Shown piece after piece: positions 1 through 64,000 of a DNA stretch of 64,000 bases (positions within the stretch are counted from its first letter, which is position 1; the number at the start of each line of letters is the position of its first letter). Where the stretch lies: the NCBI GenBank assembly GCA_964036295.1, contig OZ038469.1, forward strand, positions 15,247,591 through 15,311,590, given 5' to 3'. The notes beneath the pieces are model-generated. The model worked only from the letters and a program-made list of their open reading frames with translations, was not told where the DNA came from and did not search any database. The position numbers and the translations under genes are program-made. This DNA comes from Plumapathes pennacea. Taxonomy: Eukaryota > Cnidaria > Anthozoa > Antipatharia > Myriopathidae.

Positions 1-568
1 AGCCCACGCTAAGGTTCACAAAACCGGGTTCGTAGGCTTCCCCGGAATGGATGCAATGCGCCGATGTCAAGACGTGTAGTGGGGAAACCAACGTTCCGGT
101 ACAGCCCGTCGAAATCTTGACGGTCGCATTAAACGGAAATTTCTGGGTGTACCTCCGCGAGATGTATACGCGATTGTCAGTGTGGAAGATCTTTCTTTTT
201 GTCCGCTTCGGCATTGCCCGAACCCCTTCGTGAATGTTTCGTAGGGATGTCGAATAGTGCCGGCGCGTTCGGCTCGGCGCGTCGTTTTTGCTCTTGGCCT
301 TTGCAGTGGTCATCCTCTGTTTCACGCTGTGTGTCCGCGCAGTCTCGTAAGAGAGCTCTCTCGTCAGATGTTCTTCAACTATTGCATTCTCTTCTAGTTC
401 ATAAGCTGGAATTACAATCTCGTCTTGGTATTGGTCGTTGGAGCGTGGCTGTATCTTAATTCGCGCGTTCTGGACTGCTCCTGGCACAGATTTTTTCTGC
501 AAGGCACTGTCGGTCTTGGTCCATAATACAATTAGCACCACGGCAAGTTGAATAAGTTTCCCACTCAT
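1..568 (-). CDS. PRSS23/PRSS35-like secreted serine protease, 5' part only
   Basis: Read on the minus strand, an uninterrupted frame runs from ATG at 568-566 off the window edge (189 residues seen). Residues 1-22 form a signal peptide (hydrophobic LIQLAVVLIVLW core, likely cleavage near DSA-LQ). Residues ~23-120 are a charged propeptide-like region, followed by basic KRTKRK (120-125), a plausible furin-type site. The trypsin fold then starts: FPFNATVKISTGCTGTLVS with Cys156, and LTSAHC with catalytic-position His171 and Cys172, the usual disulphide pair around the His. Order and spacing resemble vertebrate PRSS23/PRSS35, which are also mostly encoded in one exon. The Asp and Ser of the triad lie outside the window, so activity cannot be judged (PRSS35 lacks the Ser). 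No splice donor was needed. The family assignment is from remembered sequence. Confidence 0.8.
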   Translation of the reverse strand, partial: MSGKLIQLAVVLIVLWTKTDSALQKKSVPGAVQNARIKIQPRSNDQYQDEIVIPAYELEENAIVEEHLTRELSYETARTHSVKQRMTTAKAKSKNDAPSRTRRHYSTSLRNIHEGVRAMPKRTKRKIFHTDNRVYISRRYTQKFPFNATVKISTGCTGTLVSPLHVLTSAHCIHSGEAYEPGFVNLSVG

Positions 569-3500
569 CGTAAGTCTATCACCGCTTGTAGCACTTTATA
601 TTATGTGCAAATTCGCCACAACAATCTGAATGGAAGAGATAAAAGCGAGAAGCTATAAGTATTTAATTCACGGTTTTAAGTGGCCGCAGAGTGAATTAAT
701 GAGCTTTGTCTCTGTTATGAAACTTCCTGAAAAAGTCATTAAAGTTCCGCAAAGCATCCGCAACACAGAGCATTTCGCATCTGGTAGGTGTTAATTTAGC
801 AACAACAACCTACCGACTCGTGCCTATTGTTTTTGTTTACTAAAGTAATTTTTAGGACCGGATACTGGGTCGTACAACTTTTGTATCTCCGCTATCTGTT
901 TTGTTACCGCCACCCTATCACGCCTCGGATCTTCAACAAAGGCTGGCTGCTTTGTCGAAAAGCTTTACAAACTCAAAACCTGTACTGTCTCATACATAAG
1001 CCACCAAACAAAAGACGTTTTTACAATTCAAATCCCTCTATCGAATAGTCTTAGTCAGTCTTTCACTGAAGAATTTTAATAGCTCCACACAGAGCCAGTG
1101 GAATCATTTTGCGTTCATGCGATGTGATTGGAAGATATTTTAGAGTTTCCTTTTTTTGGAGATAACAGTCACTTTTATCAAGCTGTTGCACCTTTTTCGA
1201 GGCAAGTTTGATTACAATTTGCTGCGGCGGAAATCTTTTCAGGCCAACGGTCGTGGTTTACTTCAGGGCTATACCCGCTGACGCTCTTTTCCCATGAACT
1301 TTTTCGTTGATACAATCTATCTGACACATGCATTAACATGGTTTACAGTAGAGCAGAGAAGGGCAAAGTGTATTATCATTCATTATCATCCCAGTTATCA
1401 AACTTATCGTCGCCACAATTACCGCAAAACGCGTAAATTAATTGAGAGCATTGTCATCGTTTAGTTTATAACTGCGCAGGGCATCATCTTGCTATTAAAC
1501 TCGTCAACTCCAAACGAAGCCCTTCGTCAGCCCCTCTTGTTCTGAACGTCCAATACAAGGACATTCTTCCACTGCATGACAAAAGTATAAATTGTCTTTT
1601 TGTACGTATCGTCGGTAATCTATTCTTTGAGTGCGGGCGTAGCTATATAGCTGAACACAAGTGTAGGATATAATGCAATATTTAAGCTACACACTGCGAA
1701 GCCACCGCGACTACAATTTAGCGAATTCTCCTCGTTAAACAAATACAAAGATCTAAATCATTTGGATTTCCCACTAACTCTGTAAGACTAAGTAAAATCC
1801 GGCTAGGCTACAAAAACTGTGCATGGTCTCGGGTTGTGGGGTGGAAAACATACAATCGTATAGATGTCATTGAAGAACCAACCTTACAAGTCGAAAAACA
1901 CTTTTCACTCTTCTACTGTTGTCAGGTCTTGAAGTCTCTATTTCACTGATTGACTTGCAGTTTGCTGTACGGTCTCCAAAAGCCCGGCTTCAGCTTTATT
2001 GCATTCACAGAGTTCTCTTGATTGACGTTGGAAAGTTTTTAGCCAATGGAAGTCGGATTTAATTTCGTCAAACCGCTTTTTGTGGTTTTTTTGCCGGGTT
2101 CATCTTTAAATGTACGAAATGCTTGACAGATGACATAAATAGGTGTGCACGTGGAAAGTCGCGGTTTTCTTACGAAAGCTCACTTACTTAAACTGCATTG
2201 AACATTCTTCTTGAAATAATCCCACAGGATAAGAATGGAATAAAATGATTGAAAATGAAAGTATTTTGTCACCTAAATAGTTTACAGCATCAGATTATTA
2301 TAGCAATCTCTTTATTCAGAAAAATCCTCTGGTTGTCAGGGAATACCTTTTAAACATTCCCTGCAAGCAAGTGAGTGCTATTTTGGGCATGGAACGATCT
2401 CCGGAAACAGTTTAGCCTTTTATAGTAGCGGTACTTTGCACTTTCCGTAGCTCTGTTTCCGATGTTCGTTTGGGAAAAGGAAGAGGTATTCGGCCGAGTT
2501 CGGATTTAGCCACGGCAACAATCAGCGATGAATAAGTCGCAAACCGTCTGCTGAATAACACTTGCATACCGTTATAAACTGCCTTGCATTCTTCTTGCAA
2601 CATTAATACATGGATTAACTAAGGATAGGTAATGGGTAGGCCGGGATATTAGCCGCCGAGGAGTGTAAGGATTTTGCACAACTTTCTATTTTCAACTGCG
2701 TCACTTACATTTGCATTCTTAAGCCACGTTTTTATCGCGATTTATTTCAAAATAATACATAGCTGAAATAACGTAAACATTTGTCTTATCTCAGGCTTGT
2801 CTTGTTCTCTGTTTGTTAGAATACCTTCAACTTAACCGCATAAACAGTTACCAGTGGATTACCTTGGCATTATGACACCGATCAGCGCATCTATTTTTAT
2901 TTCCGCTCTGATAAAATCTTGGAAACAAGCACCCATAATGGATACAAGACTATTTTACTTGCGACCTCCCGGCCAACGCCGCTGGAGGACGGAAATTGGC
3001 CCAAGTCTTGAGATTTATCGGTGACTTATCAAGGATTTATGCACTCAGGAAACAATTAATCAAATCAGGTGGAAATATGCGAAAAAAGCCACGGATCTAT
3101 AAGCTCCTCATTTTCGAAACACCTGTCTAACCCAGTCGTACGTGTCGTATTGTGAAGGAAAAACAGTTACCTTCTAAAAACTCAAGTCCCATAAGAGAAC
3201 CGTCTGTGCCCTAAATTCCACTGCTTTGAGCCAACGGAACAAAGCTCAGTTGGGAGTAAAACTGACCTTTTGAAATAAGATATCCTCTCAGAAATTAACC
3301 CCATTGTAAGATTCTGGTCAATCTTCGATCAAAAATGCTCTAATTTTGTCGAATGCTTTTCGTAACCTTACTTATCCTTCCGATCAGTTGGGTGGGCTAA
3401 GAAGTAAGCCAATTTTTTTCAATATTGCGTGAGGAAAAATCTAAAATTTGACAAATAGTTTTTTACTGTGGAACTTTGTCAAAGTCACTTTCTTTTGTCA

Positions 3501-6500
3501 CCCAATTAAATGGCATCCTTCGAACTGTAGTTTAATTTAGAAAGTTTTTTATTTAGCGGGAAGCATTGCAATAATTCTGAGAATGACACCAAATTAAATA
3601 TTTATACAGGATCAAAGCCAACTCGGACACTGAAAGCTTTTCGAAAATGTTTAGTCCGTATTTACTGGTTACTACAATCCGACAGCCAAGAATGCAGGAC
3701 TGAAAATCTCGTGGGAAAAGAAGACGAAAAAGAAATCAGCTTTACCCTCTAAAATTTGAAGTATTTTCCAAAATGTGAATTATAAAAGAAATCACGAAAC
3801 AGACCGATGGCCGTGAGAACATTTTCTAACACTCCTTTATGTTTGAGTGCTCGATCACACTTATTTATCGTTTGCAGTACTAAACCCTAATGGCAACTAG
3901 TATGTATAGTCCTAGGATGGGCGACCGTTTCCTCAAATCAGCCGGAAGCGGCTTCATTTTTTTCTTTTCAGTCCCGCATTGGGCAAGGATATATACGGAT
4001 AATCTGGCATTTGATAGCTTGCCTGGATGAAAGCCAGTGGATTGATCACACTGACACCAGTACCTCATGTCTAGGAAAATCACTATCCGAAAGTTCAGCA
4101 GTGAAAGGGCGTATTGATTCTCACCGCAAATGTCAGTTTCATGCTGTGCAGACAGCATCATAAACAGAATCTGTCGTCAAGAAATACGTCTTATGTCAAT
4201 ATAAAATTGCAGTCTTACATTTTGAAATAAAACTTTGAAGAATGCCTTGGTCCGTCTGATAAGCCACAACACAGGTTTTTGGCTTACATGAAGTTACAAT
4301 ACACTGCCCTTTTGGATACCTGAGAGTTGCACTGGACACGCGGCCGAGGCTAAAGTTTTTATAATAGGGTCCTGTCTGGTAAAAGTACTCGGTAGGGGAT
4401 GCAAAACGGATCAGTGTCGAAAAGCACGAGTCACAGCCATATTCGACTGTGGAATAAAATACACTTAAAGATAAACACCTTTTTATATTAAACGCACCTC
4501 GGGAAAGAATCCATAACTGACATACCGGCACTAAATTGTTTTCTACTAGTTGTGCTACTATAGCTTTACTGAAGGTTTGCCGCAAATATAATAGCAAATA
4601 GTTCAAGTAGTTTGTTGATGATAACACACACGTTGTTTATTTGTTTTACGGATTGGTTAGTACAGTTACTCTCAAAGTCGACGGCGGAGCGTGGAAGTCG
4701 AGTTTCGCTTTCTCGACGTTCTTTTTTTTTTTAATCTGAGCGCGCGAATATACAGACGCATTTGAATAAATATACAGACCGAGCCAATTGACACATACCG
4801 CACAGCGGAAATGCATCGCAGTCATATGAGCAAACCGGAGTGAATTTGCGCGAGACAGTGAACCGAACTGTACACAAGGTCACTGAACAAGACCACAACT
4901 TGTTCCTTCAGAAAAGTCAAGGTTGTCTGTCTGGCTCTCATAAAATCCGATTTGCAGCAGCCGTCATCAGCCGGCTCATTACTGTAATAAGGTATTCCAC
5001 CAAACTGGATCAGTGTGCAAGCTAAGGTCGTCTAGATGAATGCGTGCACTGTCGTATTTGTTCAAGACACAACCGAGTCACAACGAAAGGAGCTGTCATA
5101 AAGCAGGACCTTACCATACCGTATTGACTGTTATAAATCTGCCAGGAGATACAACCATACACGCTGCGATGCCATAAACTGTAGACGTACATGTGAGTTA
5201 AATTTTCTAGCGTTTTTCCGTCTTATTAAGTAAGGCTCAAGTGTTCTGCAATCCTGTTGACTGCTTCTTTGGCTGAGTCACATCCGGGAAACGTGAAGGA
5301 AACTTTGATCGATTAACAGTTGGTGAAAATGTCGACATATTTATCCCGGGGTTCGGCTTACCAGCTTAGCGGGAATCGCTTATAGAAGTCACGCAACCAT
5401 TCACTTTTTTTTTTCGTTTTTCCGATGAAGTTAAAAAAAAGAAATTAATACGAAAAGTTACTCGAGCACTACCAGAAATTTGTCACAACAAGATTTTACA
5501 AAGCTGACGTCTTAGCAATATTGTTGGGTAAGGGGTGTGACTCCCGCTGACCAGTTTTATTGAGGGCATGGTTGCGTAACGTGTGGGCTACAAAACAAGC
5601 GATGTCTAAACATATCACACAATAATGTGCTAATACCCAAAACACGCAGACAGCACTTAATCCCCTGAAAGTGACGACAACCGCTATGCTTCTTAACGTT
5701 ACACATAACTTTACTTTGGGCAGTGGAAAATTCGCGGCGTCACTTCGATCATAATGTCTGGTTAGCAAAAGAATCAAGTTTGCCATTGAACACCTAATTA
5801 ACTCTCACCTGAGCCAAATTACTCAAAAATACTATAATTAACGGAGGACAGCTGAGGGAATGAAATCGAATTGAGATTTTGTGCCCCTAAGGTATAGGAC
5901 GTGTCAAAACGAAGTCTAGATCCGTGGATAAAAAACGGTTAATTCTTGTCCTGGCCAAGTGTACAAAACAGATTTTGTTCTTACGGACAACTGTGTGTCA
6001 TACAACCTATTCAGTTAACTGTTCATGTCCTGGTGGAAGAATACGAAACAGATTTAGTGTTTCTTTTGACCTTTCGAGCTTCAGTTACCCGTCTAGAGCC
6101 TTGGGCCGGCTGCAGTTCCCCTTTACTCTCCTTCTTAATCATTATAACGCCAAATTACCGGCCAGGCGCCGTGTTTTCCTAATGATTGTCTTTATTTGGC
6201 GGTTTTTAGATTGATAGGAGAATGATTTTCGTGAACGTGCGTCAGATGCGATTCATGCTGCGACTGCGTGGCTAGACTATGGCCGGATGGCGCTGCGGTT
6301 TCCGCTCACAAACTGCCTGAAGGCTCAGCTGTTTCTGTCAGCTTCTTTTAGTATGACAGAGTAAAGATGCGAGCAAGCGGCATTAATATACTCTGTGTTT
6401 CCGTTGTCAAAGACGAATTTCTCAACGTCAACCCACAAAATTTCTTGCTATTAAAATGTCCAATAGCCTTATGGTGTGGCCTGGCTTAAACGAAATTTTG

Positions 6501-9500
6501 ATAGCAGTGTTCAATTTCAGCTCCCGAACTTTCGAATGAAGAAAAATATGGCCACTCAAACCAAGTTGTCTACGTTTTGACATGGTAGTGTTCACTTAGC
6601 TTATGTTTTTTATGACAGTGAATGTTGCACCGCACTTGACCTCTGAAGCCGTTTGAAGCGGATATTGCTTTGATTGCAGTGGTTTGCAATGGCTTTTCGG
6701 CAGGAACCTTTTACTTGATTGGCGCATTTCCTTACAGCATTGTAGTTCGCGTGCAGAACTCAGCAGTCTACGAGGATTAATGGCAAGCAGCCAAATTCAA
6801 CTCATGTGTCAATGATCTTGTTACTGCGTGAGTAGGTGCTAGAACTGCAGAGAGTCGAGCATACTGAAGAGCACAGTCTTTGTGTTGTAACATATTGTTG
6901 GTTATTGCTCTGCTGTTGTTTCTCGGCTATCAAGTTTGCCATTGTTATGTGTTTTTCAGTTTTTCTTTTTACTGATAGAGCTCCAAAGAACCCTAAGTAA
7001 ATGAACTCGTCACATTTCTAAGTAATCTACGTCGTTACGTTTTCTTAACAGGAAAACAAACATTCGCAGTTGTTTCAGTTGTATTGCTCAGCCACTCGCA
7101 CACATGCGTCGGCTGATAGTTAACCGGGTAAATAATTCTTGTAACGCTCACTCCAACTCATATATATTCTTCTTGAATTGTTGTTAAGAGAAGTTATAAA
7201 AAACACTTAATGTGTGTTCTGCAAGCTGAAAACGTAGCCAGTCACGTGCATCACCAGTCACAGTGTGTCCGCCATTTCCATTTGTCATAAAGTTAGTATT
7301 TTGAACAATAATTGCGATTTAAATAGACAATGGAGTCGAAAGTTAAATGATTTTTCATGCAGTAGATCACAGAAAAACGCTAACAAAAGCTTTAGGGAAA
7401 GAAATTTGGCGAAAAGTCAATTTCGCCTGCGCCTTAAGAGGATAGGCGCAGCGAGCAGTGTACCATCCATCGTGAATTTCTTTACTTCAAACATAGTGTA
7501 TAGATCATGGCGCTGTTGAAAACATAAATCTTTTGAGCACTACCGCGTTGACTAGAACTAACGTGGATTATGGAATTTGTAACCGTAATTACTCCCTACA
7601 TAAAACCATCTGCTTTTGAAATGACGCATTTTAGATTGTGGAATTTCCTTGTCCGCCCTTCCTTCGGCTTAAACATTACATTTGTGACAAACAACAACTT
7701 GTTCTGTACTCATGACATACATGATACACACTGCACAATGAAAGTAAAAGAGCAACAGGCTATGCCAGTTGAAATAAAGCAAATCTGCAATAAAACTCAC
7801 CGAGTTCAATTCCTTCGCGGATCTTGTTTCTGCTCAGCGTCGGCCTAGCTTGTGTCTGTCAGTAACCAAAGAAGCGCTGATCTATATAGTATACACGTGT
7901 GGTGATGTATTGGTCTATATAGCTTGAGTACACCCTAGGGAACATCCGGGACTAATAAACGCCTCATAGTACAAAGTGCCTGGATGTCTCGTCCGGCCGG
8001 TGCACCGGTGAGTCTGACCGAGCAATGACACTTGAGTGTGCTGTCACGAACATCAATAGAAAAGTAATCCATTGTGATCTCACATGATTAGTGTTCTGTG
8101 GCACACACATCTATCGATCATGGAAGAACTGCAGTTTGAGAAAAGTATTATCACAGTTCAGGTGCGGGTCAATGATATTGAGTTAAAGTCCTTTCAATTG
8201 CTGCAGCATTTTTGGCACACACTGCTGTACTGTTACCAAATACACATGAATACATGCCAAATTGTGGGGAAAATGATTGGGAAAACATAGTTCATATTTA
8301 CAATAGGCCTCTGAGACTTACACAGCACTCCACTGCAAGAATTTCCTTAAAATAAATTAGTAAAAAAGAACAAAGTCGCTAGAATTCGTGGAAGAATACA
8401 AGCTTGGCAACACTTTAATAGTGGGCCTCTCATATTCTAAAGCTTCCTTTATTTATACAAATCTCACAGCACTCCCCGAAAGATTGCTTTCATTTCAATA
8501 AAAAGAAATCTGTTTTTTGATAAACATGCATGTTGAGTTTAGTTATTTGTCACTCCACTGGGTGCCGATTGATGCAAACAAATCACACCAAGGCGTCCTG
8601 CCGGCGTGTCCACAAACCGCCAAATGACAGGCTGCGGATGCTGAGTTTGGCGCATGCTCATTGTACAGGCTGAAGTATTGTGCGGGAAAATCTGGAAGCT
8701 TCAATGGATGGTGTTAAAAAGTAGCGTTTATAGCACACAGATAGTTCTGTCTAGTAACGAGTGAACAGAGTTTGTTAATGGATACTTGCTAACACGACAC
8801 ACAAACATCGTATGTGGTCCTTTTGTTGTTGTATAGGATTGTTCCTGTTTATCCAGCGTTTTATAACTTCCTGTTTAAGCGACAGCTTATCCGCCTATTA
8901 TGTATCTGAGCCAGTAGCTACTTTAAAAACATTCAATCATGATGAATTTTATGCCATAAAAATCCTGAACTTCGAACTCTACACGGTGCTGCTCTTGACT
9001 GAGATTTAAGAACCGAATTTTGCTGCTCAATTGTTGACGTTAGCACCAAGAATTTGTCCACGTGCCAGCTATATGATTAAAAAGTGTTTTAATAATTATA
9101 TTTTTCCCACAGAAATTATTGTCCATATCCTGTTTCAACAGGATGGACTCAATAATTTTCACACGCCTTCGTGGAGAGCGAAATGTTGACCGTCAGTAGT
9201 GCTACTTCACCTTGATCACCCATGAGATTATTCTGAAGTGGACTTACTCTTCATAGTGTTGTAGTTTTAGCTAGCCTAAATGAATGTATATAAACATGTT
9301 TCTTGTTTGTTTGCAGATGCGGATCGGGAAGTTTGCCAGGTTTTAACGGTCATTCATTGTTTGTAAGAAGAATAAAAGACAAATCTAGAAGACAATCTAC
9401 TTTCTTGTTTTTGTGTCTCTCCCACCCTGAATTCTCGTTGACTGATGACAAGTCCACGGCATGGCCGCGCCAATTTCCCGCCCTTCATGTCACGCGGTTC

Positions 9501-9878
9501 TCGCGCATTCCTTAGCAAACAACAATTCTTGCCGAAATGCTTCAGTTTTTTACAGAAACAGACCAAACTTTATGCGCTATTTCACGGTAAAACAGCTGAG
9601 TTTACGAGTGCGTGCATCTGCCTTTTAGGCCCGCAATTCCGGAATTGTGAGCAACTACATATCCGGGAAAGCAGTTTCGTTGTTTTAAAGTGTCTTTGTG
9701 AAGGGTCGGTCTTGTTTTAAAACACTGATACAAACTGATAAAAACCTCAGAACAAATGACTGCTTAGATACGTCGTAGTCAAAGCTCCACCACCCTCCCC
9801 CCCTAAGTTTCTGAGTATACCGCGTATAAAGTCTTTTCTGCTTAGCTTAGTTTCTGTATTTTTTTGTGAATATCAAAT
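569..9878. other. long intergenic region without a supportable gene
   Basis: About 9.3 kb of AT-rich sequence upstream of the PRSS23-like gene. Open frames are short (longest ~143 codons, 4196-4627 minus), lack recognisable domains and are not joined by plausible splice sites. The segment nearest 569 should hold the promoter of the minus-strand protease gene. An imperfect inverted repeat lies at 9114-9158 (ATTATTG...CAATAAT arms). I see no tRNA, rRNA or coding exon that I can defend. Confidence 0.5.
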
Positions 9879-9992
9879 TAGTATGCGCAGGCCAAATTTA
9901 TATGCGCAATGCGCAGGTCCAAATTAGTATGCGCAGGCGCAGGTCTAACTTAAAATGCGCAGGCGCAAGGTCCGAATTTTAAATATGCGCAG
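9879..9992. repeat. minisatellite built on an ATGCGCAGG core
   Basis: The word TATGCGCAGG or AATGCGCAGG recurs about five times at roughly 25-32 bp spacing, with AT-rich linkers. It lies directly beside the inverted-repeat element that follows. Confidence 0.7.
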
Positions 9993-10017
9993 CTTTCAGC
10001 ACAACCAGGAGACTAAA

Positions 10018-10279
10018 GGCCTGCCAAAACGAGGACACATTGTGGCGGCAGCAATGTGTCCTTCGATGTTTCCAGGGTGGCAAAACGTGCGGCAACATTG
10101 TTGCTTTCCGCGTGGACACAACAAATGTTTCTGAAGTTTTTCAGAAACATTTTTTGTGTCCATGACACAAATTTGTGTCAGCAACAAATGTTTCACGCGT
10201 GGCAAAACGGAGCAACATTTGGGAAACATGCGCGCGCTAGCAATGTTGCCGCTGCAATGTGTCCTCGTTTTGCCAGGCC
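10018..10279. mobile_element. MITE-like element with ~25 bp terminal inverted repeats, just upstream of the first kinesin gene
   Basis: The left end GGCCTGCCAAAACGAGGACA and the right end, which reads TGTCCTCGTTTTGCCAGGCC, are near-perfect inverted repeats about 25 bp long. The interior is also largely self-complementary, with repeated CAACATT and GTTTC words. It has no coding capacity. TAA is present next to both ends, which could be a short target duplication. It ends 190 bp before the kinesin start codon, so it may contribute to that promoter. Confidence 0.75.
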
Positions 10280-10468
10280 ATAAGACCGCAAAGCATGGCA
10301 GGTGGTTTTTCTCATCCGTGAGAGCCCTGGCACGAGTTTGTTGTGGACACGCGCGCAGACTCGGATGAGAATCATTAAAATATGTTGCATTGATTTTTCG
10401 ATTAGTCGGTATATTCGAATTGTGATAAAAAAATGACCTAGTGGCAGGGAAAAAGATACTCTTCAATC

Positions 10469-13400
10469 ATGGCTTCTGTGAAAGTCGCAGTTCGGGTGCG
10501 ACCTATTAATAAAAGGTAAGCTAAATTCACCGACAGAGGACAGATGCGAACATTTTGTACAACTTGTTCTTCTTTCGTGGGCAGAGAGAGAGATATGAAG
10601 GCGAAAACCTGCATCAAAATGGAAGGAAAGAAGACCACGTTATTAAGCTGTGGTGTAAGTAGAGTTCTGACTACACTGTTAGGACTTTGGATTCCTTATT
10701 ACGGCTTCTCAACTTACAGTGTTGTTTTTTTTTGTGTCCGGTCGGTGTTAGGGTAATGAAGAACCGAAGGACTTCACCTACGACCATTCCTACTGGTCTG
10801 CAGATAGTTCAGACCGTCATTATGCCTCTCAAGAGCAGGTATGGACATTTTAGTTCAATATATTCATTGTGCAAATAGCTGGATCGACTCAAAAATTGAT
10901 TGAGCCAGAAATATGCAAGCACATGCAGTTCCCATGTCGTTTGCTATCGTTTTCATATGGATATTGGTCGGACTTATGTGGCTATTTTGTGCCTTTCAGC
11001 GATTTAAAGCTATCAGTCTCTCGGCGTAATGTGTACTTTATGGGAATAAACCGGTGGATCGTAAAATTTACTTGAGTCAAATCGCTCACAGCTCACACAG
11101 TGACACTGCAGTGATATATAGCCCGATCAATAAATTGAAAACATATTTTAGGCAATGCTGTACTCGATTTTCTTGTTACATCCTGACATGATGGTTACTT
11201 GTATTTCTGACCGAATGAAGATCTATTTCTGTCTATTTGATTCTCTGTGGTTGGTGTTCAAACCAGTCGAGGAAACGACGTTTGCCTTTGGAAAACAGGA
11301 ATCAGATGTATTTATACACGTCATTTTTATATCTTTCGTCGGATCTGTAAATTAAAAGCTTGAAATAGAGTACAGACACATGACACAAAATACACTGGGA
11401 ATCTGACCCTTTACAGGAACCTACGATCAAACTGTTATTAATTATTAATATTTTGTGTGCTCTGAAATATATTTCAGAATTGCAACATTCGTTGTCATTC
11501 GACGCACGTACTACTGCATTAAATATTGTTATGCCTTACAATTGGCTTAATTTTATTAGTATTCATGCAAGGAATTGTTTACTACTAAAGAGATGTCAAC
11601 AGGAATCTGATCAGGTTATATATTTTTTGCTTTATGTTAATGAAGGGGACAAAAGTTAATTAATTCATACTTCTGCACTGGAATATTCTTAAAAACGTGT
11701 CAGAAGAAAACAGAATATAATGCTTGAATTGGTTGGACTGTATGGTTGCCCTGTTATACAGTATTCAACTTACTGTATACCTATTATGAATTTATCTTTC
11801 TATTCTTTTTGCAAAATGCGAATTGTTTCCATGTCTGTATCCGTGCTCGGCTGTCAATCAATTTCCTGTCTGTAGATTCAGCAGGATTGAGCAATAATGA
11901 TTCCCATCCAGGGATTCCACAGTGATAAATGATGCTGATAGAGATGGAGTGGTGTACTTAACTCTTGAAAGGCTGAGAAAAGGAATCAATTTTAGAGTAA
12001 TTCCATGAAAAGTGGGTCACATTTTTATACTATTGTTTAAAGATTGATAGTTTTTTTTTTTTTTTTTTGCATTACTGTTTGCAGCAATGACTGCTTGAGC
12101 TCTCATAAGTTTCCAAAATAGGCCCTTGCCCCAGGCAGACCAATATTTAAACAATATATAACAAGTGTTCCACTTAATATCATCAATAGGAAACACCTTA
12201 ATATGATATACTATGATGAATCACATATATGTGAACTTTGCAACATCTAATGATACAGTGAAAATGATTTCTGTTGATCAAGTCAGATTTTTACCTGGCT
12301 ATCCTTGTAATATGCATGCTTAAGTTGCTTCATCAATTGTCACTTTCACTATCAGAAAACACCTTCTTGGTCTGCAATTTTTGTTGTGGTAGAATACTTT
12401 AAACAATACACCATGCATAAGGCTTCATAGCTGAATGGTTAGAGTGCAGCTATTGCAAAGGTCTGTTGAAACCCATATTTTTTTCAGAACTTCAGTACAC
12501 TCTATATATAATATTTTTATTTCTGTGTAGGTTTTTGAGGACCTTGGTACAGATGTGCTCAAAGCAGCATTTGAAGGCTACAATGCTTGTATATTTGCAT
12601 ATGGGCAAACAGGAGCAGGAAAATCTTACAGCATGATGGGTCAGCAGGTTGAGTACACCATGCATTTTTACGTTCTTTTGGTACAATTATAATTTCTTAC
12701 CCATTCCCCTAAGCTGGAAATCCAGTTGTAGGGAGAAATAATAGGTCGAACAGCTTTCATCTGTGCCTTTCGGGTGTGGTGGAATGGGGTGGAGTAACAT
12801 TATTTTGTAAATTACATTATTTTTGTGTGGTTTGTTATGTCTGGTGTCTCCAATTTAGTAGTGATGTTATTAAAGAGGTTCCAACAATTTAATGATGTTT
12901 ATATTCATGCATGCAATTTATTATCAATATAACTGATTAGTTTTGTCACATTACTTAATCAATACAGTATCTAATGTGTGCTTTCATTTTTGGTTTATTC
13001 TTTTATCAGGAAGCTCCAGGATTAATCCCAAGGATTTGCGAGGTTTGTCTTTATTACACCGTACAGAATGTTCTAATGCATTGTAAACACTGAGAAAATT
13101 TGAACCAATCACATTTATGAGACCTTCATGTATGATATAAATAATTTGTGGTGCATAGTTGGGGTGACATGGGTGTTCTGTCAGCTGATTGGATGTTAAT
13201 TAGCATTTTGGTCTCTGGGCCTGGGTTGGAGTCTTAGCTGGGCATGTCATCCCTGTGCTGTTAGTATAAAAACAATATTGAAATTATTTCAATATTGTTT
13301 TCAATATTGTTGGTGTTGATAGGGTCTGTATGCACGCATGAGGGCCAGTGCTGATGACAAAACAGAATTTAGGACAGAAGTCAGGTAAGTGTAGTACTAA

Positions 13401-16400
13401 AAATGATTTACTTAAATCTGCTTGTTGTTATAACAAAATTGCTACAGGAAAGCTATCAGTAATGATATTTTGATTGTTGTTCTGAGCGTAATATTGCAGT
13501 TTCTGCTAATTTAACTAGGCTAAAGTGCTGACCCAGGATTTTCCAGGGAGTTCAACTAGTTGTATAAATATAATAATAACAATAAACATTATTACTCTTG
13601 TACTTGGTAAATTGCATGTCTTGTGATGTCTTTCAGCTATCTTGAGATTTACAATGAAAAGGTGGGAGATCTGCTGAGGCCATCCAAAGGGAAAGAAAAG
13701 TTTAACCTTAAAGTTCGTGAGCACCCCAAAGAAGGGCCGTATGTGCAAGGTACATATTCTGTTACTAAATTACATATAATTTTGACATTTAAAATATTTT
13801 TTAATGGCTAAAAGGTTGGGTGTTTTACTGTCAATTGCTATCAATAACTATTGATTCTCTTTGCAGATCTGACCAAACACTTAGTTCAAGATTATGAGGG
13901 AATTGAAAAGCTCATGGAAGATGGCAATGATAACCGGTACTTAAATCATCCTGTCAGTCTAACATTGCCGGATTAGGGGAATCTCCCCAAGAGTAGAGTT
14001 GTATTGATTGAAATGCTGTGTTTTATCATTCTTTTTTCCTCCTTCCTATCTACCTCCACTCCCTCCATGTCTCATTCTCCTTGTCTCTTTTTCTACACTA
14101 TTTCCCTCTAAGATGGAACACTTGAGGATCAGCTCCAACAGTCCGTTTTAGAGAGATTTCTGTCTTAGAAAGAGTTCAGTTAAGAGTTCAGAGTAAATGA
14201 CTGAAGAAATGGCAGGGACTGCTCCTACCAGGTGTCCCTCTTAGAAAGGTGTCCGTCTTAGAAAGGTGTCCGTCTTAGAAAGGTGTCCGTCTTAGAAAGG
14301 TGTCCGTCTTAGAAAGGTGTCCCTCTTAGAAAGGTGTCCCTCTTAGAAAGGTGTCCGTCTTAGAAAGGTGTCCATCTTAGAGGGGTGTCCAAAAGAGGGA
14401 GTTGACTGTATAAGTGTGTCATAGACAGACAGCAAGTACAGTACGGTAAAAACACAATTCACACAAAACTATTTCTTTTCCAAGGACGGTTGCCTCTACC
14501 AACATGAATGATGTCAGTAGCAGGTCTCATGCCATCTTTACCATAACATTCACTCAGGTAAGCTTTTACATGGTTTTAAATCACTCTTCATGTCCCATTT
14601 GTACCTTAATGGTAACTACAATATGTCCTGAATATCCTCTTGAGGATGAAGTTTTGTTTGTCAACTCTTTTATTGTTCTCTTCTGTTGACAGGCAAAATT
14701 CTACACAGACATGCCCAGTGAAACAGTCAGCAAAATAAACTTGGTGGATCTTGCTGGAAGGTATGAGCTTTTCATAGTTCACTTTTTAACCCTTTCACTC
14801 CTTATTCCAAGTTTTTGAGTTGAGAAGAATATAAAAGGTGTATAAGGAAAAAACACAAGCCCTGTGTGTTGGAGTAAACATGTGTTATTCGTATGTTCAC
14901 ACGTTATCTGGACATCGTATGAGTTGCGCTTCATTCTGTATTATAGTGAGCGAGCTAATTCCACTGGAGCTAAGGGAGATCGGCTTAAAGAGGGCGCCAA
15001 CATCAACAAATCTTTGGTTACCTTGGGGACAGTCATCTCTAGTCTAGGTGAGTACTAGAGATCATTTTATCCGTACATCTTAATTCTAGGAATCCCAGCT
15101 TTTTCTTATAATTACTCTCAGGGCTTCTTTGAATTTGTGGGAAACAAGTTTTTCATTTTATTTATAACAGCTGAAGCGTGCGAGAACCAAGCAAAGGACC
15201 CCAAGAAGAAAGTGTTCATTCCATATCGGAATTCTGTACTAACTTGGTTGTTGAAAGACAGTCTTGGAGGAAACGCCAAAACGATCATGATTGCTGGTGA
15301 GACGGTGCATTCCGATACAACAGAGTTTTTAAAAAGAGACCCTCTATCCGTAGATGCTTTTTAATACGCGCCCAGTGACTGACGGCGGCTATTTTTGTAT
15401 CATACGAAAATGGCGGATTCTCATGTTTTTCTACGTTGTATCGCGAAATAAATCAGCACAAACTCAGAAAGTGTATTGAATACGGCAAGAAGCGACAGTC
15501 AGATCGATCAGTCATAACGTGGGCGCCTCAGGAAAGTCGAGATCCGGATGTAAATATAAACATTGGCGCGCAAATCATCTACGGTGAGAAGGTCTCTTTA
15601 ACTCTAGCTACTAACTACAGTCTGTTCAGTCTGTTGCTGTTGTTGGTAATACTGTACGTAGACCTGTGATTAAACATTGCTTCTTCCTCTTCCTTCGTTT
15701 TATCTCATTTAGCCATATCACCTGCGGATGTAAATTATTCTGAAACGCTGGGCACTCTACGGTACGCCAACAGAGCCAAGAACATCATCAACAAGCCCAC
15801 TGTTAATGAAGTGAGTATGCGGACAATCTTTAGGATTTTCAAGCGTTGCGCAAACTGCAATTCGAAATTCGAGCTTTAATTGCCGTCATTTCTGATAATT
15901 GTGAATTGGTTGGTTCTGTGGTCGGTACTATCGTTTTCAACAGAAACTGCATGAAGCGCTACTTATAACTCTGGCGCAGTGACCGCAGATTCCCGCGGTT
16001 CCTTCGATGAACTGGTACAAAAAAGCCCGCGTGTATCCTGTCGTTAACTGTGTCATATCTTATTTCCTCTCATTTTTTTCTAGGATGCAAATGTGAAACT
16101 GATCAGAGAATTGAGAGAGGAAATTGAACGCCTGAAGAATCTCCTGCAGTCAACGGACGGGGTGAGTTATGGAATGATCAACAGGAAAAATATCACCCTC
16201 GTTCCCGGCTCTTTTCCCTACCTCGTTTGAGGGGCGGGAGAGAAAAAGGGCCTAAGTAACGAGGAGGGAGAAGTTGCTGCCCGTAGTCGTTAATCAGTGT
16301 TCGTGCGGCGGCAGATTTGAACTGTATATATGTTGATGGTAACAAGTGTCAAGTTGACTGTTTTGGTCGAATGTACTTAGTGTGTCTAGAAAAAAGATCG

Positions 16401-19400
16401 AAACGAACCTCCTCATTTTAGTGGTAAAGTCATTTGCCTCGGGACTAACCCGTGCACCTTCCAGGGGTTGAGAAACGCCCTTGGCGCGGCCGAAGAGACG
16501 AGAATGACGGAGAGACTGCACGAAAACGAGGCCAAGGTGGAGGAGCTCACCATGAAGTGGACCAGCAAATGGCGGGAAACTCAGCGAATCATCGAGGTGA
16601 TGACGCATTGTTTGTTTTGCGCACTGTGGGGAAGGGGAGGAAAGGGAGAGGTGGTCACGTATTGTTGAAGTGTATCCTACACAATGTCACGTTAAACCCA
16701 ATAACTAAATTTACGTTTTTGACATTTTTTTTGGCCAGGAGCGCGCTCTCGGCTTTCGATACGAGGGAACTGGAATCAAGATGGAGTCCGAACTGCCGCA
16801 TTTGGTTTTCATTGACGATGACGTGCTCAGCACTGGAATAACACTGTATCATCTCAAGGTAGCTTTGATATTACTGCGTCTTCGTGGCATGACTGTCGAA
16901 AGTAATTGTGTTATTGCTTTGATTTGTGTTTTCTTTTGCTTGTGTTGTGTTGTGTTGTGTTGTGTTGTATTTCGTTTTATTTTGTTTCGTTTTGTTTCGA
17001 TATGTTTGTTTGTTTATGTTTATGTTTTAAAGTTTGGACTATTGATCTCAAATTAAGTTTGCTGTTGGATCCGTTTGCGCATGACTATCGAACATAATCG
17101 TGTGATTGCTTTGACTTTGCGTGTGCAAATTGATTGATTGGTCCTAACAAGTTTGGAAGCTCTCCGGCTTGTCGTGAATGTTTGCATTTTCTTTTTTAAG
17201 TTTAGACAGAGACTGAACAGGCAGTGAGAGAGCTGAAGAATTTGCGACTACCTGGTATTTTTCTCGGGAGTTCTGGGCCCTATTTCAACCTTATTTCTCT
17301 CTCTCTCTCTCTTTCTCTCAGGATGGCAAGACTTACATAGGCAGAGATGACGCAGACAACAAACCCGACATCGGTACGTAGAAATTTGACCATTGCAATG
17401 AATGGGTGTCCTTCCTTCAATATCTAACTGACTGCATTCCCACCTGCTTGTGGTCCACACCAACAAGTTTTCATTTGAAAACGTGCATGTCTTTTTAGGC
17501 GTTTTCGCCTTCCGTCCATACTGGACGATAGAAACGGAGGTTTCTGCGTACGATGCGCTTTCAAATGAAAACTATTACTGTGACAGGGTGACTTTGAAGC
17601 GGAGCTTTTTTTAACGTGGAATTAAACCGTAAAAGTGTGACAGGACCTGATTTTAATGTTAAACTTCTCTGACGTGCCTGTCTAGTGTTGAGCGGTCCTG
17701 GGGTCGACAGTGAGCATTGTATCATGGAGAGTTTGGACGGGAGCGTCATTCTGCATCCGATGGACTCCTTGTGTCACGTAAACGGTGAAGCAGTCACCAA
17801 GTCCACTCGGCTCAAACAAGGTGAGCGTGAGTTTATATTGTTTGATACGGTTTTCTGGCTAAATAGATAGAAAAAAATGTTTGCTTTTACTGTAGTGTTT
17901 TGTTTATTTATTTTTCTTTGTTTATTCGGCAGGTGATGTGTTACTTCTCGGCAAAACAAACATGCTTCGATACAACCATCCTCAAGAAGCCGCCAAACTG
18001 CGGAAGAAGCGTTATGTGAGTGATCCACTTCGATTTTCTCCTTCAGTTTCTCACCAGAAACATCTAATACAGTAGGGAGAACTTGGCTTTTGATACCTTG
18101 CTCAGATGAAAGCTGATTACACTATCAATTCTCACTACATTACTCATACATTGTACTCCTAAAAGGTTCGGACTGAGAGTTTTCCGCCTTTCTACGTTTC
18201 AGTACGAGTCTATGGAGAATTTAGCTGACATTCCAAGCGAACCTGAAAGAGCTCCTTCTTACCTGTTCTACAATGCGGGGTAAGCACAATCTCCGTGCTA
18301 TTCTTTCTTGTTGTTGTGGATGTGGTTATCAGCGTCGTTTTTCTTAATCGTCCCCACCGCCTTCGTGGTGATCTTCTTGTTATAGTTATCGTCGATCGCC
18401 GTTGCTGTCTTGCCGTTCTCGTTTCTTTTTCGTTGTTATCTTATTTTTGTCGTTGATCGTTCTGGTTCTTATTGTCGTCTTCTCGTTTTCGCCGTTGCGG
18501 CGTCGTTCTTGTTGTTGGTGCGGTGTGTTGTTATGGTGTGGTGTTGTGTGTTATATTAGTGTGTTGTGTTGGTGTGTTGTGCTGTGTTGGTATGGTGTGG
18601 TGTGGTGTGTTATATTGGTGTGTTGTGCTATGTTGTTTTGTGTTGTGTTGGTGGCTTGTGTTGGTGTGCTGTGTTGGTGTGTTGTGTTGGTGTTAGTGAC
18701 GGTGTATTCAGTTCGTTGTACTAAGAAAGTTTCAGTCGAGACTTTGACATACTACTTCTTGCTAGGTTGGAACTTGAGAGACAGTACAGAGAGGAAACTG
18801 AACGCATTGATCAGCAAAGGTGAGTCGATAAATACTCCCATAAACCCGCCATTTACCCCCTTATACAGCTCCAGAAAGACAGTGGAATGAGTCTCATATT
18901 TTAAATTGTTTTTGCCAGACGCGATCTCGAGAGGCAAGAGAAAGAAGCAGCATCCAAACTCAACGAAGCAAGGTATGAATTATTTTTGTAGTTACAACGT
19001 TTATTTCTATTCAGTTAGAGTTATAACAAGGTTTTTTGGAGTGAACCTTTAATCAAAACCTTGTAGTTATTTAGTCCGGCTAGACTGTGTCGCATTCGAA
19101 CTCACGTTCACATTTGAGCTAGAACAGTCCTAAATCTTGTGAGAAAAAGCAAACGTATGATAATAATAATAATAAAAAAAACAGGGGTGGCTAACCCTTC
19201 GATTTCACCAAGCCGTTCCTAGTCGAGAGGCTCGCTAGATTCTCCCATTCGTTACGGCTTTGGATATGGGATCAGGGATCCCAATATAAATACCCATTCA
19301 AGTGTTATATATACACGTCGGGTTCAGTTATCTGACACTTGTGGGATGGTGGTTTCAGTATTGAGCGTGTTTAGATAGTTGGGTAGTATATTGCAAGGCT

Positions 19401-21971
19401 TGCTTTGTGAGGACGTTTCGGTCGTTGGGAGCTGTGCGTAAAATAACAGTTACAACCCATAAATCGTGAAAATTATGTTAGTTACTTAGTACGCATGCGT
19501 AGTATTGTGAAGTTGTCGGCCTCGTTATTGGAGGTGCCACACAGGACGTGGGCAGAACGCCTGATGGAAATCAAACCTCCTGCACTGATCAGTCTCCATC
19601 TTACGTCTTTTGCGTTTAATCCTCTTCTATTTCTTTGAATAGCATAATAGAAACGCTCTCACCCACAATCCTTTGCGCGCCGGAATTCTCGATCTGCCAG
19701 ACCTCGAAAATTGAAATAAGTTTGGCATTCTATTTTCATCCGACTGGTTTAAGAAGATTAGTTTCATTTGGCCTAAAAGTGCTATTTATCTATTTTGCCA
19801 TCAAATTATTGTTTTTTTTTTGAGCCGTGAAAGCCATTCGTAAGTCGGCCATTAGCCTTATGTTTCGTGTATGAACCAAAACCGCCCTTCTTCTCTTTTT
19901 ACACAAACAAAAGCACTGGATTGGCTGAGAGGGCCACTTGGTTAAACGTTTCTTCAGGTCTCACAGTTGTTGTTGTTGTTGTTTTCTTCTTCTTCTTCTT
20001 TCTTTTTTGTACAGGCGGGAGTTGGAATTTCTTAGGTCGCAGCAGCTTAAAGTCGAAGAGGACCGCGTTGTTGAAGAGGAAGAACGAAAACGGGAAGCCG
20101 AACAGAGTCGTATACACGTTGAGGAACAGAAGAAATACCTGGAGGAGTTACGACAAGAGCAAGAACAGGCCAGGCAGAAAGCAGAGAACGAAATCCGGCT
20201 AGTGAGGGAGAGAATCCAACAAGAACAACAGGAGGAGAGAGAGCGGTTAGAGTCGGAGATGAAGCGGCTCCTAGCGCTGGAGGAGCAGCATAGAAACACA
20301 GTTCACGCTAAGGAGCAAGAAATGAACAAGATTAAGGAAGAGCTGGAGAAGAAATGGAACTTAGAGCGCGAGCAGGTTGAGACTCAGCGAGCCGAAGTGG
20401 AACAACTGCAACAGGAGATCGAAGCGAAGCGGCAAGAAGTGGAACAGGCGGAATACCAAGCGCGAGCCGTGGCTGAGAGAGCAAACAGATCACCCACAAA
20501 GCACTTGGAAGCCTCCGGCGGGGAAGAAAACCTCGCTGAGACGGAGGGAGGCCGGGCGGAGGTAGCGGCCAGGGTCAGAGAGGAGGAAGCCGCGAGCAAA
20601 TCGCACATCGAAGCGTTGCGTGAGCGCCTCAAACAACTCGAAGGTGAGTACGAAGACCTGCGGAAAGTTGCGCAGAAGGAGATTAAAGAAGCCAAGGAAG
20701 GCGTACAGAAAGCGGAACAAGAAGCTCTGGAAGGACTGCGGAGTCTGACTATGGGGAAATCCGCTATTGAGAGTCAGTGGCAGCGGCTTGCAGACGTACA
20801 GGCCAAGCACAGACGGCTTCAAGAACACGCCATGACTAAAATACACGATGTTAAAGAGATGCTTGAACACGCTGAAGAAGCCGAGGAAGCGTCGCTGATT
20901 GAGAAAGAAAGACTAATCATGGACAGACGCGCGGCGCGCATGAAGGTTGACGAGGCACGACGGCGCCTGGAGGAAATGGAACAAGAAGACGGCTCCCTAG
21001 AGCTAAGCGAAGCTGATTTCACTAAGAAAAGAGAGATGTTAGAGAGCGAGACTCGAGAAGAGATCAAGGATATTAAAGATGAGAGGAAGATCCTGACCGA
21101 ACTCCACTCCAAGCATCAGCACGCTCTGCAGAAGGCAACACAGATGGTGACTGAGACCAAGATCAAGCTAGAGAAACACCTGGAGAGCGAGAAACTTATT
21201 CTGGTTCCGCTTCGGGAAAAAGTAGAGAACCTTGTCAGGAATGAGCTTGGTCCCCTCATCGAGTTAGAGCACGAGATAGAGAAGCGATGCGAAGATGTGG
21301 ACCGCGAAAACCGCGACAGAAAGAAGCTGATCTACAAGCAGAGGCGGCGTATTGCGTTGCTAGAACGCCAGCACAACCACGCGCTGCAGCAAGCGGAGAA
21401 AGAGACGCTCAACGAGGAAGAGTTAGAAGAGCTAGAGAACGAGCGAGAGGCAGAGAAAAGCTTGATTCGCAAAGAGAAAATGCGGCTGCTAGAGTTGGAG
21501 AAGAAACACAAGGAACAGCAAGAAGTGGCAGAGCTGACTATTGGAGAAGCCGTGCAAGATTTGGAGAAACGCAAGGGGCGGGTAAATCAGAATCTGGAGC
21601 AAGAGCGGAAAAAGCTGACGGAGCTGGAAGCGGTGCATAAAGAAACTCTAGAGCATGTGGAACAAGAGCTGGGACAACGCACGGAAATACTCCACAGGGT
21701 CAAAGACAAGGTGCAGAAGGACAAACGACAGTTGGCCAAGCTGGACGTGCGGCAGCAGCGGTGCGCCTCCAAAGCGGCCGAGGAGCTGTTCTTGATGGCC
21801 GAGTTGCTGGAGAAGGAAATGACTGACAGAGGAAAAGCTGACGAGTTGATGAAGATCAAAGAACACAGGAAACGGCTGCAGGAGCTGGACCGGCAGTTAA
21901 AAATGGCCGAGAAGAGAGAGCGCGGTGGGCGTGGCGGGGAAGAAGGTACTGACCAGTGCATGTTGTACTGA
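10469..21971 (+). CDS. KIF16B-like kinesin-3 motor, copy 1, lacking a PX domain
   Basis: Exons: 10469-10515, 10585-10654, 10752-10838, 12531-12647, 13010-13042, 13323-13384, 13637-13749, 13867-13936, 14485-14557, 14693-14760, 14947-15047, 15171-15296, 15713-15810, 16084-16161, 16465-16596, 16739-16858, 17322-17373, 17686-17820, 17933-18015, 18203-18279, 18766-18819, 18919-18972, 20015-21971. All have GT-AG borders and matching phases, giving 1268 residues. It is a plus-end microtubule motor of the endosomal kinesin-3 type. The motor covers residues 1-~355, with P-loop GQTGAGKS, switch I NDVSSRSH and switch II DLAGSE, followed by the neck and an FHA domain (~445-560, keeping GRDD and SEHC). 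About 650 residues of charged coiled coil from the last exon complete it. Human KIF16B ends in a PI3P-binding PX domain. Here the frame stops at 21969-21971 inside a minisatellite, and no PX coding is seen in the next 3 kb. The start is supported by [12 protein letters not shown], shared with copy 2 and with KIF16B. Confidence 0.9.
14120..14415. repeat. GTGTCCGTCTTAGA-family repeat with internal 17 bp VNTR
   Basis: Lies in the kinesin copy 1 intron 13937-14484. Between 14230 and about 14390 the 17 bp unit AGGTGTCCGTCTTAGAA is repeated 9-10 times with single-base G/C/A variants. The flanks (TCCGTTTTAGAGAG on the left, GACTGAAGAAATGGCAGGGA inside, GAGTTGACTGTA on the right) match single-copy relatives at 27715-27880, 38693-38833 and 52068-52262. 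This is therefore one dispersed family whose unit expanded here. Confidence 0.8.
16195..16264. mobile_element. older copy of the CCTCGTTCCCAGGCTCTTT foldback element
   Basis: CCTCGTTCCCGGCTCTTTTC on the left faces AGAAAAAGGGCCTAAGTAAC GAGG on the right, with a GC-rich centre. It matches the cleaner copy at 45434-45511 but is diverged. It lies in the kinesin copy 1 intron after exon 14. Confidence 0.6.
16880..17160. mobile_element. degraded copies of the GACTGTCGAAAGTAATCGTG element
   Basis: CATGACTGTCGAAAGTAATTGTG at 16889 and CATGACTATCGAACATAATCGTG at about 17081 match the end of the intact element at 23838-24151. The matching internal words (GTGATTGCTTTGACTTTGCG, GATTGGTCC) are also present. 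A TGTGTTGTGTTG simple repeat lies between the two. Intronic, in kinesin copy 1. Confidence 0.55.
18036..18180. mobile_element. partial copy of the AACCCTTTCACTCCC MITE family
   Basis: The internal words CTCCTTCAGTTTCTCACCAG, TTTGATACCTTGCTCAGATG and TATCAATTCTCACTACAT occur in the same order and spacing as in the full copies at 31790-32000 and 44967-45174. Both terminal repeats are eroded. Intronic, in kinesin copy 1. Confidence 0.7.
18525..18705. repeat. GTGTTGTGTTGG low-complexity tract
   Basis: Irregular GTGTT/GGTGTG repeats fill about 180 bp of a kinesin copy 1 intron. Open frames through it are compositional artefacts. Confidence 0.8.
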
Positions 21972-22062
21972 CCGCGCCCCGTGCACGTGGTACTGACCAC
22001 GCCCTGTGCATGTGGTACTGACCATGCCCTGTGCACGTGGTACTGACTCCACCCTGTTCATT
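21940..22062. repeat. 25 bp minisatellite overlapping the stop codon of kinesin copy 1
   Basis: GTACTGACC begins each unit and GTGCACGTG or GTGCATGTG ends it. About five 25 bp units lie in register. The in-frame TGA at 21969-21971 is part of one unit's GTACTGACC, so the last few residues (GTDQCMLY) are repeat-encoded. Confidence 0.8.
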
Positions 22063-22838
22063 TGTGGTTTGCAATTATCATCTGTTGCCTCGTATTTCAG
22101 CGTTTTGTGTTCAGTATCAATGCTGGTCTCTGTCCAGCTAATAAGGCGCGCAGCTTCTGAGCTGGTCTCGGAGTTTGCTTGCTTAGATTTTATTTTAAGA
22201 GGTAAAACGTATGCCTTTGATACTACCTGGGATACAAATTTTCCCAAAACGTTTATAGGAAATGTATGAGTGACGTGAGAATTATGCGTTACAGGAAGTC
22301 ACCACTTTCTCGTTACCGCATCAGAAATCTGTGGATGGAATTTGAGAGGAGAACATTTATCTTGACTACACCAAGAGTAAAACGGGTTAAATCGCAGCTG
22401 AGGCAAATTAAGTTTAGGGGAGAGGGTTTTCATTATGTGTCCGCTGTCGGTGGGCTAGGGCAAGACGTCTCGAAAATATTGTAGTATCAGGCACGCGCTT
22501 TGACTTTATTGAGTTGTCATGTAAATAGCAAAGGGAATTTGAAAACAGTATTGATAGGGGTATGGTATGGTTGTGGTATATCATATGTTCTCCGGAATTG
22601 GCTGGCCGCTGTTATCGTTGTCTTTCATATGGAAGCATATTTAATTCGTTGTTGTTGTTGTTGTTGTTGTTGTTCATAACAACAATTGACTAACCAGGTC
22701 TATCTGTTGTTCGAGCTTGTATTGCAGTATGAGCGGCTAGTGTCATTTGATAGTGCTTCGAGCTGCTGCAGCCTTTCTCACTAGTCGTTGGGCTTCTGGT
22801 CGCGTAAAAATAGTAAGTTTCTCAGAGTTATTCTTCAG

Positions 22839-23077
22839 GGCCCAGTTTTTCAAAGCACGATTAGGCTAATCCTGGATTAGGTCTAACTTTCTTGTCCTTT
22901 ATAAGTCTAAAAACGTGAAAGTTTCGTCCACAACGACTTTCTTGATAACGTTTTAAGCTGGAACAAGCTTACTAATCCATCTTCGAACAAAACTCTGCAG
23001 TTTATTGGGAGAGAGGTCGAGAGAAAGAATTTCGTTAATCCTGGATTAGCTTAATCGACTTTCGAAAAACCAGGCCC
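22839..23077. mobile_element. GGGCCCAGTTTTTC inverted-repeat element, copy 1
   Basis: Ends GGCCCAGTTTTTCAAAGCAC and TTTCGAAAAACCAGGCCC are inverted repeats, with CTAATCCTGGATTAG words just inside both. About 239 bp, no coding capacity. A nearly full-length copy in the opposite orientation lies at 32827-33067. Confidence 0.8.
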
Positions 23078-23746
23078 AGGAGGTGGGGTGTATATAAGTA
23101 ATTGAAATGGATTGCGGAGTTTGTTCTGCGACAGCATAGTGGTAAAACTTGTAGAATGTGTCAAACTTTGGCTGATGTGGGATATGCGAAGTTGTGAAGA
23201 TTGTGTAAACTAACGTTTCAAGCGTTAGCACTTCGTTATTTGCTGACTACATCAACCTTAAGTTTCCACGTGATATTTAAGGGAAAGTTTAAGGGGCTAG
23301 ATATATCTGACGAATTGCATTGTTTAATTTGGTTTAACTTTTTACACGACCGTTGAAAACAAGAAAAGAAGACACAAAAGTAACACAAAGAATTCTGAAA
23401 GCGCGAACATTTTACGCAAAAGTTCTTTTTTTTTTTTTAGATTTAACGAGCCAAACTCACTTGCTTTCTTGGAAACTTGTGTTAACTCTCACTCGCGCCA
23501 AAGCTCAGAAGCGAGAAGGGTGACATAATTTATGTCATCTGTGTTTAATTTACGTATTCAGTCAAAGATACCAGGGAAAATTATATCAAGTTATTTGAAT
23601 TATCGTTTTCAGAACACATTTTAGGAAGCATATTTTTTTGCATTGGGCAGTCCCTTTTTTTCGGACTATATTGGGCGGGAAAAGAAATAGATTAAAGTCC
23701 AGTATTCTCGCGTAAAGGATATTGAAACAATACAATCGTGTACGTT

Positions 23747-24265
23747 TTAACTCTTTCGCTCCCAAGTGTAGTTTCTAATGCGTCCGTTCCTCTCGGCCAT
23801 TCAAGAAGAACATGTACGAGTGATGTAGTGAGAGTTAGAGCCGTTTTCGGATGACTGTCGAAAGTAATCGTGTGATTCCTTTGGTTTTGCGTTTGCTACG
23901 CTTTCGGATTGGTCCACACAAGTTTGGCAGCATTCTTGGCCAATCAGGAACAAAACCAAAACCAAAACCAAACACTTCTCACGCAAGCGATGACGTGTAC
24001 TCGCATTGCTGATTGGAAAGTAAAACCAAACGCAAGACCAAACGTAAATTACTTTGGCTTCTGATTGGCTGAACTGTTTTCTCTCAGTCTCTGTGATTGG
24101 CCTGTGTGATTACTTTGGTTTTGGTTTTCGACAGTCATCCGAAAACGGCTCTAATGGTCCAATCAGCTTTCATCTGAGCAAGCTATTAAGTGTCACGTTC
24201 TCCAAATTGTTTCATATATCGTTTTTGGGCGCGATTTTGATCATTTATAGGAGTGAAAGGGTTAA
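23747..24265. mobile_element. AACCCTTTCACTCCC-family MITE, interrupted by another element
   Basis: The left end TTAACTCTTTCGCTCCC and the right end GGAGTGAAAGGGTTAA are this family's terminal repeats. Its interior (ACATGTACGAGTGATGTAGTGAGAG, then CAATCAGCTTTCATCTGAGC) is colinear with the intact copies, apart from a ~314 bp insertion of a different element at 23838-24151. Confidence 0.8.
23838..24151. mobile_element. TA-flanked MITE with GAGCCGTTTTCGGATGACTG termini, nested in an older MITE
   Basis: Left GAGCCGTTTTCGGATGACTG TCGAAAG and right CTTTCGAC-type end CAGTCATCCGAAAACGGCTC are inverted repeats of about 27 bp. TA sits on both sides (23836-23837 and 24152-24153), the target duplication expected of Tc1/mariner-type elements. 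Several CAAAACCAAA and GATTGGC words lie inside. No transposase is encoded, so the element is non-autonomous. Confidence 0.85.
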
Positions 24266-24415
24266 AACCATGGAATATATTGCCACTTTCGTTAACTCGA
24301 ATGGTCATAAATTTAAATTTAGTTGCGTATCAAACTGTTCAAACGTTGTATAGTGTGAGACGTACTGCGACCCAAGAATAGATGAGTAACCGTGTTTACG
24401 TATTAGGGGCGGAAC

Positions 24416-24645
24416 CGGGCGCGGTTGTTCAAAGCCCGATTACGCCGCTAAAACAGGATTGACCAAATTCATTCTCTCGTGCAGAAAATTGCAGAGTTTG
24501 GATCAAAGACTAGCTAAAAAGTATGTTCTGTATCAAAATATGGTAAGTTGTTTTGTGCGCGAAACTTCTTTCATCTTCAGCCTGAAAAATGACAAAAACA
24601 TTTCGACCTGATCGAGGATTAGTCTAATCGTGCTTTGAACAACGG
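24416..24645. mobile_element. diverged copy of the GGGCCCAGTTTTTC element
   Basis: GGTTGTTCAAAGCCCGATTA at the left and TAGTCTAATCGTGCTTTGAA at the right keep the family's inner terminal words, and GCAGAGTTTGGATCAAAGA matches the middle. Overall divergence is high, so this is an older insertion. Confidence 0.6.
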
Positions 24646-25225
24646 TGTAGGGGGTGTAGTTTTGAGATGTCAAACTTCAGTTTTGCAGGCCTCTTAATCC
24701 GGCAATAAACTGTTATTTGCTCTGGGAATGTCTAATGTGAAATCTTTTCTTTTGGCTTTCTTTGAGGTGTTTTCACTTATCTGCTTTAATTGCTAAGTTT
24801 ACATTTTTTCCCCCTAAACTTGTACATCCGATGGCAGTTAAAATTTGTTCGAACTACATAATTATCCACCGACCTTCTATTCTATCCATCTATTTTGACC
24901 GACCACTCAAGTCAGAGTTCTATGAGCTCGACGGTTGTAAGCACAGTTTGCGTTGAAGATGCCACAAAAAATGAAAGAACCCCGGACTGCGATTTAAAAC
25001 TACTAATTAATTATCGCCAATATAAAACATATACAAACCCTCAATTATAAGAAAACTATTCCAAACTCGTTCTCCGATTTTTTTTTTAACCCTTGAATCT
25101 CGGGGAACCTTTCATTTTATAACTAACCCGAAAAAAAATTGTTTAGAGGTGGATGGTTAAAGCTGGACAGACTATCAATTCTCCCAACACTACGCATATA
25201 TTCTGTTCAGGGCAGGTAGGGAGAA

Positions 25226-26704
25226 TCAGGCCCCAGAAGTCACGTTACTAAGTTCTTTATAGCGACGTAAAGCACGCTTCCACTCTTTCTCGGCCGCCTG
25301 CAGTCGTTCCTGGGCCAAAAGCCGTTGCATCTTTCGATTGGTTTTGTGCCCGATCCAACCCACCGGTATGTGTTGCACTATAACGTCATCATACGACAAA
25401 ACGTCCCCTCGCGAACGATAAATGAAACCAGAGAAGCTCGAACCTTTTGAGCCCACGAACAAACTCGCGCGAATGCACAGCAGTTGATCAGAAAGTCCCC
25501 GGATGTCCGCATCGTAAGTGAACGGACTTGGCTCCAGGAATTCATCAGAGAAATAAAGTCGGTAGCCAGCTTCTTGAAACGGCTGGAACCAAGATTTGTC
25601 GGGTTCATCTGTTGCGATGTACAGCGCTTTTGAAACTTTTAAGAATCGTTTCTCCGCCATAGCGCTTAGCCAATAGGAAGGCGCTCTACTCGCGCTGACC
25701 TTGTGATCTGTGCGTCGAACGTGCACGGCGTTGTAAGGCAACGGCAAAGCGCCTACGATCTGCGACGCCTTAGCGTAGACTTTCGGAGCGAGTCTGACGT
25801 GATTTAAAATCCATCGTTGTGCTTCGATAGCGTCCTCTCGTTTGTAAAACTGAACATTGGCCTGATAACTGGTGTCCTGCTCCAGATAAATCATCTCGGC
25901 GCGAATGTCTCTTAACTCGTTTAGTATTCCCCTCGCGATTGGGAGCCGAGTTCTCGGATCTAATTGATTCTTCTCCGTGGGGCAGGCTCGGGCGCTCCGA
26001 GAGCTCAAGCTCGTGTTGAATCGGAGGTTGTGCAGTAAGCGCCACTTGTGTTTGTCTTTCCTGGGAGGCAAAAATTCCGCCCAGAATCCGAGAGCGTTAC
26101 TGTGGCAAACTCGATGCCAAGTCAAGCTTGAAAAGTCGCTTAAAAATTTCCTATGATTTGTCTTGACTTCATGCACATCCAGAAGTTTCGACAGGTGGTC
26201 AAGATCAAGAACCTCTGATAAAGGAGCTAAGTCTTTTTCCTCCATTATGTTATAAACCCAGTTGATTCCCCACGTCTTCTCCAGCTTCTTCCACTGAGGG
26301 ATATTTTCGAGTCGTAACTTCAAACTTTGGTCGTGCGATGCTAAGGGATGAAGAACTAACGTTCTGTTCAGCAGTTTAGCCATGATTATTGCATTTTCGA
26401 TCGCAATTCTGTGGTTGTTCCATCCGCCGTCGGGCGGTTGGTATGACAGATATCGCTGTCTCTTTGCAGTTCGTCGAGCGATTTTCCCGCGGTTTTTCGT
26501 ACAGCCGTGTGTCGCGCCCGCGCACCCCTGAGTCGCCGACAAAGCTGACAGCCCTCTACACCCTTGTGATGAAAACAAATATAATTGTGCCACCAGGAAG
26601 CCGAGAACCATAACAAGTTGAATAAAAACTATGTAAGCTAAAAACTTCCTCATTGACCCAGTGAAGAGACATCTGCGGGTATTTTGTCCGGCGTTGTACA
26701 CCAA
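25226..26704 (-). CDS. O-fucosyltransferase-like type II membrane protein (single exon)
   Basis: 492 residues on the minus strand with no intron. A short basic N-terminus, then a hydrophobic stretch at about residues 20-44 (FLAYIVFIQLVMVLGFLVAQ), fits a Golgi type II signal anchor. The enzyme-like domain starts YLSYQPPDGGWNNHRIAIEN (85-104), which resembles the N-terminal glycine-rich motif of GDP-fucose O-fucosyltransferase-like proteins. HVRRTD (328-333) matches the conserved arginine motif that contacts the GDP-sugar in these families. LFVGSKGSSFSGFIYRSR (415-432) resembles their C-terminal motif. Sequons at N113, N230 and N487 fit a lumenal location. Met18 (MRKFLAYI) is an equally good start. 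The acceptor protein and linkage cannot be read from the sequence. The gene lies in the gap between the two kinesin genes, on the other strand. Confidence 0.75.
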   Translation of the reverse strand: MVYNAGQNTRRCLFTGSMRKFLAYIVFIQLVMVLGFLVAQLYLFSSQGCRGLSALSATQGCAGATHGCTKNRGKIARRTAKRQRYLSYQPPDGGWNNHRIAIENAIIMAKLLNRTLVLHPLASHDQSLKLRLENIPQWKKLEKTWGINWVYNIMEEKDLAPLSEVLDLDHLSKLLDVHEVKTNHRKFLSDFSSLTWHRVCHSNALGFWAEFLPPRKDKHKWRLLHNLRFNTSLSSRSARACPTEKNQLDPRTRLPIARGILNELRDIRAEMIYLEQDTSYQANVQFYKREDAIEAQRWILNHVRLAPKVYAKASQIVGALPLPYNAVHVRRTDHKVSASRAPSYWLSAMAEKRFLKVSKALYIATDEPDKSWFQPFQEAGYRLYFSDEFLEPSPFTYDADIRGLSDQLLCIRASLFVGSKGSSFSGFIYRSRGDVLSYDDVIVQHIPVGWIGHKTNRKMQRLLAQERLQAAEKEWKRALRRYKELSNVTSGA

Positions 26705-28684
26705 GCTTAGTCTTTTCGTTTATCGATCCGTGTCCGTCAGGAACATCGATATATGTCAAGATGGTTCACTTTTTCTTTGACACACTGCCTTGTATCATTG
26801 TTATTTTTAACCGCTGATCATGTTCAGCGACCCATGAAATTTTCTCATTATATGATTAAGTACCAGTATCAGAACCGCCCCTGCTCTCTGAAAAGTTGAA
26901 TTTAGAATAAGGGTTGAAGAGATTCGTCTGAAGATCCAGTGCCCAGTTTTACTCTGACTCGATTCCCCACAAAAGTTAACATCGGTGTCACTTTCTAAAT
27001 AATTATCTAGTACACATTTTCAGTTGCAGGTGATTTTTGACCGGCACAACTATCCTATTTAATTTTTAACACAACCCGGGGTTGCATCACCGTGAAGTTC
27101 GTTTCTGGGTCATATTGCTATAACAAAAAATACGTCCATTTTAATCTTAAAGATGTTATTCATTGTTATTGTCAGCGAAGTTTTTTTGATTAAAAACGTA
27201 CTGAAGTCCATAAAAACAGCCGTTCAAAAATGAAGCTTGAACTTGCTTTATCCTTCTGAAACTGAAATGAAGCCTCGACATAGTCAATCATGTGTTTGTT
27301 TATCGCCAGGCATAATTGTATTAACATCAGCCAAGCATAAAGTTTACGTTGGTGTGTTTAAATACTGACAAATTGGATATTTTTACAACTCGAATAAAAA
27401 TGTTGAACAGATTGTGAACAGATAACAACGAAAGGTGCATGCAAATAGTAAAATTAGATGGCACATAAATCTAATGCTTTACCAACGGACTACGACCCCA
27501 TCTGTTCAAGGAAAATATTTAACCAGAGTTTGACCCGCGTTATCTATTGGTGTACAACAATTTTTAATTATAATGGGCCAAGTACAGGTACCTGCCGTAA
27601 GTCAAGGACAATGAAATAGGTGATAATAGCCGAATAAACCTTGCTTAGTTATTTAGTGTGTGCTACAGCCCAGTTGTCAAGCATGCAACGTTACGTACTG
27701 TACCTGTCAGTGGCAGAACTCTCTCTAAGACAGACGTCCGTCTTAAAGAGATGTCCGCGGCTTATAGAGGTGTCCGGCTCATAGAGAGGTAGTTACAGAC
27801 TGTGAAATCAGTCATGGAAATTCGCCGGCCCAGGCGGGCTAATTATCAGGGATTCCGTCCTGAGAGAGATGACTGTAGACCCAGTAATTGTGGATTGGAC
27901 GAGCTGGAAGGTTAAGCTCACATTAAGGGACATTTTGGGGCGGAATTTGAGGCGGAATGTTGCAGGAAGATCGACCGGGAGATGAGATGGTCCGTTATTA
28001 CATCAGTAACGGCTCAATTGCTCATTTCATTCTCTCGCTCATTATCTCAGCGATGATAATTACCAAAACTGCTCCTCTGATACAGTATTTAGATACGCCG
28101 GTCAGTACAAGTATTTTTTCCGAGTTCCCGGTAAAAACAGCCTGGAACCGAGGATCAGCACAAGTGGCCTCCACCGCATGATAGTTATAATCCCAAAATA
28201 GATTTTCCTGATATACTGGTCATAAAACGAAAATCAAAGTTTTGAAATTTCAGAGTCGCTACCTAGTCACAAAACAAACAAGAATATATTGAGCGTCATC
28301 CGACATTCAAACTTTTCTACCAGATGTCACAATATTGGGGCATATATGATGCTCCAGTAGCACATGTCACGTCACCTTCACAAATGGCATGTGACTATTG
28401 TAGCCTCGCTTTGACGGAGGAACAAATTTTCAAGTAAATTACGTTCGGTTTATCCGACAAATATTTGGAAGGATGAGTTTCTTGGAAGGAAGAACTCCTT
28501 GAGAAGTCAAAATAATATGGGAAGTGACTGGAGTACCAAATCCAAAGTCGGAAATCTGGTGCTTACTTCGTCTCACTCCGTATCGAGAACAATAATATTC
28601 CCACTGTGAAGTGACTTGTTTTATTGTCGCCCGTGGAGGATTCCTTTCACAGCTCGCTCGGTCCTGCAGTAACTGACAGACGAA
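26705..28684. other. divergent spacer between the fucosyltransferase-like gene and kinesin copy 2
   Basis: About 2 kb between two genes transcribed away from each other, so both promoters should lie here. Apart from the repeat at 27715-27880 I see no gene; frames such as 27957-28181 have no recognisable features. Confidence 0.5.
27715..27880. repeat. single-copy member of the GTGTCCGTCTTAGA repeat family
   Basis: CTCTCTCTAAGACAGACGTC, CGTCTTAAAGAGATGTCCG, TATAGAGGTGTCCGG and a closing GAGAGATGACTGTAG show the same motif order as 38693-38833. Confidence 0.65.
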
Positions 28685-31600
28685 ATGGCTTCAGTTAAAG
28701 TCGCTGTACGGGTTAGGCCCATAAACAAAAGGTACGACGCGTGGAAGTAGTTCTGTGTGTTGACTTCGTGCGTATAATTATTTTTTAGCGACTCATCTTC
28801 GCATTATAATTGAGTGTCAATTTATAATTCAGGGAGCGCGATCTTGGCGCAAAAATGATAATTGAAATGGAAGGACGGAAGACGAGAATAGTCAACATTA
28901 AGGTAATACTGTAGAGTCTGTCTCCAAGCAGCATCTGAAGTACTTTAGTTCTTTATGAATAAGACTACTTGTAGCCTGGTGGAGCCAGAACTTGCTGTGT
29001 TTACACGTTGTATCCCGTTTTGTTTCGTTCCTATCAGGCAAGCAATGTAACCGGCGATGGCGAAAGGAGAAACAGAGTGAAAGATTTCTCTTTCGACTTT
29101 TCGTATTGGTCAGCTGATGAACGAAGTCGAAATTACTCATCGCAGGAGCGAGTAAGTGAAAATGAATGGGGATAAAAGATTGGTTAATTGTTTCATTGGC
29201 CAATATCTTCAGTATTTCTTAGGCGAATGTAGTGATTGCAAGTTAGAATAATTCACACGTGTACAGCATACAAGTAGAAGCTGAGGCTCAAGATATACTT
29301 GAAGACCTGCATTATAATTTCTAGTTATTTCCTTATGCAAATATTTTTTCTATGCGCGTGTGTGCAGTTTGTCGTCATGATGCATTTGCGTGTTTGACAT
29401 TCGAGGCCCTTCAAACTTTAGTGCCGCTCTTCCAGTACTCTTCAAAATTATTCGTTTCTCTAGAAATTTCTGTTCTGTTCCTTTCCTTTTTGTGTGCAAA
29501 TTAGAACTGTTTACTTTTCGACAAGACACGCCTCATCGACTTTCATCGGCTTTCTTGTACAATAGATCGAGCTATGAGGTCAGTGTCAATCAAGTACACC
29601 TATAGAAATGCTCAATTACAGCCTAATTCTGTGTTTGCTAGCTTTGTCATTTGAAAGTCGAATATTTTTAATGTTTTAAACAAATTATTATCGAAGTCTG
29701 ATATTAGATGGAGGATCACGTGATGACCAAAATGAATCAAAATGAATCGTACAGCTTTTTAGATGTATTTTACTATTCAAGTTGATATCTTAAGTACTTA
29801 TTGATAGTTTTTCCCGACTTTCACTTTGATTTTTAATTTCTAAAGGAATGTCTGCTGTACATAATGTTATTACTTGAATGTGTGCTATAAATAAAATTCA
29901 GATTGAGTGTGAATGGATGTCAACAAAAGCTTAGGCTCTCAAAGGAAAATTTCTATTGCTCCAATATTATGTCAGTGCTTCATTCCTTATTTGTTCTGGT
30001 ACATGTGTTCAATATTAGGGATAAGATTAATCTATTAGTTGCACAAAAACTTTGACATGTATTAATTCATGTGTGTGGCTTTTTTGGATCAGGCATGGGT
30101 AATCTTTTTAGAACAACGTATATTTAATTTGTTTGGCAGGCAGGTGTTATTTTTCTCTGCCATATGCTCCCACTCTCCAAGGCATATCTTTATTTTGTTA
30201 CCCCCTTTTTTGTTTTATCCAAAAGTTTTATTTTATGAAGAAATCAATACATGTTTTCTTTTCTGAAGTTTTAGCATTACTTTTGATCAGATGGCTATGA
30301 CAGCTTGGAGGTTGTGATTCAAATCTCAGTTGCACCTGAATATACTGTGGGTTTTGATTAATAGTTAATGAGATCAGATAGCAAGAATTGCCAGTGATGA
30401 TATTTTTTACCCATTTCTTGCTCAGAATGTAAAATATTTTTTCTGTCTTGCTACCCATGGGCTAGCAGATATTACTAGCATAGTAACACAGATTCAGTGA
30501 TCTTTAGCTCTGAACATAAACCTCTTCTCATTGTCATAATCCAGTGCAGATGTCATATTTTTTTTCACACCCCATATTGCATAAATTACAGAAACTAAAT
30601 TACTATATTCTTAGTCATTTTTTGATACAGTTGTGTGGATATAGAAGTAGGGTGTTCTGACGAAACACACCAACCTTACTATAAATGGGGAAATTGAAAG
30701 TCTCCTATCCCATTGGGCACCAAACAAACTTTGTTGCATGCCCAGCAATATTGTATGATTGGGAGAATTTGTTTTTATGAACTCAGAAATGAATAAGGGT
30801 TAGCATAAATATCAACTGCCACGCAGTAATTTAAATGATATCTTTTTCACAGGTTTTCAAAGACTTGGGCACAGATGTTTTGAAAGCAGCGTTTGAGGGT
30901 TACAATGCCTGTATCTTTGCCTACGGACAAACGGGATCAGGAAAGACACACAGTATGATGGGAGTTCCTGGAAATGAGGGGCTAATTCCTAGAATTTGTG
31001 AGGGGTTATTCTATCGCATGAGAACTAACTCGGAGGAAGGCCTGTCCTACCGAACAGAAGTGAGTTTTCTGGAAATTTACAAGGAACATGTCAGAGACTT
31101 GTTGCGACCTCCAGTAAAAGGAAGATCCATCCATTCTTTGAGAGTGCGAGAGCATCCTAAAGATGGACCATATGTTCAAGGTGGGTTTAACAATTTTTGC
31201 GGGTGTTTGTTACTCTTTTTAACCTCAAGGAATTCAGAGCTCTGTTGCATAAAATGCCAATCTTCGGGAGTTGGCGTTAAAAAACAATGGAAACTAATTT
31301 TTCTATTAACCCTTTCACTCCCAAGAGCGATCAAGTTCAATTTTCTCCTTCAGTTTAGGCAGCACAAATATAACATACAGTAAGGAGAACTTGGCTTTTG
31401 ATACTTTGCTCAGATGATAGCTGATTAAGTTATCAATTCTCACTACATCACCCACACAATTTTCACTTAGAAGGTTGGGAGAATCTACATTTTGAACTTG
31501 GGAGTGAAAGGGTCAACACCTAGTCCTGGCAGTTAGCCTTTTATACAACTTGGCTCAGGCCTTGAGGATGTTAATGGTTTCACTTGAAATCACTGAATTA

Positions 31601-34600
31601 TTGTCTACTAGAAACAAATCTGCACAACAGCCCCAGAAAGATATAAAAATCAATGCAATGTTACATGACATAATTCCACACTCAAGTTGTTTAAATTAAT
31701 ACAGGTTTGACAAGGCATTTGGTGTCTGATTTTGATGCAATTGAACATCTGATGGATCAAGGAAACACACAAAGGTAAGAAGAACACCCTTAACCCTTTC
31801 ACTCCCAAGAGTGATCAACTTCAATTTTCTCTTTTCAGTCTCCCACCAGAGATATATCAAACAGTATGGAGAATTTGGCATTTGATACCTTGTACAAATG
31901 ACAGCTGATTAAAACATCAATTCTCATTTCATCACTCATACATTTTCTTATTTTGTGGTTGGGAGAGTTTGTATTTTGAGCTTGGGAGTGAAAGGGTTAA
32001 TACATCATGTAACTTTACATTGTACCTGATATCCAGGGGGGTAGATACACCCCAGGGATGTAAGAACCAGTGATCGACATTAACGGTTGCTTGCTATTCC
32101 CAGGGCAACCAAAAAGTTTGGTCAGGAAGGTAAATTCAAAGCCAGGCAACCAGAAATTATAAAATTTTCTATTTCTTGAAGTCAATCTAAGTCTGAGGGG
32201 CAACCAACCTAAAACCTTAATGTCAAGCACTGAGAACGGCATCATAACCCAACTGTAACCCCCTTCCCCAATTATTTATCACCATTCTCAAATTAGCATT
32301 CAAGTGCTCATTCCAGTAGGCTTACTGTGTGGCTTGAGGTTTACGTGTTAGACATTTCCCAGACTGCCCACAAGTCCCATCTTATGTCCTTCTGTTGTGT
32401 CTGGTTCATTTCTAGAGTTACGGCGAGCACCGGGATGAATGACACCAGCAGTCGCTCACATGCCATATTCACCATCAACTTCACTCAGGTTTGTGAAATC
32501 AATACTACCTTGAACAGTTTTGCAAACTAAGAAAACTTAGTGGAGAAATGATAGATGGATCATCTCTTGTATGGGTAGTAAAATAGCAGATCCCACATTC
32601 TCCTTGGCCATGTGTACCTATTTGTGGTTAAGTGCTGAATGAGAACTTTACGTAGAACTTTACATCCCCATTTAGGCAAAGTTTGATCACGACATGCCTT
32701 GTGAAACTGTGAGCAAGATAAATCTGGTGGACTTGGCAGGAAGGTAAGTGTTTCCAAAACTGTCTTCCAAGAAAGAACCTTGTCTTTTGATGAGTGAAAA
32801 AGAGAAAGATCTGAGGAAGAGGGACAGGGCCCGGTTTTTCGAAAGTCGATTAAGCTAATCCAGGATTAATGAAATTCTTTCTCTCGACCTCTGTCCCAAT
32901 AAACTGCAGAGTTTTGTTCGAAGATGGATTAGTAAGCTTGTTCCAGCTTAAAACGTTATCAAGAAAGTCGTTGTGGACGAAACTTTCATGTTTTCAGGCT
33001 TATAAATGACAAGAGAGTTTAGACCTAATCCAGAATTAGCCTAATCGTGCTTTGAAAAACTGGGCCCAGATTACTAAGATAGGATCAGAAGTAGAAGGGA
33101 AGGGAGGGAAACTCCAAATCTGAGGGAATTTTAGTTGCTCTCTTGGCTGATGTAAAATGTGTTTCTTTCTGTCTAGTGAGCGAGCGGATGCCACCAGAGC
33201 CACAGGAGAGCGGCTGAAGGAAGGAGCAATTATCAACAAATCTCTTGTCACACTTGGCACTGTTATATCTGCACTGGGTGAGTTGGGTTACTGCATTGGG
33301 TTTAAGGGTCTCATACCAATTTCCCCATGGCAACAGAACTATTTTTCAGCAAATAAAGAACTCAATACCGTTTGTGCATATGGATACAATATAAATTGAA
33401 TTTTCATCACTATAGATAGGCCTTTAATTCTGTCAATGTTTCTGTGTTACTCTGATGACATCACACTATATTTTGTTAATGAGCCTTTTTTTGTTGTTGC
33501 CTTTGCAGCTGAGGTGTCCGGTAATCTTGCATCATCTCATCAGAAGTTCGTTCCTTACAGAGACTCAGTCTTGACTTGGCTGCTCAAGGACAGCTTAGGA
33601 GGAAACTCCAAAACGATCATGATTGCCAGTAAGGGTTGATCAACTTCAATTTTGATATATTGTACTACAGATATATTGTATCAAGGAGAATTTGATGCAG
33701 TATCAGGGGCAGATCCAAGGAGAAAATCTGACTGGTTTCCAAACATGCGAGAGCTGAAAGAGTGAGCTATTAGACGGGTTGGGGACAAACTCTTCCTGAA
33801 ATCTGGCTATCCAAAATGCCGTTCCCTGTCATTTCCAGAAAATCTGAGAATCTGGTGTAAACTGGTCTTGATCCGCCCCTGAGTGTGAATATAGCTGCTT
33901 TTTGCAGACCCCTGAATGTGAATTTATATTTACATCATTCTGTACTTTCTTTTTCAGCCATATCTCCAGCTGATGTAAACTATGCTGAGACACTAAGCAC
34001 CCTGCGCTATGCCAACAGAGCAAAGAACATCATAAACAAACCCACAGTCAATGAGGTCAGTTGGCTTGGCTTTCCGTGAGTGTAAAATCCTATAGTGTAA
34101 AGTCCTAGCAATAAGCCTGCGGGCTTGTACAACTTCATGGATGGTCTTGGGGGAGGGGGGGAGACCAGTTACAATGGAAAGCTAGTACTTGGGAGAACTG
34201 ACTACACCAGCATGGATAAAGGCGTACAGTATGGTAAATAAACTAGTGGTTGATGTGTGAAAGCTGGATGCTGTGCTGACATTTTGAGTGTTAACCCTTC
34301 GTCGGAGCAAGACAAAACCATTTCAATAAATTTGATTTGGTTTCAGGATCCTAATGTCAAACTGATCAGATCGCTGAGAGAAGAGATTCAGAGACTGAAG
34401 CACTTAGTAAGTCCGGTAAGTTGACACTGCCACTCTGTGCTGCTGCAAAATCTTACTTTTTTTCCCCAGCGTATTGTTTATATTGTTGATACCAAATTCT
34501 GCGGCAAAGTTTTGTTCCTGCTTCGTTATCAAGATGACCAGGTCCTGATGTACAGTTTCAGGGGCGGATCCAGGAAAAAAATCTAACCAGTTTTTGATTG

Positions 34601-37600
34601 TGTGAGCGCCGAATGCGCAAGCTTCTAGGGAGGGTCCAAGGGCATGCATGGTTTCCATAATTCGGTCTAAACCAGTCTGGACCCGCCCCTGAGTTTAATA
34701 TTCGATGAAATTTGACCTGTACGTTGATAACTTTTCTTTTTTTCACAAATCAGGACCAGCTTGGAGAAGATGAACAAGCGGCTGCCAAGAAGTTGTCAGA
34801 GAACGAAGCGAGAGTGATGGAGTTGACGGACCAGTGGAAGGATCGGTGGAGAGAGACGCAGAAAATCTTAGAGGTTAGGGCTCGAAAATGATCTCCTGTC
34901 TCACTAGAGATGGCTAGTGTACCGCGTTTAGAGAATTTTAGTCCTAAACATAACTTAATGTACTTTGTTCTCGTTGTCAACTGTATAAACTGCAGAGGCC
35001 GCTTTGTTTTTCACGTGTACTGCACTATAAATAGTCTGGAAATAAGTCTGTCATATTGACAAGAAGCGCGCATAGAACTTATTGAAACTGACTTGCATTC
35101 TTTTTTTTTTTTTGTACTTAAGTTTATTGTTAAGGAGACATTACCTCATTAATAAAGAACGGAGAAAAGAAAGTCTGCCGCACAAACGCATTCTGCCTCA
35201 TACCGTACATAAGTCACTTCACTTCCGAGCTCATAATACAAGTTTTCCCCCAGCTGTTCTGATTCAAGAAGAAAATATATTGAAGCAAGTTGCGGGAGTA
35301 TTCTACAGTTTGAGCTTGAGTTTTGAGTTTGTCTATTTTGTCCCTTCAGGAACGCGAGATGCAACTTCTAAAGGAAGGTGTTGGTATCAAGATGGACTCC
35401 GTTCTGCCTCACCTGGTTCTTGTCGACGACGACTTGCTGAGCACCGGAATTGTAGTCTACCACCTCAAGGTAGGCTAGCAATATCAGAATATGCGAAACT
35501 TCGTTCGCTCCAGTGCAGGGTGACGTCATCAGTCATCAGGATGACGTCACCGTAATGCCTTTTCTTCCAGTCTCAGAGTTTAGGGCGTGCCACACCAGGC
35601 GTACTGTGATCAGCTTCAATTTTCTCCTTCAGTCTCTCACCAGAGATATATGGTGTATAGTATGGAGAATGTGACACTTGATAGTTCACACAGACGAAGG
35701 CTGATTGGCCTATCAATTCTCACTGTATCACTCATACATTTTCTTCTTGAAGAGTTAGGAGAATTTGTATTATGAGCTCAGGAATGAAAGGGTTAACCCT
35801 TGCCTCCGAAATGTCAAAAAAATGAAAAACCGTGAAGGTGACCACTAAAAAGTTATGATGCAATTAGTGCATTCTATAATAGTGTTGCGTTGTTGTCAAG
35901 CAGAATATTTGTTGTTGTTGTTGTTGTTGTTGTTGTTATTATTGTTTGCGTCGCTGGGTTTAGTTTGGAATGAGAAACATGAAATAGTTACTCCGCCTTG
36001 TGTGACGCGGTGTTTCTGTCGTGTGTGACGTTTATCGCATCGCGCTGTCAACCTTGGTGATATTAGATGGCGTCTTCTTTGTAACAATACAATAGGGAAA
36101 CATCTCTCTCAAATTTATGCATGCGCCCTCTTTTGTCATTTGAATGGAATGACAAGCGGTCTTAGTCAGTTTGAGAGGAAGTGTGAGATTCCTTTCATGA
36201 GTGTAATTGCCAAGACCGCGTTCTGTTTACAGGGGAAAGCGATGTTGCAAACTCCTTGTAAACATTCCTACTTGACCGCGAACCCATTAAGACCGTTTTC
36301 ACAAAGTCCAAAATATATCTATTCTCGATGACATGTTGACCGAGTTCTTCCGTGTCAATGGAACTGGACGAATTTAAAGAATTTCTCTCGCAGTATTTAT
36401 ACGTTGAGGTCCTCCACACTTAATGTGTACTGCGTAGGCTTAGACTGTGTTTATTTGTATCCGTATCTGTGTGTTTACAGTGACTAAAGTCGGATTTTTG
36501 AACTGCAGGAAGGCAAGACCACGGTTGGCACAGCAGAGAGTAAAATCAAGCAGGACATTGGTGAGAACTCTGCTTTCCTTCCGTCAGCGACAGTTTTCGC
36601 TGTTTGTTGCTTGTAAATCAGGCTTGTGTAACTCTGACGACAAGTTTGTACAAAACACACAAACTAAACCTATGTTTTTACGAACTTGTGAAAGTACACA
36701 TTTTTCTCTGCATGCAACGGCGCACATAAAGGCCATTTCACACTGGACGCGTCGCGACACGCTGTAACTGCATGCGACAACGTGACAAAATTAGATCCCG
36801 GTCATTCCTTCAATCCGATTCACACCGGACGCGGCGCGACAATTTTGTCGCGTTGTCGCATGCAGTTACAGCGTGTCGCGACGCGTCCAGTGTGAAACGG
36901 CCTTAAGTCGTACAACAAGGCGGAAGTTCACGAGTCGTTTCCCTCTTTTCCGCGATTTAGTTCATTGAAATGCAAATTTGCGAGGGATTTTTTGATTTAT
37001 ATACTGTATAACTAGGTCAAGGTGAAAACACTTTTGACTTTTCTCAGGAAAGCGTGATTTCGAGTTGCCGCAAATCTTTCGAGGTCTACTCATTAACTAC
37101 GCGCTAATCTGATGGAAACGTGAAGACTTGATTTGGATATTTCGAATTCCAGAAGCAGTGTGTTTAGCTGTATTCCGCCTTAACTCATTTAAACCTCTGC
37201 GGTTGATTAGAAAGTTGTTTACTACACATTCTGCGTACAGTATATTCAACGAAATGACCAGGATCAGTCCAAGTTGCATCAATGTCCTCTTCTGCTTTTT
37301 GAGGTTGTTGTCCGAAGCCGTTTTGATTTGTTTTGCGTAGTCTTGTTTGCGTCTAATGCAAACACGGATGAGACTGTGTATAAAGTGTCGATTTGCAGCG
37401 GCCACGAGTTTACTTGATGTGATTTTGGGCAAAGCGTTAGGTGTAAGTGCACAATTTCTTTTAATGTCTTCTTCTAGTTTCGTAATTTTCAAGTTTTTTT
37501 TTAGGTGATTCCAAAGTCTCGCGTCAGATATCCAGTTTACCTGAAGGATTATTTTAAAACCCTTCAGGCAAACTAGGTATCTGACGCGTGCAAAATAAAA

Positions 37601-38207
37601 CATAAAAGAAGTTCTGCTTGGGCAACAGTACGTGCATCACTTGAACCGTGTTTATGCCTGGACAGTATAGGATACTCTAGACAGGTCCCTGTGAGACTGC
37701 GAAGAAGCAAAACGCAATAAACGATTGTGTGGGTTTGATGAACGCTGCGAAGAATGTGTTGGCGATACTACAACATTCGTGACTTCTGATCGCCACCTGC
37801 CCTTCTTTTATATACAAAGTGAAAATATCGTAGATAGTATAATGGTTCTTCAGTGCTTGAGAGCAAGCACTTGAAGTCGACCCCTTTATATAATATCCCG
37901 GCAATATTTCATATCGATCATTTCTCTGACCATTTCGGTTCTTCTAGTACCAACTGGCCCATTTCATTTACGGTTCAACTTAGCTAGTCTTTCTTTCGTT
38001 GCCTCTTTACTGTACGTGAGACAAGACGGAAGCTGTCTTGACAATGAATATTGCATCTATATGAATATTGCATCTATATAGATCATTTACATTGCACAAT
38101 AGTTATTTTGATAACTCAATCGCTGACTTGTTATTTAACGCGAAACCTTCTTATGGGATTTTGTTTTTCATTTTGTTTCTTGCACAACTGCGTTTTGTTT
38201 ACTATTT

Positions 38208-38241
<34 letters not shown>

Positions 38242-41200
38242 GTTGTTTCTGTTGCTCGTCCAGTAATTAGCGGCACCGACACGGAGGAGCAGCATTGCGT
38301 CTTTGAACACAGCAACGGACACGTCCTGCTGAATCCACTCGAGTCACTCTGTGTCGTCAACAACAAAACAACTTCAACACCGGCGAGGCTTTACCAAGGT
38401 AAGGAGCCATCTAACAACAGTCCTTTGCGCGCCGCTTGATCCGCCATTTTGACAAGAAGAAGATCTGGACTAAATGTTTTATTTACTTATTTTGCCATTG
38501 GGTGGGGAACCAAAACCATCCCTCGATGCTTTAAACATTTTTCTAAACGTTAGTTTTGTTAAGAGGGCCCCTTTAAAGTTTGAAGCGAAGTGAAAAAGAA
38601 AGATAACTTTACACCAGGCGGTAGAAGTGGCTTGCAAGAGAATCAACGTCGTTTTATATGGCATTGCAGTCAACTCCCTCACCCTCGGAATCAGCTTCAA
38701 CTGTCCGTTTTAGAGTAGTGTCCGTCTTAAAGAGAGTTTAGTTAAAATGAATGACTGAAGAAACGGCAGGGACCGCTCCTATCAGGTGTCTGTCTTAGAG
38801 AGGTGTCCGTCTTAGATGGGAGTTTACTGTAACTATAATGTACACTTTGTTTTTCTGACATTCTCTCTTTCGAATGCTGTAGATGACAGTGCTGGTTTCA
38901 CGTTCTCCGATCGTTTGTTTTTCTTTTCACCCCTGTGTGTCTCTTCCGTCCCCCTCACAAACCTTGCTTCACTGCCTGTGCAGGAGACGTGATCATCCTT
39001 GGACAGACCAATGTGTTCCGGTTTAATCATCCCCAAGAAGCGGCTGAGCTCCGAGAAAAGAGAAAGGTGAGACAGCGAACGAGTCCAGGGAAGGAGGAAG
39101 AGAGTGCACGCGATAGAGGGGGGGGGGGAGGATGGGTCAAAGAAGGGGTATTAATATTCAGCCTAATACTGAGGGAGGGAGGGTGGGTCAAAGAAGGTCC
39201 ATTAATATTCAGTCAAATACTACGAAGTACAGTAATATGCTTTTTGGGCTTTTGATATGTGAGCGTTCTTATGTGATCATGTTTACCACGTTTGTTTGTC
39301 GTCATATTAACCAATTTAACACATCTAATGACATCATCATTGTCTTTTTCCTTGTTGTCATGGAAATCCATTGGTTTGTGACGTAAGGATGACACGGTAA
39401 GTTGAACACTGGCCTTTCAGGGGAGGGGAAGGAGACCACTAACTGTACCTCTAACCCTATCACTACCATCACCACCATCATCATCATCACTATCACCATC
39501 ATCATCATTTTCACCATCATCATCACTATCACCACCAGCACTACCACCATCATCATCACTACCACCATCATCATGATTATCACCATCATCATCATCATCA
39601 CCACCACTATCACCATCACCATCACTATCACCATCGTCATGATTATCACTATCACCATCACAATCATCATAATCATTATCACTGCCACACCATCACTATC
39701 ACCATCATCATCATTATCACCATCATCATTATCATTATCATTATCACCATCACCATCATCACTATCACCATCATCATCATTATCACCACCACCACTACCA
39801 CCATCATCATCACTATCACCATCATCATTATCATCATCATCATCATCATCATCATTATCATTATCATTATCACCATCACCATCATCACTATCACCACCAC
39901 TGCCCACTACTACTACTCATACTACTACCAGTACTGCTACTAACTTATAATTATTACCTTGACAAGTCACCACTGTTACTACATGATGTAATTCTTCTTT
40001 TCCTAGTTGTCCATGTCGAACGGTTCACTGGCTTGGTCTACCAAGTTTAGGAGCGAAACGGATTTGTCAACGGCAAGGAGATCTGCAGAGTGAGTGATCA
40101 CTTTATTGCGATACGAATTTTGCGATTGAAATTTCAGAGTTTAGGAGGTGTTCTTCCAAATCGTTTAATCTCCCTAAAAGTTAGTACCTGAGCAAAAGAA
40201 AGCAAAACTAAAAAATAGGGGTGGCATGTCACTGTGGGGGTGGTTGTTTCCTGTGTGTCTTTACACAGGGTGCAAAGGAATTTGCTTTCTATCATGTAAA
40301 ACCCTATGTATTGACTAAAATGAAGGATACCGCCGCGGGACGATTTCATTGCGGACGCGCGAAGGCATACGAACAAGATATAATATCACTTATACTTTGT
40401 ACGCGATGAATCGTCTTGCGGTATCCTTCATGTAGGTCAATATATAAGGTTTATATAAGGCAAACTCCTCTGTGCCCTGTGTCTTTTCTGCAAACTGTTT
40501 TCATTTCTTGTCAGCTGATACGTTGGTGTGTGTGTTTTTTTTTGATAGAGAGGAATCTCTGAGTCGTCAGTTGGAGCAGGCCAGGTGAGGGTCCACGTCT
40601 TGTGTGAGTTTGTTCAGTCCGTTCAGCCTGCTCTGGTGTCACTACACTACAATATTCTACACTATACTGCCGTACTGCACAGTGCACACTAACCTTGTAA
40701 TGCTTTCAAATTGCTTTGTGTAACAGAAGTGAACTGGAGAAGCAGAAGCAGCTAGAAGCTCTTCGAATTGAAGAAGCCAAGTAAGTTATTGAAGTTTACT
40801 TTGTGTTTAGCGTACACTGTCACTCATTCATTTTCTTCGTGGGTATTTCGAAAATTATGGCAACAAAATTCTCAAAAGTTTTAATTTCTCAAACGAGGCA
40901 GGAAAGCAGTCCATATTTTGCATAGCTGGGTGGGTCGGTGCTGTATACGTAACAGGATTTTTTTTTTAGTAAAGTGAAAATATAACGGTATATAATGGTC
41001 ACGGCTCTTCGTTTTTTGTTTAGGTCAGAATTTTCCAAACAGATCCAGCTGGAATCTCAAAGACTGGACGAGACGAGGTAATTACAAGGACTCTTTGGTC
41101 AAACTAATTTTTGGAACTTATCAGAATAATTTGAATGAATTCTGCATGAGATACTGTGTTCTGCTTTATGTACTTCATATCTGTGGATGAGCATTCTTGT

Positions 41201-44200
41201 CGTTTTTGTAATCTTTTTAATGCTTGTTTGTGTGTTTGTTTTGTTTGTCAGTTTTTCTTGTCGACGCTTCTTATCGACGATTTTTTGTGTGTTTGTTTTG
41301 GAAAAAGGTCTGAACTTGAACGCCAACGAAAGCTTCATGCCATGGACGTGCAGAACATGGAAGAAGCAAGGTAAAGGAGAAAGCTTTCGGGAGAGAAAAC
41401 GTGACAACGCTTGTAATTACAGAGAACGCGCTGCCATCTTGATTTTATGGCGTTAAGCTCCTATAGTTGCATTGGTGATGTTCTGAGAATAGACCTCTTC
41501 TTCGCGTTCACAGGAAAAAAGTCAACGAAATGACCCGAAAACATAAAGAAGCCGAATATAAGAGAAAACAACAGGACGTTGAAATGAGAAAAGACATTGA
41601 AGTTCGAGAACTGGAAATCAAAAACCAACGCGAGCAGCTGGAGCGACTCCAGGAGGAGTCAGAAAAAACGAAGTACACTGCAGAGAAGGAGCTGTCGACG
41701 CTCAAAAGTGAGATCAGGAAGCAGAAAGAGAGAGAAATAATGCGAATGAGCGAAGACCTGAAGAAAATCATGGAGGCGGAGAAACAGAGGGACGAAACCA
41801 AACTGGACGCCCTTAAAGAAAAAGAGGAACTTAACGAGAAGTGGAAGAACGAATCGCGGAAGATCCACGCGCAGCGAGAGAGATTAAGACAGATGCAGAC
41901 AGATTACGACATGAAGTACAATTCACTTGAGGAGGCACGCAGGGAAGCCATGTTGGAGAGGGAGCAGTTTACGAAAGAGAAGGCGGCTGCTTTGAAAGAG
42001 CTTCACAGGAGTAAAGGACTGTTAGATGCAATGAAGAAAGAGAGAGAAGACGCGCTTAATATCGCTAACAACGACATACAAAGCCGGCGTGACGTGCTGG
42101 AGTTAGAGTTCCAAGAGCAAAAGAGGGAACTGGACGAGGAAAGGAGGAACCTGGAAGACAGGATTAATGAGAACGAAGCTAGGATGGATGCAGCGGCGGA
42201 CAATTTGGCCGATTCCCAGAATCGATTAGAGTTAAGGACTCGAGAGGAAAACGCGAAACTTGAGGAAGCCGGTGAAAATCTCAGAGCATTGGAAGAGAAG
42301 TTGTGGGAGACGACGCGAAAAGCGCAGGAAAGCTTGGAAGAGAAAAGGGCGGATTTCCTTAAGCAGGCGGCTAGCAGACGGGATCAACTGCAGAACGACA
42401 GAAAAGCTGTGGATTCTGCGACGAAGCGAATTCAAGAGTTGACTCATCAGCTACAGAGTTGCGTTGGGGAAGAGAGAACACAACTCCAACAAGAACTTGA
42501 CGTACAGTCGAAATTTGTGGAGGACCGTGAAAAATTTATTGCTTCCCGAGAGGCGGAAGAACGGAAGATTGTTGAGCGTTTTGAAAAGGAAATGGAGGAG
42601 GAGACCCAGAAATTTGAGGCGAATAAAGAACGCGATAGAACAGAGCTTGAGTTGGACAGGTTAAACATTGAAGCGCTGGAAGATTTCAAGGCGCGGCATT
42701 TAGAAGCGGACGAGCTCGACTTCAAAGCAGCGCAGGAGAAGTATAATGAAGCTAAGATGTTGTTGAATGAATGTAAAAAGAGCCTGTCTGATGTGGAGGA
42801 AAGAGAGACCCGGTTTTCTGCTAAAGCCGAGGACAGCATACTTCGTTTGACTAAGGTTTTAGAGGAAGAACTCGCATCCGAAGGAAAGCAGGATGACTTA
42901 CTCAAGCTTCGCGAGCGTAAACTGACGCTAAAGGAGATCGAAGTAGAAGGAAAACTAAGCACAGCTGGCAAACAAGAAAGCTTTTCAGCTGAGCTCGAGA
43001 GACTTTCGGAGGAGAAGAAGCGACTCCGGTACATTCTGGAGGATTCTGAGAAAACCCAAGAACGCGCCGAAGCCGAGTATAAGGAACTGCAGAGTCAATT
43101 CAAACGTGACAGAGAAGAGGAGAGGACAACCATGGAAGCCATGGAGGAGAGATTGCATGACATTGAGGAGGAGACCGATCTGTCACGCAGTCTGGCGCGG
43201 AGTTTTAGCGATGGCGATGTCACTTCAGAAAATGTCGAAGTTTTGTTAATTCGTGAAAAACGAAGGTAAGCTACTTTCATGTCGAGTTTTTTTTTTTCTG
43301 TAGATCCCTCTTTGATTCACCAAGAGTTCGAGAGTAGGAATTAGTTAGGGCTGCGAACTACTAGGCCCTGAAGAATTGCTGAACACATCACCCGGCTGTT
43401 AGAGCCATGGGGTGATAATCTCCATTGGAATTGACTTGAAACTCTCTTTTCAGAAACAAAGCGGAGATGGTGGCAAAAATCAAGGAAATCGAGGAGCAGA
43501 AAGGCCGAGAGGCGACGGAACTGCAAAAAGAGAAAGAAATGGCGCTGGCACGGCTGGAGCAGGAGAAGGCGGAGCTGGAACGACAGAGGGATGAACTGGA
43601 GAACAGTGTGGTGAAAGAAAAGGTGAGGGGGAGGGGTGGAGAGGGAAAAGACGAGAGGGAGTGGGAGAGGACATCGTAGTTTATTTCCTCACTCAGAGGT
43701 CGTTCCGCATTTGGGATTGTCAGCAAGAATTGTCTTTTGCCTCCAGTGTATAACCTTGAATGCGTCTGTGAGTTTGTTTAGCATGCAAATGAACGTGTCA
43801 GTAAAATGTTTGAAACAACTCGGAAAATGGCCCATACTAGTTTTCGTATTCATCCCCACGCAAAGATTTTGCCTGGAGACTTGAGAGTATGAGATAGTCC
43901 ATTGCATAGAAAAACGGGCCTTGCATGTTTTGTGTCGCGCTTTCAACCAAGTGACGCCAGGAAACATACGGGAGTGAAATGAAAAAGAGGTCAGAGAAGG
44001 AAAAAGAGAAAATTGTGTCTTGTTTTGTGTCTTGCCCTCAAGGTGGATCTCGACAAAGAAAGACGGATGCTGGAGAAGGAAAAACTGGACGAGATCGAGA
44101 ACATTATCCTAGAGAAGGAGATCGAGATCGAGGATTTAAAGGAAAAGGCGCAGCAAGAGATTGACGACTTACGGGAACGTCTGGATGAGACGGAAAGGTG

Positions 44201-46311
44201 AGAATATATCACTGTTAATCGTAAGTTAACAGAAGTACCAAGAGTGATCAAAGGCAAACTCCTCTTTTTGATACATAGTTCAAGCTAATAATACTAGTAA
44301 TTCAACACTACTCCTACATTTTGTTCAGGGCGGATTTTTTTTTAGATACTTGGGGGTTAAAGAGTTGCAAGGTATTAACATTTTCCACTGTACCCCTTGT
44401 TTGTGTCACAGAGAGGTGGTCGAGTTGCAAGATAAATTGGCGTCTTTCGCGGTCATGGTAAGTCGGCGGTTTTGTTTGTTTGCTATCAATACGTGACTAA
44501 CGGTTAGCCGATATCAGTTATGCTTCTCATTCATGAATGGGAAAGTTTAATCGAACTTGCCACAACACTTCCCCTGTAAACTGTTATTTCCTGCGGTGTT
44601 TGCTCCAGGGTTATATCGGTAACGGTGATGACATGGAGGAACTGGCGGACGGAGAAGTGTCAGGTTACATGTACAGAGATCGTGAGGTAAGTACTTATTC
44701 ACACTCGCATCTGTTAACTTGCGTGCATTTAGAGCTTTCTATACTTCTAGTACTGTAGCATATGACTGTGTATTGTGTAGGGAAGGATTGACAAGGAAGG
44801 TGAGAGGGACGGGAGGTAGTGGAAGTGAGAGGGAATGGATGGGAGAAGCAGACAATGGAAGAGGGAGGGATAGAGAAAAAGAGCAGAAGGAAGGAAGGGA
44901 AGGTAGACCATACGCGGTGATAAAAATGGAAGAACGCAAATTTAGCGTGTATCATCTATTGTTATTTTAACCCTTTCACTCCTGAGAGTGATCAACTTCA
45001 ATTTTCTCCTTCAGTTTTTAAAGAGAGATATATCGCACAGTATGGAGAATTTGCTACTTGATAGTTTGCTCAGATGAAAGTTGATTGGCCTATCAATTCT
45101 CACTACATCTCATACATTTTCTTCTTGAATGGTTGGGAGAATTTGTATTTTGAGCTCAGGAGTGAAAGGGTTAAAGGCTCTGACACAAAACATCTCTACT
45201 TTAGTTTTACGGCAGCAACATGAGCCTGACGGACTCAGTTACCCCACCCACCATCACGCCGCCTCCGACCCCCGTGAATCGGTTCCTCGCGTCCGTCAGC
45301 AGTTTGAAACGAAACCAAATCCAGCTACAGATCCCGCGCCACATGCTTCGGGGACTGGGCCGAGACTCGTACCACGTGTTTGAAGTCAAGGTAACCGAGC
45401 CCTATATAACCCTGTTCATTTCATTCAGTAAACCATCCTCGTTCCCAGGCTCTTTCCCTACCCCGCCCCCAGGCGAGAAGAGGTAGGGAAAAGAGCCTGG
45501 GAACGAGGATGTCAGTAAACGTGTATACGAGGGCAGCTGGAGCTTCCGAGAGCGAGGCAGGGTACGAGTCTTGTTGCTTTAATGTTGTTTTTTTATCTGT
45601 AGACGACACTTGGAGGAGAGACCTGGTCAGTGTATCGGAGATACCGGAAGTTCCGAGAATTGCACAACACCATGAGAAGAATGTATTGTGAGGTAGGAGG
45701 AACAGTTATTCCTGGAAGTGAAGGAGTTATATTCAAGACCTAACCTTAGCTTTGTTCTAAAGCCGTTCCGCCATGTTATGACGTCACAGGTGGTTTGATA
45801 TGTTCGTTTGTACTTCTTCTCAATTCCAGGTTGGGAATTTGGAATTTCCTCACAGAAGATTCTTTGGTAACAAGGCCGAGGAGTTTGTCCGCGCAAGGAG
45901 AGCGCAGCTCGAGGTAAGTAACAATTAGGGCTTCAATCCGATCTCTTCCGAAGTAGAGCCGAATAGAAACGAACTAGAAACGAATCAAAACCGAGCGGAG
46001 ACCGAACGCTTTGCTCGATGTATCTTCATAAATTTTAGTTGAAAAATGTTCACGTGTTGTCGAGTTTTACACCCGCGAAATGACAAAAAGAAAAGAAAAA
46101 AAAAAATGAAAAAAAAAAATCGAAAAAAAAAAATGAAATGTTTTTTTCTTAACAGACGTATATGAAGGCGTTCCTCAACTTGTGTGCCAGCTTGACAGAT
46201 TGCCCAATATCCGCTACAAATGGAAGAATAATCACGAAGAGAGATCTCTGCGAATTCGCTCCATTTTTTAAGCAAGGAATCTTTGAGCAGACGAAGAACT
46301 ACTCTTATTGA
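28685..46311 (+). CDS. KIF16B: KIF16B-like kinesin-3 motor, copy 2, with C-terminal PX domain
   Basis: Exons: 28685-28731, 28833-28902, 29038-29151, 30853-31180, 31705-31774, 32416-32488, 32676-32743, 33177-33277, 33509-33628, 33958-34055, 34347-34406 (or 34415), 34754-34873, 35350-35469, 36509-36560, 38264-38398, 38984-39066, 40007-40089, 40549-40584, 40727-40780, 41024-41077, 41308-41370, 41514-43265, 43454-43622, 44043-44197, 44412-44457, 44609-44686, 45205-45390, 45603-45692, 45830-45913, 46156-46311. About 1554 residues; human KIF16B has about 1317. The motor has [17 protein letters not shown] and DLAGSE. An FHA-position domain, about 800 residues of coiled coil, and a PX domain (~1415-1545) follow. 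The PX includes [11 protein letters not shown], the phosphoinositide-contacting RRY region, and [14 protein letters not shown]16B carries early endosomes to microtubule plus ends via PI3P. AATAAA at 46874-46879 is a candidate poly(A) signal. Confidence 0.93.
31306..31516. mobile_element. AACCCTTTCACTCCC MITE, copy in kinesin 2 intron
   Basis: TTAACCCTTTCACTCCCAAG at the left and GGGAGTGAAAGGGTCAAC at the right are terminal inverted repeats around ~210 bp of shared interior (CTCAGATGATAGCTGATTAA, TATCAATTCTCACTACATCA). Confidence 0.85.
31790..32000. mobile_element. AACCCTTTCACTCCC MITE, second copy in the next kinesin 2 intron
   Basis: Full-length: TTAACCCTTTCACTCCCAAG at one end and GGGAGTGAAAGGGTTAA at the other. 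It lies 16 bp after the donor of exon 31705-31774, in the same orientation as the copy at 31306. Confidence 0.88.
32827..33067. mobile_element. GGGCCCAGTTTTTC inverted-repeat element, copy 2 (opposite orientation)
   Basis: Near-complete reverse-complement of 22839-23077: GGGCCCGGTTTTTCGAAAGT at the left and GTGCTTTGAAAAACTGGGCCC at the right, with the same central words (CTGCAGAGTTTTGTTCGAAG, GTCGTTGTGGACGAAACTTT). Intronic, in kinesin copy 2. Confidence 0.85.
35605..35796. mobile_element. AACCCTTTCACTCCC MITE with a degraded left end
   Basis: GTGATCAGCTTCAATTTTCT, GAGATATATGGTGTATAGTA and GGAATGAAAGGGTTAA are colinear with the full copies. The left terminal repeat is missing or mutated. Intronic, in kinesin copy 2. 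Confidence 0.75.
35909..35946. repeat. TTG trinucleotide microsatellite
   Basis: About ten TTG units followed by TTA TTA TTG, in the kinesin copy 2 intron after exon 35350-35469. Similar TTG or GTT tracts lie at 19968-19986 and 22648-22674. Confidence 0.85.
36728..36905. mobile_element. foldback element with ~55 bp arms
   Basis: AAGGCCATTTCACACTGGAC at the left is mirrored by GTCCAGTGTGAAACGGCCTT at the right. The arms stay complementary through CGCGTCGCGACACGCTGTAA and CTGCATGCGACAACG. About 70 bp of GC-rich centre separates them. No coding capacity. In kinesin copy 2 intron 36561-38263. Confidence 0.85.
37097..37279 (-). CDS. possible small secreted peptide nested antisense in a kinesin intron
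   Basis: On the minus strand, ATG at 37279 opens 60 residues beginning [20 protein letters not shown], which looks like a signal peptide cleaved after YA. The rest is basic (NRRG, LRRN). The frame is also open further upstream, so the start is not certain. Two TATA-box matches on the same strand lie upstream at 37805-37814 (TATATAAAAG) and near 37885-37894. I recognise no family, and a frame this short can arise by chance. Confidence 0.25.
   Translation of the reverse strand: MQLGLILVISLNILYAECVVNNFLINRRGLNELRRNTAKHTASGIRNIQIKSSRFHQISA
37520..37588. other. 69 bp hairpin, miRNA-precursor-like
   Basis: Arms CGCGTCAGATATCCAGTTTA (continuing CCTGAAGG) and the reverse complement of CCTTCAGGCAAACTAGGTAT (continuing CTGACGCG) pair over 28 positions with three mismatches around a 13-nt AT-rich loop. 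Read on the minus strand two of the three become G-U pairs. Size and pairing resemble short cnidarian pre-miRNAs, but a small foldback element would look similar. Confidence 0.4.
38211..38237. repeat. long poly-T tract before a kinesin splice acceptor
   Basis: A run of about 27 T lies just upstream of the acceptor at 38261-38263 of kinesin copy 2 and forms part of its polypyrimidine tract. Such runs often vary in length between alleles. Confidence 0.8.
38693..38833. repeat. GTGTCCGTCTTAGA repeat family, compact copy
   Basis: CTGTCCGTTTTAGAG, GACTGAAGAAACGGCAGGGA, CTCCTATCAGGTGTC and GTGTCCGTCTTAGATGGGAG match the 14120-14415 copy but without the VNTR expansion. Intronic, in kinesin copy 2. 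Confidence 0.75.
39455..39905. repeat. ATC/ACC trinucleotide repeat array
   Basis: About 450 bp of CATCAT, CACCAT and TATCAC units in the kinesin copy 2 intron 39067-40006. Long open frames through it on both strands are produced by the repeat. Confidence 0.92.
40301..40450. mobile_element. inverted-repeat element with GAAGGATACCGC arms
   Basis: ACCCTATGTATTGACTAAAA TGAAGGATAC at the left is matched in inverted orientation by GTATCCTTCA TGTAGGTCAATATATAAGGT at the right. An inner GGGACGATTTCAT is matched by ATGAATCGTCT. About 150 bp, non-coding, in a kinesin copy 2 intron. Confidence 0.75.
44967..45174. mobile_element. AACCCTTTCACTCCC MITE, full copy
   Basis: TTAACCCTTTCACTCCTGAG at the left and CAGGAGTGAAAGGGTTAA at the right flank the shared interior, in the intron just before the exon that begins the PX-containing region. 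Confidence 0.88.
45434..45511. mobile_element. 78 bp foldback element with a 9 bp target duplication
   Basis: CATCCTCGTTCCCAGGCTCT at the left mirrors AGAGCCTGGGAACGAGGATG at the right. The duplicated target TCAGTAAAC is exact at 45425-45433 and 45512-45520. An 8-9 bp duplication fits hAT- or Mutator-type transposition. Other copies: 16195-16264 and a fragment near 54647-54685. Confidence 0.9.
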
Positions 46312-47530
46312 TAATAGTTTGTATGTCGAATCTGTGCGTGATCAGAAGGTATCTTGGGATACCCAAAGTTTGAACTTGAGTCACTCCGGCATTTTATAAA
46401 AACATTTTATTTAGTGTTTTCATTTTTGTGCAAAAATGATATCTATAGTTCGCATAAGTACTGGGAAAATGTGAAAAAAAAAATGTAAAAATATCATGGC
46501 GTGGGAAACGTCGAACCCCCTTTAAATGTTAGTTGTGCAACATGTATAAAAATATCTTTGTACAAGTATTGAGAAAATGTGAGAAAAATGGCCCGGAAGA
46601 CGTGAAATACCCTTTAAAAACTGTTAGTTGTGCAACACGAATCCTATGCAAAGATATTTAATAGAATCACGAAGTTTTAAAAGGCTAGAGATTTATTTAA
46701 TTACTCAAATTGGTACAACAGCTCGAGAGAAAAGCAAGGAAAATACCTTTGAGTCTCGGAAGGGCAAATGTTAGTTTTCCCTGTTTAGTGAATGATGCTA
46801 AAAATCCCGTCCAGTGTCTGGGAATGTGATGAGAAACATGTACAGATAGATTCCTCTTACTGGTTTCAAAAACAATAAAGATGTGAAAAGTTTGTCTCGT
46901 AAAGATAAAAAAGGGTTTGTAGCGGCGAGGTAGTGTCTAATCTCACAGGCCAAATATTTAACTTTATACACTTCCATGTTAACTGAACATTTATTGGTGA
47001 CGTACAGTAGTTGACAATGCACGTGGCTGAACAGCACCCTGCAAATACGCCTGCGATGACCTTGAGTCAGCGTATGTGGCGTCAAAGTCCACGCATATCA
47101 GTGACATCCTCCAATATGGCGGCGTCTTCGGATTATTCCACAAAGCGTGGTGAAAATTTTACAAGTCAGTTTTAACATTTGATCAACTGAACTGTAAACA
47201 AATTTCTCCGAGTTGTTGTACGTGGTTTGTACTGCATTAGGCAGTGTCAAGCTTGTCTCCAATAGCCTGACAGCAGACCCATAAGCGCCTGTCGAGAGGC
47301 TAGTCTTCAGGGTCCAGTTGCATAAAAGATTAACACCCGGAACCAGACGTAAATAACAGTAGGAATATATTAATTTTTATTGTTATAAACGCCTAGTCCC
47401 GAGCGTTAATATTTTATGCAATTGGGCCCAGGGTCTTCCGTGAGTAATGTCTGGGAACTAGTTTCCAGTCCCTTCGATTGGTGACGGAAGCGAGGGTAGA
47501 GTTTGCAGGAGACCTTGAGAAGCACTGCAA
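46312..47530. other. spacer between kinesin copy 2 and the sHSP gene
   Basis: The first ~570 bp are probably the kinesin 3' UTR (AATAAA at 46874-46879). The remainder up to 47530 should hold the sHSP promoter. I found no canonical array of alternating nGAAn units to call a heat-shock element, and no other gene. Confidence 0.45.
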
Positions 47531-48558
47531 ATGGACACCAAAGATGTGGAGATTTGTTTCGGGTGAGTCACAATTACACTGTTTCACTGCTTGAAGGCTT
47601 TATAATACTTCACTTAACAAAAACGTGAACACTGCCATGACAGCGTAAATTCGCTGAGAATTCTTTCATTTGAGTGGTTACACCTTTAGTTTTATTTGAT
47701 TTAGGAATCGGAAGTTTTATAGTTTGAGGCCTTTCACGCAAAATAGCATATACTCCGATCAGTAACAATCTGAATGTACTCGTTGAGGGTATACAAGACC
47801 GTGAATTTGCTGTGGGAATCGACGCCAATTCTATGATATTACTGCCTTGAAACCGTAAAAACATTGCGTACAGACTTACATTACAAAACTGGGTGACTGA
47901 AACGGACCAGCAAATCGACAAAGCGTTTCAGACTCGTTCCATACCCTGTTTTCATTTGGTTAAATATCTCTACTGTGTGAGTGAGTGGTGAAGAAGAACT
48001 GTTTTGGGACTCTGTCGGAAGTGAATGTAGAGTCGAGACAAAGCTTCCGAACTCAACGAAGTCGAGGAGGGCATTAAATCAAGTCGCTGATTCCGTTGGC
48101 TTTGCCGCGTTAGAGTTTACCTCGCAATTGGCGGGCCTTTCTACAAGCACATGGATTTCAAACCAGAGACTCTTAAAAACTGCCCATCACAACCAAATAT
48201 GAAAGCTTATGTGTATGTTATTAGTTTCCATTAACAATGATTGAGTCATTATGGCAGTCAACTGAAAAACATTACTTTTTGGGTGGCCGAAATAGGTTTG
48301 CTTTTTGGCGCAGAAAGCGAAATACACTCAAGGTGATAAAATGCTACTAAAGGTATGTTAAGAAATACTGTCGCTTTATCAAGTGATATTGATCGTTAAG
48401 AATTCGGCATTTTGTTCCGGTCAGATATCGGACAGCCTAGAAACATGAATCATTGCGTTGGTCTTCACAAATATCTATATCGCTCTCGAGTGTTCACGTT
48501 TTTTTTTTTGTTGTTGTTGAGTTAAATATCATGTTTTTTTTTTATTTTTTATTTTTTA

Positions 48559-48589
<31 letters not shown>

Positions 48590-49992
48590 ATTTGTTTGCT
48601 TATTTATTTATTTTCAATTTAACTCCTTACCTGAAAAGTCGAAAACTTAAAATGCAAAAGGTGTCTCATGATAAAAAGTAAACTGACGATAAAACGGCCT
48701 TTAACAGTAATTCATATACTGTTAGTGTACTCGCCAAGGTTATATTTGTGTTTACACTTATGGGTCTAATTAACGGTTCTGCAGTTGAAGTTTTCAATGC
48801 GCTTTTTGTTTGGTTTGGTCTAGGGGGGTGGGGGTGGGGGGCTAAATGCTTTGAGTGAAAACGAGCGACATTAAGTATTCGCGACACGTCAGCAATTTCG
48901 CAATTTAGGCGGGGCGGGGGGTGCATATTTCGCGATTTTCGAAATTTATAACCTGTAGATCACTTTCGATGTAATTTCAAAGTTTTAAATTTCGCGATAC
49001 ATTAGTTTCGCGACTTTTTCGTAGTCGCGAAATTGAAATGTAACGAATTGCATGTATCTATATCGGCTTAATGGCCATTTCCGCTTCGTGCGTGTCGTTT
49101 TCGCATGAACGTGACGTGAAGAGGCATCTAGGTCACTCGCCGTCTAGGCTCAGTGTGGTCTCGACTCATCGACGAGCTGGGGGGAGCACAGGCTCAATGT
49201 AGTGACAGTCCATTTGGTTCAGTATCTAAAACGATTAACTTGATTTGCTTTTGAATTTGTCTAAGGGATGAGGACCCTTACGAGATACAGCGAATATTTG
49301 ACGAACCTCCCGAGCTAACGTTTCCATCGCAACAGTACGGTTCACTTTCTGCGGAAAGCTTTGCCCAATCAGAGCCGAGGTCCCAAGGCCCCCACGACGA
49401 TAGGTGCAGGATAGCTACTTTAGACGTGCGCCATTACCGACCTGAGGAAATAAAGCTGAAGGTAGAAGGCGGTAAAATTTTAATCCACGGAAAACATTAC
49501 ACCGAACGCGCGTTTGGCTTCGATTCAAGCGAATTCCGTAGAAACTATGACCTTCCTCTAGACTGCGATGCGGAAAGTGTTTCATCTAGGATATCCTGCG
49601 ATGGAGTGCTAAAGATAGAGGCTTTGAATCAAAGTGCTCGCGGTCGACAACCCGCTGCGACTAATTTCTGCACTTCGGAAAGGGAACTATCAGACGATAA
49701 GAACTTCATCGTTGCTTTAGACATGCGCTCCTTCGCCCCAGAAGAAGTCAGCATCGAGGTTGTTAGAAATGGTCTCCGTGTTAGCGCTAAGCACGAGTCG
49801 AGAACGGATGGGCGATACTCGTCTCAGCAATTCAGCAGGCAATTTTTACTACCGAGTGACGTTGACACCGACACAGTGATTTCAAGTTGGTCCAACGACG
49901 GCGAATTGCGTATCAGGGCCGAAAGAAAAGCACCGACAGTCAACAAGGAAAGGGACATTCGTACCAAAGAGGAAGAATACTCAGGAATATAG
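47531..49992 (+). CDS. small heat-shock protein with two alpha-crystallin domains
   Basis: Exons 47531-47562 and 49266-49992 (GT-AG, phase 2) give 252 residues; only MDTKDVEICF plus part of one codon comes from exon 1, the less certain part. Two alpha-crystallin (HSP20) domains follow in tandem. The first contains DVRHYRPEEIKLKVEGGKIL and YDLPLDCDAESVSSRISCDG; the second contains ALDMRSFAPEEVSIEVVRNG and QFLLPSDVDTDTVISSWSND followed by GELRIRAE. These keep the RP-EE-I and the SDG-L-I motifs of metazoan sHSPs. Such proteins hold unfolding clients in the cytosol without ATP. Most animal sHSPs have a single such domain; two-domain forms are known, for example from parasitic flatworms. No clear I-x-I tail motif is seen (it ends EEYSGI). 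AATAAA at 50368-50373 is a likely poly(A) signal. Confidence 0.87.
48535..48620. repeat. TTTAT/TTTATTTAT microsatellite
   Basis: About 85 bp of TTTTTATTTT and TTATTTAT units in the sHSP intron. Confidence 0.85.
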
Positions 49993-51477
49993 TCGGAAGC
50001 AGGATCGTGTTCCAGTTGCGAAAGAAATAATTCAGAGGGAGAGACCACGAGTTGTCACGTGGTGATGACGTAAATTTCCAGGAAATTCAGGGGCAAATTT
50101 GGGATGCTGGTTTTACTTGTTTGACGAAAATCAACCGCTTTGGTTGTTTGAGTTTTTTATCGTGACGCAGTGGCCGTCAATATAAAAACTGGGTGTTCGT
50201 AACCGTCTCAGTTGTTTTTGCTTCAAATACCGTTTACCAGGGCCTGGTAAATAGGTGTATCTTATTTTTTTCAAGGATAGTGGTAGAAATTGGAAAGTGT
50301 GCAGAGTCGAAACCGTACATTTTGCACCAACGTGTTAAGTTTTACGGTCAGTCGCTCGAGTCTGATGAATAAATGAACCTCCCGTGGATTTCGTCAGACT
50401 TCTTGATCTTTGAGTTAAATTTGGCTTGCAAATTTTAAAATTTATTACTATTTGGTAATAAATTCATTTGTCTTTACATAACGTTTAGAACAGTGTGTTG
50501 GAGCATTCAGCTCAGCTGACCATATAAGGTCATAATTTGAAGCGCTTCTAGCGCTGAAGCGCAGTGACAATCCCAGTACTATGATGTCTACAATGGCACT
50601 GAGTAGTACTGTACAAATCGTAGAACTATCCAGGACCAGCTGTGATGTGGTGTGACTTTGAAGCGTTTGCAGGTTTTCGTAAATGACCTTGTTATAGATG
50701 CTCATATTTACAGTAGTTAAGTGCGTCCATGCGGCGTTACTTCCCGCGCGTGAATCAGGGCATTGCTGGAGAAAAGAACAAAGAACAGTTTGTAAAGGAG
50801 CAGTTTCGACTCGTTTTACACATCTGGTCGGCTTATACAAAATAAGAAACTCAGACCCAGGCCACAAAATTTTAACTCTCACGTGTTTTAACTCGCTGTG
50901 TCAGTCACGTTTCCATAGAATCATCTTCGTGTCCTCGCTTTAGTCCACCTTCAACAAAACATAAAAAGAGGTTATTACACGGGAAGGAGTGCAATACGGC
51001 GGAGTATTTTTACGAGTCGGTTTTATTTTTTCGAGCCTGCTTCAGGCCAGAAAAAATAAAACTGACGAGTAAAAATACTCCGCCGTATTGCACGACTTTT
51101 CGTGTAATAAATTGTTTATTACACGACAAGCGAAGCAGGGCAAACATTCTCGCCGCGCGCAAAATGGAACAAAACATGACGCGTTCGTAAACTTTGCTTG
51201 CGAAAACTAATCACGTAAGCTAATAAACCAGCTGATCTGGTTCCTGACGAGTGCAATACGCTCCCATCTTTGCACTCGTTTTGGCCCGTATTTGCACTCG
51301 AAAATGTAAAGTCGTGTAATAAATTATGTTAATTAAAAAAAAAAAAAAAAAAAAACACTACAACTGCTACACTACTACTACTGCTGCTGCTGCTGCTTTT
51401 TCTAACACTACGTCTAGTACTAAAGGTTTTTAAAGGTTCTAAAGGTTTTTATTTCCACTTATTTTTAGGGTATTTGT
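49993..51477. other. convergent spacer between sHSP and STYX
   Basis: Holds both 3' ends (AATAAA at 50368-50373 plus; TTTATT at 51448-51453, i.e. AATAAA on the minus strand, for STYX), an inverted-repeat element at 50972-51322 and a poly-A run near 51334-51354. No gene is supported; the 144-codon minus-strand frame at 50448-50882 has no recognisable domain. Confidence 0.5.
50972..51322. mobile_element. MITE with TTATTACACG ends and an internal 105 bp hairpin
   Basis: TTATTACACG at 50972 and CGTGTAATAA at 51313-51322 are inverted terminal repeats. A further inverted pair of the same word sits internally near 51100-51124. Within it, 50989-51093 folds: GTGCAATACGGCGGAGTATT at the left mirrors AATACTCCGCCGTATTGCAC at the right, with GTTTTATTTTTTC/GAAAAAATAAAAC closer to the loop. 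Possibly two related elements fused. Confidence 0.75.
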
Positions 51478-54489
<3,012 letters not shown>

Positions 54490-54711
54490 TTATAGGTCGA
54501 TGAAAGGCAACGAGCCACACATAGGAACACAACCTGGGGTTTTCTCCGGAGTTTGCGCGCAGGATAAAGAGAAAATTATGTGGGTTTGTCTTCAATCACA
54601 CTGTCGGCCGCCATGTTTTGTGTTTCGACTGACTCGGTTCCAGCTTCCTTATCAGGGAAGAGAGCCTGGGGACGAGGTTGCCTCGTGCGTGGAATTTGGA
54701 AACAAACAACA
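54490..54711. promoter_or_regulatory. shared divergent promoter of STYX and FKBP3 with a YY1-type site
   Basis: Only 222 bp separate the two start codons. GCCGCCATGTT at 54607-54617 is, on the minus strand, AACATGGCGGC, the YY1 consensus. There it also opens a 12-codon upstream reading frame (54614-54576) ahead of STYX, in AAACATGGCGGC context, one base off the TISU start-site element. A foldback-repeat fragment (GGGAAGAGAGCCTGGGGACG) covers about 54652-54671 on the FKBP3 side. Confidence 0.6.
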
Positions 54712-56959
54712 ATGGCGGGTGCAGAACCAGAGCGAAAGTTTAGCGACGACATGCTGGCGAGCGAAGAGGTCTCGAAAAAAGACATCATCAAATTCTTGCA
54801 CGAGAATGCAAATTTCGAGGTACAGTATGAACCACGTCTCGAGGAGAATCCGAGGTGATCGCAAATTTGTTCATTCCGATTTCATACGGATCTAGCGCGT
54901 AAATGCGCATTGATCATGCGAGCAACTTAGCAGCCCATTCACCGCTTTTGCACCTATCGTGAAGAATTTGACGCACATTTTGTCAAACATTGCTGGATTG
55001 TTTTTCTTTGAAAGCGGAAGCGAGACGTTTTTTGCAAGTGACCACACGCGCGCTGTGTTGTTTTGTTTTCGTGTTTGCTGGGTATTTATATTCACACCTT
55101 ACACACAAAGCCACGTCACATGTTGACCTTCCTTTCACTTCCCGTATTATACTTTTTTTGGGTGCTTTGCTTTTAGGCAAGAGTAACGGAATTTTCTCAC
55201 AATTAAGTCCACTAGTATAATGATCGAGGTATACTTATATTTTCTTTTGTAATTTTCTCGAGCCTCGATGCATACAAATGCCATATGACTATTGTTTATT
55301 GCTATGATTTTATTTTCTAATTGAATGCACGTGCACATGCATGTGAATAAAACTGGTAAAAATATTACAAATTAACATTAATATTTTGGGCATTATTTGT
55401 TCACAATATTTTGTCTATGATTATAAAGAACTCTATTCCCATCTTTGCTTTTTAGTTCCTGAAGGAACATAAGTTGAATGGTAAGCTGAATAACGTGGCC
55501 AAGACAAGCAAGAAAGATCAACTCGTCACAGCTTACAAACATCTTTTTGAACAAAAGGTGAGTGTGTCCAGATTTTCAGTAATTACAAAGGAAGCTCTAA
55601 ACTCACTGTATGTCATTACATACTGTGAGAGGAATATGGTAGATGCTAAGGCGAGGTGTACCGTACAGCAAGGTTTCACAGAAATCAGCAGTAAGATTAT
55701 TTTTTCTTTATATAACATAATAAATAGATTTATTATCATAACTAACACATTATTTTGTATTAGCAGTACTTTAGAGCTGTGCAGTACTTTAGAGCTGGGG
55801 AGGGGTGGGTTGAGGCATCATCTACCACAACAATGTTGATACATCAAAAAACAACCATACTGGTACATAGATAAACCTCAATAATATTGTTAAATTATTG
55901 CCAGGCATTCAGGACACCAGATGAGGAGTGTTTGGAAGACGAGCTGAAGCATGCAGCGGAAGAGTTGAAGGCAGCTCACCTGGAGAAAAAGCACACACCC
56001 AGAGAGAAGAGGCACTCACACAGTGAAGACAAGCCTAAAGAGGTGAAAACATATTAGAGTGTGTTATATATATACTATAAACAAAAAACAGTAACATTCA
56101 CTGGCAACAGTAGGTGGCATTCAAGTAGGATGGGCTTGGTATTAGTCCAAAAAGATCTCTTGCATTTATGGGATTCTGTTGCATTTACGTGTGGCTTTGT
56201 TCTCCTTTGAATCAGCCTCCAAAGTTCACAAAGAAGATATTAAAGCAAGGTGACAAGACAACTTACCCTTCAAAAGGAGACAAAGTGTCTTGTTTTTACA
56301 CTGGTAAACTGCAAGATGGTACAGTGTTTGACAGTAACATACCAGGAACAGGTGAGGAAAGTAAAACACTAAATCCCATTAAAGGAACATTTAGTTGCAT
56401 GATTGTACATAATTCTATTCTTGTTGTTCAGGAACTGGAGGATCCAAAAAGAAGTCTGACAAAGCAGCAGAAGCAAAGCCTCTCACCTTCAAAGTTGGCA
56501 AGGGCCAGGTCATCCGAGGGGTAAGCACTCACAGTTCAAAATGTTGTACTTCAAAATCATTTGATATAAGAAATTTTGAGTGCATTTTACCTGAACCCTT
56601 TCACTTAAAGACTTTGTTTGTGTTGACAGTGGGATGAAGGTCTGCTCACCATGACTAAAGGAGAGAAAGCTGAGTTGGTGATTGAACCTGAGTGGGCTTA
56701 TGGCAAGAAGGGAAAACCAGATGCCAAGTATCCTTACTCTAGGCCCACTAAACAATCAAGACTTTTCCTCACCTGCGTGCTTGCATGTCAAAGTTTGTCT
56801 CGTTTCCTCTATCTTCTTTCGTCCCATCTTCTGGTTGTCCTCTCTTCTGTGGATGCATGTATCTTTTTTTCCTTTCCCTCCTGACTTTTTCCTTATTAAT
56901 TAATTAATTAATTAATTCATTCATTCATTCATTATGTATGTATACATGTATGTGTTTGT

Positions 56960-56991
<32 letters not shown>

Positions 56992-57201
56992 CTGTGTGTC
57001 TGTGTGTGTGTGTGTCTGTCATTTATTTATTTAGTTATTTATATATTTATTTATTTATCTATTCATTCATTTATTATTTATTTATTCATTCACTCTTCTT
57101 TCTCTCTGCAATCTACTGAGTGATTTCCTTGACACATTCTCTCCAGGATTCCCCCAAATTCTCGGCTTATCTTTGAGGTTGACTTAGTTGAAATTTCATG
57201 A
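54712..57201 (+). CDS. FKBP3: FKBP3 (FKBP25) peptidyl-prolyl isomerase
   Basis: Exons 54712-54819, 55456-55557, 55905-56042, 56216-56351, 56432-56520, 56630-56727, 57147-57201; all phases agree, giving 241 residues (human 224). Residues 1-~72 ([20 protein letters not shown], then [20 protein letters not shown]) are the basic tilted helix bundle unique to FKBP25. A charged linker with [13 protein letters not shown] follows. The C-terminal FKBP domain (117-241) holds the active-site words [49 protein letters not shown] and [20 protein letters not shown]25 is nuclear, binds nucleic acid and ribosome-biogenesis factors, and is rapamycin-sensitive. Start: AACAATGGCGG, the first ATG downstream of the shared promoter. 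Exon 6 uses donor GCCAA-gtatcc, placed by matching PDAKIPPNS. Confidence 0.95.
56896..57110. repeat. compound microsatellite (TTAA, TTCA, TG and TTTA units)
   Basis: TTAATTAATT, TCATTCATTC, a (TG)n run near 56965-57020 and TTTATTTATT tracts fill half of the last FKBP3 intron. Confidence 0.9.
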
Positions 57202-58629
57202 AACCTCCAGTTGGTTTATCAACAGTGACTGAAAGTCACATGGAAAGAACGTTATTCCAACATAACATAACTTTAATAAGCAAACTATAAATACATGTTT
57301 AGACATTTTGACCTTTGTTGTCAGTCAAAATAACTCATATCAGTTTTACCCGTACTACACTGAAAAAAGATATTTCATTATTATACTCTGACGTAGGAAT
57401 CTTCACACTTTCAAAGAACATAACCTGCCATACCTTCCCAGCCCTGTAACTACTATAGAGGGAAAGTTTAGTTATAACCAGTCTTCCAAACTGGAATGCT
57501 GTAGTCAAAGCATACAATACATAGAGTAATGTGTAATTTTAACAAGGGTTTTTAGCAAGTCAGGTTATTAGACGTGTAGCTTCAATAGCAAACCTAAAAT
57601 GCAGCGGATGTGAAAAAAAAAAAAAGTTTACATATATCTGTATGTCATTTTTCTGAGTGAAAAGCAAAAAAAGGTGGCAAAAAAGAGAGGGGGCTGTTGT
57701 GATTTCTGATTTGCAACACAAAATCATCATGTAGACCAATATCTTTTTTACGGGTTTTTAATTATCCAAATGAACTAGCCGTCAATCATCGTGACATGGA
57801 AGTGAGATACGCCGGCATGTGAGGCCAGAGGTTCCTCGCCTCGCCCCAGCCCTCCGCTGCCGGTGGTTTCGTCCCCAGTTCTACGCAGCCGCGCAGCGCG
57901 GAGCTTCCGATAACCTCTGGTACCCAGAGTCCAATAGTTGGGTGCATTGGACATGTGTGAATTTCGTCGCCGTCAAGTTCTTGACATTCGCACGAAAACG
58001 AAAACTACAAACACTAGTACGAAAGTATCACGGCCCCACAACTTACGAACCTTGAGCATTTTTTTTTGTTCGTACGGAAGTGATCTGGTTGATACGACCC
58101 CAGCACGTCGAGATATAATTTCAAATCTTCAACCTTTCGCCAATGTTCTTTTTGATGACTTGAATATTGCAGTCGGCAAAGATCTTTGTTACTTTTATCA
58201 TCATTGGTCGTACAGTGAATGTTGTCAAACTCCATTTAGAAATTTTATTATGACGTCATGACATTGGAAGTCGTCAGTAAAAGTCCCTTCATGTTAGAAG
58301 CTAACAAAAATTAATATACTGTTAAAATAATGAAAAGTGATTTCTGTATACGTGCCATTAAATTCCTAGAATTATCTGAGTGGCTGTTTTTACTGACAGA
58401 CTGAGAAACGGTAAAAGGCATTTGCGGGATATGAAGTAGAGTGTTATAGTTTTAATGATACGATGACTCATACTCGTGAAATGTTTCATTTTTGGGTCGT
58501 CAGTGCGTCACGTTACCGATTTGCTGTATTGACAAGGAGAACAGTGGTATTAAAGTGAATTTGCCAGTGAATTGCGTTCACAGGAGGTTAGAAGGAGGAG
58601 CCGTCGGGATATCTGGAGGGACAGAAGCG
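57202..58629. other. spacer containing a probable 5' non-coding exon of the TPR-CHAT gene
   Basis: A GCG-gtaagt donor at 58630 pairs with the tttcaacag acceptor ending 59071. The joined frame upstream of 59099 carries no ATG back to a stop near 58477, so this exon would be 5' UTR. A CCAGAGGTT...AACCTCTGG inverted-repeat pair encloses a GC-rich block at 57831-57922 (possible small element). Nothing else is supported. Confidence 0.5.
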
Positions 58630-59098
58630 GTAAGTATGATTTAAAACAGAAACCTGGAAACAAGGACTAAATATCACGTTTAAGATAAGAGTTATTGGTG
58701 TGTCGGCATATTGCAATTGACGTGTACGTCTAATAATTCGACGTACTGGAGAGGCACACTTGCAATTTATAGCATATGCCAGAGAAAATTCCACGTCGGC
58801 CTTACAATGAAGTTACACGTGAAGGCAGATTCGTGACGGGCGTGGCAGTTGTTCTCACTCCTTTTGACCCAAGCCCTCATCCAGTGTTCGTACTTTTGAT
58901 AAGCAGCGTCTGCTAAACCTCAAGAACGTGGGACAAGCTCTTGTATTTTCTTAGTCAACGTGATCATCTTCGCATTGTTATATAGTCTTGATGTGTTGAA
59001 ACTAGAGATGAAAAGTTTATGAATAATTTCTAGTACTGACCGTCGCTTATCAGAAGCCTCTGTTTCAACAGGACAACAAGAACCACCAGCTGGACTGT

Positions 59099-62000
59099 AT
59101 GGAGAAACTACATGCTCTCACCATCTCCTTGAGATTCGCAGAGAAAACCAAGAACAAGGAAATTGAAGAACGTGTTCATCGTGAATTTGGTGAGCATTAT
59201 TACTTTAAAGGAAAGTACGACGAGGCTATAGGTCATTTCAAATTGTGCCTAACTATCTCAAGACAGATTGAACATAAGCAGGGCGAAGGAGCAGCTTGTG
59301 GCAATCTTGGAGTTTGTTATATTTCTGTCGGGCATTACGAAAATGCGATTAAGTATCTTGAAATGCACCTGACTATCTCAAAAGAGATTGGAGACAAGAA
59401 AGGTGAAGGAATAGCTTATAACAATCTAGGAACTTGTCACAATTTTCTTGGCCAGTACGACAAAGGTATAAGGTATCAGGAAATGCACCTGAGTATTGCA
59501 AGAGAGATTGGAAACAAGCAAGGCGAAGGAGCAGCTTATGCCAAACTAGGAACTTGTTATAGTTTTCTCGGCCGGTACGGCATGGCTATTAAGTATTACG
59601 AAATGCACTTGACTACCGCAAAAGAGATTGGAGACAAGAAAGGTGAAAAAAAAGCTTATGGCAACCTTGGAACTTGTTATCGTATTCTCGGGCTGTACGA
59701 CAAGGCTATAGAGTATCAGGAAATGTACCTGACTACCTCAAAAGAGATTGGAGACAAGCGAGGCGAAGGGGCAGCTTATGGCAACCTGGGAAATCTTTAC
59801 TCTACTCTCGGGCAATACAACAAGGCTATTAAGTATCAGGAAATGGGCCTGAGTATTGCAAAAGCGATTAGGAACAAGAAGGGCGAAGGAGTGGCTTATG
59901 GCAACCTTGGAAGTTGTTATACTTCTCTCGGTGAATACGACAAGGCTATGAAGTACCATGAAATGTGTCTGAATATCGCAAAAGAGATTGGAGATGAGGA
60001 AATCAAAGGAAGATCTTATGGCAACCTGGGAAGTTGTTATGATTATCTCGGACAGTACGACAAGGCATTTAAGTATCAAGAAATGTGTCTGACTATCACA
60101 AAAGAGATTGGAGATAAGAAAGGTGAAGGAGTATCTTATGGCAACCTGGCAAGTTGTTATGTTGGTCTCGGCCAGTACGACATGGCTATTAAGTATCAAG
60201 AAATGTGTCTGACTATCACAAAAGAGATTGGAGATAAGAAAGGTGAAGGAATATCTTATGGCAACCTGGGAACTTGTTATGGTTATCTCGGACAGTACGA
60301 CAAGGCAATTAAGTATCAAGAAATGTGTCTGACTATCACAAAAGAGATTGGAGATAAGAAAGGTAAAGGAACATCTTATGGGAACCTGGGAACTTGTTAT
60401 GTTTTTCTCGGCCAGTACGACATGGCTATTAAGTATCATGAAATGTGTCTGACTATCATAAAAGAGATTGGAGATAAGAAAGGTGAAGGAATATCTTATG
60501 GCAACCTGGGAACTTGTTATAGTTATCTCGGACAGTACGACAAGGCAATTAAGTATCAGGAAATGTACCTGAATACCTCCAATACGATTGGAGACAAGCA
60601 AGGTGAAGGAACAGCTTATGGCAGCCTTGGGTCTTGTTATTTTTGTCTCGGACAGTACGACATGGCTATTAAGTTTCAGGAAATGCAACTGACTACCTCA
60701 AAAGAGATTGGAGACAAGCGAGGTGAAGCATCAGCTTATGGCAGCCTTGGAGCTTGTAATATTTCTATCGGTCAGTACGACAAGGCTGTAAAGTACCAGG
60801 AAATGTGTCTGACTATCGCAAAAGAGATTGGAGATAAGGAAAGCGAAGGAAGGGCTTATGGCAACCTTGGAACTTGTTATCTTTCTCTCGGTCAGTATAA
60901 CAAGGCTATTAAGTACCAGGAAATATACCTGACTATCACCAAAGAGATTGGAGATAAGAATGGCGAAGGAGTATCATATGCCAACCTTGGGAAGTTTTAT
61001 ACGTTTCGTGGCCAGTACGACAAGGCTGAAAGCAATTTAAAAAAAGCTGTGGGCTGCTTCGAAGGATTGTTTGAGAACGCACCAAAGAAAGATGAATATA
61101 GAGTTTCTTTTATTGATACATTCTTAACCACCTTCAAGGAATTGATTCAAATTCTTTTGGCTCAAGAAAAAAGAGACGAAGCTCTTATCACTGCTGAAAG
61201 AGGACGCTCGAGAGCTTTAGTTGACCTCATGCTTAGCAACAGTCTTGATGGCGATGCATTTGTCTCAAAAATCAAGGTTTTAAACCTCCATGCAATCCGT
61301 AAAGTGGTGAAAAGTCTGGGAAGTACAGTTCTATTTTGCACGTTGCATGTCTGTGATATTAGCACGTGGGTCATACAACCTAACGGAGATGTAATCTTCC
61401 AGCAATGTGGGCCTGAAGTGTCGGAGCAATCCAAAAGTATTCTTCAGAGGAAAAAGTACTTGTTCTTGCTGGCTAAGAAGGCTGTAGAGCGGATGACGTC
61501 TTGTGGGACTGTGAAATGCGAAGACCGCTCACTGTCGTTTCTTTACCCGGAAGAATCATCAAGATTTGCTAAGAAGAAACCTGAATTAGCCTGTGCCACA
61601 ATGCCAGTCGATTTGATTTTGCCACAACAAGTGACATCCAAGCTAAGGGTTCCACTTCCTGCATCAATGGAAGAACTAATCAAGCCGACGTTCTCTGTAC
61701 GAAGCGAAGCGGGAGAGACTTGCTCCAAGCCTGAGGAGCTGGATCCGATGCTGAACTCTCTGCTAAAACATTTGTACCAGCTTCTTCTGGAGCCCATACG
61801 AAGATTTGTGGTTGGGTCGCAAGCAATTGTTGTCCCTGAGGGTCCACTCGCTCTGATTCCATTTGCAGCCCTCGTAGATGAAAACGGGCACTTTGTGGCA
61901 GAATCTTTACGGGTGAGTCTTGTTCCGTCACTAACAACAGCAAAGATAATCCAAGAACGCCCAGAAGAACCGGTAGGTCAAGGGAAACCCTTAGTAATAG

Positions 62001-62638
62001 GAGACCCAGATGTCGGCGAAATTATAAAGGGTGGCAAAATAATCCCTGTGGCAAGATTATCGTCCGCAGAGAAAGAAGTCGAAGTTGTTGGTCAGTTTCT
62101 CGATGTTGAGCCACTCGTCGGGAAAAGAGCGACCAAAAAGAGGTTTCTACAAAAAGTTGAACGAGCCAGTTTGATTCACATTGCAGCGCATGGAGATGCA
62201 GAGAGGGGAGAGATCTTGCTTGCCCCTCGTTCTGGGACTAATAGAAGCAATTGCGAAGATATCATGCTGCTGATTTCTGATCTCGAACGCAAATGCATAA
62301 AGGCAAAGCTGGTCGTCCTGAGTTCCTGTTACAGCGGCCGTGGTAAAGTGAGAGGAGAGGGTGTAGTCGGCATTGCTCGTGCATTTCTCGGAGCTGGAGC
62401 TCGCGCAGTTCTTGTGACGCTATGGGCAGTTGACGATGACGCAACTCTGTGTTTTATGTATCGTTTCTACGAGTACCTGACGAGTGGAGACAGTGCCGGC
62501 GAGGCACTCAACAAAGCCATGGAAGCCATCAGAAGAATGAAGATGTTCCGTCATCCCCGCTACTGGGCTCCTTTCGTTCTCCTGGGGGAAGATGTGACTC
62601 CTTTCAAAAGAAAGTCACGACATGCCCAGCCTACGTAG
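59099..62638 (+). CDS. TPR-CHAT protein: ~16 tetratricopeptide repeats plus caspase-like CHAT protease domain
   Basis: One uninterrupted frame of 1179 residues. From about residue 21 to 650 lie 40-residue TPR-like units with consensus GEGxAYGNLGxCYxxLGQYD then KAIKYQEMCLTITKEIGDK. The DNA period is exactly 120 bp from 59161 to about 61040 without indels. A helical linker follows (ALITAERGRSRALVDLML). The C-terminal CHAT domain (~880-1165) shows IPFAALVDENGHFV, LIHIAAHGD with His1031, and VVLSSCYSG with Cys1077. These are the His-Cys dyad of clan CD proteases related to caspases and separase. It continues VVGIARAFLGAGARAVLVTL WAVDD. CHAT proteins are best known from bacteria, where some act in immune or cell-death systems; cnidarian copies are often labelled TTC28-like. 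The start is the first in-frame ATG after a splice acceptor at 59071. Substrate unknown. Confidence 0.9.
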   Translation: MEKLHALTISLRFAEKTKNKEIEERVHREFGEHYYFKGKYDEAIGHFKLCLTISRQIEHKQGEGAACGNLGVCYISVGHYENAIKYLEMHLTISKEIGDKKGEGIAYNNLGTCHNFLGQYDKGIRYQEMHLSIAREIGNKQGEGAAYAKLGTCYSFLGRYGMAIKYYEMHLTTAKEIGDKKGEKKAYGNLGTCYRILGLYDKAIEYQEMYLTTSKEIGDKRGEGAAYGNLGNLYSTLGQYNKAIKYQEMGLSIAKAIRNKKGEGVAYGNLGSCYTSLGEYDKAMKYHEMCLNIAKEIGDEEIKGRSYGNLGSCYDYLGQYDKAFKYQEMCLTITKEIGDKKGEGVSYGNLASCYVGLGQYDMAIKYQEMCLTITKEIGDKKGEGISYGNLGTCYGYLGQYDKAIKYQEMCLTITKEIGDKKGKGTSYGNLGTCYVFLGQYDMAIKYHEMCLTIIKEIGDKKGEGISYGNLGTCYSYLGQYDKAIKYQEMYLNTSNTIGDKQGEGTAYGSLGSCYFCLGQYDMAIKFQEMQLTTSKEIGDKRGEASAYGSLGACNISIGQYDKAVKYQEMCLTIAKEIGDKESEGRAYGNLGTCYLSLGQYNKAIKYQEIYLTITKEIGDKNGEGVSYANLGKFYTFRGQYDKAESNLKKAVGCFEGLFENAPKKDEYRVSFIDTFLTTFKELIQILLAQEKRDEALITAERGRSRALVDLMLSNSLDGDAFVSKIKVLNLHAIRKVVKSLGSTVLFCTLHVCDISTWVIQPNGDVIFQQCGPEVSEQSKSILQRKKYLFLLAKKAVERMTSCGTVKCEDRSLSFLYPEESSRFAKKKPELACATMPVDLILPQQVTSKLRVPLPASMEELIKPTFSVRSEAGETCSKPEELDPMLNSLLKHLYQLLLEPIRRFVVGSQAIVVPEGPLALIPFAALVDENGHFVAESLRVSLVPSLTTAKIIQERPEEPVGQGKPLVIGDPDVGEIIKGGKIIPVARLSSAEKEVEVVGQFLDVEPLVGKRATKKRFLQKVERASLIHIAAHGDAERGEILLAPRSGTNRSNCEDIMLLISDLERKCIKAKLVVLSSCYSGRGKVRGEGVVGIARAFLGAGARAVLVTLWAVDDDATLCFMYRFYEYLTSGDSAGEALNKAMEAIRRMKMFRHPRYWAPFVLLGEDVTPFKRKSRHAQPT

Positions 62639-63101
62639 GACAAATTCTTGGGTAGTTTTGGACAACTTTTATTGTAGTCCTAATTGTTAAAAGCCTTTGG
62701 TATTATTATTGTAAAGATTATATCTATTTTTATATAGATTATATCTATTTTCATTAAGAAAAGGCCAACGCATCTCAAATACATTTTAGTATAGCCGGTC
62801 CTATTTTATTTTACAGGAATTTAGAATTATTTTCTAATCTGATCGGACCGGGCATATGGTCCAAATATAGTATATAGTCAAATATAAATGTTAATTGCTC
62901 GTGGCGAAGCCGACGAGCTTAGGATTGGAAAGCGTGTCTTTATCATCGTCATATTTTTATTTTTATTTTTATTTTTTTTCTGGGTTACGAATCAGCACAC
63001 GGTGATTGGTTCATATTATCACGTGCTGGGCGATGACGTAATTGACTTCGCTAAACAACTCGAGATGTGGCCAGTGAATTGCTCGTTACTTGTGTGTAAA
63101 A
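62639..63101. other. downstream spacer of the TPR-CHAT gene
   Basis: AT-rich, with a TATATAGATTATATCTATTTT repeat-like stretch near 62718-62755 and a TTTTTAT run near 62955-62980. I saw no exact AATAAA signal and no gene. Confidence 0.45.
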
Positions 63102-63366
63102 GTTAACTGCATCCCATCCAAACTCAACACCATTTGGCTCTGTGGAATGCGCACGGATAAACTGGATTTTCGGGAACGATTTTGGCTCGCGTTCACCGCG
63201 GAAGCTTTGAGAATAGCCGTAAACAAATATTTGATGGTACCGCTGTCGCCGATAAATATTTAGTCCCGACGAAACTTTCTGTGGCGACACGAAATACTTT
63301 TGGGAAGATAACAGGGCGAAAACAGAAACCAAAGCTACGGTGAGCTTTAGCCGTAAAACAATGACG
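63102..63366. repeat. direct repeat, unit 1 of 2
   Basis: Begins GTTAACTGCATCCC and ends GCCGTAAAACAATGACG. It matches 63715-64000 at high identity in the same orientation, differing mainly by a 22 bp indel after GATGGTAC. No recognised coding content; open frames on the minus strand are parallel in both units. Confidence 0.9.
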
Positions 63367-63714
63367 CTTTATGCTTTACTCTGTACATGACATCTGTTGC
63401 CTCATAAAATTCTTCTGCGTATCGTACATTGCCTGTTGAAGTGTTTCTTTCATTCGATCATGTAGCCTTTGTTTCGCAATGGTCAGTGAATACCAGAAAT
63501 GAAAAATACACCGAAATAATTCTGAGGATTGAGTTTGCAGTCACAAATGGACTGAACACACTGTGAACAAAAGCGCAATAATACTGTAAACATCTCTTGT
63601 GTGACATTCCTCGCTGTCAATTTTATATTTGTTACAGAGCACGAATACTCGAAAGCCTGATAGAAAGAAACGTATTGAGTTAATAAAAGAAAACACATAA
63701 GTAGTGAAGCGAAA

Positions 63715-64000
63715 AAGTAAACTGCATCCATTCAAATTCAACGCCATTTGGCTCTGTGGAATGCGCACGGATAAACTGGATTTTAGGAAAAGATTTTGGC
63801 TCGCGTTCACCGCACAAGCTTTGAGAATAGCCGTAAACAAATGTTTGATGGTACTTCTGGGGTATTGCAAATATCTCTGTCGCCGATAAGTATTTAGTCC
63901 CGACGAAACTTTCTGTGGCGACAAGAAATACTTTTGGGAAGATAACAGGGCGAAAACAGAAACCAAAGCTACGGTGAGCTTTAGCCGTAAAACAATGACG
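63715..64000. repeat. direct repeat, unit 2 of 2 (runs to the window edge)
   Basis: GTAAACTGCATCCATTCAAA through GCCGTAAAACAATGACG. Contains the extra TTCTGGGGTATTGCAAATAT segment. The window stops exactly at the last base matched in unit 1, so its true end is unknown. Confidence 0.9.

Follow-up and report, generated by a model that had tools for sequence, protein, structure and literature searches.

The window analysed here, a stretch of 64,000 nucleotides from the genome of Plumapathes pennacea (contig 8, 15247591-15311590, in a 290-Mb assembly of 24 contigs), carries a real gene for a protein in which a long array of TPR units is followed by a CHAT domain. This gene is an ordinary copy of an already described family, a large animal, and probably anthozoan, family of TPR-CHAT genes. 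What is new here is that the predicted catalytic dyad is intact in all 57 sampled paralogs, that the modelled CHAT domain resembles Csx29 and separase, and that the concave face of the TPR units appears to change fast. The interest lies in this family-level selection pattern and not in the window copy itself. As the main explanation we propose, with about an even chance of being right, that the protein would be a one-chain sensor-protease with a diversifying TPR face and a role in defence or cell death; this reading draws on the sequence pattern and on analogy with known systems.

The open reading frame runs from an ATG to a stop codon (Table 1). Pfam assigns it TPR_12 (2.3e-115) and CHAT (PF12770; 1.1e-55, 189.5 bits against a cut-off of 24), with no match to NACHT or NB-ARC. 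The 16 TPR units keep an exact register, unit 1 being weak, and at the DNA level the array appears as 14 copies with a period of 120 (59348-61027). Both residues of the catalytic pair are present, and the layout, a long TPR array and then one C-terminal CHAT, is that of animal TPR-CHAT (TTC28-like) proteins. Thus, the frame, Pfam and the register bear out the preliminary description, which had given about 16 TPR units joined to a CHAT domain with its dyad at His1031 and Cys1077. A pseudogene was ruled out, as the frame and the dyad are both intact. Among 20 NCBIfam families only the generic TPR_END_plus scored above its cut-off, and PADLOC yielded nothing beyond a generic TPR model plus a pair of weak matches. 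Single-protein scans of genome contigs and viral contigs gave no relatives of the protein, nor did a phage search.

Table 1. Features of the TPR-CHAT gene and its upstream region, in window coordinates
Feature	Position	Strand	Basis or remark
Predicted 5'UTR intron	58630..59071	+	Donor-like GTAAGTATG at 58630, acceptor-like TTTCAACAG up to 59071; donor end is a guess
TPR-CHAT coding sequence, 1179 aa, single coding exon	59099..62638	+	ORF, Pfam
TPR array, 16 x 40 residues (12-651); positions 2, 9, 12, 13 and 27 most variable	59132..61051	+	
Linker between TPR array and CHAT, residues 652-887; family-conserved, partly low-confidence in the model	61052..61759	+	
CHAT domain, residues 888-1164	61760..62590	+	Pfam PF12770, AlphaFold2 model, Foldseek
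His1031 codon, predicted catalytic His (IAAHG)	62189..62191	+	Conserved in alignment of paralogs
Cys1077 codon, predicted catalytic Cys (LSSCYSG)	62327..62329	+	Conserved in alignment of paralogs

CHAT proteases adopt the caspase-hemoglobinase fold. An AlphaFold2 model of residues 641-1179 (pLDDT 76.8, pTM 0.79) places His1031 and Cys1077 each directly after a strand, as is the case for CHAT proteases; a full-length fold made without an alignment (pLDDT 38.8) was set aside. Foldseek with the CHAT model returned 44 matches at E <= 0.001, including Csx29, separase, the DdvA CHAT protein, SAVED-CHAT, gingipain R and three chains of the ciliary central pair. The best match in the PDB is Csx29 (2.5e-12, probability 1.00, TM-score 0.49), with separase next, and the predicted structure thus agrees with the preliminary description, which had set the gene beside bacterial TPR-CHAT proteins such as the protease partner of the type III-E CRISPR effector. 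Because the TM-scores are at most 0.49 and the rmsd values range over 9-24 Å, these matches support the fold and not its details. By sequence, a profile search of the PDB found 8rot as the sole CHAT entry (5.5e-09), the remaining nine matches being designed or consensus TPRs. The His of the dyad occurs in 57/57 sampled paralogs and 86/87 bacterial CHATs, and the Cys in 57/57 and 87/87, respectively. We infer from these residues a dyad-bearing cysteine-protease domain that would be proteolytic.

Variable positions on the concave face are general among TPRs, the most variable ones being 2, 5, 9, 12, 13, 33 and 34 (PMC1261162); thus, only a rate above pS is telling. A narrow concave set was tested, namely positions 2, 5, 9, 12 and 13, with 33 and 34 left out because they may not map onto the 40-residue unit. 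This set was fixed after the window gene's own variability table, so the result for that gene is not blind. There, pN is 0.503 at the narrow set and 0.159 at other positions, against a pS of 0.316 over all positions and a low pS of 0.121 in the concave codons alone. The dN/dS is 2.03 at the narrow set and 0.43 elsewhere, a value that 2-6 of 100,000 random five-position sets matched, and it reaches 4.28 at the concave set among the four most similar units. A bootstrap over units put concave pN minus pS at 0.120 to 0.248, and counting on a unit tree gave 47 non-synonymous changes, compared with 25.8 predicted from the synonymous rate (Poisson p 1.2e-4 if the changes are taken as independent). 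With the wider set that adds 33 and 34, which are not variable in this gene's unit numbering, dN/dS is 1.29, a value matched by 151 of 100,000 random sets. Position 27 is highly variable though it lies outside the concave set.

The same direction holds through the family. Among the genes with at least six units (39 of 58, window included), concave pN exceeds that of the rest in 39/39 and exceeds pS in 33/39, with a label shuffle at or below 0.01 in 32 of them. A fresh test that left the window gene aside and used 38 of the 57 others found narrow-set pN above the rest in all 38 and above pS in 32, the remaining six not rising above pS; with the wider set, pN was above pS in 25 of the 38. Related paralogs were then compared in 41 pairs from 13 groups, out of 51 possible pairs, the other 10 not having TPR units in both members. 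Here pN exceeded pS in 36 pairs at the concave set (in five it did not), in one pair in the rest of the TPR part and in none in CHAT, and the median pN/pS was 1.41, 0.46 and 0.32, respectively; taking one first usable pair per group, concave pN was above pS in 10 of the 13 groups. These tests are counts, and the paralogs are not independent of one another. Judged by them, the CHAT domain is under purifying selection between related copies, and the concave TPR face of the family suggests diversifying selection as in an immune sensor, more weakly with the wider set. This pattern fits the sensing function that had been supposed for the gene beforehand. Among 87 bacterial loci, 24 cyanobacterial TPR-CHAT arrays were usable; these vary more at the concave set than elsewhere in 24/24 and exceed pS in 14/24, and since they point in the same direction, the concave pattern is not special to this animal.

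The coding region is free of introns, as the preliminary description had it, but an intron is predicted in the 5'UTR. An acceptor-like site, TTTCAACAG followed directly by GACAAC, lies 27 nt upstream of the ATG, so the exon would start at 59072, and a donor-like GTAAGTATG lies further upstream. Acceptor-like sites 8-44 nt ahead of the ATG occur in 16/18 family genes (window included) compared with 50/233 shifted windows, by an ad hoc score with a threshold set in the script. The 18 genes scored come from 21; L015 was dropped for having too little upstream sequence, and L038 and L047 because the motif lies inside the gene. A similar start motif was found at 21/58 family loci. Donor-like motifs occur in 6/21 genes at differing distances, with no shared donor. 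In paralogs L021 and L023 a stop codon immediately abuts the ATG on its 5' side, so that the stretch from acceptor to ATG is untranslated in these two. The sites suggest a 5'UTR intron upstream of the window gene, that is, an untranslated first exon, and the simplest view they suggest is one non-coding exon plus one coding exon copied as DNA, and no processed retrocopy.

The family is large in its own genome. A search with the whole protein found at least 81 matches (best 38 of 781 candidates scored), and a Pfam CHAT search at least 135 places, all above the cut-off (best 135 of 317 candidates), the latter a lower bound because the window's own CHAT scores under the last listed row (192.7 bits). 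Each of these listed CHAT matches, at least 135, occupies a single frame, 319-2837 aa long, and one of the frames has a stop. The linker was found at no fewer than 150 places including that of the window (best 150 of 288 candidates), mostly in long single frames, with seven in frames below 600 aa and one with a stop. All of these counts give a minimum number of matches; they are tilted toward uninterrupted copies, and assembly duplicates may be among them. Scoring the best candidates biases the one-frame figure toward intact copies, and intron-broken CHAT genes, such as canonical TTC28, could escape such searches. The 57 sampled paralogs are likewise best-scoring rows: 7 loci of the whole-protein search, 20 regions picked from that same search, from which the longest frames and identical copies were left out, and 30 Pfam CHAT loci. 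For many genes these CHAT loci take in no more than about 785 aa, which shortens the TPR arrays. A tblastn search (E 1) of the 64-kb window found no second TPR-CHAT copy, and with the nearest listed copy on the same contig about 0.9 Mb off, a local tandem cluster was rejected.

In a tree of the CHAT domains of the window gene, its 57 paralogs and 87 bacterial CHATs, all 58 rows of the window and its paralogs fall to the same side of a branch (SH-aLRT 99), and the window sits with 27 paralogs in a smaller group (SH-aLRT 99). This covers the bacterial side of the CHAT phylogeny that the preliminary description had called for. It is a quick tree with a midpoint root and no bootstrap, and thus silent on how the family arose, whether from a retroposed TTC28, by an old transfer or through intron loss. 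The tool warns that L004 and L005, two long proteobacterial rows, join near the animal rows in it. Bacterial CHATs are up to 37% identical (best 80 of 516 matches), a set that leans cyanobacterial, the query having been built with cyanobacterial rows. When the window CHAT by itself was used against plasmids, 184 records matched, the best of them mostly cyanobacterial at 30-35%.

The preliminary description had supposed that the window gene may have been acquired through transfer or retroposition, and its single coding exon and the identity of up to 37% with bacterial CHATs among the best 80 of 516 matches would be in line with this. We now regard such an acquisition as very improbable. The window copy groups with its 57 paralogs, apart from the 87 bacterial rows, and with at least 150 family places in the same genome it is no private transfer. 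Private retroposition was rejected likewise: most listed copies are single-frame, and an acceptor-like site in 16 of 18 members argues against a processed retrocopy.

Nor is the family the undescribed animal system that it had been taken for, as its expansion is in print for Acropora, Pocillopora and Montipora (PMC12314368, PMC9145168, PMC6208414). According to PMC12314368, TPR-CHAT genes number 276 and 304 in two species of Acropora, 362 in Pocillopora effusa and 15 in Nematostella, and most animals outside the Anthozoa have one or two. The word anthozoan is used here on the strength of these published numbers; a GFP search made as a check gave no match, in its controls either. The coral proteins (TTC28-like) share with the window protein one CHAT behind a long TPR array and up to hundreds of copies, and the available portions of these papers hold no difference that would exclude membership. 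Immune or apoptotic roles have already been suggested in print for coral TPR-CHATs, and TTC28-like TPRs fused to TRADD-N conflict domains are on record (PMC8195603). In the accessible published work on animal TPR-CHATs, a search that left most subscription journals and supplements outside, we found no dyad census, coding-exon structure or concave-face selection. The dyad in 57/57 together with fast change of the ligand face makes the published immune-receptor guess directly testable, and the pattern links animal TPR-CHATs to the sensor-protease systems by which fungi and bacteria set off cell death.

Several known systems resemble the window protein in part. Csx29 of type III-E CRISPR (Craspase) has the TPR-CHAT fold and the His-Cys dyad and is the best structural match of the model, at 11-13% identity and a TM-score of 0.49 at best. 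The Csx29 gene adjoins Cas7-11/gRAMP and Csx30; the window protein, unlike Csx29, has 16 units in exact register, with no CRISPR partner in the ten window frames scanned. The dyad residues of Csx29 are reported at about 7 Å apart, and about 3 Å after binding of a non-self target (PMC9729208). Separase, an essential cell-cycle protease (PMC9729208), is a Foldseek match of the protease part at 12-16% identity. The gasdermin-activating CHAT proteases of fungi and bacteria also combine TPR or other repeats with CHAT and share a sensor-protease logic, and in Podospora a TPR-bearing CHAT protease activates gasdermin (PMC12881547). In those systems the gene for the protease often sits in a cluster with that for gasdermin, whereas the own-genome search met no gasdermin gene beside the window TPR-CHAT: its two adjacent matches form one locus on contig 9 (3748206-3749249), with the closest of the listed TPR-CHATs about 0.74 Mb away, and 14 control genomes gave no match. 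Fungal NLR receptors for nonself have highly similar tandem TPR units with positive selection at concave positions (PMC4986451); the window protein differs from them in having no NACHT or NB-ARC match in Pfam and a C-terminal CHAT as its effector.

By analogy with these systems, we propose the following for a sensor-protease. The TPR face would bind a variable ligand, which may be microbial, derived from a symbiont or non-self. Binding would lift the autoinhibition of the CHAT active site, in the manner of Csx29, so that a host substrate would be cut and defence or cell death would follow. One candidate for this substrate is gasdermin, with no direct link. A more specific form, which we put forward tentatively and think rather less probable, is an innate repertoire independent of NLRs in which each receptor carries its own protease. 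It would comprise more than 100 TPR-CHAT genes with one coding exon, their faces diversifying through unit duplication and positive selection, as in conflict sensors of fungi and bacteria, and the receptors converging on few shared death substrates, for example the single gasdermin locus, possibly in allorecognition or symbiont control.

It is also conceivable, though unlikely, that the copies are scaffolds like TTC28 that serve cytokinesis, the cytoskeleton or development, the TPR variation reflecting a choice of host partners. The putative human relative TTC28/TPRBK acts in cytokinesis (PMC12314368), and the Montipora authors suggested a cell-cycle role (PMC9145168). At least 150 genomic places, a dyad in 57/57 and ligand-face rates above synonymous fit conflict better than housekeeping. 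To a similar degree we doubt that the repertoire serves to detect symbionts or abiotic stress, with signalling proteins as its targets and the cell left alive. In corals given a bleaching-mitigating actinobacterium, 56 TTC28-like genes changed expression, mostly downward (PMC10668361), and a TTC28 gene is tabulated under a symbiosis heading among loci under selection (PMC10363134); an expression change, however, does not show a mechanism. The sensor-protease with a diversifying face thus stays our main explanation.

Of the 158 frames in the window, ten were scanned, and these gave kinesin, O-fucosyltransferase, HSP20, FKBP or nothing, with no Cas family among the ten. The preliminary description had set the single exon of the TPR-CHAT gene against its multi-exon neighbours. 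The single-exon coding sequence stands, but the contrast is weaker, as the O-fucosyltransferase (25226-26719, minus strand, 497 aa) and HSP20 (49255-49992, plus strand, 245 aa) are each single open frames as well.

Directly downstream of the TPR-CHAT gene lies a repeat present in two copies, which are 92-97% alike and spaced 614-634 bp apart, and at least 40 places, the query site included, match 63100-63366 with 99-100% identity among the best 40 of 1710 candidates scored. This repeat is a mobile element, young and abundant, and perhaps LTR-like. Elsewhere in the same genome, three TPR-CHAT copies on contig 6 (G000:C6:18282647-18585266), spaced 134-166 kb apart, have equal match scores; they represent either a recent segmental duplication or an assembly duplication. 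In the cyanobacterial plasmid loci L001, L002 and L007, an annotated caspase-family (peptidase C14) gene adjoins the TPR-CHAT gene.

Features annotated in the window
Feature	Position	Strand	Basis
Repeat copy 1, directly after TPR-CHAT gene	63114-63366		
Repeat copy 2, after TPR-CHAT gene	63728-64000		
Small heat shock protein, one frame, two HSP20 stretches	49255-49992	+	Pfam match
O-fucosyltransferase-domain (PF10250) open frame, 497 aa	25226-26719	-	Pfam match
Kinesin motor exon	15059-15364	+	Pfam match
Kinesin motor exon	30835-31383	+	Pfam match
Kinesin motor exon	33151-33399	+	Pfam match

A GFP-family search of the window's own genome at an E value of 0.001 gave zero matches, as it did in the control genomes. 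The Pfam scan matched no family to the long frames 19929-21971 and 41479-43269, which by eye look like coiled coil. The three kinesin exons probably belong to two tandem kinesin genes.
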